Assembly: GCA_017526745.1 (NCBI GenBank)
Contig: JAFXQX010000033.1
Span: 186,001-250,000 of the forward strand
DNA: 64,000 bases
From: Lachnospiraceae bacterium
GTDB taxonomy: Bacteria > Bacillota > Clostridia > Lachnospirales > Lachnospiraceae
Direction: 5' to 3'
Below are positions 1-64,000 of the stretch, one piece after another. How positions within the stretch are numbered: the stretch's first letter is position 1; each line of letters opens with the position of its first letter. Made by a program: the position numbers and the translations under genes. The notes beneath the pieces were generated by a model, which worked only from the letters and a program-made list of their open reading frames with translations, ran no database searches and was not told the DNA's origin.

Positions 1-239
1 TCCGCCTGTTTGCCGGCCTCCTGATCATCCGGGGTCATGGCGGCTGTTTCCTGATCTGCGGACTCTTCCGTTTTCCCGGTCGCCTCCTGATCCTCTGCAG
101 CCTTACCGGTATTTTCCGATATCGTACTTTCTTTTGTATTATCTGCTGCGGGGGAGCCTGCATCGTCCGATGAGCACCCCGAAAGAAGCACGGCAGCAGT
201 AAAGACTACCGCTAATACTGTAATTATCCTATTTTTCAT
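1..239 (-). CDS. Lipoprotein, N-terminal part (runs off window)
   Basis: The reading frame starts at the ATG at 239 and stays open to the window edge. The translation begins with Met-Lys-Asn-Arg, a hydrophobic stretch, and then a lipobox (Leu-Leu-Ser-Gly-Cys) at about residues 18-22, so it should be exported, lipidated on that cysteine and anchored on the outer face of the membrane. After the cysteine comes a low-complexity tail rich in Glu, Asp, Ala, Thr and Gln, typical of a flexible lipoprotein linker. The start overlaps the stop of the upstream GtrA gene by four bases (ATGA), so it is probably translationally coupled and the last visible gene of the polysaccharide operon. The functional domain lies outside the window, so its role cannot be stated. 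Confidence 0.75.
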   Translation of the reverse strand, partial: MKNRIITVLAVVFTAAVLLSGCSSDDAGSPAADNTKESTISENTGKAAEDQEATGKTEESADQETAAMTPDDQEAGKQA

Positions 240-724
240 TTATCTTTCTTCTTTTCAAGCGTCATTTTTCTGGAAATGAAGTTATATACCATGACAACGC
301 CGGTCGCAAACATCTTGACAGCGGCTGTTACCGCCGAGGGGTATGACTTTACCGCCCACGGTGCTGCTGCATTGCATGCGATGACACCGAAATACAGTAT
401 CAGCTCGTTTATGCCAAGGCCAATGGCCGACAGAAGGGCAAATATGGCAAATTCCTTCTTGCGGTCAAGGTCGTCCCTCCGCTCGAAAACGAACTTCATG
501 CTCATGAAATAGTTGAAAACGAGCGAGATACAAAAGCCGAAAAGGCCTCCGACAGTGGCAGCGCCTGCCACATCCATCCCGAAAGCCCTGCAAAGTGCCG
601 AAACACCGAGCGTTATGACAAAGTCTATAACAAAGGACAGTCCGCCCACCACACCGAACTTCAGTATCTGGGCGAACAGTTTCTTTCTCTTATCCTGTTT
701 TGATATCACATTTTCTTCCATCAT
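236..724 (-). CDS. GtrA family membrane protein
   Basis: A 162-residue protein with four predicted membrane helices (about residues 18-40, 50-73, 90-115 and 130-152). The Asn-Tyr-Phe...Lys-Phe-Val-Phe element after helix 2 and the Asn-Phe-Ile-Ser-Arg element at the end of helix 4 match the GtrA family. GtrA-like proteins are thought to flip polyprenyl-phosphate-linked sugars across the membrane for sugar addition on the outside; the family assignment is firm, the substrate is unknown. The gene starts directly after the stop of the GT87 gene (TAG-ATG) and overlaps the lipoprotein gene, so GT87 and GtrA probably work as a pair that decorates the exported polysaccharide. Confidence 0.88.
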   Translation of the reverse strand: MMEENVISKQDKRKKLFAQILKFGVVGGLSFVIDFVITLGVSALCRAFGMDVAGAATVGGLFGFCISLVFNYFMSMKFVFERRDDLDRKKEFAIFALLSAIGLGINELILYFGVIACNAAAPWAVKSYPSAVTAAVKMFATGVVMVYNFISRKMTLEKKKDK

Positions 725-1954
725 CTATCCCCTTATCGATCCGTCTTTCCTTATCGATCTTACCCCCTTTATCGTTGCTGCGATCGTAAACAGATAATAT
801 GTTATGCCCACGATCAGCTTTGAGGCCGCATTCTCATCAAATATCCGAAGGACGAAACATAGCATGAACATAAGGAGTGCATACCATATGAACATGATAC
901 AGTCCCGGCGGCCGCTCTTATCATCCTGAATATCTCCCGGATATTGCCTTACAAACATCGCTGCGGCCGCGGAAAATACGAAGAAATCGTATGTTCTGTG
1001 ATATGTTATCACAAGCGACCACAATATCAGTATCGAAAACAGGAGATTTGCGGCGTCTTCCGGCATCTTTAAGGCCAGATACAGCAGTAAGGCCGCAATG
1101 ATAACCGCCGCAGCCGCATACAGCCCCTGCGGAAGAAATACTCCGAGATCTATCCCGCCTTCAGATGCCAGGACCGATGCAACCTTAAGCGGTGCCGTTA
1201 TCAGGTATATAAAGCTCTTCCCCAGCCAGACGGCGGCAAATGCCGTCATTATCACATGTATCATCACCGAGGCCGCAAACTCCCTGTACCTTTTCCTGAA
1301 GAGAAAATACAGGACAAGAGGTGCGGTAAGCGTGTACTTGAAGTACGAGACCGCCAGGCAGAGCGTGATGCCGGCAGATCTCATCAGGCCCGCCCGGTCA
1401 CCGGGGTGCCTGTCGATAAATACCGCAAGCATAAAGAAAAAGAAGGCGAATAATGTATGCTGCCCTACACCGAGCTGGTTGCGGTACGGTGTTCCTGCGA
1501 TCATAAGGAGCATCACTGCCGCAAAATCCGTCCTGTCCGAGTGCTCAAAAAAGGTCCTCCCAAGGAGCCATATGATCCCTGCGGTAAATCCGATGTTAAG
1601 CACTGCCCATACGATCTTTGCCGCCTGCGGCGAAAAGACTGTCATCGGTGCAAGAAGCATAAGGAGTGACGGAAACTGGTTGGCCTCCATCTTCTGCTTA
1701 AGGCCTCTGTCGGTAAACATCCTGTAAAACCGGTCGAGTGGCTCTATACCGGCTGTCCGTGAAGGCTCTAGCGACAGTTCATAAGGATCCAGCCGCATCG
1801 TGAGCGCTTTTGCGGCATCCCACTGGAAATCCTGGGAAAACTCCGCAGCGTTCTGCAGTCCTTTGATGACCGAAACAAGAGCAAGAGCCGCCAGCATAAC
1901 AAGCACTGTGGCCCTTAAGGCTTTATTATCCTTCCATTTCCTTAACAACTGCAT
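725..1954 (-). CDS. GT87-type polyprenol-phosphate-dependent glycosyltransferase
   Basis: A 409-residue protein with about ten hydrophobic helices. After the first helix is a Gln-Asp-Phe-Gln-Trp-Asp-Ala-Ala segment (Asp42) followed by an Asp-Pro-Tyr-Glu element. This is the layout of GT87/DUF2029 (GT-C fold) enzymes, in which an early extracytoplasmic Asp serves catalysis. Such enzymes move a sugar from a polyprenyl-phosphate donor to a glycan outside the membrane. The start overlaps the end of the phosphoglucomutase gene by 29 bp and has only a weak GAAG-like ribosome site; a later start would cut into the first helix, so this start is preferred. With the following GtrA gene it suggests a side-chain-adding module. 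The exact sugar is not predictable. Confidence 0.8.
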   Translation of the reverse strand: MQLLRKWKDNKALRATVLVMLAALALVSVIKGLQNAAEFSQDFQWDAAKALTMRLDPYELSLEPSRTAGIEPLDRFYRMFTDRGLKQKMEANQFPSLLMLLAPMTVFSPQAAKIVWAVLNIGFTAGIIWLLGRTFFEHSDRTDFAAVMLLMIAGTPYRNQLGVGQHTLFAFFFFMLAVFIDRHPGDRAGLMRSAGITLCLAVSYFKYTLTAPLVLYFLFRKRYREFAASVMIHVIMTAFAAVWLGKSFIYLITAPLKVASVLASEGGIDLGVFLPQGLYAAAAVIIAALLLYLALKMPEDAANLLFSILILWSLVITYHRTYDFFVFSAAAAMFVRQYPGDIQDDKSGRRDCIMFIWYALLMFMLCFVLRIFDENAASKLIVGITYYLFTIAATIKGVRSIRKDGSIRG

Positions 1955-3653
1955 TCTTCAGACTCTCAAGTTTCTTGCCTGCATCATCAAGGTCCCTGCC
2001 CTTTATTCCCATATAGAACTTGATCTTGGGCTCGGTACCGGAAGGTCTTGCGCAACACCAGCTGTCATTTTCCATTTCAAAGTAAAGAACATTCGACTTC
2101 GGAAGGCCGGAAGGGGTGACATTTCCGGTTGCAAGATCCGTTATGGTATCCTTCTGGTAGTCCCTGAACTTTAATACCTTCAGGCCGTCAAACTCTTTGG
2201 GCGGGTTGGCGCGGAGCCTGTCCATAATGGCCTTTATCTGCTCGGCACCGTCGATCCCCTTAAGTGTTACGGTATGGATGCCCTCCATGTAGAATCCGTA
2301 CTGTCTGTATATCTTCTTCATCTGATCCCAGACTGTGATCCCGTTATACTTGCACCATGCGGCAACTTCACACAGGCACATTACGGCAACTACGGCATCC
2401 TTATCTCTTGCGTGCGTTCCCGCAAGGCAGCCGTAGCTCTCCTCAAGTCCGAACACATACACATAGTTATGATTTTGCTCGAAGAGCTTGATCTGTTCTC
2501 CTATATACTTAAACCCTGTCAGAACCTCGATGAGCTTGACGTTATATGCATCCGTCAGAGCATCGGCAAGGTTCGTGGTGACTATCGTCTTGACAAGTGC
2601 CGCATTATCGGGAAGCGTACCCATTTTCTTCTTTTCGCGAAGGATATATTCGGCGATCAGCATTCCGGACATGTTTCCGGTAAAGGGCACGTATTCGCCG
2701 GTCTCGGTATCCTTTGCGTATATTCCGAGACGATCCGCATCGGGATCGGTCGCAAGGACAACATCGGCATCTTTTTCCTTTGCAAGCTTAAGTGCTAGCT
2801 TAAAGGCCTTGGGATCTTCCGGATTGGGATACTCGAGCGTCGTGAACTTCGGATCGGGAAGTTCCTGTTCGGGAACCACGTATACGTGCTTGAAGCCGAG
2901 TTCCTGCAGGATGCGTCTTACCGGAATGTTGCCCGTTCCGTGGAAAGGCGTATATACGATCTTGATCGAATCGGCCATCTCTTTGATGATCTCGGGATGT
3001 ATGATCTGCTTTTTGAGCTCCGCCATGTATTTGTCGTCGATATCGCTGCCGATGACGTTATAAAGGTGCGCGGCGATGGCTTCTTCCTTGCTCATCGTCT
3101 TCACATCGTTATAGTCGGTGACCGCTGCTACTTCGGCGATTATGTCGGTATCCCTCGGGGACGTTATCTGTGCGCCGTCCTCCCAGTATACCTTGTAGCC
3201 GTTGTACTCGGGCGGGTTATGGCTGGCTGTGACAACTATGCCGGCTGTGCAGGAAAGAGTCCTTACCGCGAACGACAGCTCGGGTGTGGGGCGCAGGGTT
3301 TCGAACACATAAGCCTTTATCCCGTTCGCATTAAGGCACAGCGCTGCCTCGTCGGCAAACTGCGGGGACATGAAACGCGAATCATAAGCGATCGCAACAC
3401 CCTTGTCCTTGGCGTTCTGCTTGATGATATAGTTTGCAAGGCCCTGGGTCGCACGTCTTACCGTATAGATGTTCATCCTGTTGGTGCCGGCGCCGATGAT
3501 CCCGCGCAGTCCGCCTGTTCCGAACTCAAGATCCTTATAGAATCTCTCCTTTATCTCATCATCGTCGTCCTTGATCTTTGACAGTTCCGCCTTTGTGGCG
3601 TCGTCAAAGTATTCGTCCTCACACCAGTATCTGTACTGCTCCATGTAGCCCAT
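1926..3653 (-). CDS. pgcA: Phosphoglucomutase/phosphomannomutase (alpha-D-phosphohexomutase)
   Basis: A 575-residue enzyme of the alpha-D-phosphohexomutase superfamily, close in length to Bacillus PgcA. It interconverts hexose-6-phosphate and hexose-1-phosphate, feeding nucleotide-sugar synthesis in the cytoplasm. Visible motifs: the catalytic phosphoserine loop Thr-Ala-Ser-His-Asn-Pro (about 142-147, Ser144), the metal loop Asp-Pro-Asp-Ala-Asp-Arg (303-308), and the C-terminal phosphate-binding Arg-Pro-Ser-Gly-Thr-Glu-Pro (about 536-542). The start has a very strong ribosome site (AAGGAGGT, about 7 bases upstream). Supplying glucose-1-phosphate to the neighbouring rfbA for dTDP-rhamnose fits the context. 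Sequence alone cannot separate glucose from mannose preference. Confidence 0.93.
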   Translation of the reverse strand: MGYMEQYRYWCEDEYFDDATKAELSKIKDDDDEIKERFYKDLEFGTGGLRGIIGAGTNRMNIYTVRRATQGLANYIIKQNAKDKGVAIAYDSRFMSPQFADEAALCLNANGIKAYVFETLRPTPELSFAVRTLSCTAGIVVTASHNPPEYNGYKVYWEDGAQITSPRDTDIIAEVAAVTDYNDVKTMSKEEAIAAHLYNVIGSDIDDKYMAELKKQIIHPEIIKEMADSIKIVYTPFHGTGNIPVRRILQELGFKHVYVVPEQELPDPKFTTLEYPNPEDPKAFKLALKLAKEKDADVVLATDPDADRLGIYAKDTETGEYVPFTGNMSGMLIAEYILREKKKMGTLPDNAALVKTIVTTNLADALTDAYNVKLIEVLTGFKYIGEQIKLFEQNHNYVYVFGLEESYGCLAGTHARDKDAVVAVMCLCEVAAWCKYNGITVWDQMKKIYRQYGFYMEGIHTVTLKGIDGAEQIKAIMDRLRANPPKEFDGLKVLKFRDYQKDTITDLATGNVTPSGLPKSNVLYFEMENDSWCCARPSGTEPKIKFYMGIKGRDLDDAGKKLESLKNAVVKEMEG

Positions 3654-3681
3654 AACAAAACCTCCTTATATTGTTTTTGTC

Positions 3682-5688
3682 TTATCCGACCATGCTCTTC
3701 GGGTTGCCCGCAAGAACAAAGTTGGAATGATCGAGTGAAAAGTTCGGGTTAAAATACGGATCTCCGGCATCAAGTTCAGCCTTCCACCGGGATCTGAACA
3801 GGTCACATTCTTTTTCATAACGGCCGGCATTTTCAGCCGTTGCCTTATCGGTAACATCCGTGCCTCTTGATGCGGATTCATAGTGAAACAGTTCCGCAAA
3901 AGGCGTAAATACGTTTAACAGGCCGCGCCTGCGAAGCTTTAAGCAAAAGTCCACGTCGTTGAGGGCAACCGCCAGATCTTCCGACAGTCCTCCGGCCTCT
4001 TCGAAAAGCTGCCTTTTGACCATAAGGCAGGCACCCGTTACGGCAGAGACGTTTTGCGCATAGCACAGCCTTCCCATATATCCGAGATTTTCCTTCGCAA
4101 GACCGTAATGAGAATGGCCTGCCGTCCTGTGAGCACCCAGACCTAGCACTATCCCCGCATGCTGGATCGTGTAGTCCGGATAGTAGAGCATGCAGCCGAC
4201 TGCGCCGACATCGCTCCTCTGCGAGTACATCAGCAGTTCTTCGAGCCAGTTTCTCGTGATCACCTCGGTATCGTTGTTAAGCAGCACTATATGTTCGCCT
4301 TTTGCAAATCCTTCGCCGAAGTTATTGATCTTCGAGTAGTTAAACTCTCCCTCGTAGGTTACGACCCTTATCTTCGGATGCTTTTCGAGCGTTTCGTAGT
4401 ACTGTTTTATCTCTTCGGTCGCGGAGTTGTTCTCTATGATGATGATCTCATAATTTTCATATGACGTCCTGTCGGTTATCGATTCTATGCAGCGCCTCAG
4501 ATCATCAACATGGTCCTTGTTGGGAATCAGTATCGATATGAGCGGGTTGCCGCAGATGGCGTACCTGATCCTGAAGATCGTCTCAAAGGCCCTGGAACTT
4601 TCAATCGAAAAGCCCGAAAAACCGCACGCCTTAAGGTGGGATGCCACGGCACCTTTGGCCGCATCTATCGCATAGCTTTTCGCATTGATGTCGGAAGCGA
4701 CCGAGCCGGCATGGCTCCTCCAGTAATACAGTATCTTCGGAACATGCACTATGTGTTTTGCAGCCTGTGTCAGGCGCAGTATCATGTCGTGGTCCTGACT
4801 TCCGTCAAATTCTGTCCTGAAAGTCCCGACCTTATCGACAAGTTCCTTTGAGAATACCGAAAAATGGCAGATATAGTTGTTCGCACGAAGATTGTCCGGC
4901 GCAAAGTCCGGCTTGAAGTGAAGCGTTATCATGTGGTCTATCGACTTGCCCGAGAAAGTGGTCTCGTCGCAGTATATGTAATCGGCATCCTTTTCGCATA
5001 TCGCCTTCATGTATTCGAAAAGCGCGCAGGGATGCAGGATATCGTCATGGTCAAACAGGCCTATGTAGTCTCCGCCCGCCATTTCAAAACACTTGTTGGT
5101 GTTACCCGATATCCCGAGATTTTCGGTCAGTCTCTCATACCTGATCCTGGGATCGTTATAGCCCTTGACGACCTGTTCGACATAGCCGTGCTCACTGTCG
5201 GACCCGTCCGCAAGACAGAGTTCCCAGCAGGGGTAAGTCTGCGCGATAACGGACTCTATCATCTCGCGAAGATAGACCTCGGGTGTATTGTACAAAGGAA
5301 CCAGTATTGAAAAAGTGATCTTTCGGGGAAAGGCAGTCTCCCTCTGGGCCTTAGTCTCTTCGGGGGACGGCATCGACAGCGTACCGTAACTCTTGTACGC
5401 CCTCTTTTCGATGATCTTGCTTGCGATCTTCTTCTTCAGATTGGATATGCTTCCGTACCTTCTGATACGGATGAACAGATTCTTCGTATGGCTCCAGACG
5501 AGGCGGAAGGGATATACGGCCTTCCATATCATGGAGTTCTTGAGCTTGTCCATCTTATATTCAAGATCTGCAAGCTTTGCCTCGGCATCGACGAGGCTTT
5601 CGGTAAGCCGGGCGTTTTTGCACCTTTCCTTCTCGTACAGATCTTTATAATATTCACTCGTCTTTGACAATTCCTCTTCGCGGTTCAT
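3682..5688 (-). CDS. Large glycosyltransferase with two GT2 domains
   Basis: About 668 residues. An N-terminal coiled-coil segment (about 2-55) precedes a basic linker, then a first GT2/GT-A domain begins at about residue 125 with an Ile-Leu-Val-Pro-Leu-Tyr-Asn strand and an Asp-His-Asp-Asp metal motif. A second GT2 domain begins near residue 385 with its own Asn-Asn-Asp motif. Tandem GT2 proteins of this kind are typical of rhamnan and O-antigen synthesis and may add two different linkages. A GTG start nine bases upstream is possible, but the ATG at 5688 has a GGGTGAT ribosome site at good spacing. It overlaps the next upstream GT2 gene by 35 bp. It should act at the inner membrane face on a lipid-linked glycan exported by the Wzm/Wzt pair; donor and acceptor are unknown. 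Confidence 0.87.
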   Translation of the reverse strand: MNREEELSKTSEYYKDLYEKERCKNARLTESLVDAEAKLADLEYKMDKLKNSMIWKAVYPFRLVWSHTKNLFIRIRRYGSISNLKKKIASKIIEKRAYKSYGTLSMPSPEETKAQRETAFPRKITFSILVPLYNTPEVYLREMIESVIAQTYPCWELCLADGSDSEHGYVEQVVKGYNDPRIRYERLTENLGISGNTNKCFEMAGGDYIGLFDHDDILHPCALFEYMKAICEKDADYIYCDETTFSGKSIDHMITLHFKPDFAPDNLRANNYICHFSVFSKELVDKVGTFRTEFDGSQDHDMILRLTQAAKHIVHVPKILYYWRSHAGSVASDINAKSYAIDAAKGAVASHLKACGFSGFSIESSRAFETIFRIRYAICGNPLISILIPNKDHVDDLRRCIESITDRTSYENYEIIIIENNSATEEIKQYYETLEKHPKIRVVTYEGEFNYSKINNFGEGFAKGEHIVLLNNDTEVITRNWLEELLMYSQRSDVGAVGCMLYYPDYTIQHAGIVLGLGAHRTAGHSHYGLAKENLGYMGRLCYAQNVSAVTGACLMVKRQLFEEAGGLSEDLAVALNDVDFCLKLRRRGLLNVFTPFAELFHYESASRGTDVTDKATAENAGRYEKECDLFRSRWKAELDAGDPYFNPNFSLDHSNFVLAGNPKSMVG

Positions 5689-7690
5689 ATATATCACCCA
5701 GAGCCACGCGGCAGCTCTTCATTCCGGTCTTTTTTCGGATAACGACCCCGATCCGGTACCTGATATGCGGATCGATATCGCCAAAGGCTATCCTGCACAC
5801 AAATCCGGCAAGATTGCTGTTTTCGGCATCGGGGAACACCTCCCCTACATCCCTCCGGTACTTCGGACTCGTTTTGGCTACGATGTATTCCTTCTTCTCG
5901 GCATCATCCTCGTCAAGCGGGATCAGGATCACAAACTTCTCGACAAGAGCATTGTCCCAGTTAAGCGACAGGGCCCAGCCCTCGATGACATATGCGTCCT
6001 TTGCATCCATTGCGATCCCCCGCTCTATCGAACAGTGATCTATGGACATGGCAACCTTGTCGGATATCCTGCCGGGAAGCTTGAAAAGCTGCTTCGTCCG
6101 GTTGCGCCTGTCGGTGACCTGATGGTCAGCAACGACCCCGCTCTTTATTGCAACGGTATCAACATCGAGCCTGTATCCGTAGAAAGGGTCCTGCCCGCCC
6201 GAAAGCCACGGGTGCATCGAATACAAAAGCTGCCTTTCGTTCCTAAGCCTTTCGGACTTGTCATCGCTTTCGGTATCCATACCTCTTGCCAGCGATTCAT
6301 GGTGGGTCATCGCAACGTCGCATAAGACCACGTTAAAGAAACCGTTTTCGACAAGTCTTGCACAGAAATCTATGTCGTTGTAGCCGACCTTCATTTTATC
6401 ACAGAATCCGCCTGTTTGATAGTATTTTTCCCTGTCGACCATAAGGCATGCGCCCGTCACGGCAAGAACATTCCAGGCGAAGCGGTTGCGGCAGTAATAC
6501 TGTACCTCTTTATCCGAATATCCCGACAGTTTATGCACGGGCCCGCGGTTGGTATTCATTACTCCGATATGCTGGATGGAGATGTCGTCGGGAAAGAGCA
6601 GTTTTGCGCCGACGGCCCCTACATAGGGCCTTGCAGCATAGCAGACCATCTTTTCCATGAAGTTTTCCGTTATCGCATCAACGTCATCGTTCATAAACAG
6701 CAGAAATCTGCCCTTTGCGCTGCCGGCTCCGATATGGTTCATGACCGACCAGTTAAAATCAAGCGGCTCATATATATAGTTTCCCCTTCCGCCGGGAAGC
6801 TGGGTAACGTATCTTTCGACGATATCCCTGTTCTTATCACTGCTTCCGTTATCGACAACGATTATCTCGTAGGGCGTATTCCCCGCATTGAGCCGTATGT
6901 TCCTGATGCATTCCTTTACGACATCGGGCTGGTCCTTGGAGGGGATTATGACGGAGACCAGGCAGGTGTCCTTGGGCGGGGCGGGCACTACGTTTATCCC
7001 GCGCCTCTTTTCCGCGGCCTCGCGGCACAGTATGTATCCGGGCCGGCTGTACCGCTCGTAAAGAGCCTCAAATATCTCCTCATCGGATGCATCCATGCCT
7101 CCGGGGATGATCGAATTTACATCCCTGTGAAAGAGTATCTGGGGAACATGACAGACACTGCCCGTGCGCTCCAGCGCGCGCAGCAGAAAATCACGGCATC
7201 TAATGTTATCTCCGATCTCGGGAGAACGCCTTATCGCCGGGACGAACCTGGCAAATGCCGTCTTTATCGCAAAGCATGTTTCGATATAGGGAAATGATAC
7301 GATCGTATCGGGTGAATAATCAGGTTTTCTCCAAGGAGTGCGAAGAACACGGATACGTTCATTGATATCCGTAAGATCAGCATATATATCGCAAGTTATA
7401 TCCTCATCCGGATATATGATATCCGCTCCGGCACCGTTTGCAAGAAGCCTTGATACCAAGTCCGGCTCAGGGACGCCTTCGGCGGAAACAAATACGACAT
7501 ACTCTTCATTGATGCCTTCAAAATTCAGTATATTTGCATCGTCATCGGGAAAACGGATGATGTGTCCCGTGTGTGTACTTTCGACAAGACCGGAGTCCGG
7601 AAGATAAGCCATCTCATAGCCGTAAGGCATGGTCTGTTTAAAGCATTCTTCCTTGTATTCAAGTAAGCATCCTTCTTTTGTACCGCTCAT
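5654..7690 (-). CDS. Multi-domain GT2 glycosyltransferase
   Basis: A 678-residue protein. Residues about 60-195 look like a remnant GT-A domain: the Asp-Glu-Asp motif, a Lys-Pro-Asp-Tyr-Ser-Pro-Asp element and a His-Val-Pro-Gln-Ile-Leu element are present, but the usual N-terminal nucleotide-binding strand is not. A complete GT2 domain starts at about 243 (Val-Ser-Val-Ile-Ile-Pro) and contains Asn-Asp-Asp. The tail (about 566-665), starting with Ile-Glu-Gly-Trp-Ala-Leu, looks beta-rich, as in accessory domains of rhamnan-type transferases. Such enzymes extend polysaccharide backbones in the cytoplasm. The gene overlaps the next GT2 gene by 35 bp, so translational coupling is likely. The ribosome site is weak. 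The linkage made is unknown. Confidence 0.84.
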   Translation of the reverse strand: MSGTKEGCLLEYKEECFKQTMPYGYEMAYLPDSGLVESTHTGHIIRFPDDDANILNFEGINEEYVVFVSAEGVPEPDLVSRLLANGAGADIIYPDEDITCDIYADLTDINERIRVLRTPWRKPDYSPDTIVSFPYIETCFAIKTAFARFVPAIRRSPEIGDNIRCRDFLLRALERTGSVCHVPQILFHRDVNSIIPGGMDASDEEIFEALYERYSRPGYILCREAAEKRRGINVVPAPPKDTCLVSVIIPSKDQPDVVKECIRNIRLNAGNTPYEIIVVDNGSSDKNRDIVERYVTQLPGGRGNYIYEPLDFNWSVMNHIGAGSAKGRFLLFMNDDVDAITENFMEKMVCYAARPYVGAVGAKLLFPDDISIQHIGVMNTNRGPVHKLSGYSDKEVQYYCRNRFAWNVLAVTGACLMVDREKYYQTGGFCDKMKVGYNDIDFCARLVENGFFNVVLCDVAMTHHESLARGMDTESDDKSERLRNERQLLYSMHPWLSGGQDPFYGYRLDVDTVAIKSGVVADHQVTDRRNRTKQLFKLPGRISDKVAMSIDHCSIERGIAMDAKDAYVIEGWALSLNWDNALVEKFVILIPLDEDDAEKKEYIVAKTSPKYRRDVGEVFPDAENSNLAGFVCRIAFGDIDPHIRYRIGVVIRKKTGMKSCRVALGDIYEPRRGIVKDE

Positions 7691-7703
7691 AGACTATATC
7701 GTA

Positions 7704-10031
7704 TTACCTCGTAAGATCCGCCCGGCAGAATCCTTCGGGCAGCGTATCCTCCTTGATGATGCCGGCCTTTCTCTTTGCACGGTAGGAAAACTTCGTCTTT
7801 TCCTCAAGCCGCAGTCTTTCCTGCTCCTTAAGGATAGACAGCACCTCGTCGTAGAAGGGTTCCTCGATCATCGTCACATGATACTTAAAATCGATCGATT
7901 TGGCATTTTGCGGGATGCCCTCGATGATGATCTGGGCATCGTTCGTATCGAATATATATGTGCTCCCGGAAAGCTTATAGCCGTTTATTATTATCTGTGA
8001 AACTGCCTGTTTGATCCCGTCGCTGAGCGTATACACGATCTCCTCCACGTGAAGGAGGCACGGATACTCCGTCGGATCGAGCCTTAAGGAATTGATATAG
8101 CGCTCAAAAGGCACATGGATCGTAACATGTCCGTCGTCAACACTGCCGATAACGCTGATCTGGTTCTCAGACGTGTAGTTTGTACCTCTTGAGAAATAAA
8201 TCTTAGGGGTGTCCAGATTACGAAGGTAAGATCCTATCTTAACGATATGGTCTATCGTGATCGAAGCAGTCGGCATGAGCACCTGCATCACCTCAAGAGA
8301 TGCGGATCCACCTATGATATATACCTGGAATGCATGCTCCATTTCGTTAAACAGCATGCGTTCCCCGATATCTATGCCGCAAAGGCTGTAAACATCCATA
8401 CCTTTCCGGGACAGATACATGGAAAAACCGTCATCGGTCCTGTCCCTGAAATGATAAAAGAGGGCTCTGTATATGACAAAGTTTACCGGGATGGCAAAAT
8501 CCCATACCCATTCATAATCAAGTACGGTCCAGTCTCCTTCCTCCAGCCTGTCCCTGTCCAGTACTATATTGGAGAATATCATGTCGAAATTGCACGGGTT
8601 GGAAGCTATGTACTTCTTCCTGAATTCTCTTTTGCCGAAAACCTCGTCAAACTTAACGCTTCGTCTGAACTCAGTCACTCCCGAACACTCTGTCAGTTTC
8701 CTGCAGTATTCGAGGATCACCGACTCCATCTGCGGATACTGCTCCGCAGCTTCAAGCCTGTTGAGATAGTCCTCGAGAGTGATGCCGGATATATATTCAA
8801 ACCTTACCGAGTCTTTTGCCTTCGATGCGATACCCGCAAGGAGCATGCCTCTCTCCTTGCCCTTCTCGAGCGTGCATTTTGCAGGGATCAACCCGGTCTT
8901 GCCGAACTGTTCCTTCAGAAGATCATAACTTTTGCTCAGATGTTCTATATGTGCGTTCGCATGATTTGAAAGAGCCATCTTATAGACTTTTCTGGCCCCG
9001 TCAGGCGTACGGTTTATGATCGTGCATACCCTGTATACGTCCATGCGCTCGTTGCCGTACTTGGCATAGATCGGAAGATCGCATTTTTCCTGCCATCCTT
9101 CGTCAGTTGAAGCTATAACGATGAACGAATTGGAAAACTCTGCAAATCTCCCCTCTTCGATCATCGAATCAAATGCTTTGGACTCATCAAACAGAACGAG
9201 CCTGTCGTTATCGTAATTCCTGAGATTGGTATTAAGGTCCCCTTTACCCGGGAGGAACTCGTCCGAGTATATAGTGTGGGGAAGCTTATAATCCGGATAC
9301 GGATAATAGAATCTGTGATCGGACAGACCGGCAGACTCAAGCAGATGCTCGAGGCTTTCCTTGGAGAACGTCCTGACCTTTGCTTCGGGGCCGTATCCTT
9401 CGATGCCGCCGAAATAATCCCCGGTATGGTCTTCCTTGCAGCCGGCAAAATATTTCATGCCAAGACGGTTTTCGATAGCGATCACTATCTTGCCGCCGGG
9501 GGCAAGGTGATCCTTTAATATGGTCAGAAGCTTTGTGTAGGGTTTGCGGTCCTGTATATAGGAGCCCGCATATTCAAGAACACCGATAAGGGTGATATAG
9601 TCGTATTTTTCGTTAAGATTCGGCTCGACATCCGCAAAGTTTCCGACGATTATCGAAACATTGTCATATTCCCTGTTGCGGTATGCGTTGATAAGACTCC
9701 TCTTTTTCGAAAGTTCCACGCATGTAACGGAGTGGGCACGCTGTGCCAGCGCCCCTGTTATCGCACCGCATCCGCTTCCTATCTCGAGCACCTTGTCTGT
9801 CGGACCTATCGGAAGCCATCCGACAACATTCTCCCTTATATATGACAGGTGGTACATCACAGACCACGATCTTGATTCCTGTATATAGTGCTCGTAGTCA
9901 AGGGCGGTATGATTTTTGACGTAGTCAAGCAGTCTGTCCTCCGCTGCTCCCTCGGAGTACATATCCTCGCCCGAATAATATGTGTAATCAACGGTCACGC
10001 TTCCTATGCGGTCAAAACTCTTATATCCCAT
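7704..10031 (-). CDS. SAM methyltransferase fused to a kinase-like domain
   Basis: A 775-residue protein. Residues about 60-240 are a class I methyltransferase: motif I is Val-Leu-Glu-Ile-Gly-Ser-Gly-Cys-Gly (81-89), with an acidic Glu106 at the end of the next strand. Residues about 335-530 resemble an APH/choline-kinase fold: Lys348/Lys351 and Glu363 as possible ATP contacts, a catalytic-loop-like Asp483....Asn488, and Asp505-Tyr-Glu507 in the DFG-like place. A beta-rich region (about 620-720) and a short charged helix (about 724-756) follow. The stop-to-start spacing to the Wzt gene is one base. A methyltransferase plus kinase next to Wzm/Wzt recalls WbdD, which caps O-antigen chains before export; capping here is inference. 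The methyltransferase call is firm, the kinase domain is moderately supported. Confidence 0.8.
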   Translation of the reverse strand: MGYKSFDRIGSVTVDYTYYSGEDMYSEGAAEDRLLDYVKNHTALDYEHYIQESRSWSVMYHLSYIRENVVGWLPIGPTDKVLEIGSGCGAITGALAQRAHSVTCVELSKKRSLINAYRNREYDNVSIIVGNFADVEPNLNEKYDYITLIGVLEYAGSYIQDRKPYTKLLTILKDHLAPGGKIVIAIENRLGMKYFAGCKEDHTGDYFGGIEGYGPEAKVRTFSKESLEHLLESAGLSDHRFYYPYPDYKLPHTIYSDEFLPGKGDLNTNLRNYDNDRLVLFDESKAFDSMIEEGRFAEFSNSFIVIASTDEGWQEKCDLPIYAKYGNERMDVYRVCTIINRTPDGARKVYKMALSNHANAHIEHLSKSYDLLKEQFGKTGLIPAKCTLEKGKERGMLLAGIASKAKDSVRFEYISGITLEDYLNRLEAAEQYPQMESVILEYCRKLTECSGVTEFRRSVKFDEVFGKREFRKKYIASNPCNFDMIFSNIVLDRDRLEEGDWTVLDYEWVWDFAIPVNFVIYRALFYHFRDRTDDGFSMYLSRKGMDVYSLCGIDIGERMLFNEMEHAFQVYIIGGSASLEVMQVLMPTASITIDHIVKIGSYLRNLDTPKIYFSRGTNYTSENQISVIGSVDDGHVTIHVPFERYINSLRLDPTEYPCLLHVEEIVYTLSDGIKQAVSQIIINGYKLSGSTYIFDTNDAQIIIEGIPQNAKSIDFKYHVTMIEEPFYDEVLSILKEQERLRLEEKTKFSYRAKRKAGIIKEDTLPEGFCRADLTR

Positions 10032-10032
10032 A

Positions 10033-11376
10033 TCAGTCTTCTTCCCTGTTAACTGTCACGATAGAATCCATATCGTAAAATCCGGTAGTGTTCTTGGATG
10101 AGACGACGGTCAGGTTGAACACGTCGTACAGTCTGTGGTAAACGGTAAAGCTCCCTTCCCTGTATCCCACGCAGCCGAGAGATATGAGATACTCTCCGCC
10201 CTGAAGCGACATATTCTGGGTAAAGGTCACCGTGCAGCACTGTCCGGCATTAAATGTCCCGGTCGTGATCTTTTCGAACATGGTGTTTGTTCCGGTGATC
10301 TCGGTACCCTGCATGTTCTTGAACGACAGGGCAAATATCGGATCCTGTACCGTATCAAAGAACCTTATCCTGACCCTTATCGTGAACTCATCGCCCTTGA
10401 TAATCGTATTTGTTATCGTACCGCTCTTATCATAGGCGCAGTAATCCTCAAACTCGGCAAGGCCGCTCCCGTATGCGTCGACATTCGGATTGAGCATCAT
10501 CAGGTCTTTCCATCTCGAGCCTTCGGATATCCTGCCGGACTTGTTCGTATCGGCGGTCGCGGTAAGCTGGCCGACAAGTACTTTTTTGTACATGTCGATT
10601 ATCTCTTTGGGATCACCCTCGCCGATCTTTTTGCCCCGTTCCAGAAGGATCACGCGGTCACAGTATTTACTGATGCTTCCGAGATCATGGCTGACGAACA
10701 GTATGGTCTTGCCCTGTGCCTTAAACTCCTCAAACTTCCTGTAGCATTTGTTCTGGAAGAACACGTCGCCGACGGACAGCGCCTCGTCAACGATCAGTAT
10801 CTCCGGATCGATGTTGATCGCTACGGCAAATGCCAAGCGGACGAACATACCGCTCGAATATGTCTTGACCTTCTGGTAGACAAATTCTCCGATATCGGCA
10901 AACTCGAGTATCGATGAAAGCCGCTCGTCTATCTCCTTTTGTGAAAACCCGAGCATCGTTCCGTTAAGATAAATGTTCTCGATGCCGGTAAACTCCATGT
11001 TGAATCCGGCGCCAAGCTCCAAAAGGGCGGATATGCGTCCGTTTATCGTAAGGTCTCCGGATGTCGGGGACAATACGCCGGTTATGATCTTAAGTATCGT
11101 TGATTTGCCGGAGCCGTTCGTTCCGATTATCCCGACGGTCTCGCCCTTGAACACATCAAAGCTTACGTCATCGAGGGCAAAGTGTTCGCGGCTGTGGATG
11201 TTCCTGCCTATATGGAGCGCCTCTTTGAGCCTGTCGCGATTCCTGTCGTAGAGTTTGTACACCTTCGATACATGGCTTACCTTTATCGCGGTCTCCCCTG
11301 AAATGTTTCCGGCCTCCACATGGTCGGTATGAGGCGTGTTATTCGGTTGTTTGATCACATCAAGAAAATCAGCCAT
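10033..11376 (-). CDS. wzt: Polysaccharide ABC transporter ATP-binding protein (Wzt-type)
   Basis: A 447-residue ATPase. The nucleotide-binding domain covers about 30-255: Walker A Gly-Thr-Asn-Gly-Ser-Gly-Lys-Ser-Thr (85-93), ABC signature Tyr-Ser-Ser-Gly-Met (173-177) and Walker B Ile-Leu-Ile-Val-Asp-Glu (193-198). After a linker, residues about 290-440 form a beta-rich domain like the C-terminal domain of Wzt, which in O9a-type systems binds the modified chain end and gates export. It should energise export of a lipid-linked polysaccharide with the adjacent permease. The extra C-terminal domain distinguishes it from short teichoic-acid or group-carbohydrate ATPases and agrees with a chain-terminator-controlled system. 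Confidence 0.92.
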   Translation of the reverse strand: MADFLDVIKQPNNTPHTDHVEAGNISGETAIKVSHVSKVYKLYDRNRDRLKEALHIGRNIHSREHFALDDVSFDVFKGETVGIIGTNGSGKSTILKIITGVLSPTSGDLTINGRISALLELGAGFNMEFTGIENIYLNGTMLGFSQKEIDERLSSILEFADIGEFVYQKVKTYSSGMFVRLAFAVAINIDPEILIVDEALSVGDVFFQNKCYRKFEEFKAQGKTILFVSHDLGSISKYCDRVILLERGKKIGEGDPKEIIDMYKKVLVGQLTATADTNKSGRISEGSRWKDLMMLNPNVDAYGSGLAEFEDYCAYDKSGTITNTIIKGDEFTIRVRIRFFDTVQDPIFALSFKNMQGTEITGTNTMFEKITTGTFNAGQCCTVTFTQNMSLQGGEYLISLGCVGYREGSFTVYHRLYDVFNLTVVSSKNTTGFYDMDSIVTVNREED

Positions 11377-11384
11377 ATCCTAAC

Positions 11385-12368
11385 CTACAAAACATCGGCA
11401 AAATGAACCTTGAGACGTTTGAATATTATCGCGCCGAAAGCAAATACGCACATCGTCAGTATCCAGAAATATGCTGTCGAATAGAAATTCTCCCAGAACC
11501 AGATCTTGTCTATGAAAGAGTCCCTGTAGCCTTCCACTATATAGTTCATGGGATTGAGCTTGAAAAGTATCCGAAGTTTCGGTGAAAGAGTCGTGATGTT
11601 CCACAAAATGGGAGTGGCCCAGATACCGACCTGAAGCACGATCGATATGATCTGTCCCAGATCCCTGAAGAAAATGATTATCGAGCAGGTGATATAACAC
11701 AGGCCGAGCACGAATATGAACATGCAGGCGCTGTAATAGAATATCTGCAGCGTGTATAGATCAGGATAGAATCCGTAACATGTGAACAGGATTATCGTAA
11801 ATATCAGGAAGAAACAGTGCACAAACAGTGCGGAGATGATCTTGATTATAGGGAGGATGCTGATCTTGAAAACGACCTTTTTGACAAGGTAATTGTACTC
11901 GAGAAGTGCACCCGTACCGTTTGAGAGCGCTTCCGAGAAGAAAAACCACGGAACGATACCGGCGATCAGCCACAAGATGTACGGGATCGTGATGTCTCCC
12001 TTGACTGCGACAGCCCTTGAGGGGAGCGCAACCGTAAATACGAACCAGTAAAGCAGCACGGTGATAACAGGCTGCACAAATGCCCATACTATACCGAGAT
12101 AGGATCCGGCATATCTGGTCTTGAAGTCATTCTTGGCCAGTTTCCATATCAGTTCCCTGTTCTGGAACAGTTCGACCGGGAGTATGACTATCTTGTCGTA
12201 TTTAAGCAGGAAAACGGAATAAATGGCTATGAGAATAACGCAGGAAATGATCTTTTTGATCATTTCCTCGCCGGGGTCCGCAAGCGGATTGTGATGCAGT
12301 ACAATGTATAGAAGAAGCGCCGCAACGACAACTGTTACGGCGGCAACGACCGTTTTCTTTCCTGTCAT
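11385..12368 (-). CDS. wzm: Polysaccharide ABC transporter permease (Wzm-type)
   Basis: A 327-residue membrane protein of the ABC-2 type. Two hydrophobic helices at the N-terminus (about 8-25 and 37-55) are an extension before the typical core. The core begins with the amphipathic Leu-Ile-Trp-Lys-Leu-Ala-Lys-Asn-Asp-Phe-Lys segment (about 73-84) and continues with six helices; the Asn-Pro-Met segment near the end is usual for Wzm/TagG. It forms the channel through which the undecaprenyl-linked glycan leaves the cytoplasm. It overlaps rfbC by four bases and lies just upstream of the ATPase gene, so the three are co-translated. The two extra N-terminal helices are unusual compared with the usual length of about 260 residues. 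Confidence 0.9.
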   Translation of the reverse strand: MTGKKTVVAAVTVVVAALLLYIVLHHNPLADPGEEMIKKIISCVILIAIYSVFLLKYDKIVILPVELFQNRELIWKLAKNDFKTRYAGSYLGIVWAFVQPVITVLLYWFVFTVALPSRAVAVKGDITIPYILWLIAGIVPWFFFSEALSNGTGALLEYNYLVKKVVFKISILPIIKIISALFVHCFFLIFTIILFTCYGFYPDLYTLQIFYYSACMFIFVLGLCYITCSIIIFFRDLGQIISIVLQVGIWATPILWNITTLSPKLRILFKLNPMNYIVEGYRDSFIDKIWFWENFYSTAYFWILTMCVFAFGAIIFKRLKVHFADVL

Positions 12369-12913
12369 TTGAGCTCCTTAAGGAGAGGCCATTTCGTATC
12401 CTTGTCGGAAAAGATCAGTTCCATCCCGTCTTCTATCGGCCAGTCGATCCCGATATCAGGATCGTTGTATATTATCCCGCCTTCATCGTTAGGATGATAC
12501 AGTTCGGTGCATTTATACGTAAACTCCGCATGATCCGACAGAACGAGGAATCCGTGGGCAAAGCCCTTCGGGATATAGAACATCTTCTTGTTCTCCTCGG
12601 AAAGGGTCAGCCCGAACCATTTCCCATATGTAGCCGATCCCTTCCTCATATCGACCGCCACATCAAATACTTCGCCTCTTATGACCCTTACAAGCTTGGC
12701 CTGAGGGTGCTGTATCTGGAAATGAAGGCCGCGCAGCACGCCTTTTTTGGATGCTGACTGGTTATCCTGGACAAATACACTGTCGATACCCGCTTCGGTA
12801 AAATCGGCGATATTGTATGTCTCCATAAAATATCCTCTTTCGTCCGAAAATACCTTAGGCGTGATCACCAAAAGCCCTTCTATAGGCGTGGTCTCAACAG
12901 TTATCTTTCCCAT
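12365..12913 (-). CDS. rfbC: dTDP-4-dehydrorhamnose 3,5-epimerase
   Basis: A 182-residue cupin enzyme, full length for RmlC. It epimerises C3 and C5 of dTDP-4-keto-6-deoxy-glucose in the dTDP-L-rhamnose pathway. Diagnostic segments are Phe-Val-Gln-Asp-Asn-Gln-Ser near residue 47, Leu-Arg-Gly-Leu-His-Phe-Gln with the catalytic His near 63, and Ile-Pro-Lys-Gly-Phe-Ala-His-Gly-Phe near 115-123. The gene overlaps the Wzm gene by four bases and follows the GH25 gene by 27 bp. With rfbA and rfbB upstream and rfbD far away on the other strand, the pathway is complete in the window, which argues that rhamnose is part of a local polysaccharide. Confidence 0.96.
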   Translation of the reverse strand: MGKITVETTPIEGLLVITPKVFSDERGYFMETYNIADFTEAGIDSVFVQDNQSASKKGVLRGLHFQIQHPQAKLVRVIRGEVFDVAVDMRKGSATYGKWFGLTLSEENKKMFYIPKGFAHGFLVLSDHAEFTYKCTELYHPNDEGGIIYNDPDIGIDWPIEDGMELIFSDKDTKWPLLKELK

Positions 12914-12940
12914 TACTACATCTCCGTTTCGTTTATGTTA

Positions 12941-15559
12941 TCAATATCTCAAAAAGCTCTTGTTCATGTCAACTCTTCCGCCGATACCGTCAACCGTACC
13001 CTTTGAGGTGTACTGCCATATATCGTAGCGTCCGCTGTAGGTCGGGCCTTCAGCTCTGTACTGGGCAAGCCAGATCTTGCATGAAAGCGATGAAGTGTTG
13101 ATCTTCTCGGTAAGCCATGTCTTGTTGGCGTACAGTCCGGGCGTGTATCCCGCGGATGATATCGTCTTGCAGAATGCCCTGATGTTCTCGGTCCTCTGCT
13201 CCACGGACAGGGTATTGTATCCGGGTCTTGACGAGGACTCGACATCGAGGAATACGGGATAGTTGATACCGTAATCTCCGCAAAGTGCCGCACACATACT
13301 TGCCTCTTCGACTGCTTCGGCTTCGTTGAGCGCTGTCGAGAAGAAGTATACGCCGACCTTGAGTCCCGCACTCTTGGCCCCCTTCATATGGCTCGTAAAG
13401 TACGGATCCTGAATGAGCGCTCCCGTGGAAGCTCCACGGTATCCGCATCTGATTATGACAAAGTCTATACCTGATGCCTTGACCGAACTCCAGTTGATGC
13501 TCGGCTGGTACTTCGATACGTCTATTCCGAGAACGCCGGATCCGGTATCGAGCGATCCGTCGGAGTTGAACGAGTACGATACTCCGCCGATGATCTGGTC
13601 TCCGGTGACTTTCTCATGATCCTTTGTATAGTAGTAGCTCTTTCCGTCTATGTTCTGCCATCCGGTGTAGATGAACCCTACGACCTTCTTATAATATTTC
13701 TCGAACTTGTTGCTCTCATAGTCGGCATATTTCGCGAGCCTGTATTCATCATTCTCGAATACATACAGAGGATTCTTGGCCGAATCATACAGCTGTGCCT
13801 CGGGCTTGAACTTGCCGTCCGTAACAGTCTCGGTCTTTTGCTGATCGTCCAAAAGGATCAGGGAAGCATCCGGTGCCGGCGTAGGTGTAGGAGTCGGGGT
13901 GGCTGTCTCTTCCGGCTCGGGCGTAGGTGTAGGAGTTGGCGTCGCTGTTTCTTCCGGCTCAGGCGTCGGTGTAGGCGTCGGCGTCGGTGTAGGTGTTTCC
14001 GTAGGAGTAGGCGTAGCCGTCTCCGTGGGTGTCGGCGTAGGTGTTTCCGTAGGGGTAGGCGTAGGCGTCTCCGTTGGTGTCGTAGACGGCTCCTCCGTAG
14101 CGACAGTCCTGGGCATCATAGTGATCGCCGCAAAGTTCGTCCTTGAGAACGCGCTTCTGACAGATGAAGCCATATCCTCGAGAGCGCTTATTATGCGATT
14201 ACCCGCAGATGCGATGATCTCGGTCTTGGTAAGATCTACGACTGCCTCTTCGTATGTCTCGCCGTTTTCTACAGCAGTTGACTCGACGAACTCGACCGTA
14301 TCCTTGGGAGCTGTTCCTGTCTCAACATCGGCTGCCTTGTTTCCGTTATCCTCGGCCGCCGCATTGACCTCGCTCTCCTTCTTGATCTCATCCCTGATGT
14401 TGGCTATGACCTTGTATTCAACCTTTGCCTTGACGCTGACCTTCTGTCCGACTGTCGGATAGACATATCCGTCAAGGGCTTCGGAATCCGTTATCGCAAC
14501 GGAATAATCTCCTGCATTGATACCCGTCAGATGGATGATGCCGTCCTCATCCTCGTCTTCGTAGGTACTTTCCTTTTCCTTGTCGTCTGTGACCGTGATC
14601 CCCCACTTAACTCCCCTTACGAGAGTATCGTCCTCATCGACCAGTTTTACCTTCAGGTCTTTTTCAACACTTGTAAGAACAAGCGAGAGCATCTTGCCCT
14701 CAGAGGCCTGCATTTCGGATGCGGCATCTTCCATCTCCACATCCTCGGTCATTACGTTCTCCTCGTTATATGCGATAAGAGAAGCATCGTCGGTAAATGA
14801 CGGAAGAGCTGCCATGGCATTTGCCTTGTTGAGTTCTCCCTGATAATCGGCATACACCGTTGTGGTCATTACAGATGTGATGACGATAACGGCGGCCATA
14901 ACGAGGCAGCACCACTGAACTGCCGAATAGTTCTTCAGTCTGTCGGCAAATGATTCCATAGCCTCTTCGGCTTCAATGGCTTCATCGGTGATCTGGGCCT
15001 TTTTGACCTCTTCATACCTCCAGTTTGCCGACTTCTTACGAAAATCAGACGGGCCGTCCTTCTTGGTCGGAAGAATACCCATCTTTCTGTACTTATCAAG
15101 TCCTTTGGCGTGTCTGAAAGAATCACTCCCGTGTGGAGGAAGCGGACGCTTCTTTTTCTTTCCTTTAGTTGAAGAAGATACGGCTGCCTTTTCAGGAACC
15201 GCTTTCGATCTGTCTGCGGATTTGCGCTTATGCTTTAATTCTTCCGATCTGATTATGATCTTCTCGTCTACAGACTTTCTGATGGCCTGTTCCCTGTCTT
15301 CGACAGGCGGATTCGTATTGGCCTTCTTTGCTGAAGAGGACTTTTTCTTTTTCTCGTATGCGTAAAACGAATCGACGGCCTCCCTGACACCGTCCAGATC
15401 GGAAGTATCCACTTTAAGGTAATCTTCCGAAACGATCTGGGATATCGTCTCATTGACGATGGCATCCGATCCGCCCTCATGTGCTTTCATGGACATCTCG
15501 ACCCAGTCGAGACTCTTGCATTCTTCGGCCCCCCTGCCGTCAAACTTCTGTTTTTTCAT
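12941..15559 (-). CDS. Membrane-anchored GH25 muramidase-like protein
   Basis: An 872-residue protein with an unusual layout: a charged, Lys-rich N-terminal region (1-210) that should be cytoplasmic; one membrane helix (about 214-236); an extracellular part with a Cna-B-like beta domain (about 290-388); a Thr/Pro/Glu-rich stalk (about 490-563); a segment with a Gly-Trp-Gln-Asn...Tyr-Tyr-Tyr element like wall-binding repeats (about 620-665); and a C-terminal GH25 domain (675-872). GH25 enzymes cut the MurNAc-GlcNAc bond of peptidoglycan. The expected acidic residues are present (Asp680, and Asp772-Val-Glu774), so it could be active. The start has an AAGGGGA ribosome site. Lying between rfbA and rfbC, it may open or process the wall where polysaccharide is attached; this is inference. 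Confidence 0.88.
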   Translation of the reverse strand: MKKQKFDGRGAEECKSLDWVEMSMKAHEGGSDAIVNETISQIVSEDYLKVDTSDLDGVREAVDSFYAYEKKKKSSSAKKANTNPPVEDREQAIRKSVDEKIIIRSEELKHKRKSADRSKAVPEKAAVSSSTKGKKKKRPLPPHGSDSFRHAKGLDKYRKMGILPTKKDGPSDFRKKSANWRYEEVKKAQITDEAIEAEEAMESFADRLKNYSAVQWCCLVMAAVIVITSVMTTTVYADYQGELNKANAMAALPSFTDDASLIAYNEENVMTEDVEMEDAASEMQASEGKMLSLVLTSVEKDLKVKLVDEDDTLVRGVKWGITVTDDKEKESTYEDEDEDGIIHLTGINAGDYSVAITDSEALDGYVYPTVGQKVSVKAKVEYKVIANIRDEIKKESEVNAAAEDNGNKAADVETGTAPKDTVEFVESTAVENGETYEEAVVDLTKTEIIASAGNRIISALEDMASSVRSAFSRTNFAAITMMPRTVATEEPSTTPTETPTPTPTETPTPTPTETATPTPTETPTPTPTPTPTPEPEETATPTPTPTPEPEETATPTPTPTPAPDASLILLDDQQKTETVTDGKFKPEAQLYDSAKNPLYVFENDEYRLAKYADYESNKFEKYYKKVVGFIYTGWQNIDGKSYYYTKDHEKVTGDQIIGGVSYSFNSDGSLDTGSGVLGIDVSKYQPSINWSSVKASGIDFVIIRCGYRGASTGALIQDPYFTSHMKGAKSAGLKVGVYFFSTALNEAEAVEEASMCAALCGDYGINYPVFLDVESSSRPGYNTLSVEQRTENIRAFCKTISSAGYTPGLYANKTWLTEKINTSSLSCKIWLAQYRAEGPTYSGRYDIWQYTSKGTVDGIGGRVDMNKSFLRY
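13871..14092 (-). repeat. Low-complexity coding repeat (Thr/Pro/Glu stalk)
   Basis: This stretch inside the GH25 gene is built of short repeated units that encode Thr-Pro-Thr-Pro and Glu-Thr-Ala-Thr-Pro patterns, giving about 74 residues of extended stalk between the membrane-proximal domain and the wall-acting domain. On the plus strand it reads as runs of ggtgtaggcgt-like units. Such tracts often change length by slippage, so copy number may differ between strains. It is coding sequence, not a CRISPR array: there are no constant repeats separated by unique spacers. Confidence 0.85.
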
Positions 15560-15613
15560 GATTTTCCCCTTATTGTTTCCCCTGAAATTCCATATATACT
15601 TTATGATGATACG

Positions 15614-15745
15614 GATTGCTCCGTGCTTCGCACTTCCGCAATCCTGGGAGCCTTCGGAATCCGCTGATTTTCTACGAAAATCGCTACTTCCTCAGGTCCC
15701 TTCAGCTTCCAAATCCACTCAGCGATTCAAGCGAGCTTGATCGCT
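15614..15745. other. Intergenic cluster of three hairpins
   Basis: The 207-bp gap between rfbA and the GH25 gene holds three inverted repeats. The first is GATTGC/GCAATC (15614-15619 and 15638-15643) with an inner GTGC/GCAC. The second is GATTTTC/GAAAATC with a 3-base loop (15666-15682). The third is AGCGAT...ATCGCT with an inner CAAG/CTTG and one bulged base (15721-15745). None is followed by a convincing T run on either strand, so they are not clear terminators. They may be a structured leader of the GH25 transcript, an mRNA processing site between rfbA and GH25, or a decayed repeat element. No reading frame of note covers them. Confidence 0.5.
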
Positions 15746-15766
15746 TCGTGTCTTTGAAACCTGTCA

Positions 15767-16636
15767 TCATAACCCGTTTGCTACATCAACGAGGTATTTG
15801 CCGTAATCCGTCTTAAGGAGCGGATCGGCAAGCTTTAGGAGCTGATCCCGGTCAATGAATCCCCTTCTGTAAGCTATCTCTTCGATACAGGAGATGTACA
15901 TTCCCTGGCGTTTCTGGAATGCCCTTACAAAATCGGCAGCATCGAGCAGCATATCGTGATTCCCCGTATCAAGCCATGCAAACCCGCGGCCCAGTGTTTC
16001 GACATAAAGCGTGCCGCGACAAAGGTACTCGTTGTTGACTGACGTTATCTCTATCTCGCCTCTTGCCGAAGGCTTAACATTTTTTGCTATATCAACTACA
16101 TCATTATCATAGAAATACAGTCCCGGAACCGCATAGTTAGACTTTGGCTTCTCGGGCTTTTCCTCTATCGAAATCGCTTTTCCGTTCTCATCAAACTCCA
16201 CGACTCCGTATTCCTTTGGATCCCTTACGTAATACCCGAAGATCGTCGCACCCTTTTCTCTTGCAGCCGCCTGGCGCAGCACCTGTGAGAAGCTCTGGCC
16301 GTAGAAGATGTTATCGCCGAGGATGAGCGCAACACTGTCGGATCCGATATGTTCGGCTCCGATTATGAACGCATCCGCAAGTCCGCGGGGGCTTTCCTGC
16401 ACGGCATAGGACATGTTCAGTCCGAGGCCACTCCCGTCCCCGAACAGTTCCTTAAATACCGGAAGATCCCTTGGCGTCGATATGATGAGGATGTCCCTTA
16501 TATCAGCCAGCATCAGTATCGAAAGCGGATAGTAGATCATCGGCTTGTCATATACAGGCATCATCTGTTTGGACATTGCCTTTGTAAGGGGATACAGCCT
16601 TGTTCCGGCTCCTCCCGCTAAAATGATACCTTTCAT
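15767..16636 (-). CDS. rfbA: Glucose-1-phosphate thymidylyltransferase
   Basis: A 289-residue nucleotidyltransferase, the normal length of RmlA. It makes dTDP-glucose from dTTP and glucose-1-phosphate, the first step to dTDP-L-rhamnose. The N-terminal Leu-Ala-Gly-Gly-Ala-Gly-Thr-Arg-Leu signature (about 6-14), the Leu-Gly-Asp-Asn metal motif (about 107-110) and the Glu-Glu-Lys-Pro segment (about 158-161) are all intact. The start overlaps the end of rfbB by four bases, so rfbB and rfbA are coupled. The upstream phosphoglucomutase is encoded further along the same strand. In many bacteria this enzyme is inhibited by dTDP-rhamnose; that is family knowledge. Confidence 0.96.
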
Positions 16637-17706
16637 TTATACATTTCCTCGTAATATTTCTGGTAGTTGCCGCTAGTTACATGCTCCATCCACTCGGTAT
16701 GTTCGAAATACCAGCGGATCGTAAGCTTAATGCCTTCGGCAAACATCGTGTCCGGCTCCCATCCGATCTCTTTTTTGATCTTGTCGGGTGCGATGGCATA
16801 TCTTCTGTCATGACCCTTTCTGTCCTCAACATATGTGATAAGGTCGTAGTTTATATGAGCCTTTCTCGGGTCATCGTCGGGAAGCATTTCCTTTATCGTG
16901 TCGATGATGATCTTTACGATCTCGATATTCTGCTTTTCGTTATGGCCGCCGACGTTGTACTTCTCGCCGATGCGTCCCTTCTCAAGGACCATGTCGATGG
17001 CTTTTGCATGATCCATGACATACAGCCAGTCACGGACGTTCTTGCCGTCGCCGTATACCGGAAGTTTCTTGCCCGTAAGAACATTGTTGATGATCAGCGG
17101 GATGAGCTTTTCCGGGAACTGGTAAGGTCCGTAGTTATTGCTACAGTTTGTTATGACTGCCGGAAAATGATACGTATCGACATAAGCCTTCACCATGAAA
17201 TCAGATGAAGCCTTGCTTGCCGAATACGGGCTGTGCGGATCGTAAGGGGTCGTCTCGTAGAAGTATGTTCCTTCTTCGGTAAGGGAACCGTAAACCTCAT
17301 CCGTTGACACATGGAGGAATCTCTTGCCTTCCTTGAACCCTTCGCCCTCTTCCCACGCATATCTTGCGCAGTCAAGCATGTTAAGTGTCCCGATCACATT
17401 CGTTCTCGCAAAGATCTCAGGATCGCGGATACTCCTGTCAACATGCGACTCCGCGGCAAAATGAACGACATAGTCTATGTCATTTTGTGCGAAAATTTTC
17501 GAAATAGTATCCCTATCGCATATATCGGCTTTTATGAAGGAATAGTTAACGTTTCCCTCAAGATCCGCCAGATTTTCGAGATTCCCCGCATAAGTGAGAA
17601 GGTCGACATTGATGACCTTTACATCTCCATTATGCACATCGAAAATATAGTGGATAAAGTTTGAACCGATAAAACCGGCTCCGCCGGTCACAAGATAAGT
17701 TTTCAT
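16633..17706 (-). CDS. rfbB: dTDP-glucose 4,6-dehydratase
   Basis: A 357-residue short-chain dehydrogenase/reductase of the RmlB type. It converts dTDP-glucose to dTDP-4-keto-6-deoxyglucose. It has the NAD-binding Thr-Gly-Gly-Ala-Gly-Phe-Ile-Gly (about 7-14), the Ser-Thr-Asp-Glu-Val-Tyr-Gly substrate segment, and the catalytic Tyr-Ser-Ala-Ser-Lys. A TTG start nine bases upstream is possible, but the ATG at 17706 gives the usual Met-Lys-Thr-Tyr-Leu-Val-Thr-Gly-Gly start and sits about 10 bases after a GGAAGGA ribosome site. It is the first gene after a hairpin terminator and so the probable start of a transcription unit running through rfbA. I see no strong promoter in the 60 bp between the hairpin and the start. 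Confidence 0.95.
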
Positions 17707-17766
17707 CTGCAACAATTCCTTCCCTGACTACATAAATACCCATAGTCGTTAAAAAGCATAACATAA

Positions 17767-17797
17767 ATGCCCCCGAAAAACAACCTTTCGAGGGCAT
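17767..17797 (-). terminator. Hairpin terminator after chbG
   Basis: An inverted repeat of 12 bp with one mismatch and a seven-base loop begins about 30 bases after the chbG stop. On the minus strand it is followed by ATTTATGTT, and on the plus strand by TTTTTG, so it may act in both directions. It is the only terminator-like structure between the 33-kb capsule array and rfbB and probably marks the end of that array. Confidence 0.65.
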
Positions 17798-17827
17798 TTT
17801 TGTTAACATAATATTACCGGTTGGATA

Positions 17828-18571
17828 TCAGTTGTCCCGTTTGTATGATACAAGATCCCGGAAGACTCCGTGGAAGATATCGCAAAGTTTTCCGTCATTG
17901 TCATACACGGGGTGTACCATCACCTCGACCTCGTGATCGCGGATCAGACCGGGACGGCCTTTTGTAAACTCATCATAGTCTGCGGCCGAGCCGAAATATT
18001 CGGGCCTGTTTTTGCATATCCGCCTTACGGACATGTTAAATAAGGCTTTGTAGATATGCATCAGAGGATTGCCGCCGCTGTACATGTTCCTCGTAAGCCG
18101 GACCGATGTCACCGGATAGTCCTTCATCACCCTTTTAAGCACTCTCCAGACAGACGGATCGGTGTGGACATAGTGATGCGAATCAACGTGCCAGAGCCTT
18201 CCTCCAAGCTGCCTGTACATGTCAAACTGGGCCCTAAGCTCTTCTTCGATATGAGACGACGTCTCCTTCGGGAGGAAGAACCTCGTCTTAAAGCTTCTTG
18301 CAAAATCCCCGGAAAAACGCCCGTTTTCATCACACATCACGCGATCATTGCGCATTTTTTCCGTAAGGGGCTGCCCTGAAGTCAGGTTTATGTGAAGGCC
18401 GACCTTAGCGGCAAAGCCGTGCTGCCTTGCAAGCTCCATTGCTTCCGTCGCTGCCGGCATGTTGGCCATAAGCGTCGTCCTGTCGATAAGACGGTTTTCA
18501 AACGCCTCGGTTATCGCCCGGTTGACGCTCTCATCCTTTCCGAAATCGTCGGCATTTACTACAAGCGCCAA
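17828..18571 (-). CDS. ChbG/YdjC-type carbohydrate deacetylase
   Basis: A 247-residue protein of the YdjC/ChbG family, which removes acetyl groups from N-acetylated sugars with a bound metal ion. The N-terminal Asn-Ala-Asp-Asp-Phe-Gly (about 6-11) holds the metal Asp, and His residues in His-Ile-Asn-Leu and Asp-Ser-His-His (with a further His-Thr-Asp-Pro) fit the other active-site positions. The only start that keeps the Asp-Asp motif is a TTG at 18571, preceded by GCGGGG at about nine bases; it lies inside the end of the dehydrogenase gene (13-bp overlap). It is the last gene of the capsule array. It may deacetylate a lipid-linked or polymeric sugar, but homologues also act on chitobiose, so the substrate is open. 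Confidence 0.82.
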   Translation of the reverse strand: MALVVNADDFGKDESVNRAITEAFENRLIDRTTLMANMPAATEAMELARQHGFAAKVGLHINLTSGQPLTEKMRNDRVMCDENGRFSGDFARSFKTRFFLPKETSSHIEEELRAQFDMYRQLGGRLWHVDSHHYVHTDPSVWRVLKRVMKDYPVTSVRLTRNMYSGGNPLMHIYKALFNMSVRRICKNRPEYFGSAADYDEFTKGRPGLIRDHEVEVMVHPVYDNDGKLCDIFHGVFRDLVSYKRDN

Positions 18572-19878
18572 TACTTATACCCCGCTTCCGTAACTTCGGC
18601 ATTATCAAGGATACCCTTTATGTCTATGATGACCTTCTCATTGTTGGGGCCGCTCTTGAAGAACGAATCCCACTCTTTGAGCGATCTGTTCTTATACCCT
18701 TCATGGGCAACGGCGAGCACGATGCAGTCGGCATCATATGAATTCTTCTCGCTCTCCAGGTCATATCCGTAGCCCCTCTTTACTTCCTTGGGATCAGCCC
18801 ACGTATCAACGAGGAGCGGCTTCATGTTGTACTGCTCGAGATGCTTTAAGATCTCCATGATCTTGGAATTTCGGACATCCGGGCAGTTCTCCTTAAATGT
18901 GGCACCGAAGAACACGATCTTCGCATCCCTTACCTTTTTTCCCGCAAGAACAAGGTGCTTTACTATCTGCTCTCCGACGTATGCGGGCATATCGTCGTTT
19001 ATCTGGCGCCCCGCGGAAATGATCCTAGAATGGTATCCAAGGCGCTCCGCCTCATATACGAAATAATACGGGTCGACACCGATGCAGTGTCCGCCGACAA
19101 GGCCGGGGCGAAATCCCAGTGCGTTCCACTTGGTGTTCATCGCATCGATGACCTCGTTGGTATCGATCCCCATCTTGTCAAATGCCATGGCAAGTTCGTT
19201 AATAAAAGCGATATTGATGTCACGCTGGGAATTCTCTACGACCTTTGCGGCCTCCGCGACCTTGATGCAGCTTGCCCTGTGAACACCCGCTTCTATGACG
19301 AGCTCGTAAATGTTTGCAACTTCCTCGAGCGTTTCGGCATCCATACCTGAAACGATCTTTTTGATGTTCTCGAGACGGTGAACCTTGTCACCCGGATTGA
19401 TCCTCTCCGGAGAATATCCGATCTTAAAATCAACTCCGCACTTAAGGCCCGATTCCCTCTCCAGTATCGGAACACAAATATCCTCGGTAACGCCCGGATA
19501 CACTGTCGACTCGTATACGACTATCGATCCTTTTGTAAGGTTTTTCCCGAGTATCTCGCTTGCCGACTCTACCGGATACAAGTCCGGTGTCTTGTCCTGG
19601 TTGATCGGGGTCGGAACGGCAACGATATGAAACTTTGCACTCTTAATATCTGAAGGGTCCGATGTGAACTCGACCGTTGATTTGGCTATCGCCTCATCAC
19701 CGACCTCCTTCGTTGCATCCTTGCCCGACTTGTAGGCTTCAATCTTCTCCTTGTTAAGATCAAATCCCACAACCTTGACCTTTTTGGCAAATGCCACGGC
19801 GATCGGCATGCCGACATAGCCAAGGCCCACAAGCGCTATCTTCTCCTTGCCGCTCTTGATATCTTCATAAAGGCTCAT
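18559..19878 (-). CDS. UDP-sugar 6-dehydrogenase (TviB/WbpO-like)
   Basis: A 439-residue nucleotide-sugar dehydrogenase. It oxidises C6 of a UDP-hexose or UDP-N-acetylhexosamine to the uronic acid with two NAD. The N-terminal Gly-Leu-Gly-Tyr-Val-Gly (18-23) binds NAD; the catalytic Cys265 lies in Gly-Gly-His-Cys-Ile-Gly-Val-Asp-Pro-Tyr-Tyr. This form of the Cys motif, with Tyr-Ser-Pro-Glu-Arg-Ile (155-160), is closer to the UDP-HexNAc dehydrogenases (TviB, WbpO) than to UDP-glucose dehydrogenase. The product would be an acidic sugar for the capsule. It follows the flippase gene by two bases and overlaps chbG by 13. The choice between GlcNAc, GalNAc and ManNAc cannot be made from sequence alone. 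Confidence 0.9.
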   Translation of the reverse strand: MSLYEDIKSGKEKIALVGLGYVGMPIAVAFAKKVKVVGFDLNKEKIEAYKSGKDATKEVGDEAIAKSTVEFTSDPSDIKSAKFHIVAVPTPINQDKTPDLYPVESASEILGKNLTKGSIVVYESTVYPGVTEDICVPILERESGLKCGVDFKIGYSPERINPGDKVHRLENIKKIVSGMDAETLEEVANIYELVIEAGVHRASCIKVAEAAKVVENSQRDINIAFINELAMAFDKMGIDTNEVIDAMNTKWNALGFRPGLVGGHCIGVDPYYFVYEAERLGYHSRIISAGRQINDDMPAYVGEQIVKHLVLAGKKVRDAKIVFFGATFKENCPDVRNSKIMEILKHLEQYNMKPLLVDTWADPKEVKRGYGYDLESEKNSYDADCIVLAVAHEGYKNRSLKEWDSFFKSGPNNEKVIIDIKGILDNAEVTEAGYKYWRL

Positions 19879-19880
19879 CT

Positions 19881-21353
19881 TTAATCCCTCCGCTTATCTT
19901 TTTTCATACTCTTTATCGCATCCGCTGCATAGCCCCAAAGGGCCGATGCCACTCTGCGGTTTATAACTATATGTACGATGATAAGTATAACACCGGCTGC
20001 AACGTTCATCCATTCATTTTCGCATACGGTGGCATAAAATGCATAAACTATATATACAAAGGCCATCAACACGAGACGTTTAATATCATAGTCGATATGA
20101 TAGCATCTGTTCGCAAAGTACGAACCTACCGCAAAATATACAATGTATGTGAGCGCCGTCGCGGCGGCCGCACCGACCCCGCGGTATACGGGAACGAGAA
20201 GGAGGTTCCCGCACAGGTTGCATACGATCGCAATTGCCGAGGCGTAGTTGAAATACTTCGGCTGTTTTTTGAACTTGATGCCCTGGCCGGTCATCTCAAA
20301 CAGTATCGACAGCACCGGCATCAGGGATAAAAAGGGTATGATCTTTGACGCCTGACGGTAGTCCTCTCCGAGCACCAGAACTATAATGCTTCGAAAAGCC
20401 GTGATGGCAAACGCAGCCAGAAGGCACAGAAACTGGACCTTCTGAAACATATCGGCAAAAAAGGGCTTGACGACCTCCTCCGGCTCCTGTTCGTATTTTT
20501 TCATCGCTATCGGAGACCAGAAAGCAACATACGTGATCTTGAGGGTCATAAGGACTGTCATTATCTGCATCGCCGACGAGTACACGCCCGTCTCCGAAAA
20601 ATCATTCAGAAAACGTATCGACCACTTGTCCATCGACGAAAGGAGCCACTCCATCAGGAGCATGGGAACGAACGGTATGCCGTAGGTAAGAAGTTCCTTT
20701 TCGGTGACAGAATGGGCCTTGGGTGTATATCCTTTTTTGTTTACAAGATATGCGGCAAGTAAAGAGGCGGTAATGATAACGAGCGGAAGGGTCATCGCAT
20801 AAAGGCCCACCTTGAAATCGTTTCCGAGTATCAGCGCAAACAAGATGATGAAGGATATGTTCAAAACCTTAGTCAGTATATTGAGGTTGGAGTACAGTTT
20901 CCCTTTCTGCTGCATCCTGATGTTAAGGAACAGGAATCTTTCAAACACCGAAGTTACCGTGTATCCGACAACGAGAAGGGTTATATCCCAGCCGCTGCGC
21001 TCAAAGAGCAGGTTGTTGAAAAAGCCGGAAAATGCCGTATAGGCAGCGGAGAGTATTATGATAAGGATGACGGGAAGCCTTAAGCACTGTGCAAACAGTT
21101 TTCTCGTATCCACCTCATCGCTGTAGAAGAATCTTATATACGACTGGTCAAGCCCGAGTATCGCAAAAATGTATATGATCGATACTGCGGACAAAAAAAG
21201 CGATGTCCTTCCGTACTCATCAGTGGACAGGAATCTTGTGATCAGCGGCAGTGATATAAAGCCGAGAAGCAGGACCACAAAGTTCCCGTAGAAAAACTCG
21301 ACAAAACTTGCCAGAACGTTTTTATTCTCTTTGGAATTGTTATCGTTTCCCAT
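19881..21353 (-). CDS. Oligosaccharide flippase (Wzx-like), copy 1
   Basis: A 490-residue protein with about 12-14 membrane helices and the MOP/polysaccharide-synthesis fold: an N-terminal helix pair with Thr-Arg-Phe-Leu-Ser-Thr-Asp-Glu-Tyr-Gly between them, typical of Wzx proteins. Wzx flips undecaprenyl-diphosphate-linked repeat units to the outer face of the membrane, where Wzy polymerises them. It lies between two precursor/modification genes and two GT4 genes, with spacings of two and three bases. Two other flippases are encoded further upstream, so this one probably serves a different repeat unit. Confidence 0.88.
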   Translation of the reverse strand: MGNDNNSKENKNVLASFVEFFYGNFVVLLLGFISLPLITRFLSTDEYGRTSLFLSAVSIIYIFAILGLDQSYIRFFYSDEVDTRKLFAQCLRLPVILIIILSAAYTAFSGFFNNLLFERSGWDITLLVVGYTVTSVFERFLFLNIRMQQKGKLYSNLNILTKVLNISFIILFALILGNDFKVGLYAMTLPLVIITASLLAAYLVNKKGYTPKAHSVTEKELLTYGIPFVPMLLMEWLLSSMDKWSIRFLNDFSETGVYSSAMQIMTVLMTLKITYVAFWSPIAMKKYEQEPEEVVKPFFADMFQKVQFLCLLAAFAITAFRSIIVLVLGEDYRQASKIIPFLSLMPVLSILFEMTGQGIKFKKQPKYFNYASAIAIVCNLCGNLLLVPVYRGVGAAAATALTYIVYFAVGSYFANRCYHIDYDIKRLVLMAFVYIVYAFYATVCENEWMNVAAGVILIIVHIVINRRVASALWGYAADAIKSMKKDKRRD

Positions 21354-21356
21354 AAA

Positions 21357-22526
21357 CTACGCCATGCCGAGTATCTCTTTGTACAGCCTGATATGGCCTT
21401 CGACATTTCTTTCGATCGTATAGTTTTCCCTGTACCGTCTGTAGAGCGCTTCCCTTTCTGCGCTCTCCTTCCCGGGCGATTCGGCAAGTTCCCTCACCCT
21501 GCGGGTAAGCTTTGACAGGTCATCGACGGTGTAAAGGTCGTCTGTATTTCCGACAACTTCGGGAAGGCCTCCCACTGCGGTAGATAAAACGATGCATTTT
21601 CTGCTCATCGCCTCAACGGCTGCCTTGCCGAACGACTCAAAACAGCTTGTCATGATAAAGAAGTCGACAAGGTAGTAGTAGTCCGACATCTCTTTCTGGT
21701 TAAGATCCTGCAGGTAGATGAGGTTCCCGCTGCCGACTGTCTCAGTGATCCCATCCCGCAGATCCTTTGCGATCTCCTCATCCCTTTTTTCATATAGCGA
21801 CAGAACGAGCGCGACCTTCATCTTGATCCCGGACTCTTTGATCGCGGCAACTATGGACGGTGCACGTCCCCAGTCCTTCTCCTCGGATATCCTTCCGGCA
21901 AGTCCGATCACTGTCTCATCCTCTGCGATCCCGTATCTTTCCCTTGCCCTTTTCCGCCCTTCGGGATCATAGCCGGAAAATGCCAAGCTTATCGTATTGG
22001 GTATGACCGTGATCTTCGTACCGGTCAGATCCTTCCAAAGGCCGGCGTTATATTCTGTGGTAGTAACAAGCCTTGCCGCATGACGAAGCGTCATCTTAAG
22101 GCATGCCATCGAGTGTTTCCTGTATCCTTTTGCAAGGCTTCGGTCGGTGTATATGAAAGGTATGTCCGAAAAGATGCCCAGGCATCTTAAGGATCCGAAT
22201 GTGATCATCGATTCGGACATGGACACATGGATGATGTCGGGCCTAATCTTCTTTATTATCCGGTAAAACGCTGCGATCCTTCCGAGAAGGTTTGATACCC
22301 TCTTTACCTTCGAAAGTTCCCGGTTCTCGTCCGAATGATAAGTTACAACCTTAAACGGAAGATCATCCTCTTTTGTATGAAGGAGCGCAGGGCAGGCCAC
22401 AACGGGGACAAATTCATCGCCCGCTGCCAGTCCTTCGCAAAGTGTCTTTGTTGATTCCTGTCCGCCTCCAGGAAGATCGATGGGATATTCCATTAGGTAG
22501 AGAACGGTTTTTTTATTGTCGGCCAT
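21357..22526 (-). CDS. Glycosyltransferase family 4
   Basis: A 389-residue GT-B enzyme. The N-terminal Rossmann half has a Gly-Gly-Gly-Gln-Glu-Ser donor loop near residue 20; the C-terminal half has the GT4 Glu-x7-Glu motif (Glu-Ser-Phe-Gly-Lys-Ala-Ala-Val-Glu) and a following Gly-Gly-Leu-Pro-Glu. GT4 enzymes are retaining transferases acting at the cytoplasmic face. It is packed between the flippase and another GT4 gene. The sugar transferred is unknown. Confidence 0.87.
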   Translation of the reverse strand: MADNKKTVLYLMEYPIDLPGGGQESTKTLCEGLAAGDEFVPVVACPALLHTKEDDLPFKVVTYHSDENRELSKVKRVSNLLGRIAAFYRIIKKIRPDIIHVSMSESMITFGSLRCLGIFSDIPFIYTDRSLAKGYRKHSMACLKMTLRHAARLVTTTEYNAGLWKDLTGTKITVIPNTISLAFSGYDPEGRKRARERYGIAEDETVIGLAGRISEEKDWGRAPSIVAAIKESGIKMKVALVLSLYEKRDEEIAKDLRDGITETVGSGNLIYLQDLNQKEMSDYYYLVDFFIMTSCFESFGKAAVEAMSRKCIVLSTAVGGLPEVVGNTDDLYTVDDLSKLTRRVRELAESPGKESAEREALYRRYRENYTIERNVEGHIRLYKEILGMA

Positions 22527-22540
22527 ATCCTGACTATCCC

Positions 22541-23725
22541 TTAAACATCCCTGTACCAGTTACTCTTTAAGATCTCCGCCCTCGACAGAGGCCCGTGTGA
22601 AAACGGCGTATCTTCCCCGGAGCTTATCGCCTCGTAAAGCTTCACTACTCTTTGGGCCGCGACCGTCGGATTCCATTCATCCCTCATCTGTTCATAAGCG
22701 GCCTTTCCGAGGTCATGGCGAAGCTGTTCTGACCGAAGCAGCCTTTCCAGTTTATCCTCAAGGCTTGTTACGCTGCCCGATGAAAATACAAGTCCCGTCT
22801 CATCCGGCCTCACAAGCCAAGGCGTTGCTCCGCATGCATCACTTGCGACAACGGCACATCCGGCATTTTCGGCCTCATATATGACGGATCCCCATCCCTC
22901 GAGACGGTTGCTCGTCATCACATATATTTCCGCACCGGCCATGACAGACCTTGCCTCATCGGGAGACAGGAATCCCTCAAACTGTGTGATCCCTCCTATC
23001 CCGAGCTCGTCCGCAAGTTTTATGAGGGACGGTTTCTTATCCCCGTCACCGACAAGTTTTAAGCGAAGATCATACCCCTTTTTGTAAAGCGACGCGGCAG
23101 CCCTGATCAGAAGATCCGCACGTTTTAAGCCTATCATGCGACCTTCCCAGAGTATGAGCGTTGCCCCTGCATCACTTGATACCTCTTTCTTGTGCTCATA
23201 AAGGGCTTCAAAATCATATGACAGGTGCTTGGGAAAATACGCGAACTTGTAGCACTTGTCCGGATAACTGTCGAACATCTTGCGAAAATCCCACGATGCG
23301 AATGCACTGGCCGCAAGGATGTACACTCTCTTATTTCTGTTTCTGACATGAAGGTGGATGTACTTCTTCGTAAGACGGGGGATAAAGAATTTGATGAAGC
23401 CTTCTTTTAACGGGCGCTCAGAATAACGGAACACGATCCCGTCATTTGCTATCCGCTCCTCGATATAGTATTCGGGTGCGGTCCCCATGATCACAAGATC
23501 CGAGGTGTTTCCGAGCTTTCTTGCCCGCTCCTCGTTTTTGCTGCTCTCATATGTTTTAAGTACATATGAGGGGGCATCTTCACCCCAGCCCATATCGGAT
23601 CGGAAATGTTCCATGGGCATTGTCTCAGCAAAAACAAAGCCCTCGCCGAGAAGTTCATAAAAGGCGTCACAGAGGGCTTTCTGATGATGATTGAAATAGT
23701 TGGAATAAAACGTTATCGTCTTCAT
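22541..23725 (-). CDS. Glycosyltransferase family 4
   Basis: A 394-residue GT-B protein. The N-terminal half is divergent (Phe-Tyr-Ser-Asn-Tyr-Phe-Asn-His-His-Gln start), while the C-terminal half has a clear GT4 donor domain with Glu-Gly-Trp-Gly-Ser-Val-Ile-Tyr-Glu and Ala-Ser-Asp-Ala-Cys-Gly. It probably adds one sugar to the lipid-linked repeat unit. The His-His-Gln near the start is also seen in other capsule GT4 proteins whose acceptors are unknown. It abuts the next GT2 gene (TAA-ATG), so the two are likely co-translated. Confidence 0.83.
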   Translation of the reverse strand: MKTITFYSNYFNHHQKALCDAFYELLGEGFVFAETMPMEHFRSDMGWGEDAPSYVLKTYESSKNEERARKLGNTSDLVIMGTAPEYYIEERIANDGIVFRYSERPLKEGFIKFFIPRLTKKYIHLHVRNRNKRVYILAASAFASWDFRKMFDSYPDKCYKFAYFPKHLSYDFEALYEHKKEVSSDAGATLILWEGRMIGLKRADLLIRAAASLYKKGYDLRLKLVGDGDKKPSLIKLADELGIGGITQFEGFLSPDEARSVMAGAEIYVMTSNRLEGWGSVIYEAENAGCAVVASDACGATPWLVRPDETGLVFSSGSVTSLEDKLERLLRSEQLRHDLGKAAYEQMRDEWNPTVAAQRVVKLYEAISSGEDTPFSHGPLSRAEILKSNWYRDV

Positions 23726-24481
23726 TTATCCGATTATCAGCTTTCCGAATTCCTCCATCACCGGCTCGATGATGTAATACCAGCCGTATCCGTTCTTTCT
23801 GTAGATTCCGTATTTAAGCTTAATGCTCTTGATGGCGCCGGAAAACCCGCGCCTGTGGCTGACGCCGCTCATCCTGAAATTGGCCAGGACCTTGTTTACG
23901 ACCTTAGTTCTGACATTATCGCGTCTAAGACGAAGGATAAGATCATAATCGTCATGAAGGGTCTCATTCCTGTAATGGTATCTGCCGTATATCTCTTTGG
24001 TGATAAAGGTCGTGGGATGGTTCCAGTGGCGGCTGGTCTGATATCTACTGTCCTTTGAATGCTTGATAAATGTCCTCCCGTCGGGAAAGATCATCCTAAG
24101 GTCCGCATAGAACAGGTCGAAGGGCTCTTCGCAGTATGTATCCGCAACTGTTTCAAGAGCATCGTTTTCATACCAGTCATCGCTGTTTATTATGCCGATG
24201 ATATCGGCGTCTGCCCTGTCCACTCCCTTATTCATGGCATCGTACATGCCCTCGTCAGGCTCGCTTACGATGACCAGTCTGATCCCCTTTTCTTCAAACA
24301 GGCTCCGCTTGCTCTCGATAAGGGAGAGCGTGCCGTCGCCGGATCCTCCGTCGATCACTATATACTCTTTCGGAGGATATGTCTGATCTAGCACCGACTG
24401 TATCGTCTCGCCAAGCGTTCCTGCGGAATTATATGTTGCGGTCACGACCGATATCGAGGGTCTTTGATCATTACTTCCCAT
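23726..24481 (-). CDS. Glycosyltransferase family 2 (WcaA-like)
   Basis: A single-domain GT2 of about 251 residues, inverting type. It has the Ile-Ser-Val-Val-Thr-Ala-Thr-Tyr-Asn first strand, Ile-Asp-Gly-Gly-Ser-Gly-Asp, and the metal motif Asn-Ser-Asp-Asp-Trp-Tyr. A start 66 bases further upstream is open, but the ATG at 24481 has a GGGAGAAG ribosome site at the right distance and gives the usual GT2 length; it still overlaps the glycosylphosphotransferase gene by 11 bp. Being next to the initiating enzyme, it may add the second sugar of the repeat unit. That is an inference from gene order. Confidence 0.88.
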   Translation of the reverse strand: MGSNDQRPSISVVTATYNSAGTLGETIQSVLDQTYPPKEYIVIDGGSGDGTLSLIESKRSLFEEKGIRLVIVSEPDEGMYDAMNKGVDRADADIIGIINSDDWYENDALETVADTYCEEPFDLFYADLRMIFPDGRTFIKHSKDSRYQTSRHWNHPTTFITKEIYGRYHYRNETLHDDYDLILRLRRDNVRTKVVNKVLANFRMSGVSHRRGFSGAIKSIKLKYGIYRKNGYGWYYIIEPVMEEFGKLIIG

Positions 24482-25847
24482 TATCTTCTCCCGCGCCATT
24501 TTCCGTCTTAAAAGCCTCGGTGCTGTCCTCTGCCCTGAAAAGCACAAGGACTGTCTGGAACAGAAGCTGTATATCCCTTATGAGGCTGTAGTTTTCTATG
24601 TACATCAGATCGAGCATGAGCTTGTCGCGGGAAGTGGTATTGTATTTACCGTATATCTGTGCATACCCGGTAAGACCCGCTTTCATCCTGAGACGGTAAC
24701 GGAACTCAGGCAGATCCTTCTCATAATCCTCAACGTTCTCGAGCATCTCCGGACGGGGTCCGACAAGGCTCATATCTCCTTTTAATATGTTAACGAACTG
24801 GGGCAGTTCATCTATCCTGTATTTCCTAAGTACCCTGCCGACCTTTGTGATACGCTCGTCTCCTTCCGTCGATGAGAAGTTCTCGACATTCTCCTTCATG
24901 GTCCTAAACTTTATGATCTCAAAAACCCTGCCGTGGACCGTTGCACGCTTCTGTCTGAAGAACACCCGGCCGCCGTCGTTTTTCTTTATGGCGACAGCGG
25001 CAGCCAGTATTATCGGGCTGGTGATGATCAGCGCCGCAAGTGATATGACCGTATCCATGAGTCGCTTTACGAGCCGTTCTTCAAACGTGATCATATGATA
25101 GCGCGTCGTAAACAGCGATATGTCATCCATTATCACCTGGCGCGAGTTCTGCTCGAGAATATCGGCAATATGGGGATTAAAATATATGTTCTTTAAGTTC
25201 TGGTAGCAGAAATCGATAATAGCCGTACGCTCATTTACCGGAAGCTCGTACAGCACTATCGTGTCGTTTTCAACCATGCGCTGTTCAAGCTGCGGATCCT
25301 GATACGATACAGTGCCTGTTATCTCATAGCGCTTTTCAAAAGACGAAAGAGCATCGGCAACCCTTGCCGCATCTTTTTCATCACCTGTTACGATCAGGCA
25401 CTTCTCCTTGGGATTGATCCAGAAATAGAACTTCTCACCCGCATAGGACAGAAGAAGTATTATAAGTATCTGAACGGCAAACACGAGAAAGAGTATCCCG
25501 AAGTTTTCGAGTCTGAACGTCGGATTGTTCGCTTCGTTCGTTTTCATGATCGACAGTTCGAAGTAGGTGATAAGATCCGTGAATATGACCGAAAGCGATA
25601 CCGAGAGAGCGACCTGCCCCCATTTGCGCCGGCCCGTGTCGTATCCGCCGTACATGAACGACAGCAAAAAGAGCATGATGACAAATGTGGAAAGGGTTAC
25701 CGCTGCCGTTCTCGAAAGCCCGATTATCTCCGGATTATCAATGGCAAACAGCAAAAAGAACGTCGCAAGTGCTGCGGCGTAGAGAACCATCTTGATGAAG
25801 AACACTATGGAATGGAAAAACTTGGTACAAAGATCGTGAAAACCCAT
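24471..25847 (-). CDS. Undecaprenyl-phosphate sugar phosphotransferase, copy 1
   Basis: A 458-residue polyprenyl glycosylphosphotransferase (WcaJ/CpsE type). Four to five N-terminal helices are followed by a Rossmann-like region (about 145-240) and the membrane-embedded catalytic domain (about 265-435) with Lys-Arg-Leu-Met-Asp, Lys-Phe-Arg-Thr-Met, the Lys-Tyr-Arg-Ile-Asp-Glu-Leu-Pro-Gln core and Gly-Pro-Arg-Pro. It moves a sugar-1-phosphate onto undecaprenyl phosphate to start a repeat unit. The stop-start junction with the GT4 upstream is direct (TAG-ATG). The locus has a second enzyme of this type at 42666-44033, so two different repeat units may be started. Confidence 0.93.
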   Translation of the reverse strand: MGFHDLCTKFFHSIVFFIKMVLYAAALATFFLLFAIDNPEIIGLSRTAAVTLSTFVIMLFLLSFMYGGYDTGRRKWGQVALSVSLSVIFTDLITYFELSIMKTNEANNPTFRLENFGILFLVFAVQILIILLLSYAGEKFYFWINPKEKCLIVTGDEKDAARVADALSSFEKRYEITGTVSYQDPQLEQRMVENDTIVLYELPVNERTAIIDFCYQNLKNIYFNPHIADILEQNSRQVIMDDISLFTTRYHMITFEERLVKRLMDTVISLAALIITSPIILAAAVAIKKNDGGRVFFRQKRATVHGRVFEIIKFRTMKENVENFSSTEGDERITKVGRVLRKYRIDELPQFVNILKGDMSLVGPRPEMLENVEDYEKDLPEFRYRLRMKAGLTGYAQIYGKYNTTSRDKLMLDLMYIENYSLIRDIQLLFQTVLVLFRAEDSTEAFKTENGAGEDNGK

Positions 25848-27311
25848 CTACATACCCTCATATACTTCACGTATGTATTCCTCAAACCTTACTTCCTTGT
25901 CGTAGAGCATGGCATGCCTTACGCAGTCCTGGGTCGTATATGCCATGCCCTTCTGGGACAGTATGGTATCGATAGCTGCGACAACTCCCTGGACGGAATT
26001 CCTCTCAACGGCTATACCGCATGAATCGTCGATCGATTCCGCACTTCCTCCCGATCTGTACGTGATGACCGGAGTGCCGCATGCGATAGCCTCTATGTTC
26101 GTTGTGGGGAACGTATCCTCAAGTGTCAGGTTGACGTATATGTCCGCCATAGAATAGAGTGCGGCAAGTTCCTCGACGCTGTCCGTATGTCCGATGCCGA
26201 TGATCGATTCGGGAAGCCGGCCCATCTGCTCGTCGTTCAGTCCCACGAGCACGATAACGCACCTTTCGTTAATGAGCTTGGAAAGGTTTACGAACTGCAT
26301 CAGGCCCTTCCTCGTTCTCCACGGGTTCGCAACCCCGAGAAGAACATTCTTGTTTCGAAGGTTGAGGCTGTTCCTTAATCTGAAAACGAGATTGTCGTCC
26401 CTTCTTTCTTCGGGTACCGGAGCAAACACCGACGTGTCTATTCCTGTAGGTACGACAACCGTATGGTACTGTCCGAGAAAAGACTGCTCCACGCGGGCCT
26501 TCAGCCACTGCGAAGGGGTGACTATCGTCAGATCGGAAAAACCGGTGAACAGTTCCTTCTTGTCCTCGTAGTTTTTCTGTGAATTGTCCTTTCCGATGGA
26601 TCTCGGATATTCGGCAAGCTGCTCGCATGCATAACATCCGTTTATCCACTTGGTGCAGCCGACATATTCAAAATGGGAACAGTGGCCCGTAAATGCCCAG
26701 CAGTCATGTAGGGTCCATATAACCCTGATGTCTGATTTTTTCAGGTATTCAAAAAGAACACGGATATTAAGATAATACCCATGAACGTTATGCAGATGGA
26801 TTATGTCGGGGGCAAACTCCTCTATGACGTTTATGAACTCGAGCGTTGCACGCTTTGAGTAAAACCCGTGACGATCGGTAAGTCTTGACAGAGCGCCGTG
26901 GATGTACACGTCCATATCCTGGCCTATGCGGTACGCATTCATCCCTTCCGGATGAGTGTCTCTTCCGTATGCGACCATGCATTCGTAACCGTTGGCGATG
27001 AGCGTGTTGTAAAGGCCTTCGACCAGCCTTCCGACCGAGCCCGTTCCGACAACGGTATTAACGAGCATCACCCTTCTCGTCTCGAGATGTCCCAGTGCTC
27101 TTCCGGTACGCTTTTCCTCTTTGGTATAAAGCAGTTCCGGCTCGGGATCAGTCATGCCCTGACCGATGAATTCGTTTTCTATGTTATTGTCAAGGGATAT
27201 CACGGAAATGTCGTTCTGTGCCATGATCATTTCCTGACGCTCCCGCTCGATCCTCTCCTGCTCGAGACGCCTTGCCTCGGCCAGGGGATCAAAAACAGTT
27301 CTCTTCTTCAT
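25848..27311 (-). CDS. Glycosyltransferase family 4 with N-terminal extension
   Basis: A 487-residue GT4 protein. The first about 78 residues are unusual: a highly charged helix (about 9-31, rich in Arg and Glu) and a flexible acidic segment precede the first Rossmann strand (Arg-Val-Met-Leu-Val-Asn-Thr). The core has His-Leu-His-Asn-Val-His-Gly, a Cys-rich stretch (Cys residues in about 205-235) found in WcaC-like enzymes, and the donor motif ending in Asn-Ile-Glu-Ala-Ile-Ala-Cys-Gly-Thr-Pro. It should act at the inner membrane face. It shares one base with the NeuA-PseG stop. The charged N-terminal helix could bind the membrane or a partner; that is a guess. Confidence 0.85.
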   Translation of the reverse strand: MKKRTVFDPLAEARRLEQERIERERQEMIMAQNDISVISLDNNIENEFIGQGMTDPEPELLYTKEEKRTGRALGHLETRRVMLVNTVVGTGSVGRLVEGLYNTLIANGYECMVAYGRDTHPEGMNAYRIGQDMDVYIHGALSRLTDRHGFYSKRATLEFINVIEEFAPDIIHLHNVHGYYLNIRVLFEYLKKSDIRVIWTLHDCWAFTGHCSHFEYVGCTKWINGCYACEQLAEYPRSIGKDNSQKNYEDKKELFTGFSDLTIVTPSQWLKARVEQSFLGQYHTVVVPTGIDTSVFAPVPEERRDDNLVFRLRNSLNLRNKNVLLGVANPWRTRKGLMQFVNLSKLINERCVIVLVGLNDEQMGRLPESIIGIGHTDSVEELAALYSMADIYVNLTLEDTFPTTNIEAIACGTPVITYRSGGSAESIDDSCGIAVERNSVQGVVAAIDTILSQKGMAYTTQDCVRHAMLYDKEVRFEEYIREVYEGM

Positions 27312-28975
27312 CAGTTATCCGTATTCTCGTCATCGTCATCGTTAAGGATAAGCTTGATGACGCGTTCATGTCCTTTTGAAAAATCCTTCTGAAGCTGGAG
27401 CTTTCTCATCTCGCGCCTAACGTTCGGGGTGGCAAGGAGCCATTCGATCGTCGAGATGACGGTCTCATCGTCGGTCTCGGAGCCGATGCCGAGATTGATG
27501 AACCCGTTCTGAATGCCCGCAAACACATGCTTTGCTTCCCTGTCGTTCTGTGCCAGCACGATAGCGGGAACTCCCATGCTCGCAAGCTCGTATACCGTGC
27601 GTCCCTGGCTTGTGATCGCAAGATCCATCTTTGCCATGTATGAGCTTACGCGCTTGACATCCTTGTGGACGAACACGTTGCAGTCTTCGCACGTTACGAT
27701 CCTGTCGGCATAAGGATATGCAAAGCCGAGAAGGAAATGAAACTTCACGTCGGGATGATCATCGTGAAGATTTTTGGCGATATTATACAGTCTTCCGGTA
27801 AGATCCGAAGGATCCGCACCGCCGAATATCACGAGTACGTTTTCGGCCTTTTCACAAAAATCCTTGGGATGCTCTTCAAGGAACTCGTCCCTGATGCAGA
27901 AATACCGGCTGCCGTAATACTCGTTATGAAGCTTGTCACCCTTTTCATAAAGGGCATTGATGACCGCATCGGCATACTTGGCGCCGGGGCCCACGTCCTC
28001 GAAGTTGACAACGCGGTTAACACGTTCGCTTACCATGCGCATATATTCACTCGATGTATCGAGTATATCGTTTACGAGTATGTCGGGTTTTTCTTCCTCA
28101 AGAACACGGATGAACTCATCGTCGTTCTCTATCCGGATGACCGGGAAGTTCGATTCTTTTATCTTTTCTATCCCTATATCCGAATCGGATGAAGCCGCAA
28201 AGACGACCTCGTGGCCCGTAAGCTTATAAGCGAGCGTCAGGCACCTGTAAACATGGCCCATGCCGACTGACCGTTTCCCGACCGTCCGAAACATTATCTT
28301 CTTGCGGCGGAGTATGTTCTCGCACAGCACCCAGTCCGAATATGTGTCTATATCGACCGCCTCATCCTCGGGTATCTCGAAGATGCTGACCTTTTGGCCG
28401 ATACGGCCTTCGGGGCTGACGCACTCCCTCCTGGTGATGAGGAATCCGCCGGTCTCAAGGTAGTTTGGCGGAAGCTGCTGAGAATTCAGTCTCTTTTCGT
28501 AGTTCTTGACGAATCTCCCTTCGCTGTCGACTCCCCATGACAGGTGCGGCTTATTTGTTGCGGAAAGCACCGTATCAAAGTCATGGGATTCAAAATACTC
28601 TATGGCTGCCTTGACCGTCGTCATCTTAAGCGTCGGGCTCGTTGCCTGCATGGTGATGACAGTATCGTATGTTTTGCCGGTAAGTTCTTCCATCCGGGAA
28701 AGAGCATGGTATATTACCGGATCGAGGGTAACCGTATCAGTTGCAAGCTCTGCGGGACGTGCGATAACCTCGACCCCGCGATTTTTAACGATGCCTCCGA
28801 GCTCCTCGTCATCCGTTGATACGGCAACGTCAACATCCATATGCCCGTCTTCCCTAAGCGCCTTGGCGTTTTCTATCGAATAGACTATAAGGGGCTGGCC
28901 GCACATGATGCGGACGTTCTTTCTCGGTATTCTTTTGGAACCTCCCCTTGCGGGGATAACTATAAGTGTCTTCAT
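27311..28975 (-). CDS. CMP-sugar synthetase fused to PseG-like hydrolase
   Basis: A 554-residue two-domain protein. Residues 1-225 form a NeuA/PseF cytidylyltransferase with Ile-Pro-Ala-Arg-Gly-Gly-Ser-Lys-Arg-Ile-Pro-Arg-Lys-Asn (7-20) and Ser-Thr-Asp-Asp (53-56). Residues about 227-540 are like PseG, the UDP-linked altrose-type sugar hydrolase: Gly-Met-Gly-His-Val-Tyr-Arg-Cys (238-245) with the expected catalytic His241, and a GT-B-like C-terminal half. Fusing the UDP-removing and CMP-adding steps places the enzymes before and after NeuB in one chain. It overlaps the flippase gene by four bases. A nonulosonic acid (pseudaminic-like) is likely; which one is open because PseB, PseC and PseH are not in the window. 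Confidence 0.88.
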   Translation of the reverse strand: MKTLIVIPARGGSKRIPRKNVRIMCGQPLIVYSIENAKALREDGHMDVDVAVSTDDEELGGIVKNRGVEVIARPAELATDTVTLDPVIYHALSRMEELTGKTYDTVITMQATSPTLKMTTVKAAIEYFESHDFDTVLSATNKPHLSWGVDSEGRFVKNYEKRLNSQQLPPNYLETGGFLITRRECVSPEGRIGQKVSIFEIPEDEAVDIDTYSDWVLCENILRRKKIMFRTVGKRSVGMGHVYRCLTLAYKLTGHEVVFAASSDSDIGIEKIKESNFPVIRIENDDEFIRVLEEEKPDILVNDILDTSSEYMRMVSERVNRVVNFEDVGPGAKYADAVINALYEKGDKLHNEYYGSRYFCIRDEFLEEHPKDFCEKAENVLVIFGGADPSDLTGRLYNIAKNLHDDHPDVKFHFLLGFAYPYADRIVTCEDCNVFVHKDVKRVSSYMAKMDLAITSQGRTVYELASMGVPAIVLAQNDREAKHVFAGIQNGFINLGIGSETDDETVISTIEWLLATPNVRREMRKLQLQKDFSKGHERVIKLILNDDDDENTDN

Positions 28976-30426
28976 GATGTTTTGTGCAAAAACCGCTTTT
29001 TCACATAATTAATCAGCGTAATTATATCACGTCTGTTTATAAAAGCAAAAACGCCGGATATAGCCAGGGCAAGACCATATCTTATGACCGCAGGCCGTAT
29101 CCCGTCGCCGTACAGGTTAAGGAAGGCTATGCCTATAAATATCATTATGAGCATGGCAAGAAACATATACAGATCATCATATACTTTCTCTTTTAATATG
29201 AAACATGCCATGATATAGTGCATGACCATCAGTATCAGATAGCTTGCAAGCGTCGTATATGCTGCTGCGATATAACCGTACTTCGGGATAAAGGCGGCAT
29301 TTAATGCCCAGTTGATCGCGGCGGCCGCACATGAGCCTATAGCAATGAACGTTGTCTTCTTGCAGAAGATCTCGACGTTGACGTAGTTCGTGTAGAAGTA
29401 CTGGGCGAGCGTTCCAAGGACTATCGGAGGCACGACGTATTTGGCGATCCAGTAGGACCTGTTTGCGATCGAAAGGACCATCAGCGCTTCGGGAGCTGCA
29501 ACGATGAAGGCAAACGACAGGAAACATCCGAGAAGGACGAGCTTCTTCTGTATGATCTTCACCCTTTCCCGGTTCCCGGAAAACAAGGTCTCGTTAAACC
29601 ACGGAAGCCATGCCTGGCCGATCGCATTCGTAAATATCATCAGAAGCGTCGCAAATGAATAGCCGAATATGTACAGTCCCGAGGGTGCATCGCCGAGTAT
29701 GTCCTTGATCATGATCCTGTCCATCTGCGCAAGGAGGATAAGGGCAAGGCCGTGGGGTATCATCGGAAGGCCGATCTTAAGGGCATACGTCCAGTAGGTT
29801 TTGTTGTAGAATACCCTTCCCTTGACTATGAAGCGGATATAGAACACGATGCCCATAAGAGCCGTCGGGATGATGACGCCGAGTATCTTACCGATGTACC
29901 TGCTGTCGCTCCACAGAAGCATCAGCGTTATGGACAGGGTCACCTGGCCTACAACGGTTATGACAGATATGAGGATGTTCTCTTTGTACCGGTACTCATA
30001 CCGGCACTTCTGCATCATGTATTCGACCGAAGGAGATACGCACAGATATGCGAACAGCCCCACCGCGAGCGGGACCTCGTAATGGATCCATGCGGCAAGG
30101 CTTTCCCTGAATATGAAGGCAAAAGCTAGAAGGATCAGTCCGAACGAGCTCGACAGGCCCTGAAGTGCCGACATGTACTCGTCAAACTTATCGGGAAAAT
30201 CAAGTTTGGCACGGCCTATCGAATATACGACGCACAGGCACGCGAACACGTTGAAGACGTCTATCCATGAATTGTATGTATTGGCCTTTCCGTAGTCAGC
30301 CGTGGTAAGCATTCCCGTGTAGATCGGGGTCGTGATGATGGCAACCGCTCTTATCGAAACGTTCGCTATCGTGTACCAGATGCCTGACTTGACGGCACGG
30401 CTGCCTGTGGCGGTATTATCACTCAT
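28972..30426 (-). CDS. Oligosaccharide flippase (Wzx-like), copy 2
   Basis: A 484-residue membrane protein with about 12-14 helices and the N-terminal signature of the polysaccharide flippase family (Ser-Gly-Ile-Trp-Tyr-Thr...Thr-Pro-Ile-Tyr-Thr). It should flip an undecaprenyl-linked repeat unit. It overlaps neuB by eight bases upstream and the NeuA-PseG gene by four bases downstream, so it is co-translated with the nonulosonate genes and may flip a unit carrying that acid. Link to a specific substrate is inference from gene order. Confidence 0.88.
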   Translation of the reverse strand: MSDNTATGSRAVKSGIWYTIANVSIRAVAIITTPIYTGMLTTADYGKANTYNSWIDVFNVFACLCVVYSIGRAKLDFPDKFDEYMSALQGLSSSFGLILLAFAFIFRESLAAWIHYEVPLAVGLFAYLCVSPSVEYMMQKCRYEYRYKENILISVITVVGQVTLSITLMLLWSDSRYIGKILGVIIPTALMGIVFYIRFIVKGRVFYNKTYWTYALKIGLPMIPHGLALILLAQMDRIMIKDILGDAPSGLYIFGYSFATLLMIFTNAIGQAWLPWFNETLFSGNRERVKIIQKKLVLLGCFLSFAFIVAAPEALMVLSIANRSYWIAKYVVPPIVLGTLAQYFYTNYVNVEIFCKKTTFIAIGSCAAAAINWALNAAFIPKYGYIAAAYTTLASYLILMVMHYIMACFILKEKVYDDLYMFLAMLIMIFIGIAFLNLYGDGIRPAVIRYGLALAISGVFAFINRRDIITLINYVKKRFLHKTS

Positions 30427-31495
30427 GGGACAGCATGCTCTCCTGTATGATCGTATCGTCCTTAATATCCGTTGCGGCCCTGCATCCGATCACCTTATCG
30501 ATGTCGGCCGGGGATATGCCTGTTCCGGGGCGCTTTGCCGTAAGCATTTCCTTCGTGATCACAGTCCCTTTTGAAATATCACATGCGCTAACGACCGAAC
30601 GTCTGGCGTTGGCCCTTGCGGCGCCTTCCGTATCAAGGCATTTAAGTGATCCGTCGCCGCGTATCATGTCCATGCGCTCTATCGATGCCAGGATAGCTCT
30701 TGCATCATCGGGATCCATTGCATGATAGTGATCGTTGCCCTTAAGCGTCTTGTCAAGCGTGAAGTGTTTTTCCACGAGCTGTGCGCCGAGGTTATATGCG
30801 CACTTGATGATATCGCACTCTTTGGTGGGCTTCGTATGATCGGAATATCCGATATAAAGGTCCGGATATCTGCTCTTTAGTGTTGCGATCTTGTTGAGGT
30901 TTGCATCCTCAAGAGGTGTCGGGTATTCGAGCACGCAGTGAAGGAGCGTGATCTTTTTGTCGTTGTTTCTTCTGATCGCATCGACCGCACGGTCTATCTC
31001 ATCCTCGTTTGATGCGCCTACCGACAGGAGAATGGGCTTGTTCTTCTTCGCCTGATATTCGATGAAGGGGATATTGGACAGATCCGATGAGGATATCTTG
31101 TAGACGTTCATAAGAGCGTCAAGATAATCGGCGGACTCGATATCAAATGCGGTCGAGAGGAACTCGATCCCGAGCTCATCCGAGTATTCGCAAAGCCCCT
31201 TGTACTCGTTGTATCCGAAGCTGTCGAACTTCGTAAACAGCTCATACTGCGACCTTGTCGGTTCCTCGGTGATATCCCAGTAATACGGGCTGTCCTTGGC
31301 GGCAAGCGTTCCGGCCTTGTATGTCTGGAACTTGACCGCATGGATGCCCGCATCCGCAGCTTCCTTGATCATGAGCTTTGCCGCATCCATATCGGAGATG
31401 CCGCGCTGCTTTGCAATATCGTAGTAATTGACGCCGATCTCGGCGATGAGTACAAACTGCCCTTTCTCAAGGCGATTCATTATCGTACCGGTCAT
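30419..31495 (-). CDS. neuB: N-acetylneuraminate/pseudaminate synthase family protein
   Basis: A 358-residue enzyme: a TIM barrel (about 15-270) followed by a SAF/antifreeze-like domain (about 296-355). NeuB-type enzymes condense phosphoenolpyruvate with an N-acetylated hexose to form a nine-carbon acid. His-containing segments Leu-Leu-His-Cys, Tyr-Ser-Asp-His-Thr and Glu-Lys-His-Phe-Thr match the metal and substrate sites of the family. The first loop reads Glu-Ile-Gly-Val-Asn-Tyr, where many members have Asn-His; this variant is unusual. A GAGGGA ribosome site precedes the ATG. With the NeuA-PseG fusion this is the core of nonulosonate synthesis; whether it is a NeuB, PseI or LegI cannot be settled here. 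Confidence 0.9.
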   Translation of the reverse strand: MTGTIMNRLEKGQFVLIAEIGVNYYDIAKQRGISDMDAAKLMIKEAADAGIHAVKFQTYKAGTLAAKDSPYYWDITEEPTRSQYELFTKFDSFGYNEYKGLCEYSDELGIEFLSTAFDIESADYLDALMNVYKISSSDLSNIPFIEYQAKKNKPILLSVGASNEDEIDRAVDAIRRNNDKKITLLHCVLEYPTPLEDANLNKIATLKSRYPDLYIGYSDHTKPTKECDIIKCAYNLGAQLVEKHFTLDKTLKGNDHYHAMDPDDARAILASIERMDMIRGDGSLKCLDTEGAARANARRSVVSACDISKGTVITKEMLTAKRPGTGISPADIDKVIGCRAATDIKDDTIIQESMLSHE

Positions 31496-31518
31496 AATTT
31501 CCCTCGCATATCATTATT

Positions 31519-31559
31519 GTGGAACGGTGGAACGATAAGGACCGTCCCCACCGTTCCAC
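31519..31559. repeat. REP-like inverted repeat, copy 1
   Basis: Two perfect 12-base arms, GTGGAACGGTGG and its complement, enclose a 17-base loop. The right half (31539-31560) matches 20 of 22 positions of the palindrome at 62479-62507, so the two belong to one dispersed family. It lies in the 74-bp gap between the KpsC-like gene and neuB, one of the few real gaps in the array, and may attenuate or stabilise the mRNA there. GTCCCCAC-GTTCCAC palindromes of this kind are known in many genomes as REP-like elements mobilised by Y1-type transposases; no such transposase is in the window. Confidence 0.75.
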
Positions 31560-31569
31560 TGTCTCATGT

Positions 31570-33198
31570 TCAAAGGTCGGAGATGAAGTATCCGTCGGCC
31601 AGGGCTTTTTGGTAATTTGCCCAGCCTTTCTCATAGAAATCGATGAGCTCGTTCAACATATCGTCGAACTCCTGTGTACGCTCGCGTTTTCCCGCAAATA
31701 TCTCGTCTGCCTGGTCCATGAGTTCGAATATCCGAACTTCGGATCCGGCACGCTTTACCGCTTCGACATAGCATGCGGCGGAGTGGAGTGAGTCGACCGG
31801 ACCGAAGGAGCGTATCGCACCTTCAAGCTGGTCGAATGATGTGATCCTTGTAATGCCGTCGATAAGTGCAAACGGCACGTTTCCGAATATGATCGAGCGC
31901 TTGCCTAAAAGCGCCGATTCATATGCGGCTGTACCCGTGATCGTGACCACGCCTTTTGCTTTCATGATCCAAGGCTTCGGATCCTTGTAATAATTGATCT
32001 GCACAAGGCGGACGTTGTGTATCTCCTTGACCTTTTTGTAGAATTCAAATCCTCTTTCTCCAAGCATCGCCTGATGCTCTTTGACATACAGTTTCCAGCC
32101 GATCGGAAGGGCTTTTGAGACCTGTTCGATCAGGTTTAATTCGTCCACATAGTATGAGGCCTTGACGAACACCGAGGATTCCGGGATCAGATGGAGCGGC
32201 ATCAGCACGTAATCCTCTCCCTCGACCGGGTCCTCAAAGTATTTGTTCCTGCCGTACAGATACCTCTTTTTAAGCTCCTCTTCAAGATAGTAACGGATGT
32301 ACGGAAGCGACGGTGCATAGAGCATCGGGCTCTTTTTCTTGAGCTTAAGGTTATGCTTCCTTATGTCCATGTCATAGAAGTACTCGAGCTTGCCGTGCAT
32401 CACACGGGCGATCCATATGAGTGAATCCCTCTCGTACTTGGATGTGACTGACCCGGCGAACTCGTTGTTCATTATCGAATTCTTCTGCCGGTAATCCTCA
32501 ACATACCGGATGCTCTCTTTGATCTCTTCTTCGGGAAGAGCCTTGATCTCATCAAACAGCTTAACAAAATACGGGTCGATCCCGAACGAGTTCTGGAAGC
32601 TGGGGTACTTGTAATATCCGAGCTTGGAATACTCTATGGTCATGCACGGGATCTTCTTCTTGTAGCATACCTCGGCAAGGATAGTGCGCTGCAGTTCGGC
32701 ATTGTCGGTGTCAAATATGACATCGGGCTTAAATTCCTCGATGATCCCTATGATCTTTTTGTAGTTAAGCTCCAGCCAGTAAAGGTTCTCGGCATAGCTT
32801 GTGACCTTCCAGTACATGCGCCAGTGATAATGCCTCGTGTTCATCTGCGAACTCATAAGCTGCATGTTGAGGTTCTTGTAATGGCAGTACTCCTCTTCGA
32901 TCATGTTAAGGTAATCAAGATCGTACGGCTTATCGCTTTTTGAAAGGCCGTCTATAAACTGCTCGCATATATCGCGGACATCATAGAGCTTTATGTCGGG
33001 AACGAGCTTTTTGAACTCGTAATAGGTATGCTCGTTGTAATATGTCTTGTTGTAGCTGCACTCACTGGACATGATGAAAAATGCCGCAACATCGTTGTCC
33101 TCCTTCAGCTTCTCGGCAAGAAACCACAGAGGCTTGCAGTAGGTCTCGCGGCATATCATAAGTATCTTTTTGTTCTTAAAGGATGTATCTTTTAACAT
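31570..33198 (-). CDS. KpsC/KpsS-like capsule polysaccharide protein
   Basis: A 542-residue soluble protein. The C-terminal part (about 310-460) resembles the Capsule_synth family (KpsC/KpsS/LipB): a Lys-Glu-His element followed by Ile-Thr-Gly-Thr-Ala-Ala-Tyr-Glu-Ser-Ala-Leu-Leu-Gly-Lys, where the Gly-Thr...Glu...Gly-Lys pattern is diagnostic. Classic KpsC/S are Kdo transferases in ABC-dependent Gram-negative capsules; no Kdo genes are seen here, so the name does not give the sugar. It may transfer the nonulosonic acid made next door, since the gene lies directly upstream of neuB. The N-terminal 250 residues are divergent. The start shares one base with the GT2 stop. Confidence 0.72.
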   Translation of the reverse strand: MLKDTSFKNKKILMICRETYCKPLWFLAEKLKEDNDVAAFFIMSSECSYNKTYYNEHTYYEFKKLVPDIKLYDVRDICEQFIDGLSKSDKPYDLDYLNMIEEEYCHYKNLNMQLMSSQMNTRHYHWRMYWKVTSYAENLYWLELNYKKIIGIIEEFKPDVIFDTDNAELQRTILAEVCYKKKIPCMTIEYSKLGYYKYPSFQNSFGIDPYFVKLFDEIKALPEEEIKESIRYVEDYRQKNSIMNNEFAGSVTSKYERDSLIWIARVMHGKLEYFYDMDIRKHNLKLKKKSPMLYAPSLPYIRYYLEEELKKRYLYGRNKYFEDPVEGEDYVLMPLHLIPESSVFVKASYYVDELNLIEQVSKALPIGWKLYVKEHQAMLGERGFEFYKKVKEIHNVRLVQINYYKDPKPWIMKAKGVVTITGTAAYESALLGKRSIIFGNVPFALIDGITRITSFDQLEGAIRSFGPVDSLHSAACYVEAVKRAGSEVRIFELMDQADEIFAGKRERTQEFDDMLNELIDFYEKGWANYQKALADGYFISDL

Positions 33199-34163
33199 CA
33201 GGGAAATCTCTCCAGCGTATTGGCACTGTTTGTCTGCCGAATCTTCGTATAAAGTTTAAGTAAGCATTTAATGCGGACCGCGGCAAATGATTTCAGCCGA
33301 AGGCTTCTTCCCACAAGAGGGTTCGGCGATGCGGAAAGGCTTATGATCTTATCCGTGTACCTCTTAAGATCCCCCCGGTCGGGTATGTCTGATACAAGCT
33401 CGTTTTGTACCGCCGTTATCATCTCGTAGAGCATGAATCTGTTGCACTCGTTTTTCAGTTCCGGATGCTCTTTCATTATGAACTCTTCGAGAAGAAGGTT
33501 TGCCTCGACATTGTTTCGTACCATGCCGCTCTTCTTGGAGTTACTGCCGCTGCGCTCGCGGAAATGGTACATCGGCGTCGGATCGTATACGACCGTATCT
33601 GCCGCCGACAGAAGTCGGTCAACGACTATACGGTCCTCGACCGTGATGTCCGTCCTGAACCGGAGACCCTCAAATATCTTCTTCGAATACAGCTTGTCCC
33701 AGCAGTGAAGGAAGAACCCGTCATTTCCCAGAGTTACGGCAACCGCTTCACTGCCCGTCATAACGCGCGGATCACCGGGCGTATCGGAAAGGGTCGCATT
33801 TACGTACTCGTAAAATCGTCCGCAGACTGCTATGTCGGCATCATATTTCTTCATATGCCCCAGAAGGCGTTCATACATTCCGGGCTCTATGTAATCGTCG
33901 GGATCGACAAATCCGAGATATTCTCCGGAAACTTCGGCAAGGCCGCGGTTTCTCGCATCGGCTATACCGTCCGGCGGTGCGATGATAAGCTTTATCCTGT
34001 CATCTTTTGCGGCATACTGCCTGCATATTTCTACGCTTCCGTCATGTCCTTCGGAAGCAACTATTATAAGCTCGATGTCGCCGTATGTCTGGTCGAGCAC
34101 ACTCTTTATACCCTGTTCGACATAACGCCCGACATCATAAACTATCATTACAATGCTGATCAT
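33198..34163 (-). CDS. Glycosyltransferase family 2
   Basis: A 321-residue GT2. The N-terminal domain has Ile-Ser-Ile-Val-Met-Ile-Val-Tyr and the metal motif Asp-Pro-Asp-Asp-Tyr, and a Thr-Val-Glu-Asp-Arg segment (about residue 170) in the place of the catalytic-base Glu-Asp. A helical C-terminal part (about 220-321) is of the type seen in capsule GT2 proteins. It probably adds a sugar to the repeat unit in the cytoplasm. It overlaps the WbsX gene by 29 bp. Donor and acceptor are unknown. Confidence 0.88.
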   Translation of the reverse strand: MISIVMIVYDVGRYVEQGIKSVLDQTYGDIELIIVASEGHDGSVEICRQYAAKDDRIKLIIAPPDGIADARNRGLAEVSGEYLGFVDPDDYIEPGMYERLLGHMKKYDADIAVCGRFYEYVNATLSDTPGDPRVMTGSEAVAVTLGNDGFFLHCWDKLYSKKIFEGLRFRTDITVEDRIVVDRLLSAADTVVYDPTPMYHFRERSGSNSKKSGMVRNNVEANLLLEEFIMKEHPELKNECNRFMLYEMITAVQNELVSDIPDRGDLKRYTDKIISLSASPNPLVGRSLRLKSFAAVRIKCLLKLYTKIRQTNSANTLERFP

Positions 34164-35247
34164 CTGTTGTCCTTTTTACCGCTTCAAGATATGCATACCG
34201 GCGGCTTTCGTCAGGTTCGATGAATGCGCCCTCTCCCCATTCATTCCATGCGTTAACATAGACAAAATCGACCGCATGTCCTTCGACCTTTTTCTTAAGG
34301 ATCCCAAGCGACTCTTCAAAAAGAGCGGGCGACGTATTCATATATACAAGGCCCTTGTGGCCGCGCCTTGGTGTATTATCCCAGTCGGGGATGATGCCGG
34401 GAAATTCGTTTTCGGCATATTGGCGGCTTGTGATCGATCGCATGATACGCCTTGCATCGACCCTTCGCTCAAGTATGCTGCCAAAGCGGTTTCCGAAGAG
34501 GCGGTTTCGAAGCGACCTTACATATGTCAGGCCGTAATATGAGATATTTCCCAACAATCCCAGATCGTACTTGAGTGTATAGCCGGGCTCAAAATAGTAG
34601 TAGGCATCGATAAGGCCGCTTCTGTCATCCGAGCCTGCCGCAGTCTTTCCGGAAATGATGTAAACGCCGTCAAATCCGGCCTCGCACGCCCATCTGTTGA
34701 ACGCTTTCGACATTTCCTCAAAACACGGTATGTCAAAAGTCTTGTATATCTGCCACACCGGCCTGTTATCTATCTTGATGTATCTTCTGTCTTTAAAAAA
34801 CGGAAGAAGGTAATCAAAATACTTCTTCCAGTCACTTTCATCCCCGTATTCCTGAGCGATGAGCACCTGATCGGACTGGCCGTACCACGTCCTCGTCCAT
34901 GTCTCGTTGGCCCAGCATATATTGTATCTGATGTCGATCGAAGGATTTTCAAGAAGTGCGCGAAGCGGCTTGTCCATAAGCGTCTTGCCGTTAAAGTAAT
35001 ACTGGTATATCGAAAAACCGTATACACCGTACTGTTTGGCAAGTTCGGCCTGGCGGGTAAGAGTTCTTACCGCATCGGCGTCAAGGTCATAATAGTCGCC
35101 GTCAAGAGGGACTCTGGGCTGGTCGTGACCTTTAAAAAGCGGGGCCGCCTTCCTGACCGCGACCCATTCCGTATATCCTTTGCCCCACCACTTATCGTTC
35201 TCGGGGAACGTATGGAACTGGGGCAGATACATGCACATTACTTTCAT
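34135..35247 (-). CDS. WbsX family (GH99-like) protein
   Basis: A 370-residue protein with the WbsX/GH99-like barrel: a start Tyr-Leu-Pro-Gln-Phe-His, then Trp-Trp-Gly-Lys-Gly-Tyr-Thr-Glu-Trp, Cys-Trp-Ala-Asn-Glu-Thr-Trp-Thr-Arg (about 109-117), and a C-terminal Asn-Ala-Trp-Asn-Glu-Trp-Gly-Glu-Gly (about 340-348). WbsX proteins occur in O-antigen and capsule loci and are thought to be glycosyltransferases or glycan-processing enzymes; the fold is related to endo-mannanases. There is no signal peptide, so it should be cytoplasmic. Its 29-bp overlap with the next GT2 gene suggests coupled expression. The activity itself is unproven for most of the family. Confidence 0.85.
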   Translation of the reverse strand: MKVMCMYLPQFHTFPENDKWWGKGYTEWVAVRKAAPLFKGHDQPRVPLDGDYYDLDADAVRTLTRQAELAKQYGVYGFSIYQYYFNGKTLMDKPLRALLENPSIDIRYNICWANETWTRTWYGQSDQVLIAQEYGDESDWKKYFDYLLPFFKDRRYIKIDNRPVWQIYKTFDIPCFEEMSKAFNRWACEAGFDGVYIISGKTAAGSDDRSGLIDAYYYFEPGYTLKYDLGLLGNISYYGLTYVRSLRNRLFGNRFGSILERRVDARRIMRSITSRQYAENEFPGIIPDWDNTPRRGHKGLVYMNTSPALFEESLGILKKKVEGHAVDFVYVNAWNEWGEGAFIEPDESRRYAYLEAVKRTTDDQHCNDSL

Positions 35248-35266
35248 GATCTCTCCGGCAGGATAG

Positions 35267-36394
35267 CTACTTCATCCACACTGTCTTGTTAACTATATGC
35301 GTATAGCTCTGGATGAGCTTTACGACCTTGACGGAAACGTTATCGTCGGCATAATCCTGGGCCTCAACAACTTTCTCATGGTTCTCATACATGGCGGTCG
35401 CAAGTTCTATCGCCCGGCAGACATCACGGCTGTCGATCCCGCCGATAACGATCGTGCCCTTGTCGAGAACTTCGGGCCGCTCGGTCGATGTGCGGATGAG
35501 CACCGCAGGAAAATCAAGCATGGCCGACTCTTCCGACAGCGTTCCGGAATCCGACATGACGCAGTAAGCGTTCTTCTGAAGCTTGTTATAGTCAAGGAAT
35601 CCGAAAGGCTTCAGGCTGCGTACAAGCGGATCGAACTTAAAGGCACGCTTTTCTATAAACTTTGCGCTTCTGGGATGCGTGGAATATATGACCGGCATCT
35701 TGTACTTCTGTGCTATCACATTTACCGAGTTCATAAGCGACATGAAGTTTTCTTCAATGTCGATGTTCTCCTCACGGTGAGCGGAAAGGAGTATGTATTT
35801 TTTCGGCTCGAGTTCAAGGCGGTCAAGTATATCGCTCTTTTCGATCTTGTCGATATGAGCGTTTATTACTTCCTTCATCGGCGATCCGGTGACAAATACC
35901 GTCTTGCCGTCGATCCCTTCCGACAGAAGGTATCTTCGCGAGTGTTCGGTATAGGGCAGGTTGATGTCAGAGATATGATCGACGATCTTTCGGTTGATCA
36001 TCTCGGATACGTTCCAGTCCCAGCAGCGGTTTCCGGCCTCCATATGAAAGATCGGGATCTTCAGCCGCTTTGCGCTCACGGCGGAAAGGGCGGAATTGGT
36101 ATCGCCGAGTACAAGAAGGGCATCGGGACGCTCCTTTGCAAGAAGCTTATATGACTTGGAGATGATATTTCCCATCGTCTCCCCCAGATCGGCTCCGACC
36201 GCTTCGAGATAGTGATCCGGAAGGCGAAGATCCAGGTCCTCGAAGAAGATATCGTTGAGTTCACGTGCATAGTTCTGACCCGTATGAACGAGGATATGAT
36301 CGAAATACCTGTCGGCACACTTGATGACCTCCGACAGTCTTATTATCTCCGGACGCGTTCCGACTATGGTGCAAAGTTTTAATCTATCAGACAT
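35267..36394 (-). CDS. UDP-N-acetylhexosamine 2-epimerase (FnlC/Cap5G-like)
   Basis: About 375 residues, GT-B-like non-hydrolysing 2-epimerase. Typical WecB features are Gly-Thr-Arg-Pro-Glu-Ile, Gly-Asp-Thr-Asn-Ser and Ser-Ala-His-Arg-Glu-Glu-Asn. The Glu-Ala-Gly-Asn-Arg-Cys-Trp-Asp and Arg-Lys-Ile-Val-Asp-His-Ile-Ser-Asp-Ile-Asn segments, from what I know of the family, are closer to FnlC/WbjD/Cap5G, which make UDP-L-FucNAc, than to classic WecB, which makes UDP-ManNAc. The FnlA and FnlB partners are not in the window. The ATG at 36394 has an AGGAGTGGG ribosome site; the longer version starting at 36445 would overlap the Wzy gene and is less likely. Confidence 0.87.
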   Translation of the reverse strand: MSDRLKLCTIVGTRPEIIRLSEVIKCADRYFDHILVHTGQNYARELNDIFFEDLDLRLPDHYLEAVGADLGETMGNIISKSYKLLAKERPDALLVLGDTNSALSAVSAKRLKIPIFHMEAGNRCWDWNVSEMINRKIVDHISDINLPYTEHSRRYLLSEGIDGKTVFVTGSPMKEVINAHIDKIEKSDILDRLELEPKKYILLSAHREENIDIEENFMSLMNSVNVIAQKYKMPVIYSTHPRSAKFIEKRAFKFDPLVRSLKPFGFLDYNKLQKNAYCVMSDSGTLSEESAMLDFPAVLIRTSTERPEVLDKGTIVIGGIDSRDVCRAIELATAMYENHEKVVEAQDYADDNVSVKVVKLIQSYTHIVNKTVWMK

Positions 36395-36404
36395 TTTCCC
36401 ACTC

Positions 36405-37574
36405 CTATCTTGAAGAATTATAACAAACGGACCCTGCGATTGCAATCAACGCAAGGGTGCATAAAAGGAACGGAGGAACGATGAAAAAGTTCTCCATGAA
36501 CGATGCGGCAAGGATCGCAAATACGGCTGATACCGCAGTCCTTGCCGTGCGGTCTTCCGATACGTTCTTATGAAGATCCAAAAGCCTTTTTACCAGCAGG
36601 ATCAAAACGGCGGTAAATACAAAAACTCCGTGTACGATAAGTATGTCCAGAAGCCCGTTATGGACCTCGAACACCCCGTCCATCCAGTCTACGTTGATCT
36701 TATAGTTGCTCCCGATACCGGTTAGGGGCATGCGCATAAATGCATTCCAGAGATCGGCCCAGATCACATCCCTTCCGGATATGATGTCCTTGTAAAAGAT
36801 CCTGATGCCGAATGAATCCGTATACTTGCCGAGCCACACATATAAAAGCGAGATCGCTATGGCGCCTGCTGTCATGGCAATGGAAAGAAAAGTGTAGAAC
36901 ACGCGATTTTTCCAGAAGCGGGAAGGTATCAGAAGAAGTACGGCAAATACGACAAGTCCGAGAAAGGCGCATCTTGCCCTGTACCACGCGATGATGTTAT
37001 ATCCCCATGCGAACATGAACAGTATGAAGAAGAACAGGAAGCGTGCCCCGCCCTTTTCCGTCTGCTTCAGCCTTTCGTAAAATGCAACAAGACCGGTTAT
37101 CGCAAACACAAACCCGGTTATGAGAACAAGACCTCCGTAGTTTGTGTTGTATCCTTTAAAGTATCCCTTGACGTCAAACGTCCAGTAGTAAAAATAAAAT
37201 CCGACATATGCATAAATGAAGCACATCAGTTTCGGAGAAAATCTGACACGGCCCGCAAGATAGGCTGTAAGGAGCACATCTGTGGCGGTAAGCCATGCGC
37301 CTTTGCCGGATCCCGACAGGAAAATGTTTACCGCAGCTATCGCGATGCCTGCAGCCATGATGTAAAACTCCCTGTCGACAACCGCTTCCCTTATATCGAC
37401 ATAACAGAAAAACATACCCACAAGAAATACAAATGAGACAAGCGTTGCAAGAGGCGCCGCTTTTTCATACCAGGAATACTCGTTCCAAAGCACCGTCGCA
37501 AGCAGAACGATCGCCGAAATAAGGAGCGCGTTCCCGGTCATGATCTTTTTGGAACTGATGTCATTTCTTTCCAC
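36405..37574 (-). CDS. O-antigen polymerase/ligase-like membrane protein, copy 1
   Basis: A 389-residue protein with about ten to eleven helices and a larger outer loop near residue 270-300 containing Gly-Arg-Asp-Val-Ile-Trp, then Pro-Leu-Thr-Gly-Ile-Gly and a His-Asn-Gly element. This is the Wzy_C/WaaL pattern; in WaaL the His in this loop is needed for glycan transfer. It should polymerise or ligate lipid-linked repeat units outside the membrane. It overlaps the flippase gene by 14 bp. A second protein of the same type is encoded at 38987, on the other side of the flippase gene. Polymerase and ligase cannot be told apart from sequence alone. Confidence 0.84.
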   Translation of the reverse strand: MERNDISSKKIMTGNALLISAIVLLATVLWNEYSWYEKAAPLATLVSFVFLVGMFFCYVDIREAVVDREFYIMAAGIAIAAVNIFLSGSGKGAWLTATDVLLTAYLAGRVRFSPKLMCFIYAYVGFYFYYWTFDVKGYFKGYNTNYGGLVLITGFVFAITGLVAFYERLKQTEKGGARFLFFFILFMFAWGYNIIAWYRARCAFLGLVVFAVLLLIPSRFWKNRVFYTFLSIAMTAGAIAISLLYVWLGKYTDSFGIRIFYKDIISGRDVIWADLWNAFMRMPLTGIGSNYKINVDWMDGVFEVHNGLLDILIVHGVFVFTAVLILLVKRLLDLHKNVSEDRTARTAVSAVFAILAASFMENFFIVPPFLLCTLALIAIAGSVCYNSSR

Positions 37575-39003
37575 TCGCCCTGCTCCTTACAAAAGAACCA
37601 AGCACGCCGACTACCGTCATCATATCCTTCCAGTTAAGGAGTATGACGATAAGGGTAAGTACAGCGCATATGATGTATTTTGCGGGAAGGTTTCCGACCA
37701 TTGCGAGCATCATCGCGACCAGAACCGATATCCCCAGCACATCAGACAGAAGGTTATTCTCAAGCACCACATGCTTTCTTACAAACCAATACGAAAAAGC
37801 CCACATGATACAGTAACTTATCGCAGTAGCGGCCGCAGCACCCATCGCCCCGTACCTGGGGATGAAGGCAAGATTCATGGCAACGTTTGCGACGGCTCCT
37901 ATCGATGTGGCTATACCCATGGACCGTGATTCCTTATGGGCAAGACATATCGAGCCCAAAAATCCGGTAAGGGCACCGAATATCACCGAGATAAGAAGCG
38001 GCGGCACATAGACCCACGCATCATAGAAATCCTTTCTGAACATGAAGCGTGCTATCGGCTCCACCAGCAGTATCAGGAACGCACAGCCGCTTACCATGAA
38101 GCTGTTGTATGTCCTGTACATCGTGGTGAAAAACTGAGCGCTTTTGTCATCCTTGTAGCTCTTTGTCGCCGACATCTGCCATGCCTGTGCAAATATCCTC
38201 TGGAATACCATGAGTATCGCGGGGATCTTGTAGGCGACGCCGTAGACTCCGTTTACAGCAGCGCCGCAGATGGCGAGCACCATATATCTGTCGGCGGCGT
38301 TGTTGATCCAGCTTCCGGTTGAATATGCGATCATCACGGTGCCGTATTTAAGCATCTCTTTCTTCAGTTCGTCATCCTCCGAAAGAGGAGGAACAACGCC
38401 CGCACTCTTTCCGATGATCAGCATAAGGACGGAAGATAATGCAAACGATATTATCTGGGAGAAGATGTATCCGTTAAGGCCGATCCGAACCACAAGCAGG
38501 AATATGATGTTGGATACGATCATAACAAGCGTGGAGCAGACTGACCCTATGACAACGACCGGTACCGCCTCGCATCCCTGGAAATACAGGATGAGGAACT
38601 CATAAAGTGAATTTGCCGCATAAAGGAGTGCGAACAGCAGGAGATACCGGCGTATCTCCATGCCCGAAAAAGCAAACATTATAATGCACAGACCGACGAC
38701 AAGCGCATCGCCGCGAAGCACATACCGAAGTCCGGTCTTTAATATCCCGCCCCGGCGCCCGGCATATTCAATGCCGAAGCGCAGCGCCGCCTCGCCCATG
38801 TTGAGAGTAAGTGCCGGAACGAGCAGCAGGAGGGTTACCTGCATCACATCGGCGATACCGTATTCATATGTCGTAAGGACATCCGTATAGAGCGGTACCA
38901 GCAAAAAGACCAGTATCTTCGACACGAAATTACTGATCGAAAACAGGGCTATATTGTCGGCCAGGTATCTGTACCTGCTTTTCTTTTCAGGACTGCCGCT
39001 CAT
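37561..39003 (-). CDS. Oligosaccharide flippase (Wzx-like), copy 3
   Basis: About 480 residues with 12-14 helices; the first segment (Tyr-Leu-Ala-Asp-Asn-Ile-Ala-Leu-Phe...Leu-Val-Pro-Leu-Tyr-Thr) is typical of Wzx/RfbX proteins. The ATG at 39003 has a GGAGAAG ribosome site, so the open frame from 39057 is trimmed by 18 codons; it still overlaps the upstream polymerase-like gene by 17 bp. It is sandwiched between two Wzy/WaaL-like genes. Having a separate flippase for each repeat unit is common, so this one may go with the glycosyltransferases at 40141-44915 and the second initiating enzyme. Confidence 0.88.
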   Translation of the reverse strand: MSGSPEKKSRYRYLADNIALFSISNFVSKILVFLLVPLYTDVLTTYEYGIADVMQVTLLLLVPALTLNMGEAALRFGIEYAGRRGGILKTGLRYVLRGDALVVGLCIIMFAFSGMEIRRYLLLFALLYAANSLYEFLILYFQGCEAVPVVVIGSVCSTLVMIVSNIIFLLVVRIGLNGYIFSQIISFALSSVLMLIIGKSAGVVPPLSEDDELKKEMLKYGTVMIAYSTGSWINNAADRYMVLAICGAAVNGVYGVAYKIPAILMVFQRIFAQAWQMSATKSYKDDKSAQFFTTMYRTYNSFMVSGCAFLILLVEPIARFMFRKDFYDAWVYVPPLLISVIFGALTGFLGSICLAHKESRSMGIATSIGAVANVAMNLAFIPRYGAMGAAAATAISYCIMWAFSYWFVRKHVVLENNLLSDVLGISVLVAMMLAMVGNLPAKYIICAVLTLIVILLNWKDMMTVVGVLGSFVRSRASGKK

Positions 39004-40183
39004 TATCTTCTCCGTCTTCTGCCAAACGTTCGCGTATTTTGTTAAAGTTTGCCGCAAGGAGCAGGAACATCACGTTCATCGAGTAATCGGTCCATATAAG
39101 ATCGACGTCGATATACGATTCGATGCATACCGCAAAGACCGCTGCGAGCGCGGTCACTGCCATGTTTCGTGCAGCAATTTGGTCCGTGGCAGCAAAAAGG
39201 TTTCGGTACATCAGATATATGGTAAGGGCAAAAACTATCACCCCGTGAATGAACAGGATGTTAAGCATCGCATTGTGTACGTTGAATTCAAAAAACGAAG
39301 TGATCGTAACGTTTGTGCCTATGCCGGTAAGGGGCTTTTTGCGGAACATCTCCCACATCTCGAGCCATATGGCCTCACGTCCCGAAAACACGTTTTTGTA
39401 GAAGAAGGGCATCTTAAAGTTCGCCCCGCTCTTTCCGACGATCATATAAGCTGCGGCAAATGCGAGCGATCCGAATGTCGCGATGATAAAGACCGTATTG
39501 AAAAAGGATTTTTTCTCCCACAGCCTTTTGGGGATAACAAACCGCAGCACAAAAAAAGCAAGGAGCATCGCAAACGCTCCGCGCGACCTGTGATAAAGGC
39601 TGATCTGAAGGCACTTTACAAGGGCGATCACGATAAATAGCTGCGCTGCCTTATACCTTTCGGCAAGCCCTTCGAAAAATACGAACACGCACATCATCGA
39701 GAATACGGTAAACGTCGCTGCCGTGTTAGTGTTCATGGCAAACGATGTGTAATCGGCAAACATCCACGTGTAAACACCGAAGAACCACCAGATGAGCATG
39801 CCGGTATAGACTGCGCCAAAGAGCCACAGCTGCCATTTTTCAAAGCTCATAACGGATGACAGGTAAAAGATCATGGCAAAGTTTACGGCCACAAAAAAGC
39901 AGCCGTAACCGCTGTCTACGATAAGGATGTTCGCAGCCGTCACAACTGCCAGTGCGATAAGCGCGATAAGACCTTTATCCTTATCCTTCAGACGGTCCAT
40001 GATATTGACATTGACCAAAAATACAAGAACAAGTATCGCAAACACGAAAAGACCCACATATTTTTCCGTCATTCCGTAAAACTTAGGGACGAAAAATGTG
40101 AGCGTATAGAACACGAACAGTATGAGAAGAAGTATGGTCGTTATGACAGCTTTGACATCAGTTCTTCGCTTCTTTTCTTCCAT
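38987..40183 (-). CDS. O-antigen polymerase/ligase-like membrane protein, copy 2
   Basis: About 398 residues with roughly ten helices. The outer loop near residue 275-320 contains Ser-Gly-Arg-Glu-Ala-Ile-Trp, Pro-Leu-Thr-Gly-Ile-Gly-Thr-Asn and Val-His-Asn-Ala, which parallel the loop of copy 1, so the two proteins are paralogues. A GTG six bases upstream is possible, but the ATG at 40183 has GGAG at the right spacing. It overlaps the GT4 gene by 43 bp. Either each copy polymerises its own repeat unit, or one is the polymerase and the other the ligase that transfers the finished chain. Confidence 0.83.
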   Translation of the reverse strand: MEEKKRRTDVKAVITTILLLILFVFYTLTFFVPKFYGMTEKYVGLFVFAILVLVFLVNVNIMDRLKDKDKGLIALIALAVVTAANILIVDSGYGCFFVAVNFAMIFYLSSVMSFEKWQLWLFGAVYTGMLIWWFFGVYTWMFADYTSFAMNTNTAATFTVFSMMCVFVFFEGLAERYKAAQLFIVIALVKCLQISLYHRSRGAFAMLLAFFVLRFVIPKRLWEKKSFFNTVFIIATFGSLAFAAAYMIVGKSGANFKMPFFYKNVFSGREAIWLEMWEMFRKKPLTGIGTNVTITSFFEFNVHNAMLNILFIHGVIVFALTIYLMYRNLFAATDQIAARNMAVTALAAVFAVCIESYIDVDLIWTDYSMNVMFLLLAANFNKIRERLAEDGEDNERQS

Positions 40184-41139
40184 GAACACGACTCCATGTC
40201 GATCCCCTGCGCAAGTCTCGCGGCATTGGGATCTTCTATCAGGCCTTTTATCTTTCGGGCGATCTCTTCGGGATCTTCGCAGTTATCGATGATATCCCCA
40301 TTCCTTGTGCCTTTTATGATACCCAGGGCACCGGCGTGCCGGGAGATCAGGGCCGGGCATCCGAGAGATACGGATTCGACAACTGCCAGGCCGAATGTTT
40401 CAAAGCAGCTGTTCTGCACAAAGACAGCCGCCTGCAAAAACAGCTTTTCCGCCTCATCAAACGGCACGATGCCGAGGTTTCTTACAAAGTCAAAAGATGC
40501 GATAATATCCGAATCGGCTCCGGTATCACCGATGACGCACAGGTACATTTCGGGGTCATAGTCCCTGCGAAGTATCTCTACAGCTTCGCATATCCGCGTT
40601 ATCCGCTTTCTCGGCATGCCTCCGCCGATCGTAAAGATCATGTGTCTGTCTCTGACCTTACCGTTATCATCATGTGCGGATCTGTTTAAGAGTTCCTCGT
40701 CTATCCCGTTATATACATAATCGACCTTTTTCGCATGCATGGGGTAGAATTCCCTGAGAAAATCAGCAAAGGTCCTGCTCACCGCAATGATACGGTCCGA
40801 AAGGACCAGCGTCTGCCGCTCAATCCTTGTCATCTCCGGATCTTCCTCGAGGTTGATCTCGTTTTCGTACTCGACGCACCCGTGCATAAGATATGCACTC
40901 TTCTTTCCGAGATGCTTTGCGAGCTTTAAGCCAAGGATGTTCTGCTTCGAATACCCGGAATATACGACAACGTCTGCAAGAAAGGTCTTTACAACAATCT
41001 CCAGAACACGAAGCATCTTGTTCCTGAACTTCTGATAAAGCGTTCCTTCCGGAAGATTACGGATATAGTATTTGGTTACGTTTGCGGGCCCCGTACCGGA
41101 TACGGAATCTCCCGCAAAAAATATCCTTACAGGTTTCAT
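40141..41139 (-). CDS. Glycosyltransferase family 4
   Basis: A GT-B protein of about 332 residues, short for the family. It has an N-terminal Gly-Asp-Ser-Val-Ser-Gly-Thr-Gly-Pro-Ala-Asn loop for donor binding, His-Gly-Cys-Val-Glu-Tyr, and the GT4 motif Glu-Thr-Phe-Gly-Leu-Ala-Val-Val-Glu. A TTG start 15 bases upstream is possible; the ATG at 41139 follows the previous stop by one base (TGA-C-ATG), a usual coupling arrangement. It probably adds a sugar to the second repeat unit; which sugar is unknown. Confidence 0.85.
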   Translation of the reverse strand: MKPVRIFFAGDSVSGTGPANVTKYYIRNLPEGTLYQKFRNKMLRVLEIVVKTFLADVVVYSGYSKQNILGLKLAKHLGKKSAYLMHGCVEYENEINLEEDPEMTRIERQTLVLSDRIIAVSRTFADFLREFYPMHAKKVDYVYNGIDEELLNRSAHDDNGKVRDRHMIFTIGGGMPRKRITRICEAVEILRRDYDPEMYLCVIGDTGADSDIIASFDFVRNLGIVPFDEAEKLFLQAAVFVQNSCFETFGLAVVESVSLGCPALISRHAGALGIIKGTRNGDIIDNCEDPEEIARKIKGLIEDPNAARLAQGIDMESCSWKKRSEELMSKLS

Positions 41140-41140
41140 G

Positions 41141-41929
41141 TCACTTTTCGTCAAGGTACTGTCTTCGTCCCGAAAGCATGGCCGAAAGGGCCCCGAACAT
41201 TGTCAGATTATCTTTATACAGCTTCCTTTTTCGAACCGCATACTGGATCATGAGCAGGATGGAAAACGTGCGGGTCATTGCCGCGAAGTTTGCACCCCTT
41301 GATATGAAAAAGTCCCTGTCAAAGCCTTTAAACCACGTGGACTGTTCGGCTCTTACCCCGGCTATCATCTCGGGCACATACACGATCTTTTTGCCCCGCT
41401 TTAAGCAGTCGTACAGGAAGATGTTCTCTTCACCCTGAAAATACTTAGCGCCCGCTCCAAACATCTCGTTAAAGGAGATGCCTTTTATGCTGTCCTTCTT
41501 AAATGCTATCTCCGGTGAGAATATCTTCATCACCGAAAGATAGCCCATTCTTCTGTCGTGTTTAAATACGGGAGTCTGCCGTTCGGGACGCTTGACAAAG
41601 AACACGATAAGGTCCGCATCGGGGTGGCGCGAAAAGGCATCGTTTATTATCCTGTCGTAATCGCTTACGTACTCGACATCGTTATCGCACAAGATACAGA
41701 CGGGACCTTTGGCGTAGGAAAGGGCCATATTCCGGCTCTTTGAAAGCCCCCGTTCTCTTGTCTTAACATAACAGATATCAGAATGTCCGCCTGCGCTGTC
41801 CCGCACGGATCTGCGGACATCCTCACTGTCACACTGGTTGATCACGACACAGTCGGTATGTATGAACAGGGTATCGATATAGTCTTCGTTTTCGAGGAAC
41901 ATTGCCGACAGAAGGACTTCGGGACCCAT
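41141..41929 (-). CDS. Glycosyltransferase family 2-like protein
   Basis: A 262-residue protein with a GT-A-like core: Gly-Leu-Ser-Lys-Ser-Arg-Asn-Met-Ala-Leu (about 61-70) and the metal motif Cys-Asp-Asn-Asp-Val (about 82-86). The usual N-terminal nucleotide strand is modified: it starts Met-Gly-Pro-Glu-Val-Leu-Leu-Ser-Ala-Met, shorter than in standard GT2 proteins. Gly-Glu-Glu-Asn in the C-terminal half is a likely catalytic-base region. It is flanked by a GT2 and a GT4 gene with junctions of one base or less. The short first strand could mean an unusual GT2 subfamily. Confidence 0.8.
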   Translation of the reverse strand: MGPEVLLSAMFLENEDYIDTLFIHTDCVVINQCDSEDVRRSVRDSAGGHSDICYVKTRERGLSKSRNMALSYAKGPVCILCDNDVEYVSDYDRIINDAFSRHPDADLIVFFVKRPERQTPVFKHDRRMGYLSVMKIFSPEIAFKKDSIKGISFNEMFGAGAKYFQGEENIFLYDCLKRGKKIVYVPEMIAGVRAEQSTWFKGFDRDFFISRGANFAAMTRTFSILLMIQYAVRKRKLYKDNLTMFGALSAMLSGRRQYLDEK

Positions 41930-42673
41930 CTACACCCTCCTTGCAACAGCCCTTACGGCCCAGAATACAAAGCACCAGCAGCTGTAGAAAAAGCCGAGAT
42001 GCTCAACCCTGCGGTAAAGGTTCCATATACGGCGGAGCGCTTCTATCTTGTTGGAGGATAGCGATCTTCCTATACGCCTGTAAAGAACAAGGCTTCTGTT
42101 AAGTCCGTATGCCTTCTCCTTCTTGAGGACCTTCCACCAAGTGGCCGTATCCTCGCTCTTGACATAGGGCATCATGATGTCGCTCTTATCAAGCTTTGTC
42201 ATGTCAAACATGACGGTGCTCGTAAATATCGTCGTGTTCTTAAGCGCTTCCCTGTATCCTATCGTTTCGGGGACATGCACTATCCTGCCAAGTCCTCTTC
42301 CGCCCTCATCCGCGAACTCATACCCGGTAAATGAAAAGGCGGCATCTTTTTCTTTCATGAACGCAATCTGGAGTGCGAGCTTATCTGCATCCCACAGATC
42401 ATCCGCATCTATGAATGCGATATATCTGCCCCGGGCCTTTTCGATGCCGGTGTTTCTGGCGCCCGCTGCGCCTTTTGTAAGCTCATTGGAGTAAAGCTTT
42501 ACCTTGTCGGAGGAAAATCCTTCGATCACTTTGCGGCTGTTATCTACCGATCCGTCATCGACAAGGATGAGCTCCAGATCCGTATACGTCTGCTGTAATA
42601 CAGACATGATCGTGTCGGCAATATAAAGCGATGCATTATATACCGGCACGATCACGCTTACCATCTCATTCAT
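41930..42673 (-). CDS. Glycosyltransferase family 2
   Basis: About 247 residues, single-domain GT2 with Val-Ser-Val-Ile-Val-Pro-Val-Tyr-Asn, Asp-Asp-Gly-Ser-Val-Asp and the metal motif Asp-Ala-Asp-Asp-Leu-Trp. Three starts are close: GTG at 42682, ATG at 42673 and ATG at 42664; none has a strong ribosome site, and all are near the stop of the glycosylphosphotransferase gene (42666), so translation is likely coupled to it. The middle one is given here. It is a good candidate for the enzyme that adds the second sugar after that initiating enzyme. Donor unknown. Confidence 0.87.
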   Translation of the reverse strand: MNEMVSVIVPVYNASLYIADTIMSVLQQTYTDLELILVDDGSVDNSRKVIEGFSSDKVKLYSNELTKGAAGARNTGIEKARGRYIAFIDADDLWDADKLALQIAFMKEKDAAFSFTGYEFADEGGRGLGRIVHVPETIGYREALKNTTIFTSTVMFDMTKLDKSDIMMPYVKSEDTATWWKVLKKEKAYGLNRSLVLYRRIGRSLSSNKIEALRRIWNLYRRVEHLGFFYSCWCFVFWAVRAVARRV

Positions 42674-44033
42674 CCGATCCACTTACGGCTCCTTCGGTTT
42701 CATCGGCAACCCCTTCGGCACTGCCGATCAGGAACAGGGTCTTTATCGTAAGAATAATGAGTCTCAGATCCAGCCACACCGAAAAGTTCTCGATATAGTA
42801 AAGATCGAGCTTTAATTTATCGTAAGGCCTCGTATTGTACTTGCCGTAGACCTGGGCATATCCGGTGATCCCCGCCGTAACCTTCGTCCTGTAGGAAAAC
42901 TCGGGCATTTTACGGATGTATTCCTTTATGATCTCGGGGCGCTCCGGGCGCGGCCCTACAAAGGACATGTCTCCGGCAAGGACGTTGAACAGCTGGGGCA
43001 GCTCATCGATGCGCAGCTTCCTTATGACCTTTCCTACCGGAGTGATCCTGTAGTCATGTTTTGATGCAAGCCTTGCAACACCGTCCTCTTCGGCATGCTC
43101 GATCATGCTTCGAAACTTTATGATCTTAAACTCGCGGTTTCCTCTCGTACATCTGACCTGTTTATAGAACACGCTCCCGCCGTCGCACGCTTTGACGCAT
43201 ATGGCCGTGATCAGCATTATGGGGGACGTGATCACGATCATTACGATCGCAAGAACTATATCAAACAGCCTCTTTATGATCCTCTGCTCGGCCTCGACCG
43301 GATCGGCCTTCGTGTAAAGAAGCGGTGTGTCAAACAGATGAAGGTTCTGGGATCCCTTTAATACGATATCCATGATCTTGGGCGAAACATATATGTCGAC
43401 ATCGCTCTCATAGCAGCACTTGAACACCGCATTCCTTGATTCATTCGGAATATCCCACAGCATAACGGCTTCATGATGCGGCACTTCTTCGCATATCGTT
43501 TCGATATCCTCGGTAACCTTCATGGACTTGGTCACCTTGAACTGATGCCGTCTTGTGGCAAATTTTTCCAGAATGGTATCCTGATTGGTGCCCCCGTATA
43601 CGAGGAGCACATCGACCGGGGGGAAGAACATCCGGTACAGCAAGGTGGATGCGATGATCCACAGACCTACGGCAAAGCACTGAACGATCATCCCCGTAAG
43701 AAGCGGGATAATAGTCGGAAAACGGTAAGAGAGCAGGCAGATGATGCCGTAGAAGATCACGTTTGTGATAAGCGTCGCAAACCCTTGCGACAGGGTCAGC
43801 TCGATCATGCGGAAGCTTCCGATCTTGAGGCCCCCGTACATGGCTGACGAGAACAAGAGTATGATAAAGTAAACTGCCGCAATGAAAATATGGCCCCAGA
43901 AATAGAAAGCCTTGGGGATGCCGGTATTGTAATGCCAGTACCATACGTACAGCATTATGCCGGTCTCGATCGCAAGAATGATGATCGATGACGCGAATAT
44001 ATATGATCTTTTCTCGAACTGTTTCCGGTTCAA
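42666..44033 (-). CDS. Undecaprenyl-phosphate sugar phosphotransferase, copy 2
   Basis: A 455-residue polyprenyl glycosylphosphotransferase, same layout as copy 1: N-terminal helices (about 10-145), a Rossmann-like middle (about 150-245) and the catalytic domain (about 265-435) with Lys-Phe-Arg-Ser-Met, Lys-Leu-Arg-Ile-Asp-Glu-Leu-Pro-Gln and Gly-Pro-Arg-Pro-Glu-Arg-Pro. It starts a repeat unit by attaching sugar-1-phosphate to undecaprenyl phosphate. It differs from copy 1 in many positions, so it is not a recent duplicate and may use another sugar. It lies six bases after the stop of a GT2 gene. Confidence 0.93.
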   Translation of the reverse strand: MNRKQFEKRSYIFASSIIILAIETGIMLYVWYWHYNTGIPKAFYFWGHIFIAAVYFIILLFSSAMYGGLKIGSFRMIELTLSQGFATLITNVIFYGIICLLSYRFPTIIPLLTGMIVQCFAVGLWIIASTLLYRMFFPPVDVLLVYGGTNQDTILEKFATRRHQFKVTKSMKVTEDIETICEEVPHHEAVMLWDIPNESRNAVFKCCYESDVDIYVSPKIMDIVLKGSQNLHLFDTPLLYTKADPVEAEQRIIKRLFDIVLAIVMIVITSPIMLITAICVKACDGGSVFYKQVRCTRGNREFKIIKFRSMIEHAEEDGVARLASKHDYRITPVGKVIRKLRIDELPQLFNVLAGDMSFVGPRPERPEIIKEYIRKMPEFSYRTKVTAGITGYAQVYGKYNTRPYDKLKLDLYYIENFSVWLDLRLIILTIKTLFLIGSAEGVADETEGAVSGSDE

Positions 44034-44039
44034 ATCCTG

Positions 44040-44915
44040 CTACTCCCTGCCAAAAAGAAGCAGAAACCCTCCGTACAGGCATCCCGCAAAAATATCCGCA
44101 AATCTCAACCGGGTGCCGCGAAATATCGGATGATGCGATCTTTTCGCATATATGACATAACGCCCCAGATACTTAAGCCTTAACAGGCCCGGCGGCGTAA
44201 TACAGGCTCTCTGCTCGTAATAAAGGTAAAAAGCATTGACGTTTTCGCGCTTCAGCTTTTTGACGGATAATGTGTACCCGTCATCGGTGATAGTGCATAC
44301 CGTGATTATCTTCGGCAATACCGCGAGCACACATATCTGATCTATTTTATCATAAATGTAGTCTTCGGGCACGTATTTTTCGCCCTCGATCTCAGGGAAT
44401 AAATGATCTTTGAGAATGTCGGTCCTGTACATGAGCGTAGTCTCGCCCGAAAAGCCGTTGAGGTACAGATCGTACAGTTTCGAAACCCTGACGTTTGGGA
44501 AGTCGGTATCGGACAGTATCTTCTCGTCCGTGCTTCCTTTATGTGCGACCACTCCGCCTATGTTCACATCATGTCCGTATGTTCCGACCGCATCATCGTA
44601 TGCTTTAAGAAGATCCTCGACTGCGGATCCGGTCAGATAGTCATCAGAATCAAGACATAGGAACAGTTCCGTTTCGCAAAGCCGGACCCCCGTGTTATGG
44701 GCACGCATCTTCCCGCCGTTTTCCCTGTAATGATACCTTATGGGGATGATGCCCTCATCGATCCACCCTTCCACGACCTTTCCCGTCATATCGGTCGATC
44801 CGTCGTCGACTATGAGCCATTCAAAATCCCTGACGGTCTGCTCCTTAAGGCTCTCGTATGCACGTGCAAGAAGGTCGCATCTGTTGTATGACGGTGTGAA
44901 TACGGTAAGCCTCAT
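44040..44915 (-). CDS. Glycosyltransferase family 2
   Basis: A 291-residue GT2 with Leu-Thr-Val-Phe-Thr-Pro-Ser-Tyr-Asn-Arg, Val-Asp-Asp-Gly-Ser-Thr-Asp and the metal motif Asp-Ser-Asp-Asp-Tyr. Pro-Glu-Asp-Tyr-Ile-Tyr near residue 190 fits the catalytic base. The C-terminal part has a hydrophobic segment near 265-287 that may attach it to the membrane. It overlaps the upstream membrane protein gene by four bases. Position next to an initiating enzyme suggests early steps of repeat-unit assembly. Confidence 0.87.
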   Translation of the reverse strand: MRLTVFTPSYNRCDLLARAYESLKEQTVRDFEWLIVDDGSTDMTGKVVEGWIDEGIIPIRYHYRENGGKMRAHNTGVRLCETELFLCLDSDDYLTGSAVEDLLKAYDDAVGTYGHDVNIGGVVAHKGSTDEKILSDTDFPNVRVSKLYDLYLNGFSGETTLMYRTDILKDHLFPEIEGEKYVPEDYIYDKIDQICVLAVLPKIITVCTITDDGYTLSVKKLKRENVNAFYLYYEQRACITPPGLLRLKYLGRYVIYAKRSHHPIFRGTRLRFADIFAGCLYGGFLLLFGRE

Positions 44916-45805
44916 TTGAGCCTCCTGTAGCTGAATCTGTGCTCTACGCCGGTATAATCTATAAGTGAATACTCGTTTTGCTCCTTAAGATCGTACCTGT
45001 ATATTACATGGGTGTCCGTCTGCCCTATCTCATAAAGGCCGGCGCGCTTTACGAATGAAGCCATCGGGTGACCCTTTGTAAGTACAAGGTACTGTGTGCC
45101 CGTAGCCTCAAGGGCATCGGTGAATATATCGCTTCCGGTCTTCTGGTTCCTTACAAGTACGGCAAGGATCACATTTGTCGGCCTGTCCTCGTCCTCAAGC
45201 ATCTCCTCCGTGTACGAGTAGTTCATCGCATAAAGGTATTCTTCCCTGTCTATAGTCAGAAGTATCTTGGGATCGTACTGTCTGATCTCCATGTTGTACT
45301 CGTATTCATAAAATACTTTTGCATATTCCGTGCCGGAATCGTCATGGATGATACCGGCCGTCTCTATAAGCTCATCGGGGATCTTGTAGATGTTTTCGGC
45401 CACATCCAGGCCTTTGGCATATACGAAATTGCCTCCGAGGACAAACATCAGAAGTATCAGGGCAAGGGATGCCGCCTTTGTCCTTCCCGCAGGTGCACTT
45501 TCTATGATGATGACCGCGGCATACGGGACCAGAACTATGACCGGTGCTATCCAGAACAGCCTATAGTATTCGCTGCTGACATCGAATATCCTGTCAAGTA
45601 TGAGAGGAACTGCAGGATCATACACCGTAAGGAGCAGCACTGCCGCTCCCGGGATAAACAGCTGTCTGTCGCGCTTTGATCCCTTTATCAGTATGATCAG
45701 GACCGCAATGAGGTACATGGCAAAATAACCCGTACCCGATGTGTACAGGTTAAGACACTTAAGCAGATAGCCTATTCCGTTTTCAAATACGTTTACGCCC
45801 TGCAT
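44912..45805 (-). pseudogene. C-terminal part of a split DUF6077-like membrane protein
   Basis: A 297-residue reading frame with four to five helices (about 25-140) and then an extracellular domain of about 150 residues ending in Thr-His-Val-Ile-Tyr-Arg-Tyr-Asp. Its frame is open upstream of the ATG and overlaps the end of the preceding gene: the two frames would join if one T were added to the TTTT run at 45817-45820, giving one protein of about 655 residues. It therefore looks like the second half of a broken gene, though it could still be translated from its own ATG (no good ribosome site). The outer domain resembles that of the protein at 48155. Function is unknown; a role in sugar transfer outside the membrane is a guess from context. 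Confidence 0.55.
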
Positions 45806-45807
45806 GA

Positions 45808-46866
45808 CTACCTCGGAAAAGTATAAACGGCATAATACCCTTTAACATACAATACGTAGACCAGCATCATCACAAGTTCCGGAAGGATACAAAGGAATAT
45901 CTTCGGAAGAAGGGCAAATCTCTTTTTCATGAAAGCATACGGTATGAACAGCACGCAAACCTCTGCCGGGATGACCATATTTGCGGTCGAGCTTACAGCG
46001 GCGGTTCCAAGGCAGGTGATAAACAGCATGACTGCCGTGCTGTTTTCGGATGCTCCTGCGATCAGCATCATGTACAGCACGAAGATCAGGACGACCGATA
46101 CGTTTCCTACCACCGATTTACCCTCGTAGGTTCTCGTCATAAGGAAGTTGGATGTCGTATAGATGCTGATGAACATGAAATTGATCATGGTCATGAAAGC
46201 GTACATCAAAAGTGCACGTCTGTGTTCGGGAAAGAAGTATCTGCATATGCAGACATAAAGCATATTGACCATTATCATTACTGCCGATGACATAACGGTC
46301 TTGGTCTCAACGAGTGCCGGAAGGCCTGTCAGCCGGCATATTGCGGCATCATTTACGTAATATGTGGCAAAAGCGTATCGAAGCTCGAAATGGTCCTGCC
46401 AGTTCCCGGTGAACGGATCATAAACATTTATCATGTTCGTATCGACGTTAGTAGTCACGTTTGCAACATAATATGCGGCATCAAGCGTGAAATTGTAGGT
46501 CATGACCGTCAGGATAACGGATAATGCCGTAATAAGGCATACGGTGGCCCAGAAGTAGGTGTTCTTCGATAATTCCTCCCGAAAGGCACGCACCCAGGCT
46601 GCCCAGTATTTTCCCTTTACCGCAAAAGAGGCGGCAGTAATGATCCCGCAGGGGACTACCCAAATGGCACAAAGGGTGGACAGCGGCCTGTAAGTAAACA
46701 TCACGGGAAGGCACACTATGGCAAAGAGAGCATGGTATGCGAAAAATCCCACCGCCACTGTTACCGGTGCCGGACAGAGGCGTTTCTTTCCCATACAGAA
46801 GAAACTTCCGAACGCCAGGTACACTATGAGATTGACCATCAGCACAAGTGCCGCTTTTACTATCAT
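45808..46866 (-). pseudogene. N-terminal part of a split DUF6077-like membrane protein
   Basis: A 352-residue protein with about nine to ten helices. The Asp-Ala-Ala-Tyr-Tyr-Val-Ala-Asn segment after the third or fourth helix, followed by a loop rich in aromatic residues and a Glu-Thr-Lys-Thr-Val element, is like DUF6077 membrane proteins of Clostridia (family call from memory). It stops at a TAG right after a TTTT run, and the missing C-terminal part is found in another frame just downstream, so it is probably frameshifted. It overlaps the upstream gene by four bases. It is in a group of polytopic proteins of GT-C type. Biochemical function is not known. Confidence 0.55.
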
Positions 46867-48155
46867 TGCAGTTCCTTTAATTCTTCTGCTGTTATAACAT
46901 AAACATTTTCGGCCGTAACTTCTCCCGATGACAGTACAGCCTTCATGGCTCCGCAGTCCTTATCGGAGGAGCCGTAAACATACCATTTATCGACCACGCT
47001 CCCATATCTTGCAAGAAAATCCGCCAGTTCATCCGCATTGCCGGAATCTCCTCCTCCGATAAAGGTTATAAGGCCGTCACTTCCCTGAAGAAGATAGCCT
47101 TCGATGCCGCCTCCTTCGGGTACGAATTCATACATGGAGCACCTTCTGTTCATGTCCTCCTGAAGATTGACCGTCGCAGCATAGAGCCTGTTGATCTTAC
47201 TGTTCAGTACAAACACCGCCCCGATAAGAAGTACCGCCAGAACACCGAGTGCGATCGCAAGGTTTTTTGCATTTATGATCTTATGATAGTTCATGTCCCA
47301 TTCCTCCAAATCATCTTCAGTAACTGCTTCCGCATCCACCCCGGCAGGCGGTCTCGTTTTCGCCCTGTAGGGCAGATATACGGTAAGCATTTCGACAAGC
47401 ACATTTGCGGCACCGCAGACAGAAAATACACCGATCCCGGCCCATGACATAAGAAGGGTAAAGCAGATGAGCGCTTCCGACTGGTATCCCCAAAGATGCA
47501 GACCGGTTACAGCGGCAAATGCTGTTGCTGCCTTTGCCCGGTCGGTAAATATCCTGTTTATGAGCGCCAGCTGGCACAGGTTGTAAAATGTGACGAGCGT
47601 CGGAGGCAGGAGCGTAAATACCATCCTGAGCGGATGGACATTAAGGATACCTGAAAGCGTTCCCCAGAATACCATCAGAGGATCGGATAATACCGCCTGT
47701 TTGCTGTCAAATACAGCTGTTGCCGTATCTATCCCGCGAAGTACCAGGAAAGAATCGGCGCGCCGCGTTATCACAAGATATGTCTCAAATGCCACCGAAA
47801 TGACAAAGATACCTGCTAAGACAAAGCCGGCGCTTTGCCCTGATCCCCCGCCGGGCAGGATAGTCCGTATCCCGGCCGATGATATCCCCTTACGCTTTTT
47901 TATGACCGCTGCGGCAGCTGCCGCAACAGCCCACAGCAGGAAAGCGATAGCAAGAACCGCAGTTGTACCGGCTGACATCAACCCGCCGGCAAGGCCTGCT
48001 GCCATTCCAAGTGCGAGCATTATAACGCCCCCGAACGACACTCTTGATACAAGGGACGGCTCACCGTCAAAGCGTGCATATGCCACGTCGGCCCAAGCGC
48101 CCAGAAAATACGACAGTATGAAAAAGACTGTAAATATCACTGCAGCGGTTACCAT
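46863..48155 (-). CDS. DUF6077-like membrane protein with degenerate metallo-hydrolase tail
   Basis: A 430-residue protein: about eight helices in residues 1-255, a charged loop, a further helix (about 295-313), and an outer tail (about 330-430). The membrane part is distantly similar to the protein at 45808. The tail reads like the first half of a ComEC-type metallo-beta-lactamase fold: a Gly-Gly-Gly loop (367-369), an Asn-Ala-Asp-Glu-Leu helix, then Val-Asp-Lys-Trp and Tyr-Gly-Ser-Ser-Asp-Lys-Asp-Cys-Gly-Ala (394-403), where active enzymes have Thr-His-x-His-x-Asp-His-x-Gly-Ala. The His ligands are missing, so it should not be a hydrolase; it might be a binding module. It shares one base with the gene upstream and overlaps the one downstream by four. 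Confidence 0.6.
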   Translation of the reverse strand: MVTAAVIFTVFFILSYFLGAWADVAYARFDGEPSLVSRVSFGGVIMLALGMAAGLAGGLMSAGTTAVLAIAFLLWAVAAAAAAVIKKRKGISSAGIRTILPGGGSGQSAGFVLAGIFVISVAFETYLVITRRADSFLVLRGIDTATAVFDSKQAVLSDPLMVFWGTLSGILNVHPLRMVFTLLPPTLVTFYNLCQLALINRIFTDRAKAATAFAAVTGLHLWGYQSEALICFTLLMSWAGIGVFSVCGAANVLVEMLTVYLPYRAKTRPPAGVDAEAVTEDDLEEWDMNYHKIINAKNLAIALGVLAVLLIGAVFVLNSKINRLYAATVNLQEDMNRRCSMYEFVPEGGGIEGYLLQGSDGLITFIGGGDSGNADELADFLARYGSVVDKWYVYGSSDKDCGAMKAVLSSGEVTAENVYVITAEELKELQ

Positions 48156-48871
48156 CAGGGAGCCTTCACCTCCCTGTACACTATACAGCCGCCTTCTTCA
48201 AGGGCCGGCTCATATCCGAACTTTGTGATCGGAACTTCCGGCCACAGGCTGTCGGATAAGATGATGTGGGAGACTCCGGCTCTTTTGGCCGCCGATGCAA
48301 CCGCCTTCATATCGGGATGCGTTGTCAGAAGCTGTCTGTAAACGATCCGGCAATCTTCGTCAAGGCCGGACAGATCCTCTCCTTCCGGGTCTTCGTACAT
48401 AAGCGTGAACGAAGACGAATAAGCGCTAAGATAATCTCCCCACCCGGGCATGGTAAGAACCTTTGCGCCGGCATCGTCCGCAAGGACCGCATCCATCGCA
48501 CCGATAAGGTCCGAAGGAAGGTGTATGTCATTTTCCGCCCTGCCGGACAGATCGTTTGAGAATACAAATGTTCCCGAAGAGGCTATTATAAGGGCCGCAA
48601 GACATGCGGCAAAAACAAGGGCAGCCCGTTTTGCCAAAGGATTTTTAAATGTATCGGTCACTTTGGAAAACATAAGGGATACGGCACATCCGATCAGAAC
48701 GAGCGGCGAGAAGAAAAGCGCAGGGCAGGGATCATGATCCGCATCGCCGTCATTGTCTGTTCTGTCCCTGAATACGAAGATAAGGGATGCGATAAACAGA
48801 ACGACGACGGCACCGCTTCCGATAAGCAGACGTATGTTACTGTACAGTTCATACATCAGCTCTCTTATCAT
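48155..48871 (-). CDS. Uncharacterised membrane protein with extracytoplasmic domain
   Basis: A 238-residue protein with three hydrophobic helices (about 13-33, 50-68 and 82-105) and a C-terminal domain outside the membrane (about 110-238) that ends in Cys-Ile-Val-Tyr-Arg-Glu. The order of elements (a Leu-Ile-Gly-Ala-Met helix, a Gly-Val-Ser-His-Ile-Ile-Leu strand, then Gly-Tyr-Glu...Ile-Val-Tyr-Arg) parallels the end of the split protein at 44912, so both could carry the same type of outer domain, as found at the C-terminus of GT-C glycosyltransferases. The neighbours overlap on both sides by one to four bases. No function can be named. Confidence 0.6.
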   Translation of the reverse strand: MIRELMYELYSNIRLLIGSGAVVVLFIASLIFVFRDRTDNDGDADHDPCPALFFSPLVLIGCAVSLMFSKVTDTFKNPLAKRAALVFAACLAALIIASSGTFVFSNDLSGRAENDIHLPSDLIGAMDAVLADDAGAKVLTMPGWGDYLSAYSSSFTLMYEDPEGEDLSGLDEDCRIVYRQLLTTHPDMKAVASAAKRAGVSHIILSDSLWPEVPITKFGYEPALEEGGCIVYREVKAP

Positions 48872-50430
48872 GATGCGCCCTCCCCGGATCTCATATCCGA
48901 AGCCTGAGCCGAAGATCCCGTCTGGACTGATCCGGTTTTGCGTGATACGAACCCTGTCAGGATCATGAACATGTAAAAATACGCCATGATATAAACGGGA
49001 AAATAGTATTTAAAATATGATGCGGGGGCCAGTATGAAAACGATCAGCCAGTGACAGGCAAGGCCGCCGAACACGAAAAAGTCAAACCATCTTTTCTTTA
49101 TAAGGCAGTACAGCAGTGCAAGAAGGACAAATGCCGTGGGGATGAAGAGATTGTAGGCAAGTGATTTTAGCCCCGAGGGGGCAAGGGCAAACGGGAAAGG
49201 AACCGCAGCATAGCAAAAAGCCCCCCACCTGGTCCTCAAAAATACATCCGGATTGTTTACAAATATCCGCTTTACGGCTTCCGAAAACTCAAAATACTCG
49301 GTGTAGCCTGCTTCGGGACGGACACCCGAGAATTCTTCCTTGGTAAGTATAAGGACATCCTCGTAGTTGATATCGCCGAAATGTTCACTTATCGCATCGA
49401 TCGACTCAAGCGAAATATACCGGTCGACGACCGACAGATCGTGTGCATTCCGGTCACGGTCAAGACCGTTTCTTAACATGTTCGTTATCGTATAGGCGTA
49501 AAAAGGCTTCATCCTGTCATTTGCCTGGCCGGAAACGCTCTCTGCGGTTATGAAGTTCTGCGGGACGGCGATGATAAACTGGAGGATGACATATGATGCG
49601 ATGACCGCTGCCACGCTCTTTTTGCTCCGAAGGTTCGGATATACGATAAATAAAAGGATCGGGACAAGCGCGAGAAGATATATGCCTTCGGTCCTCCACT
49701 GGGTGAGCACGGCTCCCGCAAGCAGTATGAAAAAGACGCCCCCCGGACTGATCTTCCTGCTCTCAAGACGGTCAAACAAAAGCTTTACGAACAGGGCGAG
49801 GTAGATCAGGAAATAGACCGGAAGCCTGTGGGCGCTCGTTGTATAAGCGATCACGGGATACATAAGAAACAGGGCATACATTATAAGTCCCGGCTTCTTA
49901 CCGAAATAGGACGTTGACCGGCAGACGGTATAGCCGGCCACGAAGAACTCTATGATGACCTTTACGAATATCGGGCCGTACTTTGCCGGGATCAGCATAA
50001 AGGATATGATGTAATAATAAACCGTCAGATAGGTAAACCAGGTGTCGTGAATGAGATTTACGGCATCGTTTACTATCACATATTCGTCGTTTGAAAGAAA
50101 ACCCGCGGGAAGCTTTATAAATAAAACACCGGCAAGTACCGGCAGATAGATAAGCCCGTATCTTATGACGCAAAGAAGACCGGTGCGCGTCTCATCACGC
50201 GAAAAGATGATACGAGATATGGCGTGCGATACGGCAAACATAACAAGCGTCGACAGGATCCGGCAGATGACGTAGTCTGATGCGGCAAGCAAAAAAGCGC
50301 TGTCGGATCTTTCCGGAAAGACAAAGATGCCCCTTCCCGCAAAAACAGATACAACAAGCCAGACCGCGGTAAGGATGAGTGCCGCAGGAATGACAGCTTT
50401 TTTATGTCGAACAAATACCGGCTGATTCAT
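48868..50430 (-). CDS. Polytopic membrane protein, GT-C glycosyltransferase-like
   Basis: A 520-residue protein with 11-13 helices. A first outer loop holds Asn-Asp-Glu-Tyr (about 114-117), the place of the acidic catalytic motif in GT-C enzymes; Ala-His-Arg-Leu-Pro-Val-Tyr-Phe and Gln-Trp-Arg-Thr-Glu-Gly-Ile-Tyr follow, as in PMT/GT39-like proteins. Such enzymes take sugar from a polyprenyl-phosphate carrier outside the membrane. It is the first gene of the long minus-strand array and lies about 33 bases after the predicted transcription start; no Shine-Dalgarno sequence is visible before the ATG, which is unusual in this window. The GT-C call is a fold-level inference. Confidence 0.7.
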   Translation of the reverse strand: MNQPVFVRHKKAVIPAALILTAVWLVVSVFAGRGIFVFPERSDSAFLLAASDYVICRILSTLVMFAVSHAISRIIFSRDETRTGLLCVIRYGLIYLPVLAGVLFIKLPAGFLSNDEYVIVNDAVNLIHDTWFTYLTVYYYIISFMLIPAKYGPIFVKVIIEFFVAGYTVCRSTSYFGKKPGLIMYALFLMYPVIAYTTSAHRLPVYFLIYLALFVKLLFDRLESRKISPGGVFFILLAGAVLTQWRTEGIYLLALVPILLFIVYPNLRSKKSVAAVIASYVILQFIIAVPQNFITAESVSGQANDRMKPFYAYTITNMLRNGLDRDRNAHDLSVVDRYISLESIDAISEHFGDINYEDVLILTKEEFSGVRPEAGYTEYFEFSEAVKRIFVNNPDVFLRTRWGAFCYAAVPFPFALAPSGLKSLAYNLFIPTAFVLLALLYCLIKKRWFDFFVFGGLACHWLIVFILAPASYFKYYFPVYIMAYFYMFMILTGFVSRKTGSVQTGSSAQASDMRSGEGAS

Positions 50431-50448
50431 GTCATGTCATAATTACAA

Positions 50449-50477
50449 TTGCATTTAAAAACAATGATAAGTATACT
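50449..50477 (+). promoter_or_regulatory. Sigma-A promoter for rfbD
   Basis: TTGCAT (50449-50454) and TATACT (50472-50477) are separated by 17 bases, close to the sigma-A consensus. The rfbD ATG lies about 55 bases downstream with an AGAGAGGG ribosome site. The -10 box overlaps that of the opposite promoter, so the two may compete for polymerase. Confidence 0.7.
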
Positions 50478-50499
50478 ATATTTTGTAGCACTTAGTAAA
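50470..50499 (-). promoter_or_regulatory. Promoter for the minus-strand capsule array
   Basis: On the minus strand TTTACT (50499-50494) and TATACT (50475-50470) are 18 bases apart. This is the only good promoter upstream of the GT-C gene and thus the likely start of the 33-kb array. Its -10 box shares six of the eight bases of the palindrome AGTATACT with the rfbD -10 box. Confidence 0.6.
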
Positions 50500-50532
50500 T
50501 ATTTGCAGCCTAAATAACAAGAGAGGGTAATC

Positions 50533-51402
50533 ATGAAGAAGATCATCATAACCGGGAGCAACGGGCAGCTCGGACGTGCCATAAACGACCTGTACGGTAG
50601 GGACAGCGACTATGAGCTTGTAAATACCGACTATAAAGTCGAAGGCATATCGGATCTTGATATCACCGATCTTAACCAGGTTCTTGAAGTGGTGCGCACG
50701 GTAAAGCCTTATGCGATCATAAACTGTGCCGCCCATACAAACGTTGATGCATGCGAGGTCCAGGTGGACAGCGCATATCGGATAAACGCCCTGGGGCCGA
50801 GGAATCTTGCGATCGCATCGTCCGAGGCAGGCGCAAAGCTTGTTCACATCTCGACCGATTACGTTTTTGCCGGAAACGGCACCACCCCGTATACGGAGTT
50901 TGACACACCCGCACCTATCGCGATGTACGGCAAGACAAAGCTTGCGGGCGAGAACTTCGTGAGAGAGTTTGCCGATAACTATTTCATGATAAGGACCGCA
51001 TGGCTGTACGGGGACGGCAAAAATTTTGTCAGAACGATGCTGAGGCTGTCGGAAAATCACGATGAGATAAGCGTTGTAAACGACCAGGTCGGATCGCCCA
51101 CATGCGCGGATGAGCTTGCAAGAGCGATCTTCGCGCTGCTTCCTACGGAAAACTACGGACTGTTCCACGGCACATGCGAAGGAATGTGTTCATGGGCTGA
51201 TTTTACAAAGGAGATCTTCCGTCTGGCAAAAAAAGACACGAAGGTCAACCCCGTATCGAGCAAACAATACAAGGAAATGAACCCGCAATCTGCCGACAGA
51301 CCGGCGTACTCGGTTCTGGAAAACTACATGTTAAAGCTGACTGGAAGCTATACGTTTGCCGACTGGGAAAAGGCCATTGCCGAATATATCAAAAAGATGT
51401 GA
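50533..51402 (+). CDS. rfbD: dTDP-4-dehydrorhamnose reductase
   Basis: A 289-residue short-chain reductase, normal length for RmlD. It performs the last step, NADPH-dependent reduction to dTDP-L-rhamnose. Motifs: Thr-Gly-Ser-Asn-Gly-Gln-Leu-Gly (about 7-14), Ser-Thr-Asp-Tyr-Val-Phe, and the catalytic Tyr-Gly-Lys-Thr-Lys (Tyr and Lys four apart). It is one of only two plus-strand genes here and is separated from rfbB, rfbA and rfbC by 33 kb of capsule genes. It has its own promoter and ribosome site and ends three bases from the convergent DUF212 gene, with no obvious terminator between them. Confidence 0.95.
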   Translation: MKKIIITGSNGQLGRAINDLYGRDSDYELVNTDYKVEGISDLDITDLNQVLEVVRTVKPYAIINCAAHTNVDACEVQVDSAYRINALGPRNLAIASSEAGAKLVHISTDYVFAGNGTTPYTEFDTPAPIAMYGKTKLAGENFVREFADNYFMIRTAWLYGDGKNFVRTMLRLSENHDEISVVNDQVGSPTCADELARAIFALLPTENYGLFHGTCEGMCSWADFTKEIFRLAKKDTKVNPVSSKQYKEMNPQSADRPAYSVLENYMLKLTGSYTFADWEKAIAEYIKKM

Positions 51403-51405
51403 GAT

Positions 51406-51876
51406 TTATTTCCAGAGGAAATGAGTCAGAACTGCGATAACGATCCCAAGCGCAGCTCCGGTCTGTACCTGAAGCGGAGTGTGGCCGATAAGTTCTTTCA
51501 GTTTGTCATGTGAAAATCCCGGCGCGTTGTCGCGCTGCTTGGAAAAATACTCCATCAGCTCGTTAAGGATGACCGCCTGGTTGCCTGTCTCACGCCTGAC
51601 GCCGCTCGCATCCACCATCACGACTATCGCAAATACGACAGTAAATGCGAACTCAAATGAATCAAGGCCCCTGACAAATGCCGTCATCGTCGCCATAGCG
51701 CAGACGGTTGACGCATGAGAACTGGGCATCCCTCCATTTCCGGAGAAAAGACGCCTTATCGAAAATGATCTGTCCACTATCATCTCGATGACCGCTTTTG
51801 CGATCTGGGCTATGAAATATCCCATAAATGAGGTGATCAGTATTTTGTTGGATATGATCTGTTCAAAGATACCCAT
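51406..51876 (-). CDS. Divergent PAP2 family (DUF212) membrane protein
   Basis: A 156-residue protein with about five helices, full length for the DUF212/YuiD family, a divergent branch of PAP2 phosphatases. Gly-Met-Pro-Ser-Ser-His-Ala-Ser (about 48-55) carries the conserved Ser-His, and Val-Asp-Ala-Ser-Gly-Val-Arg-Arg-Glu-Thr-Gly (about 87-97) is the second family motif. It might dephosphorylate a lipid or prenyl phosphate in the membrane, but no bacterial member has a well-known substrate. Its start lies about 15 bases beyond the T run of the HPr terminator, so it needs its own promoter or readthrough. Confidence 0.88.
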   Translation of the reverse strand: MGIFEQIISNKILITSFMGYFIAQIAKAVIEMIVDRSFSIRRLFSGNGGMPSSHASTVCAMATMTAFVRGLDSFEFAFTVVFAIVVMVDASGVRRETGNQAVILNELMEYFSKQRDNAPGFSHDKLKELIGHTPLQVQTGAALGIVIAVLTHFLWK

Positions 51877-51891
51877 ACGTATCCCTTTATC

Positions 51892-51919
51892 AAAAAAATG
51901 GCTCCGCCTCAGCGGAGCC
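51892..51919 (-). terminator. Rho-independent terminator after HPr
   Basis: GGCTCCGC and GCGGAGCC pair perfectly around a four-base loop (51900-51919), and on the minus strand seven T residues follow (51898-51892). It begins about 10 bases after the HPr stop, so HPr is probably a single-gene transcript. Confidence 0.93.
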
Positions 51920-51929
51920 GTATTATCAT

Positions 51930-52193
51930 CTATTCACCTAAGCCACTGTCAACCGCATTGATAAGTGCCTGCAGTGCCTCCGATTCATCATCGCCTTCAC
52001 ACACAAACTCTATCTCGTCACCGCACTTAACGCAAGCTCCGAGCACGCTCAGCACGCTCTTGGCATTGGCGGTACTTTCCCGGAATGAAAAAGTGATCAG
52101 CGATTTGTACTTCATCGCTTCCTTGCACAGTATTCCGGCCGGTCTCAAATGCAGGCCCGTAGGGTTCTTGATGACGACCCTCTGACTAACCAT
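51930..52193 (-). CDS. ptsH: HPr family phosphocarrier protein
   Basis: An 87-residue HPr. It carries phosphate from Enzyme I to PTS sugar permeases and, in Firmicutes, is also phosphorylated on a serine for carbon catabolite control. Starting at the ATG at 52193 puts the active histidine at position 15 (Thr-Gly-Leu-His) and the regulatory serine at position 46 (Ala-Lys-Ser-Val-Leu), exactly the canonical numbering; a TTG 18 bases upstream would lie on the GGAGGA ribosome site and is rejected. It has its own promoter and terminator. His15 rules out a Crh-type protein. No Enzyme I gene is in the window. Confidence 0.94.
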   Translation of the reverse strand: MVSQRVVIKNPTGLHLRPAGILCKEAMKYKSLITFSFRESTANAKSVLSVLGACVKCGDEIEFVCEGDDESEALQALINAVDSGLGE

Positions 52194-52238
52194 AAGAGAT
52201 GCATCCTCCAATCATAAATTTGTGATCCCCAAAGAAGT

Positions 52239-52267
52239 ATTATATCATCTTCCGGGCAAAATCACAA
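52239..52267 (-). promoter_or_regulatory. Sigma-A promoter for HPr
   Basis: On the minus strand TTGTGA (52267-52262) and a perfect TATAAT (52244-52239) are 17 bases apart, about 45 bases before the HPr start. It lies in the only gap (77 bp) between the ybbR gene and HPr. Confidence 0.82.
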
Positions 52268-52270
52268 GAA

Positions 52271-53608
52271 TCACTCCGCAACCGCAGCTCCTCCCGCTGC
52301 AGGCATAACAGACGACGAATCGGTCCTGTCAACTATCACCATAAGCGTTACAGGCTCGACAACAGACACGCCCGCAGGGAAATCAAATACGACCTGCCCG
52401 TCGTTCTCTCCGGGTACGGGTGTTCCGGCCTCATGATCCGCAGGGATCCCGCCTCTGGGAACGAGTGTTGCGGCATCGATCTTTCCTATCGCCAGATCCC
52501 CGCTGTATCTGTCATATGCGTCACCGATGCCCTGTATCTCTACAGGAACGGATCCGCCGATATCAACGATGCTCGCCATGTATCCGTCGGGAAGATTGTC
52601 GATCGTTATGTTCGAAAGCGGAACATCGATAACCTTATGCTGGTTCGCTTCGATACCGACCTTGACCCTTATCTCGGGATCAAATGTGCTGTCGGCAAAT
52701 ATCACACCGGAGGGCAGGTAATCGGAAATGTTCACTGCCACCGTAACATCCGATGTCGCACCTTCGATCGATACCTGGTCGGGAGATACATAAATGACTT
52801 CCATATCGTCGAAGTTTTCTCCGCGGCCGGCTATCAGGACACTTGAAGGCTCCGTGATGACAACTCCGTTCGCACCGAATCCGGCCGAAGGATTCCCCGA
52901 ATATCCGCTTGATATCGGGATAGTCTTGGTCGCATATATTAAATATTTGACTTCCGTAACCGTACGCGAGAGTATTATACGGTCGTCATTTATCTGCTCA
53001 TTGTTCGCATCGTACGGATACAACGGTTCCGTGACCGTAAAATCACTGTTTATCCCGCTGATATCGGCAACGGCCATGACCGTCGAGACACGTGATACGA
53101 CAGATTCGGGACCGCTTACGGATATCGTCGAAAGCGCATTCTCGACTCCCGCAAGTATGTAGCCTTCCGCAGGCTCACCCTCGTATCCGACCGAAACGGC
53201 GACTTCTTTTTTGATAAGGCTCTCGATCGAAAGCTTGACACCCGTCTCCCTTGTAGAAACGGATTCGATCCTGTCGGAATACCTGATCGACCTTACCTCG
53301 ATAGGCACGGTATCAAGTGCGGTAAGCATCTTAAGGTCTGCCGTGGCCTTGATATAATCCCTGCTCATCCCGTCCAGTACGGAACGGTGGGCTGTGACTA
53401 CGACGTTGATGTTTGCCGAGTCGTTAAGCACCTCATAGCACTTTCCCTGATCGGTAAGCACTTCCTCATTGAGGATCTCGACCGGAATACCGGTATATGT
53501 CTTACTGATGATGGGATCATCTACATTTACGACCACCAGCCAGAGGAAAAATGCTCCGAGTACGGATATTATCTTAAGGCCGAGGTTTTTCGTGAACAGA
53601 TTCTTCAT
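52271..53608 (-). CDS. YbbR domain protein (CdaR-like)
   Basis: A 445-residue protein with one N-terminal membrane helix (about 7-27) and a long extracytoplasmic part of repeated YbbR beta domains; four copies can be counted by the recurring Val-x-Val/Ile-x-Gly pattern. CdaR-type proteins bind CdaA through the membrane and tune c-di-AMP synthesis. The gene overlaps cdaA by four bases, the usual arrangement in Firmicutes. The outer tail ends in an Ala/Gly-rich segment. Whether it activates or inhibits CdaA here is not visible. Confidence 0.9.
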   Translation of the reverse strand: MKNLFTKNLGLKIISVLGAFFLWLVVVNVDDPIISKTYTGIPVEILNEEVLTDQGKCYEVLNDSANINVVVTAHRSVLDGMSRDYIKATADLKMLTALDTVPIEVRSIRYSDRIESVSTRETGVKLSIESLIKKEVAVSVGYEGEPAEGYILAGVENALSTISVSGPESVVSRVSTVMAVADISGINSDFTVTEPLYPYDANNEQINDDRIILSRTVTEVKYLIYATKTIPISSGYSGNPSAGFGANGVVITEPSSVLIAGRGENFDDMEVIYVSPDQVSIEGATSDVTVAVNISDYLPSGVIFADSTFDPEIRVKVGIEANQHKVIDVPLSNITIDNLPDGYMASIVDIGGSVPVEIQGIGDAYDRYSGDLAIGKIDAATLVPRGGIPADHEAGTPVPGENDGQVVFDFPAGVSVVEPVTLMVIVDRTDSSSVMPAAGGAAVAE

Positions 53609-54480
53609 TTTTCGGCCTTTCTCTTAAACAGACGGAACTGTTTCTTTTCTTCGTATGTCTTGCCCTGAATGAGCCTGAGCATCTCTTTCAGTTCATCCAT
53701 GTCAACGTTTCTTGAAAGCTTTCCTTCGTATGCAACGGAAACTCTTCCGGTCTCCTCGGATACGATTATCGTCATCGAATCGGTAACTTCGGATATACCT
53801 ACTCCAGCACGGTGACGGGTTCCGAGTTCCTTGGACAGCTCCATGTTTTCGGAAAGAGGAAGGTAGCAAGTGGCTGATACTATCCTGTTGCCCTGCACTA
53901 TGACGGCTCCGTCATGAAGCGGGGTATTGTGTTCGAAAATATTGATGAGGAGCTGGCTGGAGATGGCTGAATCAAGCATGATACCGGTCTTTTCATAATC
54001 GGTCAGCGGATCGTTCTGGGCTATGACGATAAGGGCTCCCGTCTTGGCACGGCCCATCTCGAATGAACCCCGTGCGATCTCGTTGATCGTCTCATCGGAA
54101 AATCTCTCGCCCGCTATCCTCGAGTCAAACTGGAAAATGGATGATAATACCTTGCGTCGTCCGAGCTGCTCGAGTGCTTTACGAAGCTCGGGCTGAAATA
54201 CAACGACCATCGCCGTCACGGCAACACCGAAGACGTTCTTGGCGATCCAGAGAATGGTCGTCATCGAAAAGATGGCGGCGACCATGACGAATATAAGAAT
54301 GAAAAGAATACCCTTAAGAAGCGACCAGGCCTTTGATTCCTTGATCCATGCCAGAACCCTGTATAAGAGCACGGAAATTATAAGGACCTCAACGATATCG
54401 GTCCACTTGATCGAAGGAATCGACAGCCATGTTACATAGCGTTCTATAAATGAGGTTATGGATTCAATGATCTCTGACAT
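53605..54480 (-). CDS. cdaA: Diadenylate cyclase
   Basis: A 291-residue CdaA: three N-terminal membrane helices (about 30-95) and a cytoplasmic DAC domain. The catalytic Asp190-Gly-Ala192 and Arg222-His-Arg224 are intact, so it should make c-di-AMP from two ATP. c-di-AMP controls potassium and osmolyte transport and wall homeostasis in Firmicutes. It overlaps ybbR by four bases and shares one base with the upstream membrane protein gene. Glucosamine mutase (glmM), which often follows ybbR, is not found; HPr lies there instead. Confidence 0.95.
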   Translation of the reverse strand: MSEIIESITSFIERYVTWLSIPSIKWTDIVEVLIISVLLYRVLAWIKESKAWSLLKGILFILIFVMVAAIFSMTTILWIAKNVFGVAVTAMVVVFQPELRKALEQLGRRKVLSSIFQFDSRIAGERFSDETINEIARGSFEMGRAKTGALIVIAQNDPLTDYEKTGIMLDSAISSQLLINIFEHNTPLHDGAVIVQGNRIVSATCYLPLSENMELSKELGTRHRAGVGISEVTDSMTIIVSEETGRVSVAYEGKLSRNVDMDELKEMLRLIQGKTYEEKKQFRLFKRKAEK

Positions 54481-55457
54481 TAATAATCATCCTCATCGTC
54501 AAAATCCATCTCATCCCTTGACGGAGTCCTGCGCCTCGTCCTTGATACGGGCGCGTCAGGTGTGATCTTGGGAAGCGCCTTGACATAGTAATAGTATTCG
54601 TCATCCTCGAACTGAACATATTCAGCCCGGGAGTAATCGACATTGAAAATAAAGAACTGGAGCACGAGTACAATGAGCGAGGAGATCAGAAGGCTGACCA
54701 TCGCACCGCCTATACCGACATCGGCATCAAGTACGGATGATGAGACTATAAGAACGATAAAGCAGACGACCATCCCGGCTCCGAGGGCGATCTGCCACGA
54801 ATAATTGATCTTGAGCCGTCTGATCAGATATACGACGATGATAGTTGCGGCAAATGTAACGATCATCGCGATCATCAGATCGTTCTTTAATATGCCGTCG
54901 ATAACGGTCTTGAATCCGCCCAGCATCCCTTCGACGTCAAGTTCTCCGGAGGAACCGGAAGACAGGGCATCCTGATTTTCGCTTATGTAGTGAAGGATGT
55001 AATAGACAGCGGTCCCGCATCCGACGGATATGCACGAGATCGGGTTTCCGACAAATCCCATCGCAAGAGGCATAACATACGGAATATGCATTGCAAAGCA
55101 TACAGGCGTAAGGAGCACCGCTATCGCATCGCCCGGTGTGAACCTGAAATACAGGGCATACATTATCACGAATATGAACAGAATAACGACAGCGCATTCA
55201 AGCGAAAGCGCATACATATGTGCGACGATCACAAAACCTGCCGCAAGTACTATGACGTTCGTCGGAAGGAACGAACACAAGAGTGAGAGTATGAGTATGA
55301 TCGCCGGATTTTTGAGCTTGGTCATGAACCCGACGCTGCTTCCTATGAACAGGAGTGCAAACAGCATTGCAAGAAACTTCAGTACCGGCACGATATACGC
55401 TTCAAAGCGCGTATAAAACTGCGTCAGCTGCTGTTTGACCATCAGTAATGCTTCCAT
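54480..55457 (-). CDS. Uncharacterised polytopic membrane protein
   Basis: A 325-residue protein with about eight to nine helices and a cytoplasmic C-terminal tail (about 280-325) with Arg/Thr and then Asp/Glu-rich segments and Tyr-rich acidic patches. The two halves have similar helix patterns. I do not recognise a named family. It is tightly linked to cdaA (shared base) and to the small membrane protein gene upstream, so a role in envelope or c-di-AMP physiology is suggested by position only. No catalytic motif is evident. Confidence 0.7.
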   Translation of the reverse strand: MEALLMVKQQLTQFYTRFEAYIVPVLKFLAMLFALLFIGSSVGFMTKLKNPAIILILSLLCSFLPTNVIVLAAGFVIVAHMYALSLECAVVILFIFVIMYALYFRFTPGDAIAVLLTPVCFAMHIPYVMPLAMGFVGNPISCISVGCGTAVYYILHYISENQDALSSGSSGELDVEGMLGGFKTVIDGILKNDLMIAMIVTFAATIIVVYLIRRLKINYSWQIALGAGMVVCFIVLIVSSSVLDADVGIGGAMVSLLISSLIVLVLQFFIFNVDYSRAEYVQFEDDEYYYYVKALPKITPDAPVSRTRRRTPSRDEMDFDDEDDY

Positions 55458-55865
55458 TTATTGTTTCCTTCCTCTGCGGCCGATGTTTATCATCTGCATA
55501 AGGGCGCGCAGGAGCTGGTTGTACTGCTTAACGTGCCTCTTGGCCTTGTGATATCTGTAACTGTACACAAAATAGGAGATGACAAGATATATGGATATGA
55601 CAAGGCAGTATTTGAACAGGATGTCCTTGAGGAACTCCACGATGTCCATCTTGTAGAATTCCTCAAGAAATGTCTCCATGTTATATAAAACATACATAGC
55701 CACCGCCAGGGCAAACCCAACGGTGGCATAGATAGCTGATTTTAATAACTGAAAACTGATGTAGTCGCCTCTGAAGTATCCGGAAATCGCTATGTCCTTC
55801 TTTCCTTCGTGCTCTTCGTATGCGGCCATGCGTGTCATCAGCCTGATTCTTTCTTCATTGAGCAT
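55458..55865 (-). CDS. Small uncharacterised membrane protein
   Basis: A 135-residue protein with two helices (about 40-62 and 82-103) between basic and charged ends; the C-terminal end is rich in Arg and Lys and should be cytoplasmic. It directly precedes the larger membrane protein (adjacent stop and start), and both may form a complex. No motif allows a functional name. The N-terminal segment (about 1-30) looks helical and charged. Confidence 0.7.
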   Translation of the reverse strand: MLNEERIRLMTRMAAYEEHEGKKDIAISGYFRGDYISFQLLKSAIYATVGFALAVAMYVLYNMETFLEEFYKMDIVEFLKDILFKYCLVISIYLVISYFVYSYRYHKAKRHVKQYNQLLRALMQMINIGRRGRKQ

Positions 55866-55866
55866 A

Positions 55867-56277
55867 TTACGTATTAAGGAATCTCATCTTGTTCTCGCGG
55901 GACGGCTTGGCTTCCTTCTTCGGAGCTTCGGGCTCGGGACGGCGTCCTGCAGACTTAAGGTCATTGATCATCGATGCCTTACACTTTTCACAGAAACGGC
56001 CCGTTAATATCGGGGCTCCGCAGTTCTCGCACTGTACACCGACATCGATGCCGCCGGAGAATTCCAGACGCTCTTCTCTTACCCACTGACGGACCTGGCT
56101 CTCATCCACTTCGCAGTCCTTGACAACATCAGGAATGGTCGCACCGCGGTTATCGAACAGATACTTCTTGACCTCCTGGAATTTCTTCTCGAGTTCTTCG
56201 CGACACTGGGGACAAATGGGCTGACCGCTGATATAATTAAACAGTCTCCTGCATCTCTTACAATTCTTGACATCCAT
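55867..56277 (-). CDS. YvyF-type zinc-ribbon protein (flagellar operon-associated)
   Basis: A 136-residue protein. It has Cys-Lys-Arg-Cys (6-9) paired with Cys-Pro-Gln-Cys, then a helix-turn-helix-like middle (about 45-72, Val-Asp-Glu-Ser-Gln-Val-Arg-Gln-Trp), and a second Cys-x2-Cys pair (Cys-Glu-Asn-Cys, Cys-Glu-Lys-Cys). This is the layout of the YvyF/TIGR03826 family, next to comFC and flagellar genes in Bacillus. Its function is not well defined; the middle part may bind nucleic acid or a partner protein. It comes 36 bp after comFC, in the same order as in Bacillus. Confidence 0.82.
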   Translation of the reverse strand: MDVKNCKRCRRLFNYISGQPICPQCREELEKKFQEVKKYLFDNRGATIPDVVKDCEVDESQVRQWVREERLEFSGGIDVGVQCENCGAPILTGRFCEKCKASMINDLKSAGRRPEPEAPKKEAKPSRENKMRFLNT

Positions 56278-56313
56278 TACAGATTCCTCCTGAAACTAAT
56301 AAATAATGCGCTA

Positions 56314-57033
56314 TCAGTTTCCCCTCCCGATGCATAATGAGACAAAGAAGACTCTCTTTACGCCTGCCCCCTTCAGGCAATCTGCCACAGCATCAACTGT
56401 TGCGCCCGTGGTATATATGTCATCCACGATTAAAACTGACTCTAATTTTACAACATTTCGGGTTACTTTAAAAGCCTTTTTAAGATTATTTTGGCGCTCA
56501 AGCGCCCCGAGTTCCTTTTGTGCGCCGGTAGCATGGGTCCTTATGACAATGTCATCATATACAGGGATATCAAGCCTTTTTGATATCTGTTTTGCGATAA
56601 GGGCGGCCTGGTTGTATCCCCTTTTTTTCAGTCTGCTCTTATGGACGGGAACCGGGATCATACCATCGATATTCCAGTTTCTGATCCTCTCCTCCAGCCT
56701 TTCTTCGATGACCCTGCCGTAAAACGATGCGAACTCTCTTTTTCCGTTATATTTGAACCTGTAGATGCTCTTGGACATGTTCTCGTCATAGATAAGGGCG
56801 GCGCACCCCTCGTCATAAACATGCCTTCCCCTCGCACAGTCCGGGCAGTATACCTCGTCATCGTCCACGGGCTTGCCGCACTTGGCACATATCCTCCCGC
56901 AGACATATGTCAGTTTGTGTTCGCACCCGGGACAAATATCCAGCCCGTAATACGGGATTATCTCGTTACATACAGGACATATCCTCGGAAACAGGGCATC
57001 CACTGCCGCAGCGGCGATACGCTTCAGTATCAT
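56314..57033 (-). CDS. comFC: ComFC family phosphoribosyltransferase-like protein
   Basis: A 239-residue protein. The N-terminus has two Cys-x2-Cys pairs of a zinc ribbon (Cys18...; Cys-Ala-Lys-Cys; Cys-Pro-Asp-Cys) and the C-terminus a type I phosphoribosyltransferase PRPP loop, Val-Asp-Asp-Ile-Tyr-Thr-Thr-Gly-Ala-Thr (about 203-212). ComFC works with ComFA and other factors in DNA uptake during transformation. No comFA is present beside it; instead recD2 overlaps it by four bases. A competence role is family knowledge, not shown here. Confidence 0.9.
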   Translation of the reverse strand: MILKRIAAAAVDALFPRICPVCNEIIPYYGLDICPGCEHKLTYVCGRICAKCGKPVDDDEVYCPDCARGRHVYDEGCAALIYDENMSKSIYRFKYNGKREFASFYGRVIEERLEERIRNWNIDGMIPVPVHKSRLKKRGYNQAALIAKQISKRLDIPVYDDIVIRTHATGAQKELGALERQNNLKKAFKVTRNVVKLESVLIVDDIYTTGATVDAVADCLKGAGVKRVFFVSLCIGRGN

Positions 57034-59264
57034 AACCCCGCACCTCTTTGGTCAATGTCCGCTATCTGCCTTATCATCTCATCAAGGCTCGTAAAACGCT
57101 TTAATTCTTCGGCATTGTCGACCATCCGGCGTACCGTTTCGGCGCTCCCGACTATAGTGACGCATTTTCTCGCCCTTGTTACGGCGGTATACAAGATGTT
57201 GCGGTTAAACAGCTGCCTCGGTCCCGTAAGGAGAGGGAGTACGACAGCGGGATACTCGCTGCCCTGGGATTTGTGGATCGTAACCGCATACGACAGTTCA
57301 AGTTCATCAAGATCCGAAAACGGATATCTGACCCTGTGATCATCCTCATAGATGACCTCAAGGGTCTCGGAATAATCGTCAATGCGGCCTATGACTCCCA
57401 TGTCACCGTTAAATACGCCAAGGCCCTTTTCGGCAACGATCCCGTATCTGCCGGTCACCTCCCACTCGATCTGGTAGTTGTTCCTGATCTGCATGACTTT
57501 GTCCCCTTCGCGGAAGATCACGCCGCCCGCTTCCTTTTCCGCTTTCTGCGGCGACGGAGGGTTTAAGTATCTCTGAAGAAGGGGATTGAGGCTCTCGACG
57601 CCGAGAGGACCCTTTCTCATAGGGGTCAGGACCTGTATGTCAAACGGTTTGGCGTTAACGTATTTCGGAAGCTTTTCGCTGACCAGGACAACAATGCTCT
57701 TTTGGATCAGAAGGGTATCATCCCGTTTCAACATGAAAAAATCACTGCTCTTATTGTCCAGTTTCGGAAGATGTCCCGCATTTATCTCATGCGCGTTCAC
57801 GATGATATCACTCGCATCGTCCTGTCTGAATATCCGGTCAAGACGGGTCGTTGCAAAACAGCCCGAAGAAATGATGTCTTTAAGGACGCTTCCGGGCCCT
57901 ACCGACGGGAGCTGGTCGGTATCGCCCACCATCACGAGCCTTGTTCCCGGAATGATCGCACGAAGAAGTGCGGTAAAGAGCGGCAGATCCACCATGGACA
58001 TCTCATCTATTATGACAGTGTCGACTTCGAGCGGATTGTCCTCGTTGTATTCGTATGAAAAGCCTCTTTCACCGGCCGCACCGGGCGTCAGTCCCAGAAG
58101 TCTTTGTATAGTCGAACTCTCGTATCCGGTCGCCTCGGTCATCCGCTTTGCGGCTCTGCCCGTCGGAGCCGCCAGAACTATGTCCTCACCTTTCTGCATC
58201 AGATAATTGATCAGGACGTTTATGATCGTTGTCTTGCCGGTTCCGGGGCCTCCGGTAATGATGCTCACGCCTGTGGATGCGGCAAGTATTATGGCCTCTT
58301 TCTGTTTCTCCTCAAGCGGGATCTTCTCATCTTCTATCGCATCGACCGCCTGTGCGATCCTTGCCCTGTTCGCATCGAGCACGATGTCAAGATCGAGCAG
58401 CATTCTCGCGCACTGTGTCTCCATCCGGTAAAACGACGGAAGATAAACGCGGACCTGATCGCCTGCGGTCTTAACCGAAAGTTTTTTCTCCATGCAAAGA
58501 TTGTCGCACTCGGTGCTGATGTAGTCCCTGTCAACTTCAAGAAGTGTTGCGGCTCTATCTATCAGAAGATCTTTGGGAAGGAAGACATGGCCCTCGGATA
58601 CCGCAGAAGACAGGGCATATGTGATACCACTTTTGACCCGGAACTCGCTCTCGCGCGAAAATCCCGCAGCCATAGCTATCTCGTCGGCCGTCCTGAATCC
58701 GACGCCCTCCATTTCCTCCGCAAGCCTGTACGGATCCGTTTCCATAACGGAATAGATCCCGCTTCCGTACTTCTTATATATCCTGTTGGCAAGGCCATTT
58801 GAGATGCCGAACTTTCCGAGATAGACCATGACCTTGCGAAGGTCCTGTCTTTCAAGAACGAATGCCCCTATCTCCTGAGCCTTCTTGGCCGATATGCCTT
58901 TGATGACGGACAGCATCTCGGGCTCTTCTTCCATTATCCTGAAAGTGTCGGTCCCGAATGCATCCACTATCCTTTTGGCAAGTGACGGACCTATGCCCTT
59001 TACCGCACCTGATGAAAGATATCTTAATATGTCCTCCTCATCCTTTGCCTCGCAGACACTGTATGAGGAAAAAGAAAACTGCCGGCCGTACATGGGGTGG
59101 ACCACATATTCACCGGAAAGTTCTACGCTCTCGCCCTCGCTTACGGCATGCAAAGCACCGACACAGACTGTTTCCTCTGTGTCGGTGGTAAGTGCAAATA
59201 CCGTATAACCATTATCCCTGTTGGAAAAAATGATGTGTTCGATGTAGCCCGAGATTTTTTCCAT
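57030..59264 (-). CDS. recD2: RecD2 helicase
   Basis: A 744-residue SF1B helicase of the RecD2 type, a 5'-3' DNA helicase acting in DNA repair and fork stability without RecB or RecC. The N-terminal OB-like part and helix-hairpin-helix region (about 80-200) precede the motor: Walker A Gly-Gly-Pro-Gly-Thr-Gly-Lys-Thr-Thr (338-346), Walker B Ile-Ile-Asp-Glu-Met-Ser, and the C-terminal Thr-Ile-His-Lys-Ser-Gln-Gly-Ser and Tyr-Thr-Ala-Val-Thr-Arg motifs. It lies six bases after the rod-binding gene and overlaps comFC by four, so it may be part of the flagellar transcript. Confidence 0.95.
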   Translation of the reverse strand: MEKISGYIEHIIFSNRDNGYTVFALTTDTEETVCVGALHAVSEGESVELSGEYVVHPMYGRQFSFSSYSVCEAKDEEDILRYLSSGAVKGIGPSLAKRIVDAFGTDTFRIMEEEPEMLSVIKGISAKKAQEIGAFVLERQDLRKVMVYLGKFGISNGLANRIYKKYGSGIYSVMETDPYRLAEEMEGVGFRTADEIAMAAGFSRESEFRVKSGITYALSSAVSEGHVFLPKDLLIDRAATLLEVDRDYISTECDNLCMEKKLSVKTAGDQVRVYLPSFYRMETQCARMLLDLDIVLDANRARIAQAVDAIEDEKIPLEEKQKEAIILAASTGVSIITGGPGTGKTTIINVLINYLMQKGEDIVLAAPTGRAAKRMTEATGYESSTIQRLLGLTPGAAGERGFSYEYNEDNPLEVDTVIIDEMSMVDLPLFTALLRAIIPGTRLVMVGDTDQLPSVGPGSVLKDIISSGCFATTRLDRIFRQDDASDIIVNAHEINAGHLPKLDNKSSDFFMLKRDDTLLIQKSIVVLVSEKLPKYVNAKPFDIQVLTPMRKGPLGVESLNPLLQRYLNPPSPQKAEKEAGGVIFREGDKVMQIRNNYQIEWEVTGRYGIVAEKGLGVFNGDMGVIGRIDDYSETLEVIYEDDHRVRYPFSDLDELELSYAVTIHKSQGSEYPAVVLPLLTGPRQLFNRNILYTAVTRARKCVTIVGSAETVRRMVDNAEELKRFTSLDEMIRQIADIDQRGAGL

Positions 59265-59270
59265 TAAGAC

Positions 59271-59612
59271 TTACTGCGATAAGTTCCTCTTCATCTGCTC
59301 ATAGAGTTGTTGTGCCAGGGTATTGCTGCCGCCTCCGCTCTGCTCGACTATGTCCTTGCTGTACTCGGCGATGAGGTTTTCCTTGTAATAGTCGATCATC
59401 GTATGGTTAGGATCCGATTCGTCGGACGGCACCATAGCCTTCTGCATGTTCTTAAAGACCTGTTCGTAGAAATATGCTTCGAACTGCTTGCAGGCATCGA
59501 GAAGCTCATCATCTGATTTTTCCCTGTTATTACCCTGAAGCGTTCTCTCAAGGTTGCTCGCCTTGGTTGCCGTTGATGTCAGATAATCACTGTATAAGCT
59601 GCCTATTTCCAT
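59271..59612 (-). CDS. Flagellar rod-binding protein (FlgJ N-terminal type)
   Basis: A 113-residue protein with the rod-binding domain found at the N-terminus of FlgJ, without the muramidase domain, as usual in Clostridia. The diagnostic segment is Cys-Lys-Gln-Phe-Glu-Ala-Tyr-Phe-Tyr-Glu-Gln-Val-Phe-Lys-Asn-Met (about 42-57). It helps the flagellar rod assemble in the wall. A GTG six bases upstream is possible, but the ATG at 59612 follows a very good AGAGGTGATT ribosome site. It is two bases after the flgG stop. Confidence 0.86.
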   Translation of the reverse strand: MEIGSLYSDYLTSTATKASNLERTLQGNNREKSDDELLDACKQFEAYFYEQVFKNMQKAMVPSDESDPNHTMIDYYKENLIAEYSKDIVEQSGGGSNTLAQQLYEQMKRNLSQ

Positions 59613-59614
59613 AA

Positions 59615-60433
59615 TCACCTCTTAAGATCGTTAGCTACCTGAAGCATTGAATCCGATGTCGTAATGACCTTGGAATTAAGTTCGTATGCACGCTGCGCGA
59701 TGATGAGGTTGACCATCTCATCTGCAACCTGTACGTTCGAGGACTCGAGGTATCCCTGTCTGATCTCGGACTTGGTAAGAGCCGCATTGGTCGCCTCGTT
59801 AAGAGCCGGTCCGGATGCTTCCGTGGGCTGATACATCGTGCCTCCCGTCTTGAACAGTCCGCTCGCATTCTGGAACTGGAACATGCCTATCTGCATTCCG
59901 GGTATCGGCTGCTGGTTGTTGTTTGCGTCGGGATATGTGAGCTGTCCGTTCGCATCAACCTCAACCTTGCTGGAGATGTAATCCGCCGGAATGGTGATCG
60001 GCTGATTGGTCGTGTTCATTACCGGATAACCGTCCGAAGATGTGAGCCACATCTGGTTGCCGGGTCCTATAGCAAAGTGAAAATCACCGTTTCTGGTGTA
60101 CATTATCTTGCCGTTATTGTTAAGAGCGAAAAATCCCTCGCCGCTTATGGCAAAGCTCGTTGAACTCTCCGATGCCTGGAATGCTCCCTGTGTGAACTCG
60201 GAAGTGATCGCTGCATTTCTGACACCGAGACCTACCTGGGCTCCGACCGGCTTCTGGATGCCGTTCGCCGTCGTAGTTCTTGTCTGGATCTCCTGATACA
60301 GAAGTGACTTGAACTCGTTCTGCTCTGTTTTATATCCGACTGTATTTACGTTTGCCAGGTTATTGGCGATGGTATCTACATTTGTCTGCTGGGCCATCAT
60401 TCCCGATGCGCCGCTCCAAAGTGCTCTGACCAT
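59615..60433 (-). CDS. flgG: Flagellar distal rod protein FlgG
   Basis: A 272-residue protein of the flagellar rod/hook family. The N-terminal Asn-Asn-Leu-Ala-Asn-Val-Asn-Thr-Val-Gly-Tyr-Lys (about 24-35) and the C-terminal Ser-Asn-Val-Gln...Glu-Met-Val-Asn-Leu-Ile-Ile-Ala-Gln-Arg-Ala-Tyr-Glu are the family signatures for coiled-coil packing in the rod. Length and the central Tyr-Thr-Arg-Asn-Gly-Asp fit FlgG. It is exported by the flagellar type III apparatus, so no signal peptide is expected. It sits between the flgF-like gene and the rod-binding gene. Confidence 0.93.
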   Translation of the reverse strand: MVRALWSGASGMMAQQTNVDTIANNLANVNTVGYKTEQNEFKSLLYQEIQTRTTTANGIQKPVGAQVGLGVRNAAITSEFTQGAFQASESSTSFAISGEGFFALNNNGKIMYTRNGDFHFAIGPGNQMWLTSSDGYPVMNTTNQPITIPADYISSKVEVDANGQLTYPDANNNQQPIPGMQIGMFQFQNASGLFKTGGTMYQPTEASGPALNEATNAALTKSEIRQGYLESSNVQVADEMVNLIIAQRAYELNSKVITTSDSMLQVANDLKR

Positions 60434-60470
60434 AGATTATCCTCCTTTTACTATACCCGAACCTTTACCG

Positions 60471-61244
60471 TCAGACTTTGCCAAGCTGGTTAACAGCCAC
60501 GTCAAGTGTCTCGTTATGTGCCTGGATCATCTTCTGGTTCGTCTCATACGCTCTCTGGTAATTGATCAGGTTGACCATTTCCTTGACCGTCTGGACATTG
60601 GATGCTTCAAGCATTCCGTTATAAACTGTTGCTGTGGATTCTATCGGTGTAGCGCCTTCGACAACATCATAATAGTTCTCTCCGTACTTCTTCAGATAAT
60701 TGTAATCCTCAAAGTCCTGAACCTGTATTGTCGCAACTGCGTTTCCGTTCTGATAGATCGTCCCGTCAAGGCCCATGCTGGGTCTTACCAGGGGATCGAG
60801 GATGATGTGCTGGCCGTTCGTATCAAGAACGTAGTCCCCGTTCTTATTCACGAGTTCGCCTTTGGTGTTGACTACAAAATCTCCGGCTCTCGTATACTTG
60901 GTGGAAACTTCCCCGGCCTTGCTCGTAAACTCTATCGCGAAGAATCCTTTGCCCTGAAGGCACATGTCATAGTCATTCTCCGTCCTTACAAACGAGCCTT
61001 CGGAATAATCCGTATAGGTCTCACCTATCTTGACGCCGAGGTTCATGGCTCCGAGACGTCTTGCCGCAAACGGTTCCGATGTATCCTTTATCTTGTACGC
61101 AAGTACATCATAGAACGCTTCGGAAGTCGAACCCTCTGCCTTGAATCCCGTAGTGGATGAATTGGCCAGGTTGTTGGCGAGCACATCTACCCTGCGCTGC
61201 TCATTGATCATTCCGGTTGCTGCGGTATATAGTCCCTTTACCAT
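60471..61244 (-). CDS. flgF: Flagellar hook-basal body protein (FlgF/FlgG family)
   Basis: A 257-residue rod protein. It has the N-terminal Asn-Asn-Leu-Ala-Asn-Ser-Ser-Thr-Thr-Gly-Phe-Lys and the C-terminal Glu-Met-Val-Asn-Leu-Ile-Asn-Tyr-Gln-Arg-Ala-Tyr-Glu signatures. It is shorter than the FlgG next to it and first in the flagellar part of the operon, as FlgF is in Clostridia; some pipelines label it only as FlgF/FlgG family. It lies 12 bases after mreB, with a 37-bp gap before flgG. Confidence 0.88.
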   Translation of the reverse strand: MVKGLYTAATGMINEQRRVDVLANNLANSSTTGFKAEGSTSEAFYDVLAYKIKDTSEPFAARRLGAMNLGVKIGETYTDYSEGSFVRTENDYDMCLQGKGFFAIEFTSKAGEVSTKYTRAGDFVVNTKGELVNKNGDYVLDTNGQHIILDPLVRPSMGLDGTIYQNGNAVATIQVQDFEDYNYLKKYGENYYDVVEGATPIESTATVYNGMLEASNVQTVKEMVNLINYQRAYETNQKMIQAHNETLDVAVNQLGKV

Positions 61245-61256
61245 AACTGCTCCTTA

Positions 61257-62255
61257 TTAATTAACGTTGTCCGTGTAACCTGCAAGGAACTCCACGTACT
61301 TTCCTGTTCCTATCGCAACGGCTGTCATCGGATCTTCCGCCGTCATTGTATTTATACCCGTTTTGTATGCTATAAGGTCTTCTAACCCCCGAAGGAGGCT
61401 TCCCCCGCCTGTAAGCACAATCCCTCTTGCCGCTATGTCGGCCGCCAGCTCGGGAGGCGTTTTCTCAAGTACCGAGTGGATCGCTTCAACGACCTGTCCC
61501 GTTGTATCCCTGAGTGCTTCTTCCGTCTCCTCCGATGAGACCTTGACCGTTCTCGGAAGTCCCGTTACCAGGTTTCTTCCCGTAACCTCAAGATATTCGA
61601 TCTCAGGCCTCTTGAATGCCGTTCCGATCTTTATCTTGATGTCCTCCGCGGTATTGTCACCTATAAGGAGGTTGTGCTTCTTTCTCATGTATCTGACGAT
61701 GGCTTCGTCAAAATCATCTCCGGCAACCTTTATCGATGTTGATACAACGGCTCCTCCGAGGGAAATGACTGCTATGTCCGTTGTACCGCCTCCGATATCG
61801 ACGATCATGTTACCGCAGGGTCTTCCGATATCTATCCCTGCTCCGATCGCCGCGGCTATCGGCTCTTCTATGATCTCAACATATCTGGCGCCTGCCTGAT
61901 ATGTGGCATCCTCAACCGCCTTCTTCTCAACTTCCGTGACTCCCGAAGGTACGCATACGCTTATTCGCGGTTTGCGGAAGTTCTTACGTCCGACGGCCTT
62001 CTGTATGAAATACTTGAGCATCTTCTCGGTAGTCGTGTAATCCGAGATGACTCCCTGCCGAAGCGGCCTTATCGCCACTATGTTTCCGGGAGTACGCCCG
62101 AGCATCATCCTCGCTTCCTCTCCTATCGCCCTGATGGTGTTGGTATCCGTATCAAGAGCGATTACGGAAGGTTCCTTCAAAACAACACCGCGACCTCTTA
62201 CATATACAAGCACGCTCGCCGTGCCGAGATCGATTCCTATATCAGAATAAAGCAT
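61257..62255 (-). CDS. mreB: Rod shape-determining protein MreB/Mbl
   Basis: A 332-residue actin-like ATPase, normal length. Phosphate-1 loop Asp-Ile-Gly-Ile-Asp-Leu-Gly-Thr-Ala (about 5-13), the phosphate-2 loop Asp-Ile-Gly-Gly-Gly-Thr-Thr-Asp (about 158-165) and the Gly-Gly-Gly-Ser-Leu-Leu adenosine motif (about 282-287) are clear. MreB filaments guide side-wall synthesis, so the cell is likely a rod. In many Clostridia this Mbl-like copy stands alone from mreCD and precedes flgF, as here. It has a strong promoter and an AAGGGGA ribosome site. It probably is Mbl rather than the mreBCD copy. Confidence 0.94.
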   Translation of the reverse strand: MLYSDIGIDLGTASVLVYVRGRGVVLKEPSVIALDTDTNTIRAIGEEARMMLGRTPGNIVAIRPLRQGVISDYTTTEKMLKYFIQKAVGRKNFRKPRISVCVPSGVTEVEKKAVEDATYQAGARYVEIIEEPIAAAIGAGIDIGRPCGNMIVDIGGGTTDIAVISLGGAVVSTSIKVAGDDFDEAIVRYMRKKHNLLIGDNTAEDIKIKIGTAFKRPEIEYLEVTGRNLVTGLPRTVKVSSEETEEALRDTTGQVVEAIHSVLEKTPPELAADIAARGIVLTGGGSLLRGLEDLIAYKTGINTMTAEDPMTAVAIGTGKYVEFLAGYTDNVN

Positions 62256-62309
62256 CTTTTTCCCCTTTCAATATAAATACTAGACGCTCACATTTGCATA
62301 TTCTGATAT

Positions 62310-62338
62310 ATTATAACTCAAAGCGGCTGCAAGTTCAA
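62310..62338 (-). promoter_or_regulatory. Sigma-A promoter for mreB-flagellar operon
   Basis: On the minus strand TTGAAC (62338-62333) and a perfect TATAAT (62315-62310) are 17 bases apart, giving a leader of about 48 bases before the mreB ATG. No sigma-28-type flagellar promoter is seen, so the rod genes appear to be driven with mreB. Confidence 0.85.
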
Positions 62339-62372
62339 TTCGGATTTAGCCCTCATCGGCGCTAAAATGTGC

Positions 62373-62424
62373 AAAAAACATGCAGCATAAACTGAGGATC
62401 GGATCCGTCCGTTTTACGCTGCAT
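62373..62424 (-). terminator. Terminator-like hairpin upstream of mreB
   Basis: ATGCAGC/GCTGCAT arms and imperfect inner TAAAC/GTTTTA arms (62380-62424) enclose an 18-base loop, and six T residues follow on the minus strand (62378-62373). It could stop minus-strand transcripts from beyond the GT4 gene before they reach mreB. The internal mismatch makes it weaker than the HPr terminator. Confidence 0.5.
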
Positions 62425-62478
62425 CCATGCATTTCATAATATATATCGGCTCATCTTCAAAAAACTTAACCCCCAATC

Positions 62479-62507
62479 GGAACAGTGGGGACGGTCCCCA
62501 CTGTTCC
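62479..62507. repeat. REP-like palindrome, copy 2
   Basis: A 29-base perfect palindrome with 14-base arms starting GGAACAGTGGGG around one central base. Its right half matches the repeat at 31539-31560 in 20 of 22 positions, while the left halves and loops differ. It lies about 60 bp upstream of the GT4 start. Very short loops like this are typical of REP-like mobile palindromes. Confidence 0.78.
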
Positions 62508-62564
62508 ACTATGAAGAATAATGGTATACTTCAATAAAAACAGAACAATACGAAAGGCGGAATA

Positions 62565-63695
62565 ATGAACAAAGTACTCATAATAACCGGAAGATATCTC
62601 CCCGGATACCGCGACGGCGGTCCGGTACGTTCACTTATAAACCTCACCGAATGGATGGGTGACGAATATGACATAAGGATCATGTGCCTGGACAGGGATC
62701 ATGGCGATACCGAAAGGTATCCTGATATAAAGGTCAATGAATACAATACTGTCGGCAAGGCAAAGGTGTGGTATACGCCTGAATTCAAAAAAGAAGATAT
62801 CCAAAAGCTTGCGGACGATGTCGACCTTGTATACGTTTGCGGGCCCTACAGCGACTATGCCAGGCTTGCTATGTCCCTGAAAAAAGAAGGAAAGATCAGG
62901 GCTCCTTTTTACGTAGCTTCCATGGGCTCATTCTCGCCGGAGGCTTTCAATATCAAAGGCCTGAAAAAACGGCTGTTCATCTCTTACATGAAGATGACAC
63001 ATATGTTTGATGATGTTTCCTGGTCCGTGACATCACAGCGGGAGGAACATGAACTAAAGGCCGTGATCGGAAGCGGATGCAAATGTGTGGTAGCATCCGA
63101 TCTTCCGAGAAAAGGTACAACGGAACACACTCATATCAAAGAGGACGGATCTCTGAAGATATGCTTCATCAGCCGAATATCACGCAAGAAAAACCTGATT
63201 GCGATCCCGGAAATACTGAAAGAGCAAAGTGATGACTGCAGGATAAAGCTGGATATTTACGGTGCAGATGAGGACAAAGTGTATCTCAGGGAATGCCTTG
63301 ATAAACTTGATGAACTTCGAAAGACACATCCCGACTGCAGATGGGAGTATAAAGGCGAAGCCGACGGCTCTAAGATTCCTTCGATATTTGCGGAGTATGA
63401 CGCATTCCTGTTTCCGACGCTGGGAGAAAACTACGGTCATGTTATCGCAGAAAGCCTGGCCTCCGGCTGTATTCCCATAATCAGTGATACGACACCATGG
63501 CTCGATCTTGCCGAAAAAGGCTGCGGCTTTGTCTGCCCCTCAGGCGATATCACATCATTTGCCTCTGCCGTCAAAGAGCTGTACGAGATGAACGAAGAGG
63601 CTATGTCTGCAAAACGCGGCAAATGCTATGACTACATCACATCCGCCAACGATATTTCGGTAAAGCACTCCGGCTACCGGACAATATTCGGCTGA
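62565..63695 (+). CDS. Glycosyltransferase family 4
   Basis: A 376-residue GT-B enzyme. The N-terminal Gly-Tyr-Arg-Asp-Gly-Gly-Pro-Val-Arg-Ser (about 15-24) is a donor-loop of GT4 proteins; the C-terminal half has Ser-Arg-Ile-Ser-Arg-Lys-Lys-Asn and Glu-Asn-Tyr-Gly-His-Val-Ile-Ala-Glu, the Glu-x7-Glu motif. It should transfer a sugar in the cytoplasm from a nucleotide sugar. It is alone on the plus strand, next to a REP-like palindrome, with an AAAGGCGG ribosome site. It is away from the capsule array, so it may have been moved; a wall or flagellar target is possible, but unproven. Confidence 0.87.
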   Translation: MNKVLIITGRYLPGYRDGGPVRSLINLTEWMGDEYDIRIMCLDRDHGDTERYPDIKVNEYNTVGKAKVWYTPEFKKEDIQKLADDVDLVYVCGPYSDYARLAMSLKKEGKIRAPFYVASMGSFSPEAFNIKGLKKRLFISYMKMTHMFDDVSWSVTSQREEHELKAVIGSGCKCVVASDLPRKGTTEHTHIKEDGSLKICFISRISRKKNLIAIPEILKEQSDDCRIKLDIYGADEDKVYLRECLDKLDELRKTHPDCRWEYKGEADGSKIPSIFAEYDAFLFPTLGENYGHVIAESLASGCIPIISDTTPWLDLAEKGCGFVCPSGDITSFASAVKELYEMNEEAMSAKRGKCYDYITSANDISVKHSGYRTIFG

Positions 63696-63718
63696 ATAAA
63701 ACCATCTTGCCTTATCGA

Positions 63719-64000
63719 TCAGGAAAGAGTACTCAAACCATCTTGACCCCGGTAATTCCGCTGTTTCAGGCCCGCCTCAAAGATGCGGTACATCTCATCC
63801 TGAATATCGTCATTGAAATATGCCCTTCTGTTATATACGGAAATGATCATTATAAGCTGTTCATCCGTAAGGCCTGAATCTCCTGCCTCACTCATGGCAA
63901 GAAGCAGGATCATGTTCATATGGCAAAGCCCGAGCGCAACCTGTCTTCTGAAGCTGTATGTTTCAAATACACGCATGTAATACTGGAAAATGTAATACGC
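63719..64000 (-). CDS. C-terminal part of an unknown protein, possibly FliB-like
   Basis: An open frame enters from the right edge with Ala-Tyr-Tyr-Ile-Phe-Gln-Tyr-Tyr before the first internal Met (63976) and ends at 63719, giving 93 visible residues. The visible pattern (Tyr-Phe/Tyr helix, a hydrophobic helix, then Thr-Asp-Glu-Gln...Ile-Ile...Tyr-Asn-Arg-Arg) recalls the end of FliB-type flagellin lysine methylases, in which a Tyr-Ser-Arg-Glu element follows a Glu-Asp-Gln. The Cys-rich catalytic part lies outside the window, so this is tentative. It is convergent with the GT4 gene, 23 bp apart. Confidence 0.45.
   Translation of the reverse strand, partial: AYYIFQYYMRVFETYSFRRQVALGLCHMNMILLLAMSEAGDSGLTDEQLIMIISVYNRRAYFNDDIQDEMYRIFEAGLKQRNYRGQDGLSTLS

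What the first reader, a model, noticed from the sequence alone, without database searches (positions are those of the whole stretch)
7704..10031. Methyltransferase-kinase fusion beside Wzm/Wzt: possible chain terminator in a Gram-positive
The protein joins a clear methyltransferase (motif I at 81-89) to a domain with Lys348/351, Glu363, Asp483, Asn488 and Asp505-Tyr-Glu in the order of an APH-type kinase, and ends with a short charged helix. It is encoded one base after a Wzt with a C-terminal domain. In E. coli O8/O9a, WbdD (methyltransferase plus kinase plus coiled coil) caps the chain and the Wzt C-terminal domain reads the cap. A parallel length-control system for a rhamnose-rich wall polysaccharide in a Clostridial cell would be notable.
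Basis: partly seen in the sequence, partly recalled or inferred. Interest (0 to 1): 0.72.

Follow-up and report, generated by a model that had tools for sequence, protein, structure and literature searches.

The report
Gram-positive kinase-methyltransferase polysaccharide chain terminator
A Lachnospiraceae-like bacterium carries, right beside its polysaccharide exporter, a two-headed enzyme that most likely puts a phosphate and then a methyl group on the end of a growing surface sugar chain, a stop-and-export signal so far worked out mainly in Gram-negative bacteria.

The parts
7704..10031 (-). methyltransferase-kinase, proposed chain terminator (775 aa)
   Evidence: ORF; conserved family
9117..10004 (-). 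class I SAM methyltransferase domain (about residues 10-305)
8307..9074 (-). APH-fold kinase domain (about residues 320-575)
7866..8210 (-). beta-rich domain (about residues 608-722), possible carbohydrate-binding module
   Evidence: secondary structure of the models; alignment with L075 extends into it; own fold search not done
7791..7856 (-). short charged C-terminal helix (residues 726-747)
   Evidence: model, pLDDT roughly 60-77; a comparable tail in 12 of 31 aligned sequences, the window included
10033..11376 (-). Wzt, ATP-binding subunit of the exporter
   Evidence: Pfam ABC_tran 6e-23 and Wzt_C 1.5e-40
10069..10479 (-). Wzt_C domain (residues 300-436), proposed cap reader
   Evidence: PF14524; found in 38 of 38 aligned Wzt
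11385..12368 (-). Wzm, permease of the exporter
   Evidence: Pfam ABC2_membrane 7e-16
5654..7690 (-). GT2 glycosyltransferase B, candidate chain-building enzyme
   Evidence: Pfam Glycos_transf_2 3e-16; conserved order
3682..5697 (-). GT2-GT2 glycosyltransferase A, candidate polymerase
   Evidence: Pfam Glycos_transf_2, two stretches, 9e-42
5503..5661 (-). N-terminal heptad-like helix plus SMIWKAVYPFR motif of glycosyltransferase A
   Evidence: sequence; helix-motif arrangement in 27 of 28 relatives (pattern chosen after inspection)
12365..12913 (-). RmlC, dTDP-rhamnose pathway
   Evidence: Pfam dTDP_sugar_isom 4e-76
15767..16636 (-). RmlA-like nucleotidyl transferase
   Evidence: Pfam NTP_transferase 1e-75; RmlA label from family knowledge
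16633..17715 (-). RmlB-like dehydratase
   Evidence: Pfam GDP_Man_Dehyd 8e-94; RmlB label from family knowledge
50533..51402 (+). RmlD
   Evidence: Pfam RmlD_sub_bind 4.6e-91 at C43:236539-237399, ORF

Best explanation
The protein is the chain terminator of an ABC-transporter-dependent, probably rhamnose-containing surface polysaccharide. Glycosyltransferases A and B extend a lipid-linked chain in the cytoplasm. The kinase domain phosphorylates the non-reducing end and the methyltransferase domain methylates that phosphate, which stops growth. The Wzt C-terminal domain binds the cap and starts export through Wzm. Shown here: domain content and predicted fold, conserved kinase core, gene order, co-occurrence with cap-reading Wzt, homology to Gram-negative proteins of this kind, and physical fusion with glycosyltransferases in relatives. 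Inferred: substrate, order of the two reactions, methyl phosphate as the cap, rhamnose as the capped sugar, and cap recognition by this Wzt.
Against: No biochemistry or glycan structure for this organism was found. ORF6-O7 itself was not available, so the link goes through L075. The kinase lacks a conserved Glu at 363. L076, which is otherwise homologous, has Glu at the D505 position and fell below the threshold of the 73-sequence count. Seven of 112 genomes have the family without a Wzt_C match; of these, G094 and G131 have Wzm and a short Wzt without that domain (L094, L095), in G379 and G265 no clear Wzt lies in the stretch read (L090, L097), and G053, G329 and G332 were not looked at. In 57 of 149 places Wzt_C is not within 2 kb of the family. 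The terminator has no long coiled coil, so chain-length measurement is unexplained.
Confidence: 0.75

Rival explanations
1. The kinase and methyltransferase both act, but as decoration: they add phosphate or methyl groups to residues within the chain or side branches and do not stop growth.
For: Seven of 112 genomes hold the family without any Wzt_C match, and L094 and L095 have a Wzt without the cap-reading domain; a decorator would not need a cap reader.
Against: Strong co-occurrence with Wzt_C and the Wzt_C score split; homology to a relative of a tested terminator (PMC11231755).
Confidence: 0.09
2. Only the methyltransferase matters: the cap is O-methyl, as in Geobacillus WsaE or E. coli O8, and the kinase-like domain is structural.
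For: Methyl-only caps are known in a Gram-positive (PMC2943079, passages); E363 is not conserved; L076 has Glu for the D505 metal-site Asp.
Against: K351, D483, N488 and D505 are kept across divergent fused and split relatives, unusual for a dead kinase; the kinase also occurs as a separate neighbouring gene in L031, L033, L034 and L035.
Confidence: 0.06
3. The cap is a phosphate or cyclic phosphate, as in the C. difficile Ox247 S-layer glycan, and the methyltransferase acts elsewhere, for example directly on the sugar.
For: Ox247 ends in 2,3-cyclophosphoryl-rhamnose and its locus encodes an ABC transporter (PMC6254364, passages).
Against: Domain order and homology match the ORF6-O7 type, which makes methyl phosphate; no homologue was looked for in Ox247.
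Confidence: 0.1

Closest known systems
Klebsiella pneumoniae O7 ORF6, N-terminal methyltransferase-kinase (PMC11231755, passages seen)
   Same: Methyltransferase, then AmiN/APH-like kinase, then a predicted carbohydrate-binding module in ORF6 and a beta-rich domain here; wzm/wzt beside it; rhamnose-containing polymer. Its six SAM-site residues fall at the same numbers in L075, a homologue of the window family.
   Different: ORF6-O7 carries a coiled coil and two GT2 modules in the same chain and serves a Gram-negative O antigen. In the window the glycosyltransferases are separate genes, the heptad-like helix sits on one of them, and the host is a Lachnospiraceae relative. Of the six positions, E112 corresponds to E106, which is Asp in the family consensus.
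WbdD of E. coli O9a (PMC3482155, passages seen)
   Same: Methyltransferase plus kinase in an ABC-transporter pathway with a capped chain; proposed methyl-phosphate cap.
   Different: The WbdD kinase is described as eukaryote-like, and the O7 authors call its kinase quite different from theirs; WbdD has a C-terminal domain with predicted coiled coils (460-708), the window protein a roughly 22-residue helix.
WsaE of Geobacillus stearothermophilus (PMC2943079, passages seen)
   Same: Gram-positive, rhamnan, Wzm/Wzt, N-terminal methyltransferase thought to end the chain.
   Different: No kinase is described in the passages seen; cap is 2-O-methyl; methyltransferase and two glycosyltransferase domains are in one protein. 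Sequence not compared here.
C. difficile Ox247 S-layer glycan locus (PMC6254364, passages seen)
   Same: Clostridial, rhamnose-rich, proposed ABC export, phosphate-bearing terminal rhamnose proposed to end the chain.
   Different: Cyclic phosphate without methyl; the responsible gene is not named in the passages seen. Sequence not compared here.

Membership tests
ORF6-O7-type methyltransferase-kinase terminator | N-terminal class I SAM methyltransferase with the published SAM-site residues | tested here: met
   Pfam; by alignment Y28/Y66/G91/G93/Y158 correspond to Y25/Y60/G85/G87/Y154, and E112 to E106, which is Asp in the consensus
ORF6-O7-type methyltransferase-kinase terminator | APH/AmiN-like kinase with catalytic Asp | tested here: met
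   (AmiN 6sum among Foldseek hits)
ORF6-O7-type methyltransferase-kinase terminator | Carbohydrate-binding module after the kinase | tested here: inconclusive
   Beta-rich domain modelled at about 608-722 and alignment with L075 reaches into it; its fold was not searched alone
ORF6-O7-type methyltransferase-kinase terminator | Coiled coil on the terminator, joined to GT2 modules | tested here: not met
   Only a 22-residue helix, and 19 of 31 aligned sequences lack even that tail; but fused relatives exist and the polymerase bears the helix
ORF6-O7-type methyltransferase-kinase terminator | Direct sequence homology to ORF6-O7 | not tested
   Sequence not reached with the tools; proxy L075 used
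ORF6-O7-type methyltransferase-kinase terminator | Adds methyl phosphate to the chain end | not testable with these tools
   Needs enzyme assay or glycan analysis
WbdD | Methyltransferase followed by kinase | tested here: met
WbdD | Eukaryote-like kinase closest to WbdD | tested here: inconclusive
   APH rows fill most of the list; weak protein-kinase profile hits
WbdD | Extended C-terminal coiled coil that recruits the polymerase | tested here: not met
WbdD | Phosphate-methylating residues R203, H132, H133 | not tested
   WbdD sequence not at hand
Capped ABC-exported glycan system | Wzt with C-terminal cap-binding domain next to the terminator | tested here: met
   PF14524 1.5e-40; 38 of 38 aligned Wzt
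WsaE-type methyl-only terminator | No kinase domain | tested here: not met
   A kinase domain is present

The most novel reading that the evidence does not exclude
A large part of this order of gut Firmicutes (presumably Lachnospirales) licenses a surface polysaccharide for export with a methyl-phosphate cap made by an O7-type kinase-methyltransferase, and does so with the ruler moved from the terminator to the polymerase: a roughly 40-residue heptad helix on glycosyltransferase A holds the free terminator at a set distance, so chain length is set by a complex of two proteins, not by one long protein.
Probability: 0.4. Interest if true: 0.65.

Novelty: new variant of a known kind. Interest (0 to 1): 0.52.

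Why it matters
It suggests a function for a gene family that matched only generic methyltransferase models in the Pfam and NCBIfam scans made here and that occurs in 112 of 392 sampled genomes of its order. It would extend cap-licensed glycan export with methyl-phosphate chemistry to Gram-positive bacteria, and explain why their Wzt proteins carry cap-reading domains. Fused, split and separate arrangements of the same modules give a natural series for testing how coiled coils set chain length.

Tried and rejected
Sequence search of the middle domain: no Pfam match for the window's own fragment; scattered weak hits in single members, one of them Pkinase at E 0.15. PHROGs hits of the window protein lie only in residues 56-190, the methyltransferase part. 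PDB profile search found JAK-type kinases weakly. The full-length model returned rows for the methyltransferase half only, so the second half was modelled alone. WbdD did not appear in the rows shown; this is no proof that it differs.

I first thought L082 lacked a kinase because the domain search missed it; a closer look found the D-x4-N and D-x-E-W motifs and a profile score of 28.5 bits, so an argument from a kinase-less relative was dropped. L094 and L095 were checked for a separate cap-binding gene between the short Wzt and the methyltransferase; the gene there reads as an NAD-dependent epimerase by eye.

Megablast of the Citrobacter gene in E. coli genomes found nothing. Literature: nine searches listed no paper whose title or shown abstract start reports a kinase-methyltransferase terminator in a Gram-positive; the lists are capped, passages of six papers were seen (PMC2943079, PMC11231755, PMC3482155, PMC6254364, PMC6379404, PMC9445017), no paper was read whole, and most subscription papers are not held.

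Counts: the alignments behind the models (A1, A2) hold 30 of the 36 loci plus the window; L031-L036, split or cut, were left out. In one search I entered 115 places and left out 21 rows by my count, each one piece of a gene or gene pair whose other piece was entered. One search's own tally is 54 of 61 genomes at E 0.001; matches outside the genus (E 1e-15 to 1e-3) are mostly the methyltransferase fold alone and I do not count them as family members. In one search, 84 rows above the threshold became 73 after merging identical ones; L076 and L082, below the threshold, are not in it, and L076 has Glu for D505. One search's first motif pattern fitted 12 of 28 glycosyltransferases; the wider pattern was written after seeing them and fits 27 of 28, so that count describes the set and is not a test; the 28 are the loci among 36 with a strong match to glycosyltransferase A. 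Heptad shuffles were reached in 1 to 82 of 500, so the coiled coil is suggestive and not proved for each.

Full report
What is there. The ORF at 7704-10031(-) encodes 775 aa and starts one base after Wzt (10033-11376), which follows Wzm (11385-12368); two GT2 proteins follow (5654-7690 and 3682-5697). The protein has one match in its genome.

Catalytic residues. In 73 distinct sequences (window included), among them split and fused forms, D483, N488, D505 and W508 never change; K351 is Lys in all 70 with a letter there; H361 in 68 of 70. These 73 are the ones a profile of the domain found; L076, found by other means, keeps the catalytic Asp and Asn but has Glu for D505, and L082, also outside, keeps all three. 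An active kinase is likely in the window, though its lysine partner is unclear.

Gene context. Of 36 loci from named genomes, 35 hold a Wzt homologue upstream within about 1 kb; L035 does not, and L027's Wzt is in two ORFs. Wzt_C was found in all 38 aligned Wzt: the window, those 35 and two plasmid ones. In the genus, 35 of 36 other genomes have a strong match (E below 1e-100), G019 has none; of 24 others in the order, none reaches 1e-20 in that search. In a wider draw of 392 genomes of the order, 112 have the family (E up to 1e-20) and 133 Wzt_C (E up to 1e-5): both 105, family only 7, Wzt_C only 28, neither 252. Shared ancestry inflates the P value of 2e-59. Wzt_C domains of the 28 genomes without the terminator score lower (best 122.5 bits) than the best ones of 103 of the 105 genomes with both (at least 129.6); the two exceptions are G394 and G410. 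Of 149 Wzt_C places 57 are not within 2 kb of the family, and 23 of 115 family places have no Wzt_C that near. In the phylum draw, 12 of 398 genomes match, eight of them listed as same phylum only, so the family is not confined to the order.

Counter-cases. Among 19 stretches of other genomes, fetched on purpose because they looked fused, split or odd (layouts), L094 and L095 pair a separate methyltransferase and kinase with Wzm and a short Wzt without Wzt_C; L096 has the gene before Wzm; in L081, L088, L090, L091 and L097 no Wzm or Wzt was found in the stretch read (for L081 and L088 the genome has Wzt_C on another contig or 183 kb away); L092 and L093 show only weak Wzt-like ATPases. L097 carries two tandem copies with Lys in place of the Glu of D-x-E-W.

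Modularity. In L031, L033, L034 and L035 methyltransferase and kinase are separate neighbouring genes (kinase motifs). In L032 the kinase is fused to a coiled-looking stretch and two GT2 domains. L080, L083, L084 and L086 join methyltransferase, kinase and GT2 in one chain, and L087 joins kinase and GT2, with spacers that look heptad-like by eye in those printed (L080, L083, L084, L087). Such fusions argue that the terminator works with the polymerase. In the window and 27 of 28 relatives, glycosyltransferase A itself begins with a roughly 40-residue heptad-like helix ending in a W-K/R-x3-P/G-x-R motif (pattern chosen after inspection). L079's fused kinase carries the same kind of motif after its spacer.

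Link to a tested enzyme. Two plasmid-borne Gram-negative relatives were found: L075, Pseudomonas asturiensis, 1457 aa ending in GT2 modules, and L076, Citrobacter braakii, 649 aa; both follow an ABC permease and a Wzt with Wzt_C. Profile alignment of the window family with L075 gives E 4e-45 over 574 columns including D-A-V-P-Q-N and I-D-V-E-W, with L076 7e-42 over 423. L075 has Y28, Y66, G91, G93, E112 and Y158 exactly where the O7 paper places them in ORF6; its catalytic Asp is 443 against 441 (PMC11231755, passages). In that paper ORF6 phosphorylated and methylated a chain mimic, D441A lost phosphorylation, and in cells D441A gave no detectable lipid A-linked product but high-molecular-weight material read as non-exported. 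L075 is therefore very probably an ORF6 relative, and the window family is homologous to it; ORF6 itself was not compared.

Mechanism proposed. Kinase phosphorylates the chain end, methyltransferase methylates the phosphate, elongation stops, Wzt_C reads the cap and export begins. Cap recognition by a Wzt C-terminal domain is shown for Aquifex and a 3-O-methyl cap (PMC9445017, passages). Genes for four Rml functions lie in the window, so dTDP-rhamnose is probably available; that rhamnose is the capped sugar is inference. Attachment of the polymer is open: one LytR-CpsA-Psr protein lies elsewhere in the genome.

Novelty. Gram-positive capped glycans with Wzm/Wzt-type export are known or proposed (PMC2943079; PMC6254364, whose authors already suggested that their terminal phosphate acts like the E. 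coli O9a cap). The O7 paper names orthologues from alpha- and gammaproteobacteria and cyanobacteria. I found no report of this enzyme type in Gram-positives in the library searched. Together: a new, widespread Gram-positive variant of a known kind.

Noticed in passing
window 236-1954 (-): GtrA-like membrane protein (PF04138) next to a GT87 protein (PF09594), resembling parts of three-component systems that decorate glycans outside the membrane (resemblance recalled).
   Followed up: no
window 12941-15559 (-): 872-aa protein with GH25 lysozyme-like domain, SpaA fold and threonine/proline repeats, sitting between rmlC and rmlA.
   Followed up: no
window about 36600-39600 (-): Two Wzy_C-type proteins (G000:C43:222606-222998 and 225221-225595), so a second, Wzy-type polysaccharide cluster appears to share this island.
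   Followed up: no
L078 14093-15490 (-), outside the window in the same genome: 465-aa protein with no Pfam hit but an APH-like HGDLCFSNILF motif, near a probable nucleotidyl transferase and a bacterial sugar transferase.
   Followed up: no
L097 5328-6755 and 6767-8389: Two tandem methyltransferase-kinase paralogues with D-x-K-W instead of D-x-E-W and no Wzt in the stretch.
   Followed up: no
L035 10902-11990: Separate kinase gene whose C-terminal part weakly matches PglD_N (E 1.6e-4, just under the cut-off), and no Wzt in the locus.
   Followed up: no
L094 8825-9655 and L095 8479-9318: An epimerase-like gene (by eye) between a short Wzt without Wzt_C and the methyltransferase gene.
   Followed up: partly
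L076 9944-11893 (Citrobacter braakii plasmid): The metal-binding Asp position reads Glu (FEREW) and the protein ends in a heptad-like helix, so its kinase may be altered.
   Followed up: no
phage records MT839147, MT836085, MT836982: Unannotated fecal 'Bacteriophage sp.' records encode relatives of L013's protein at 37-56% identity; possibly bacterial contigs filed as phage.
   Followed up: no
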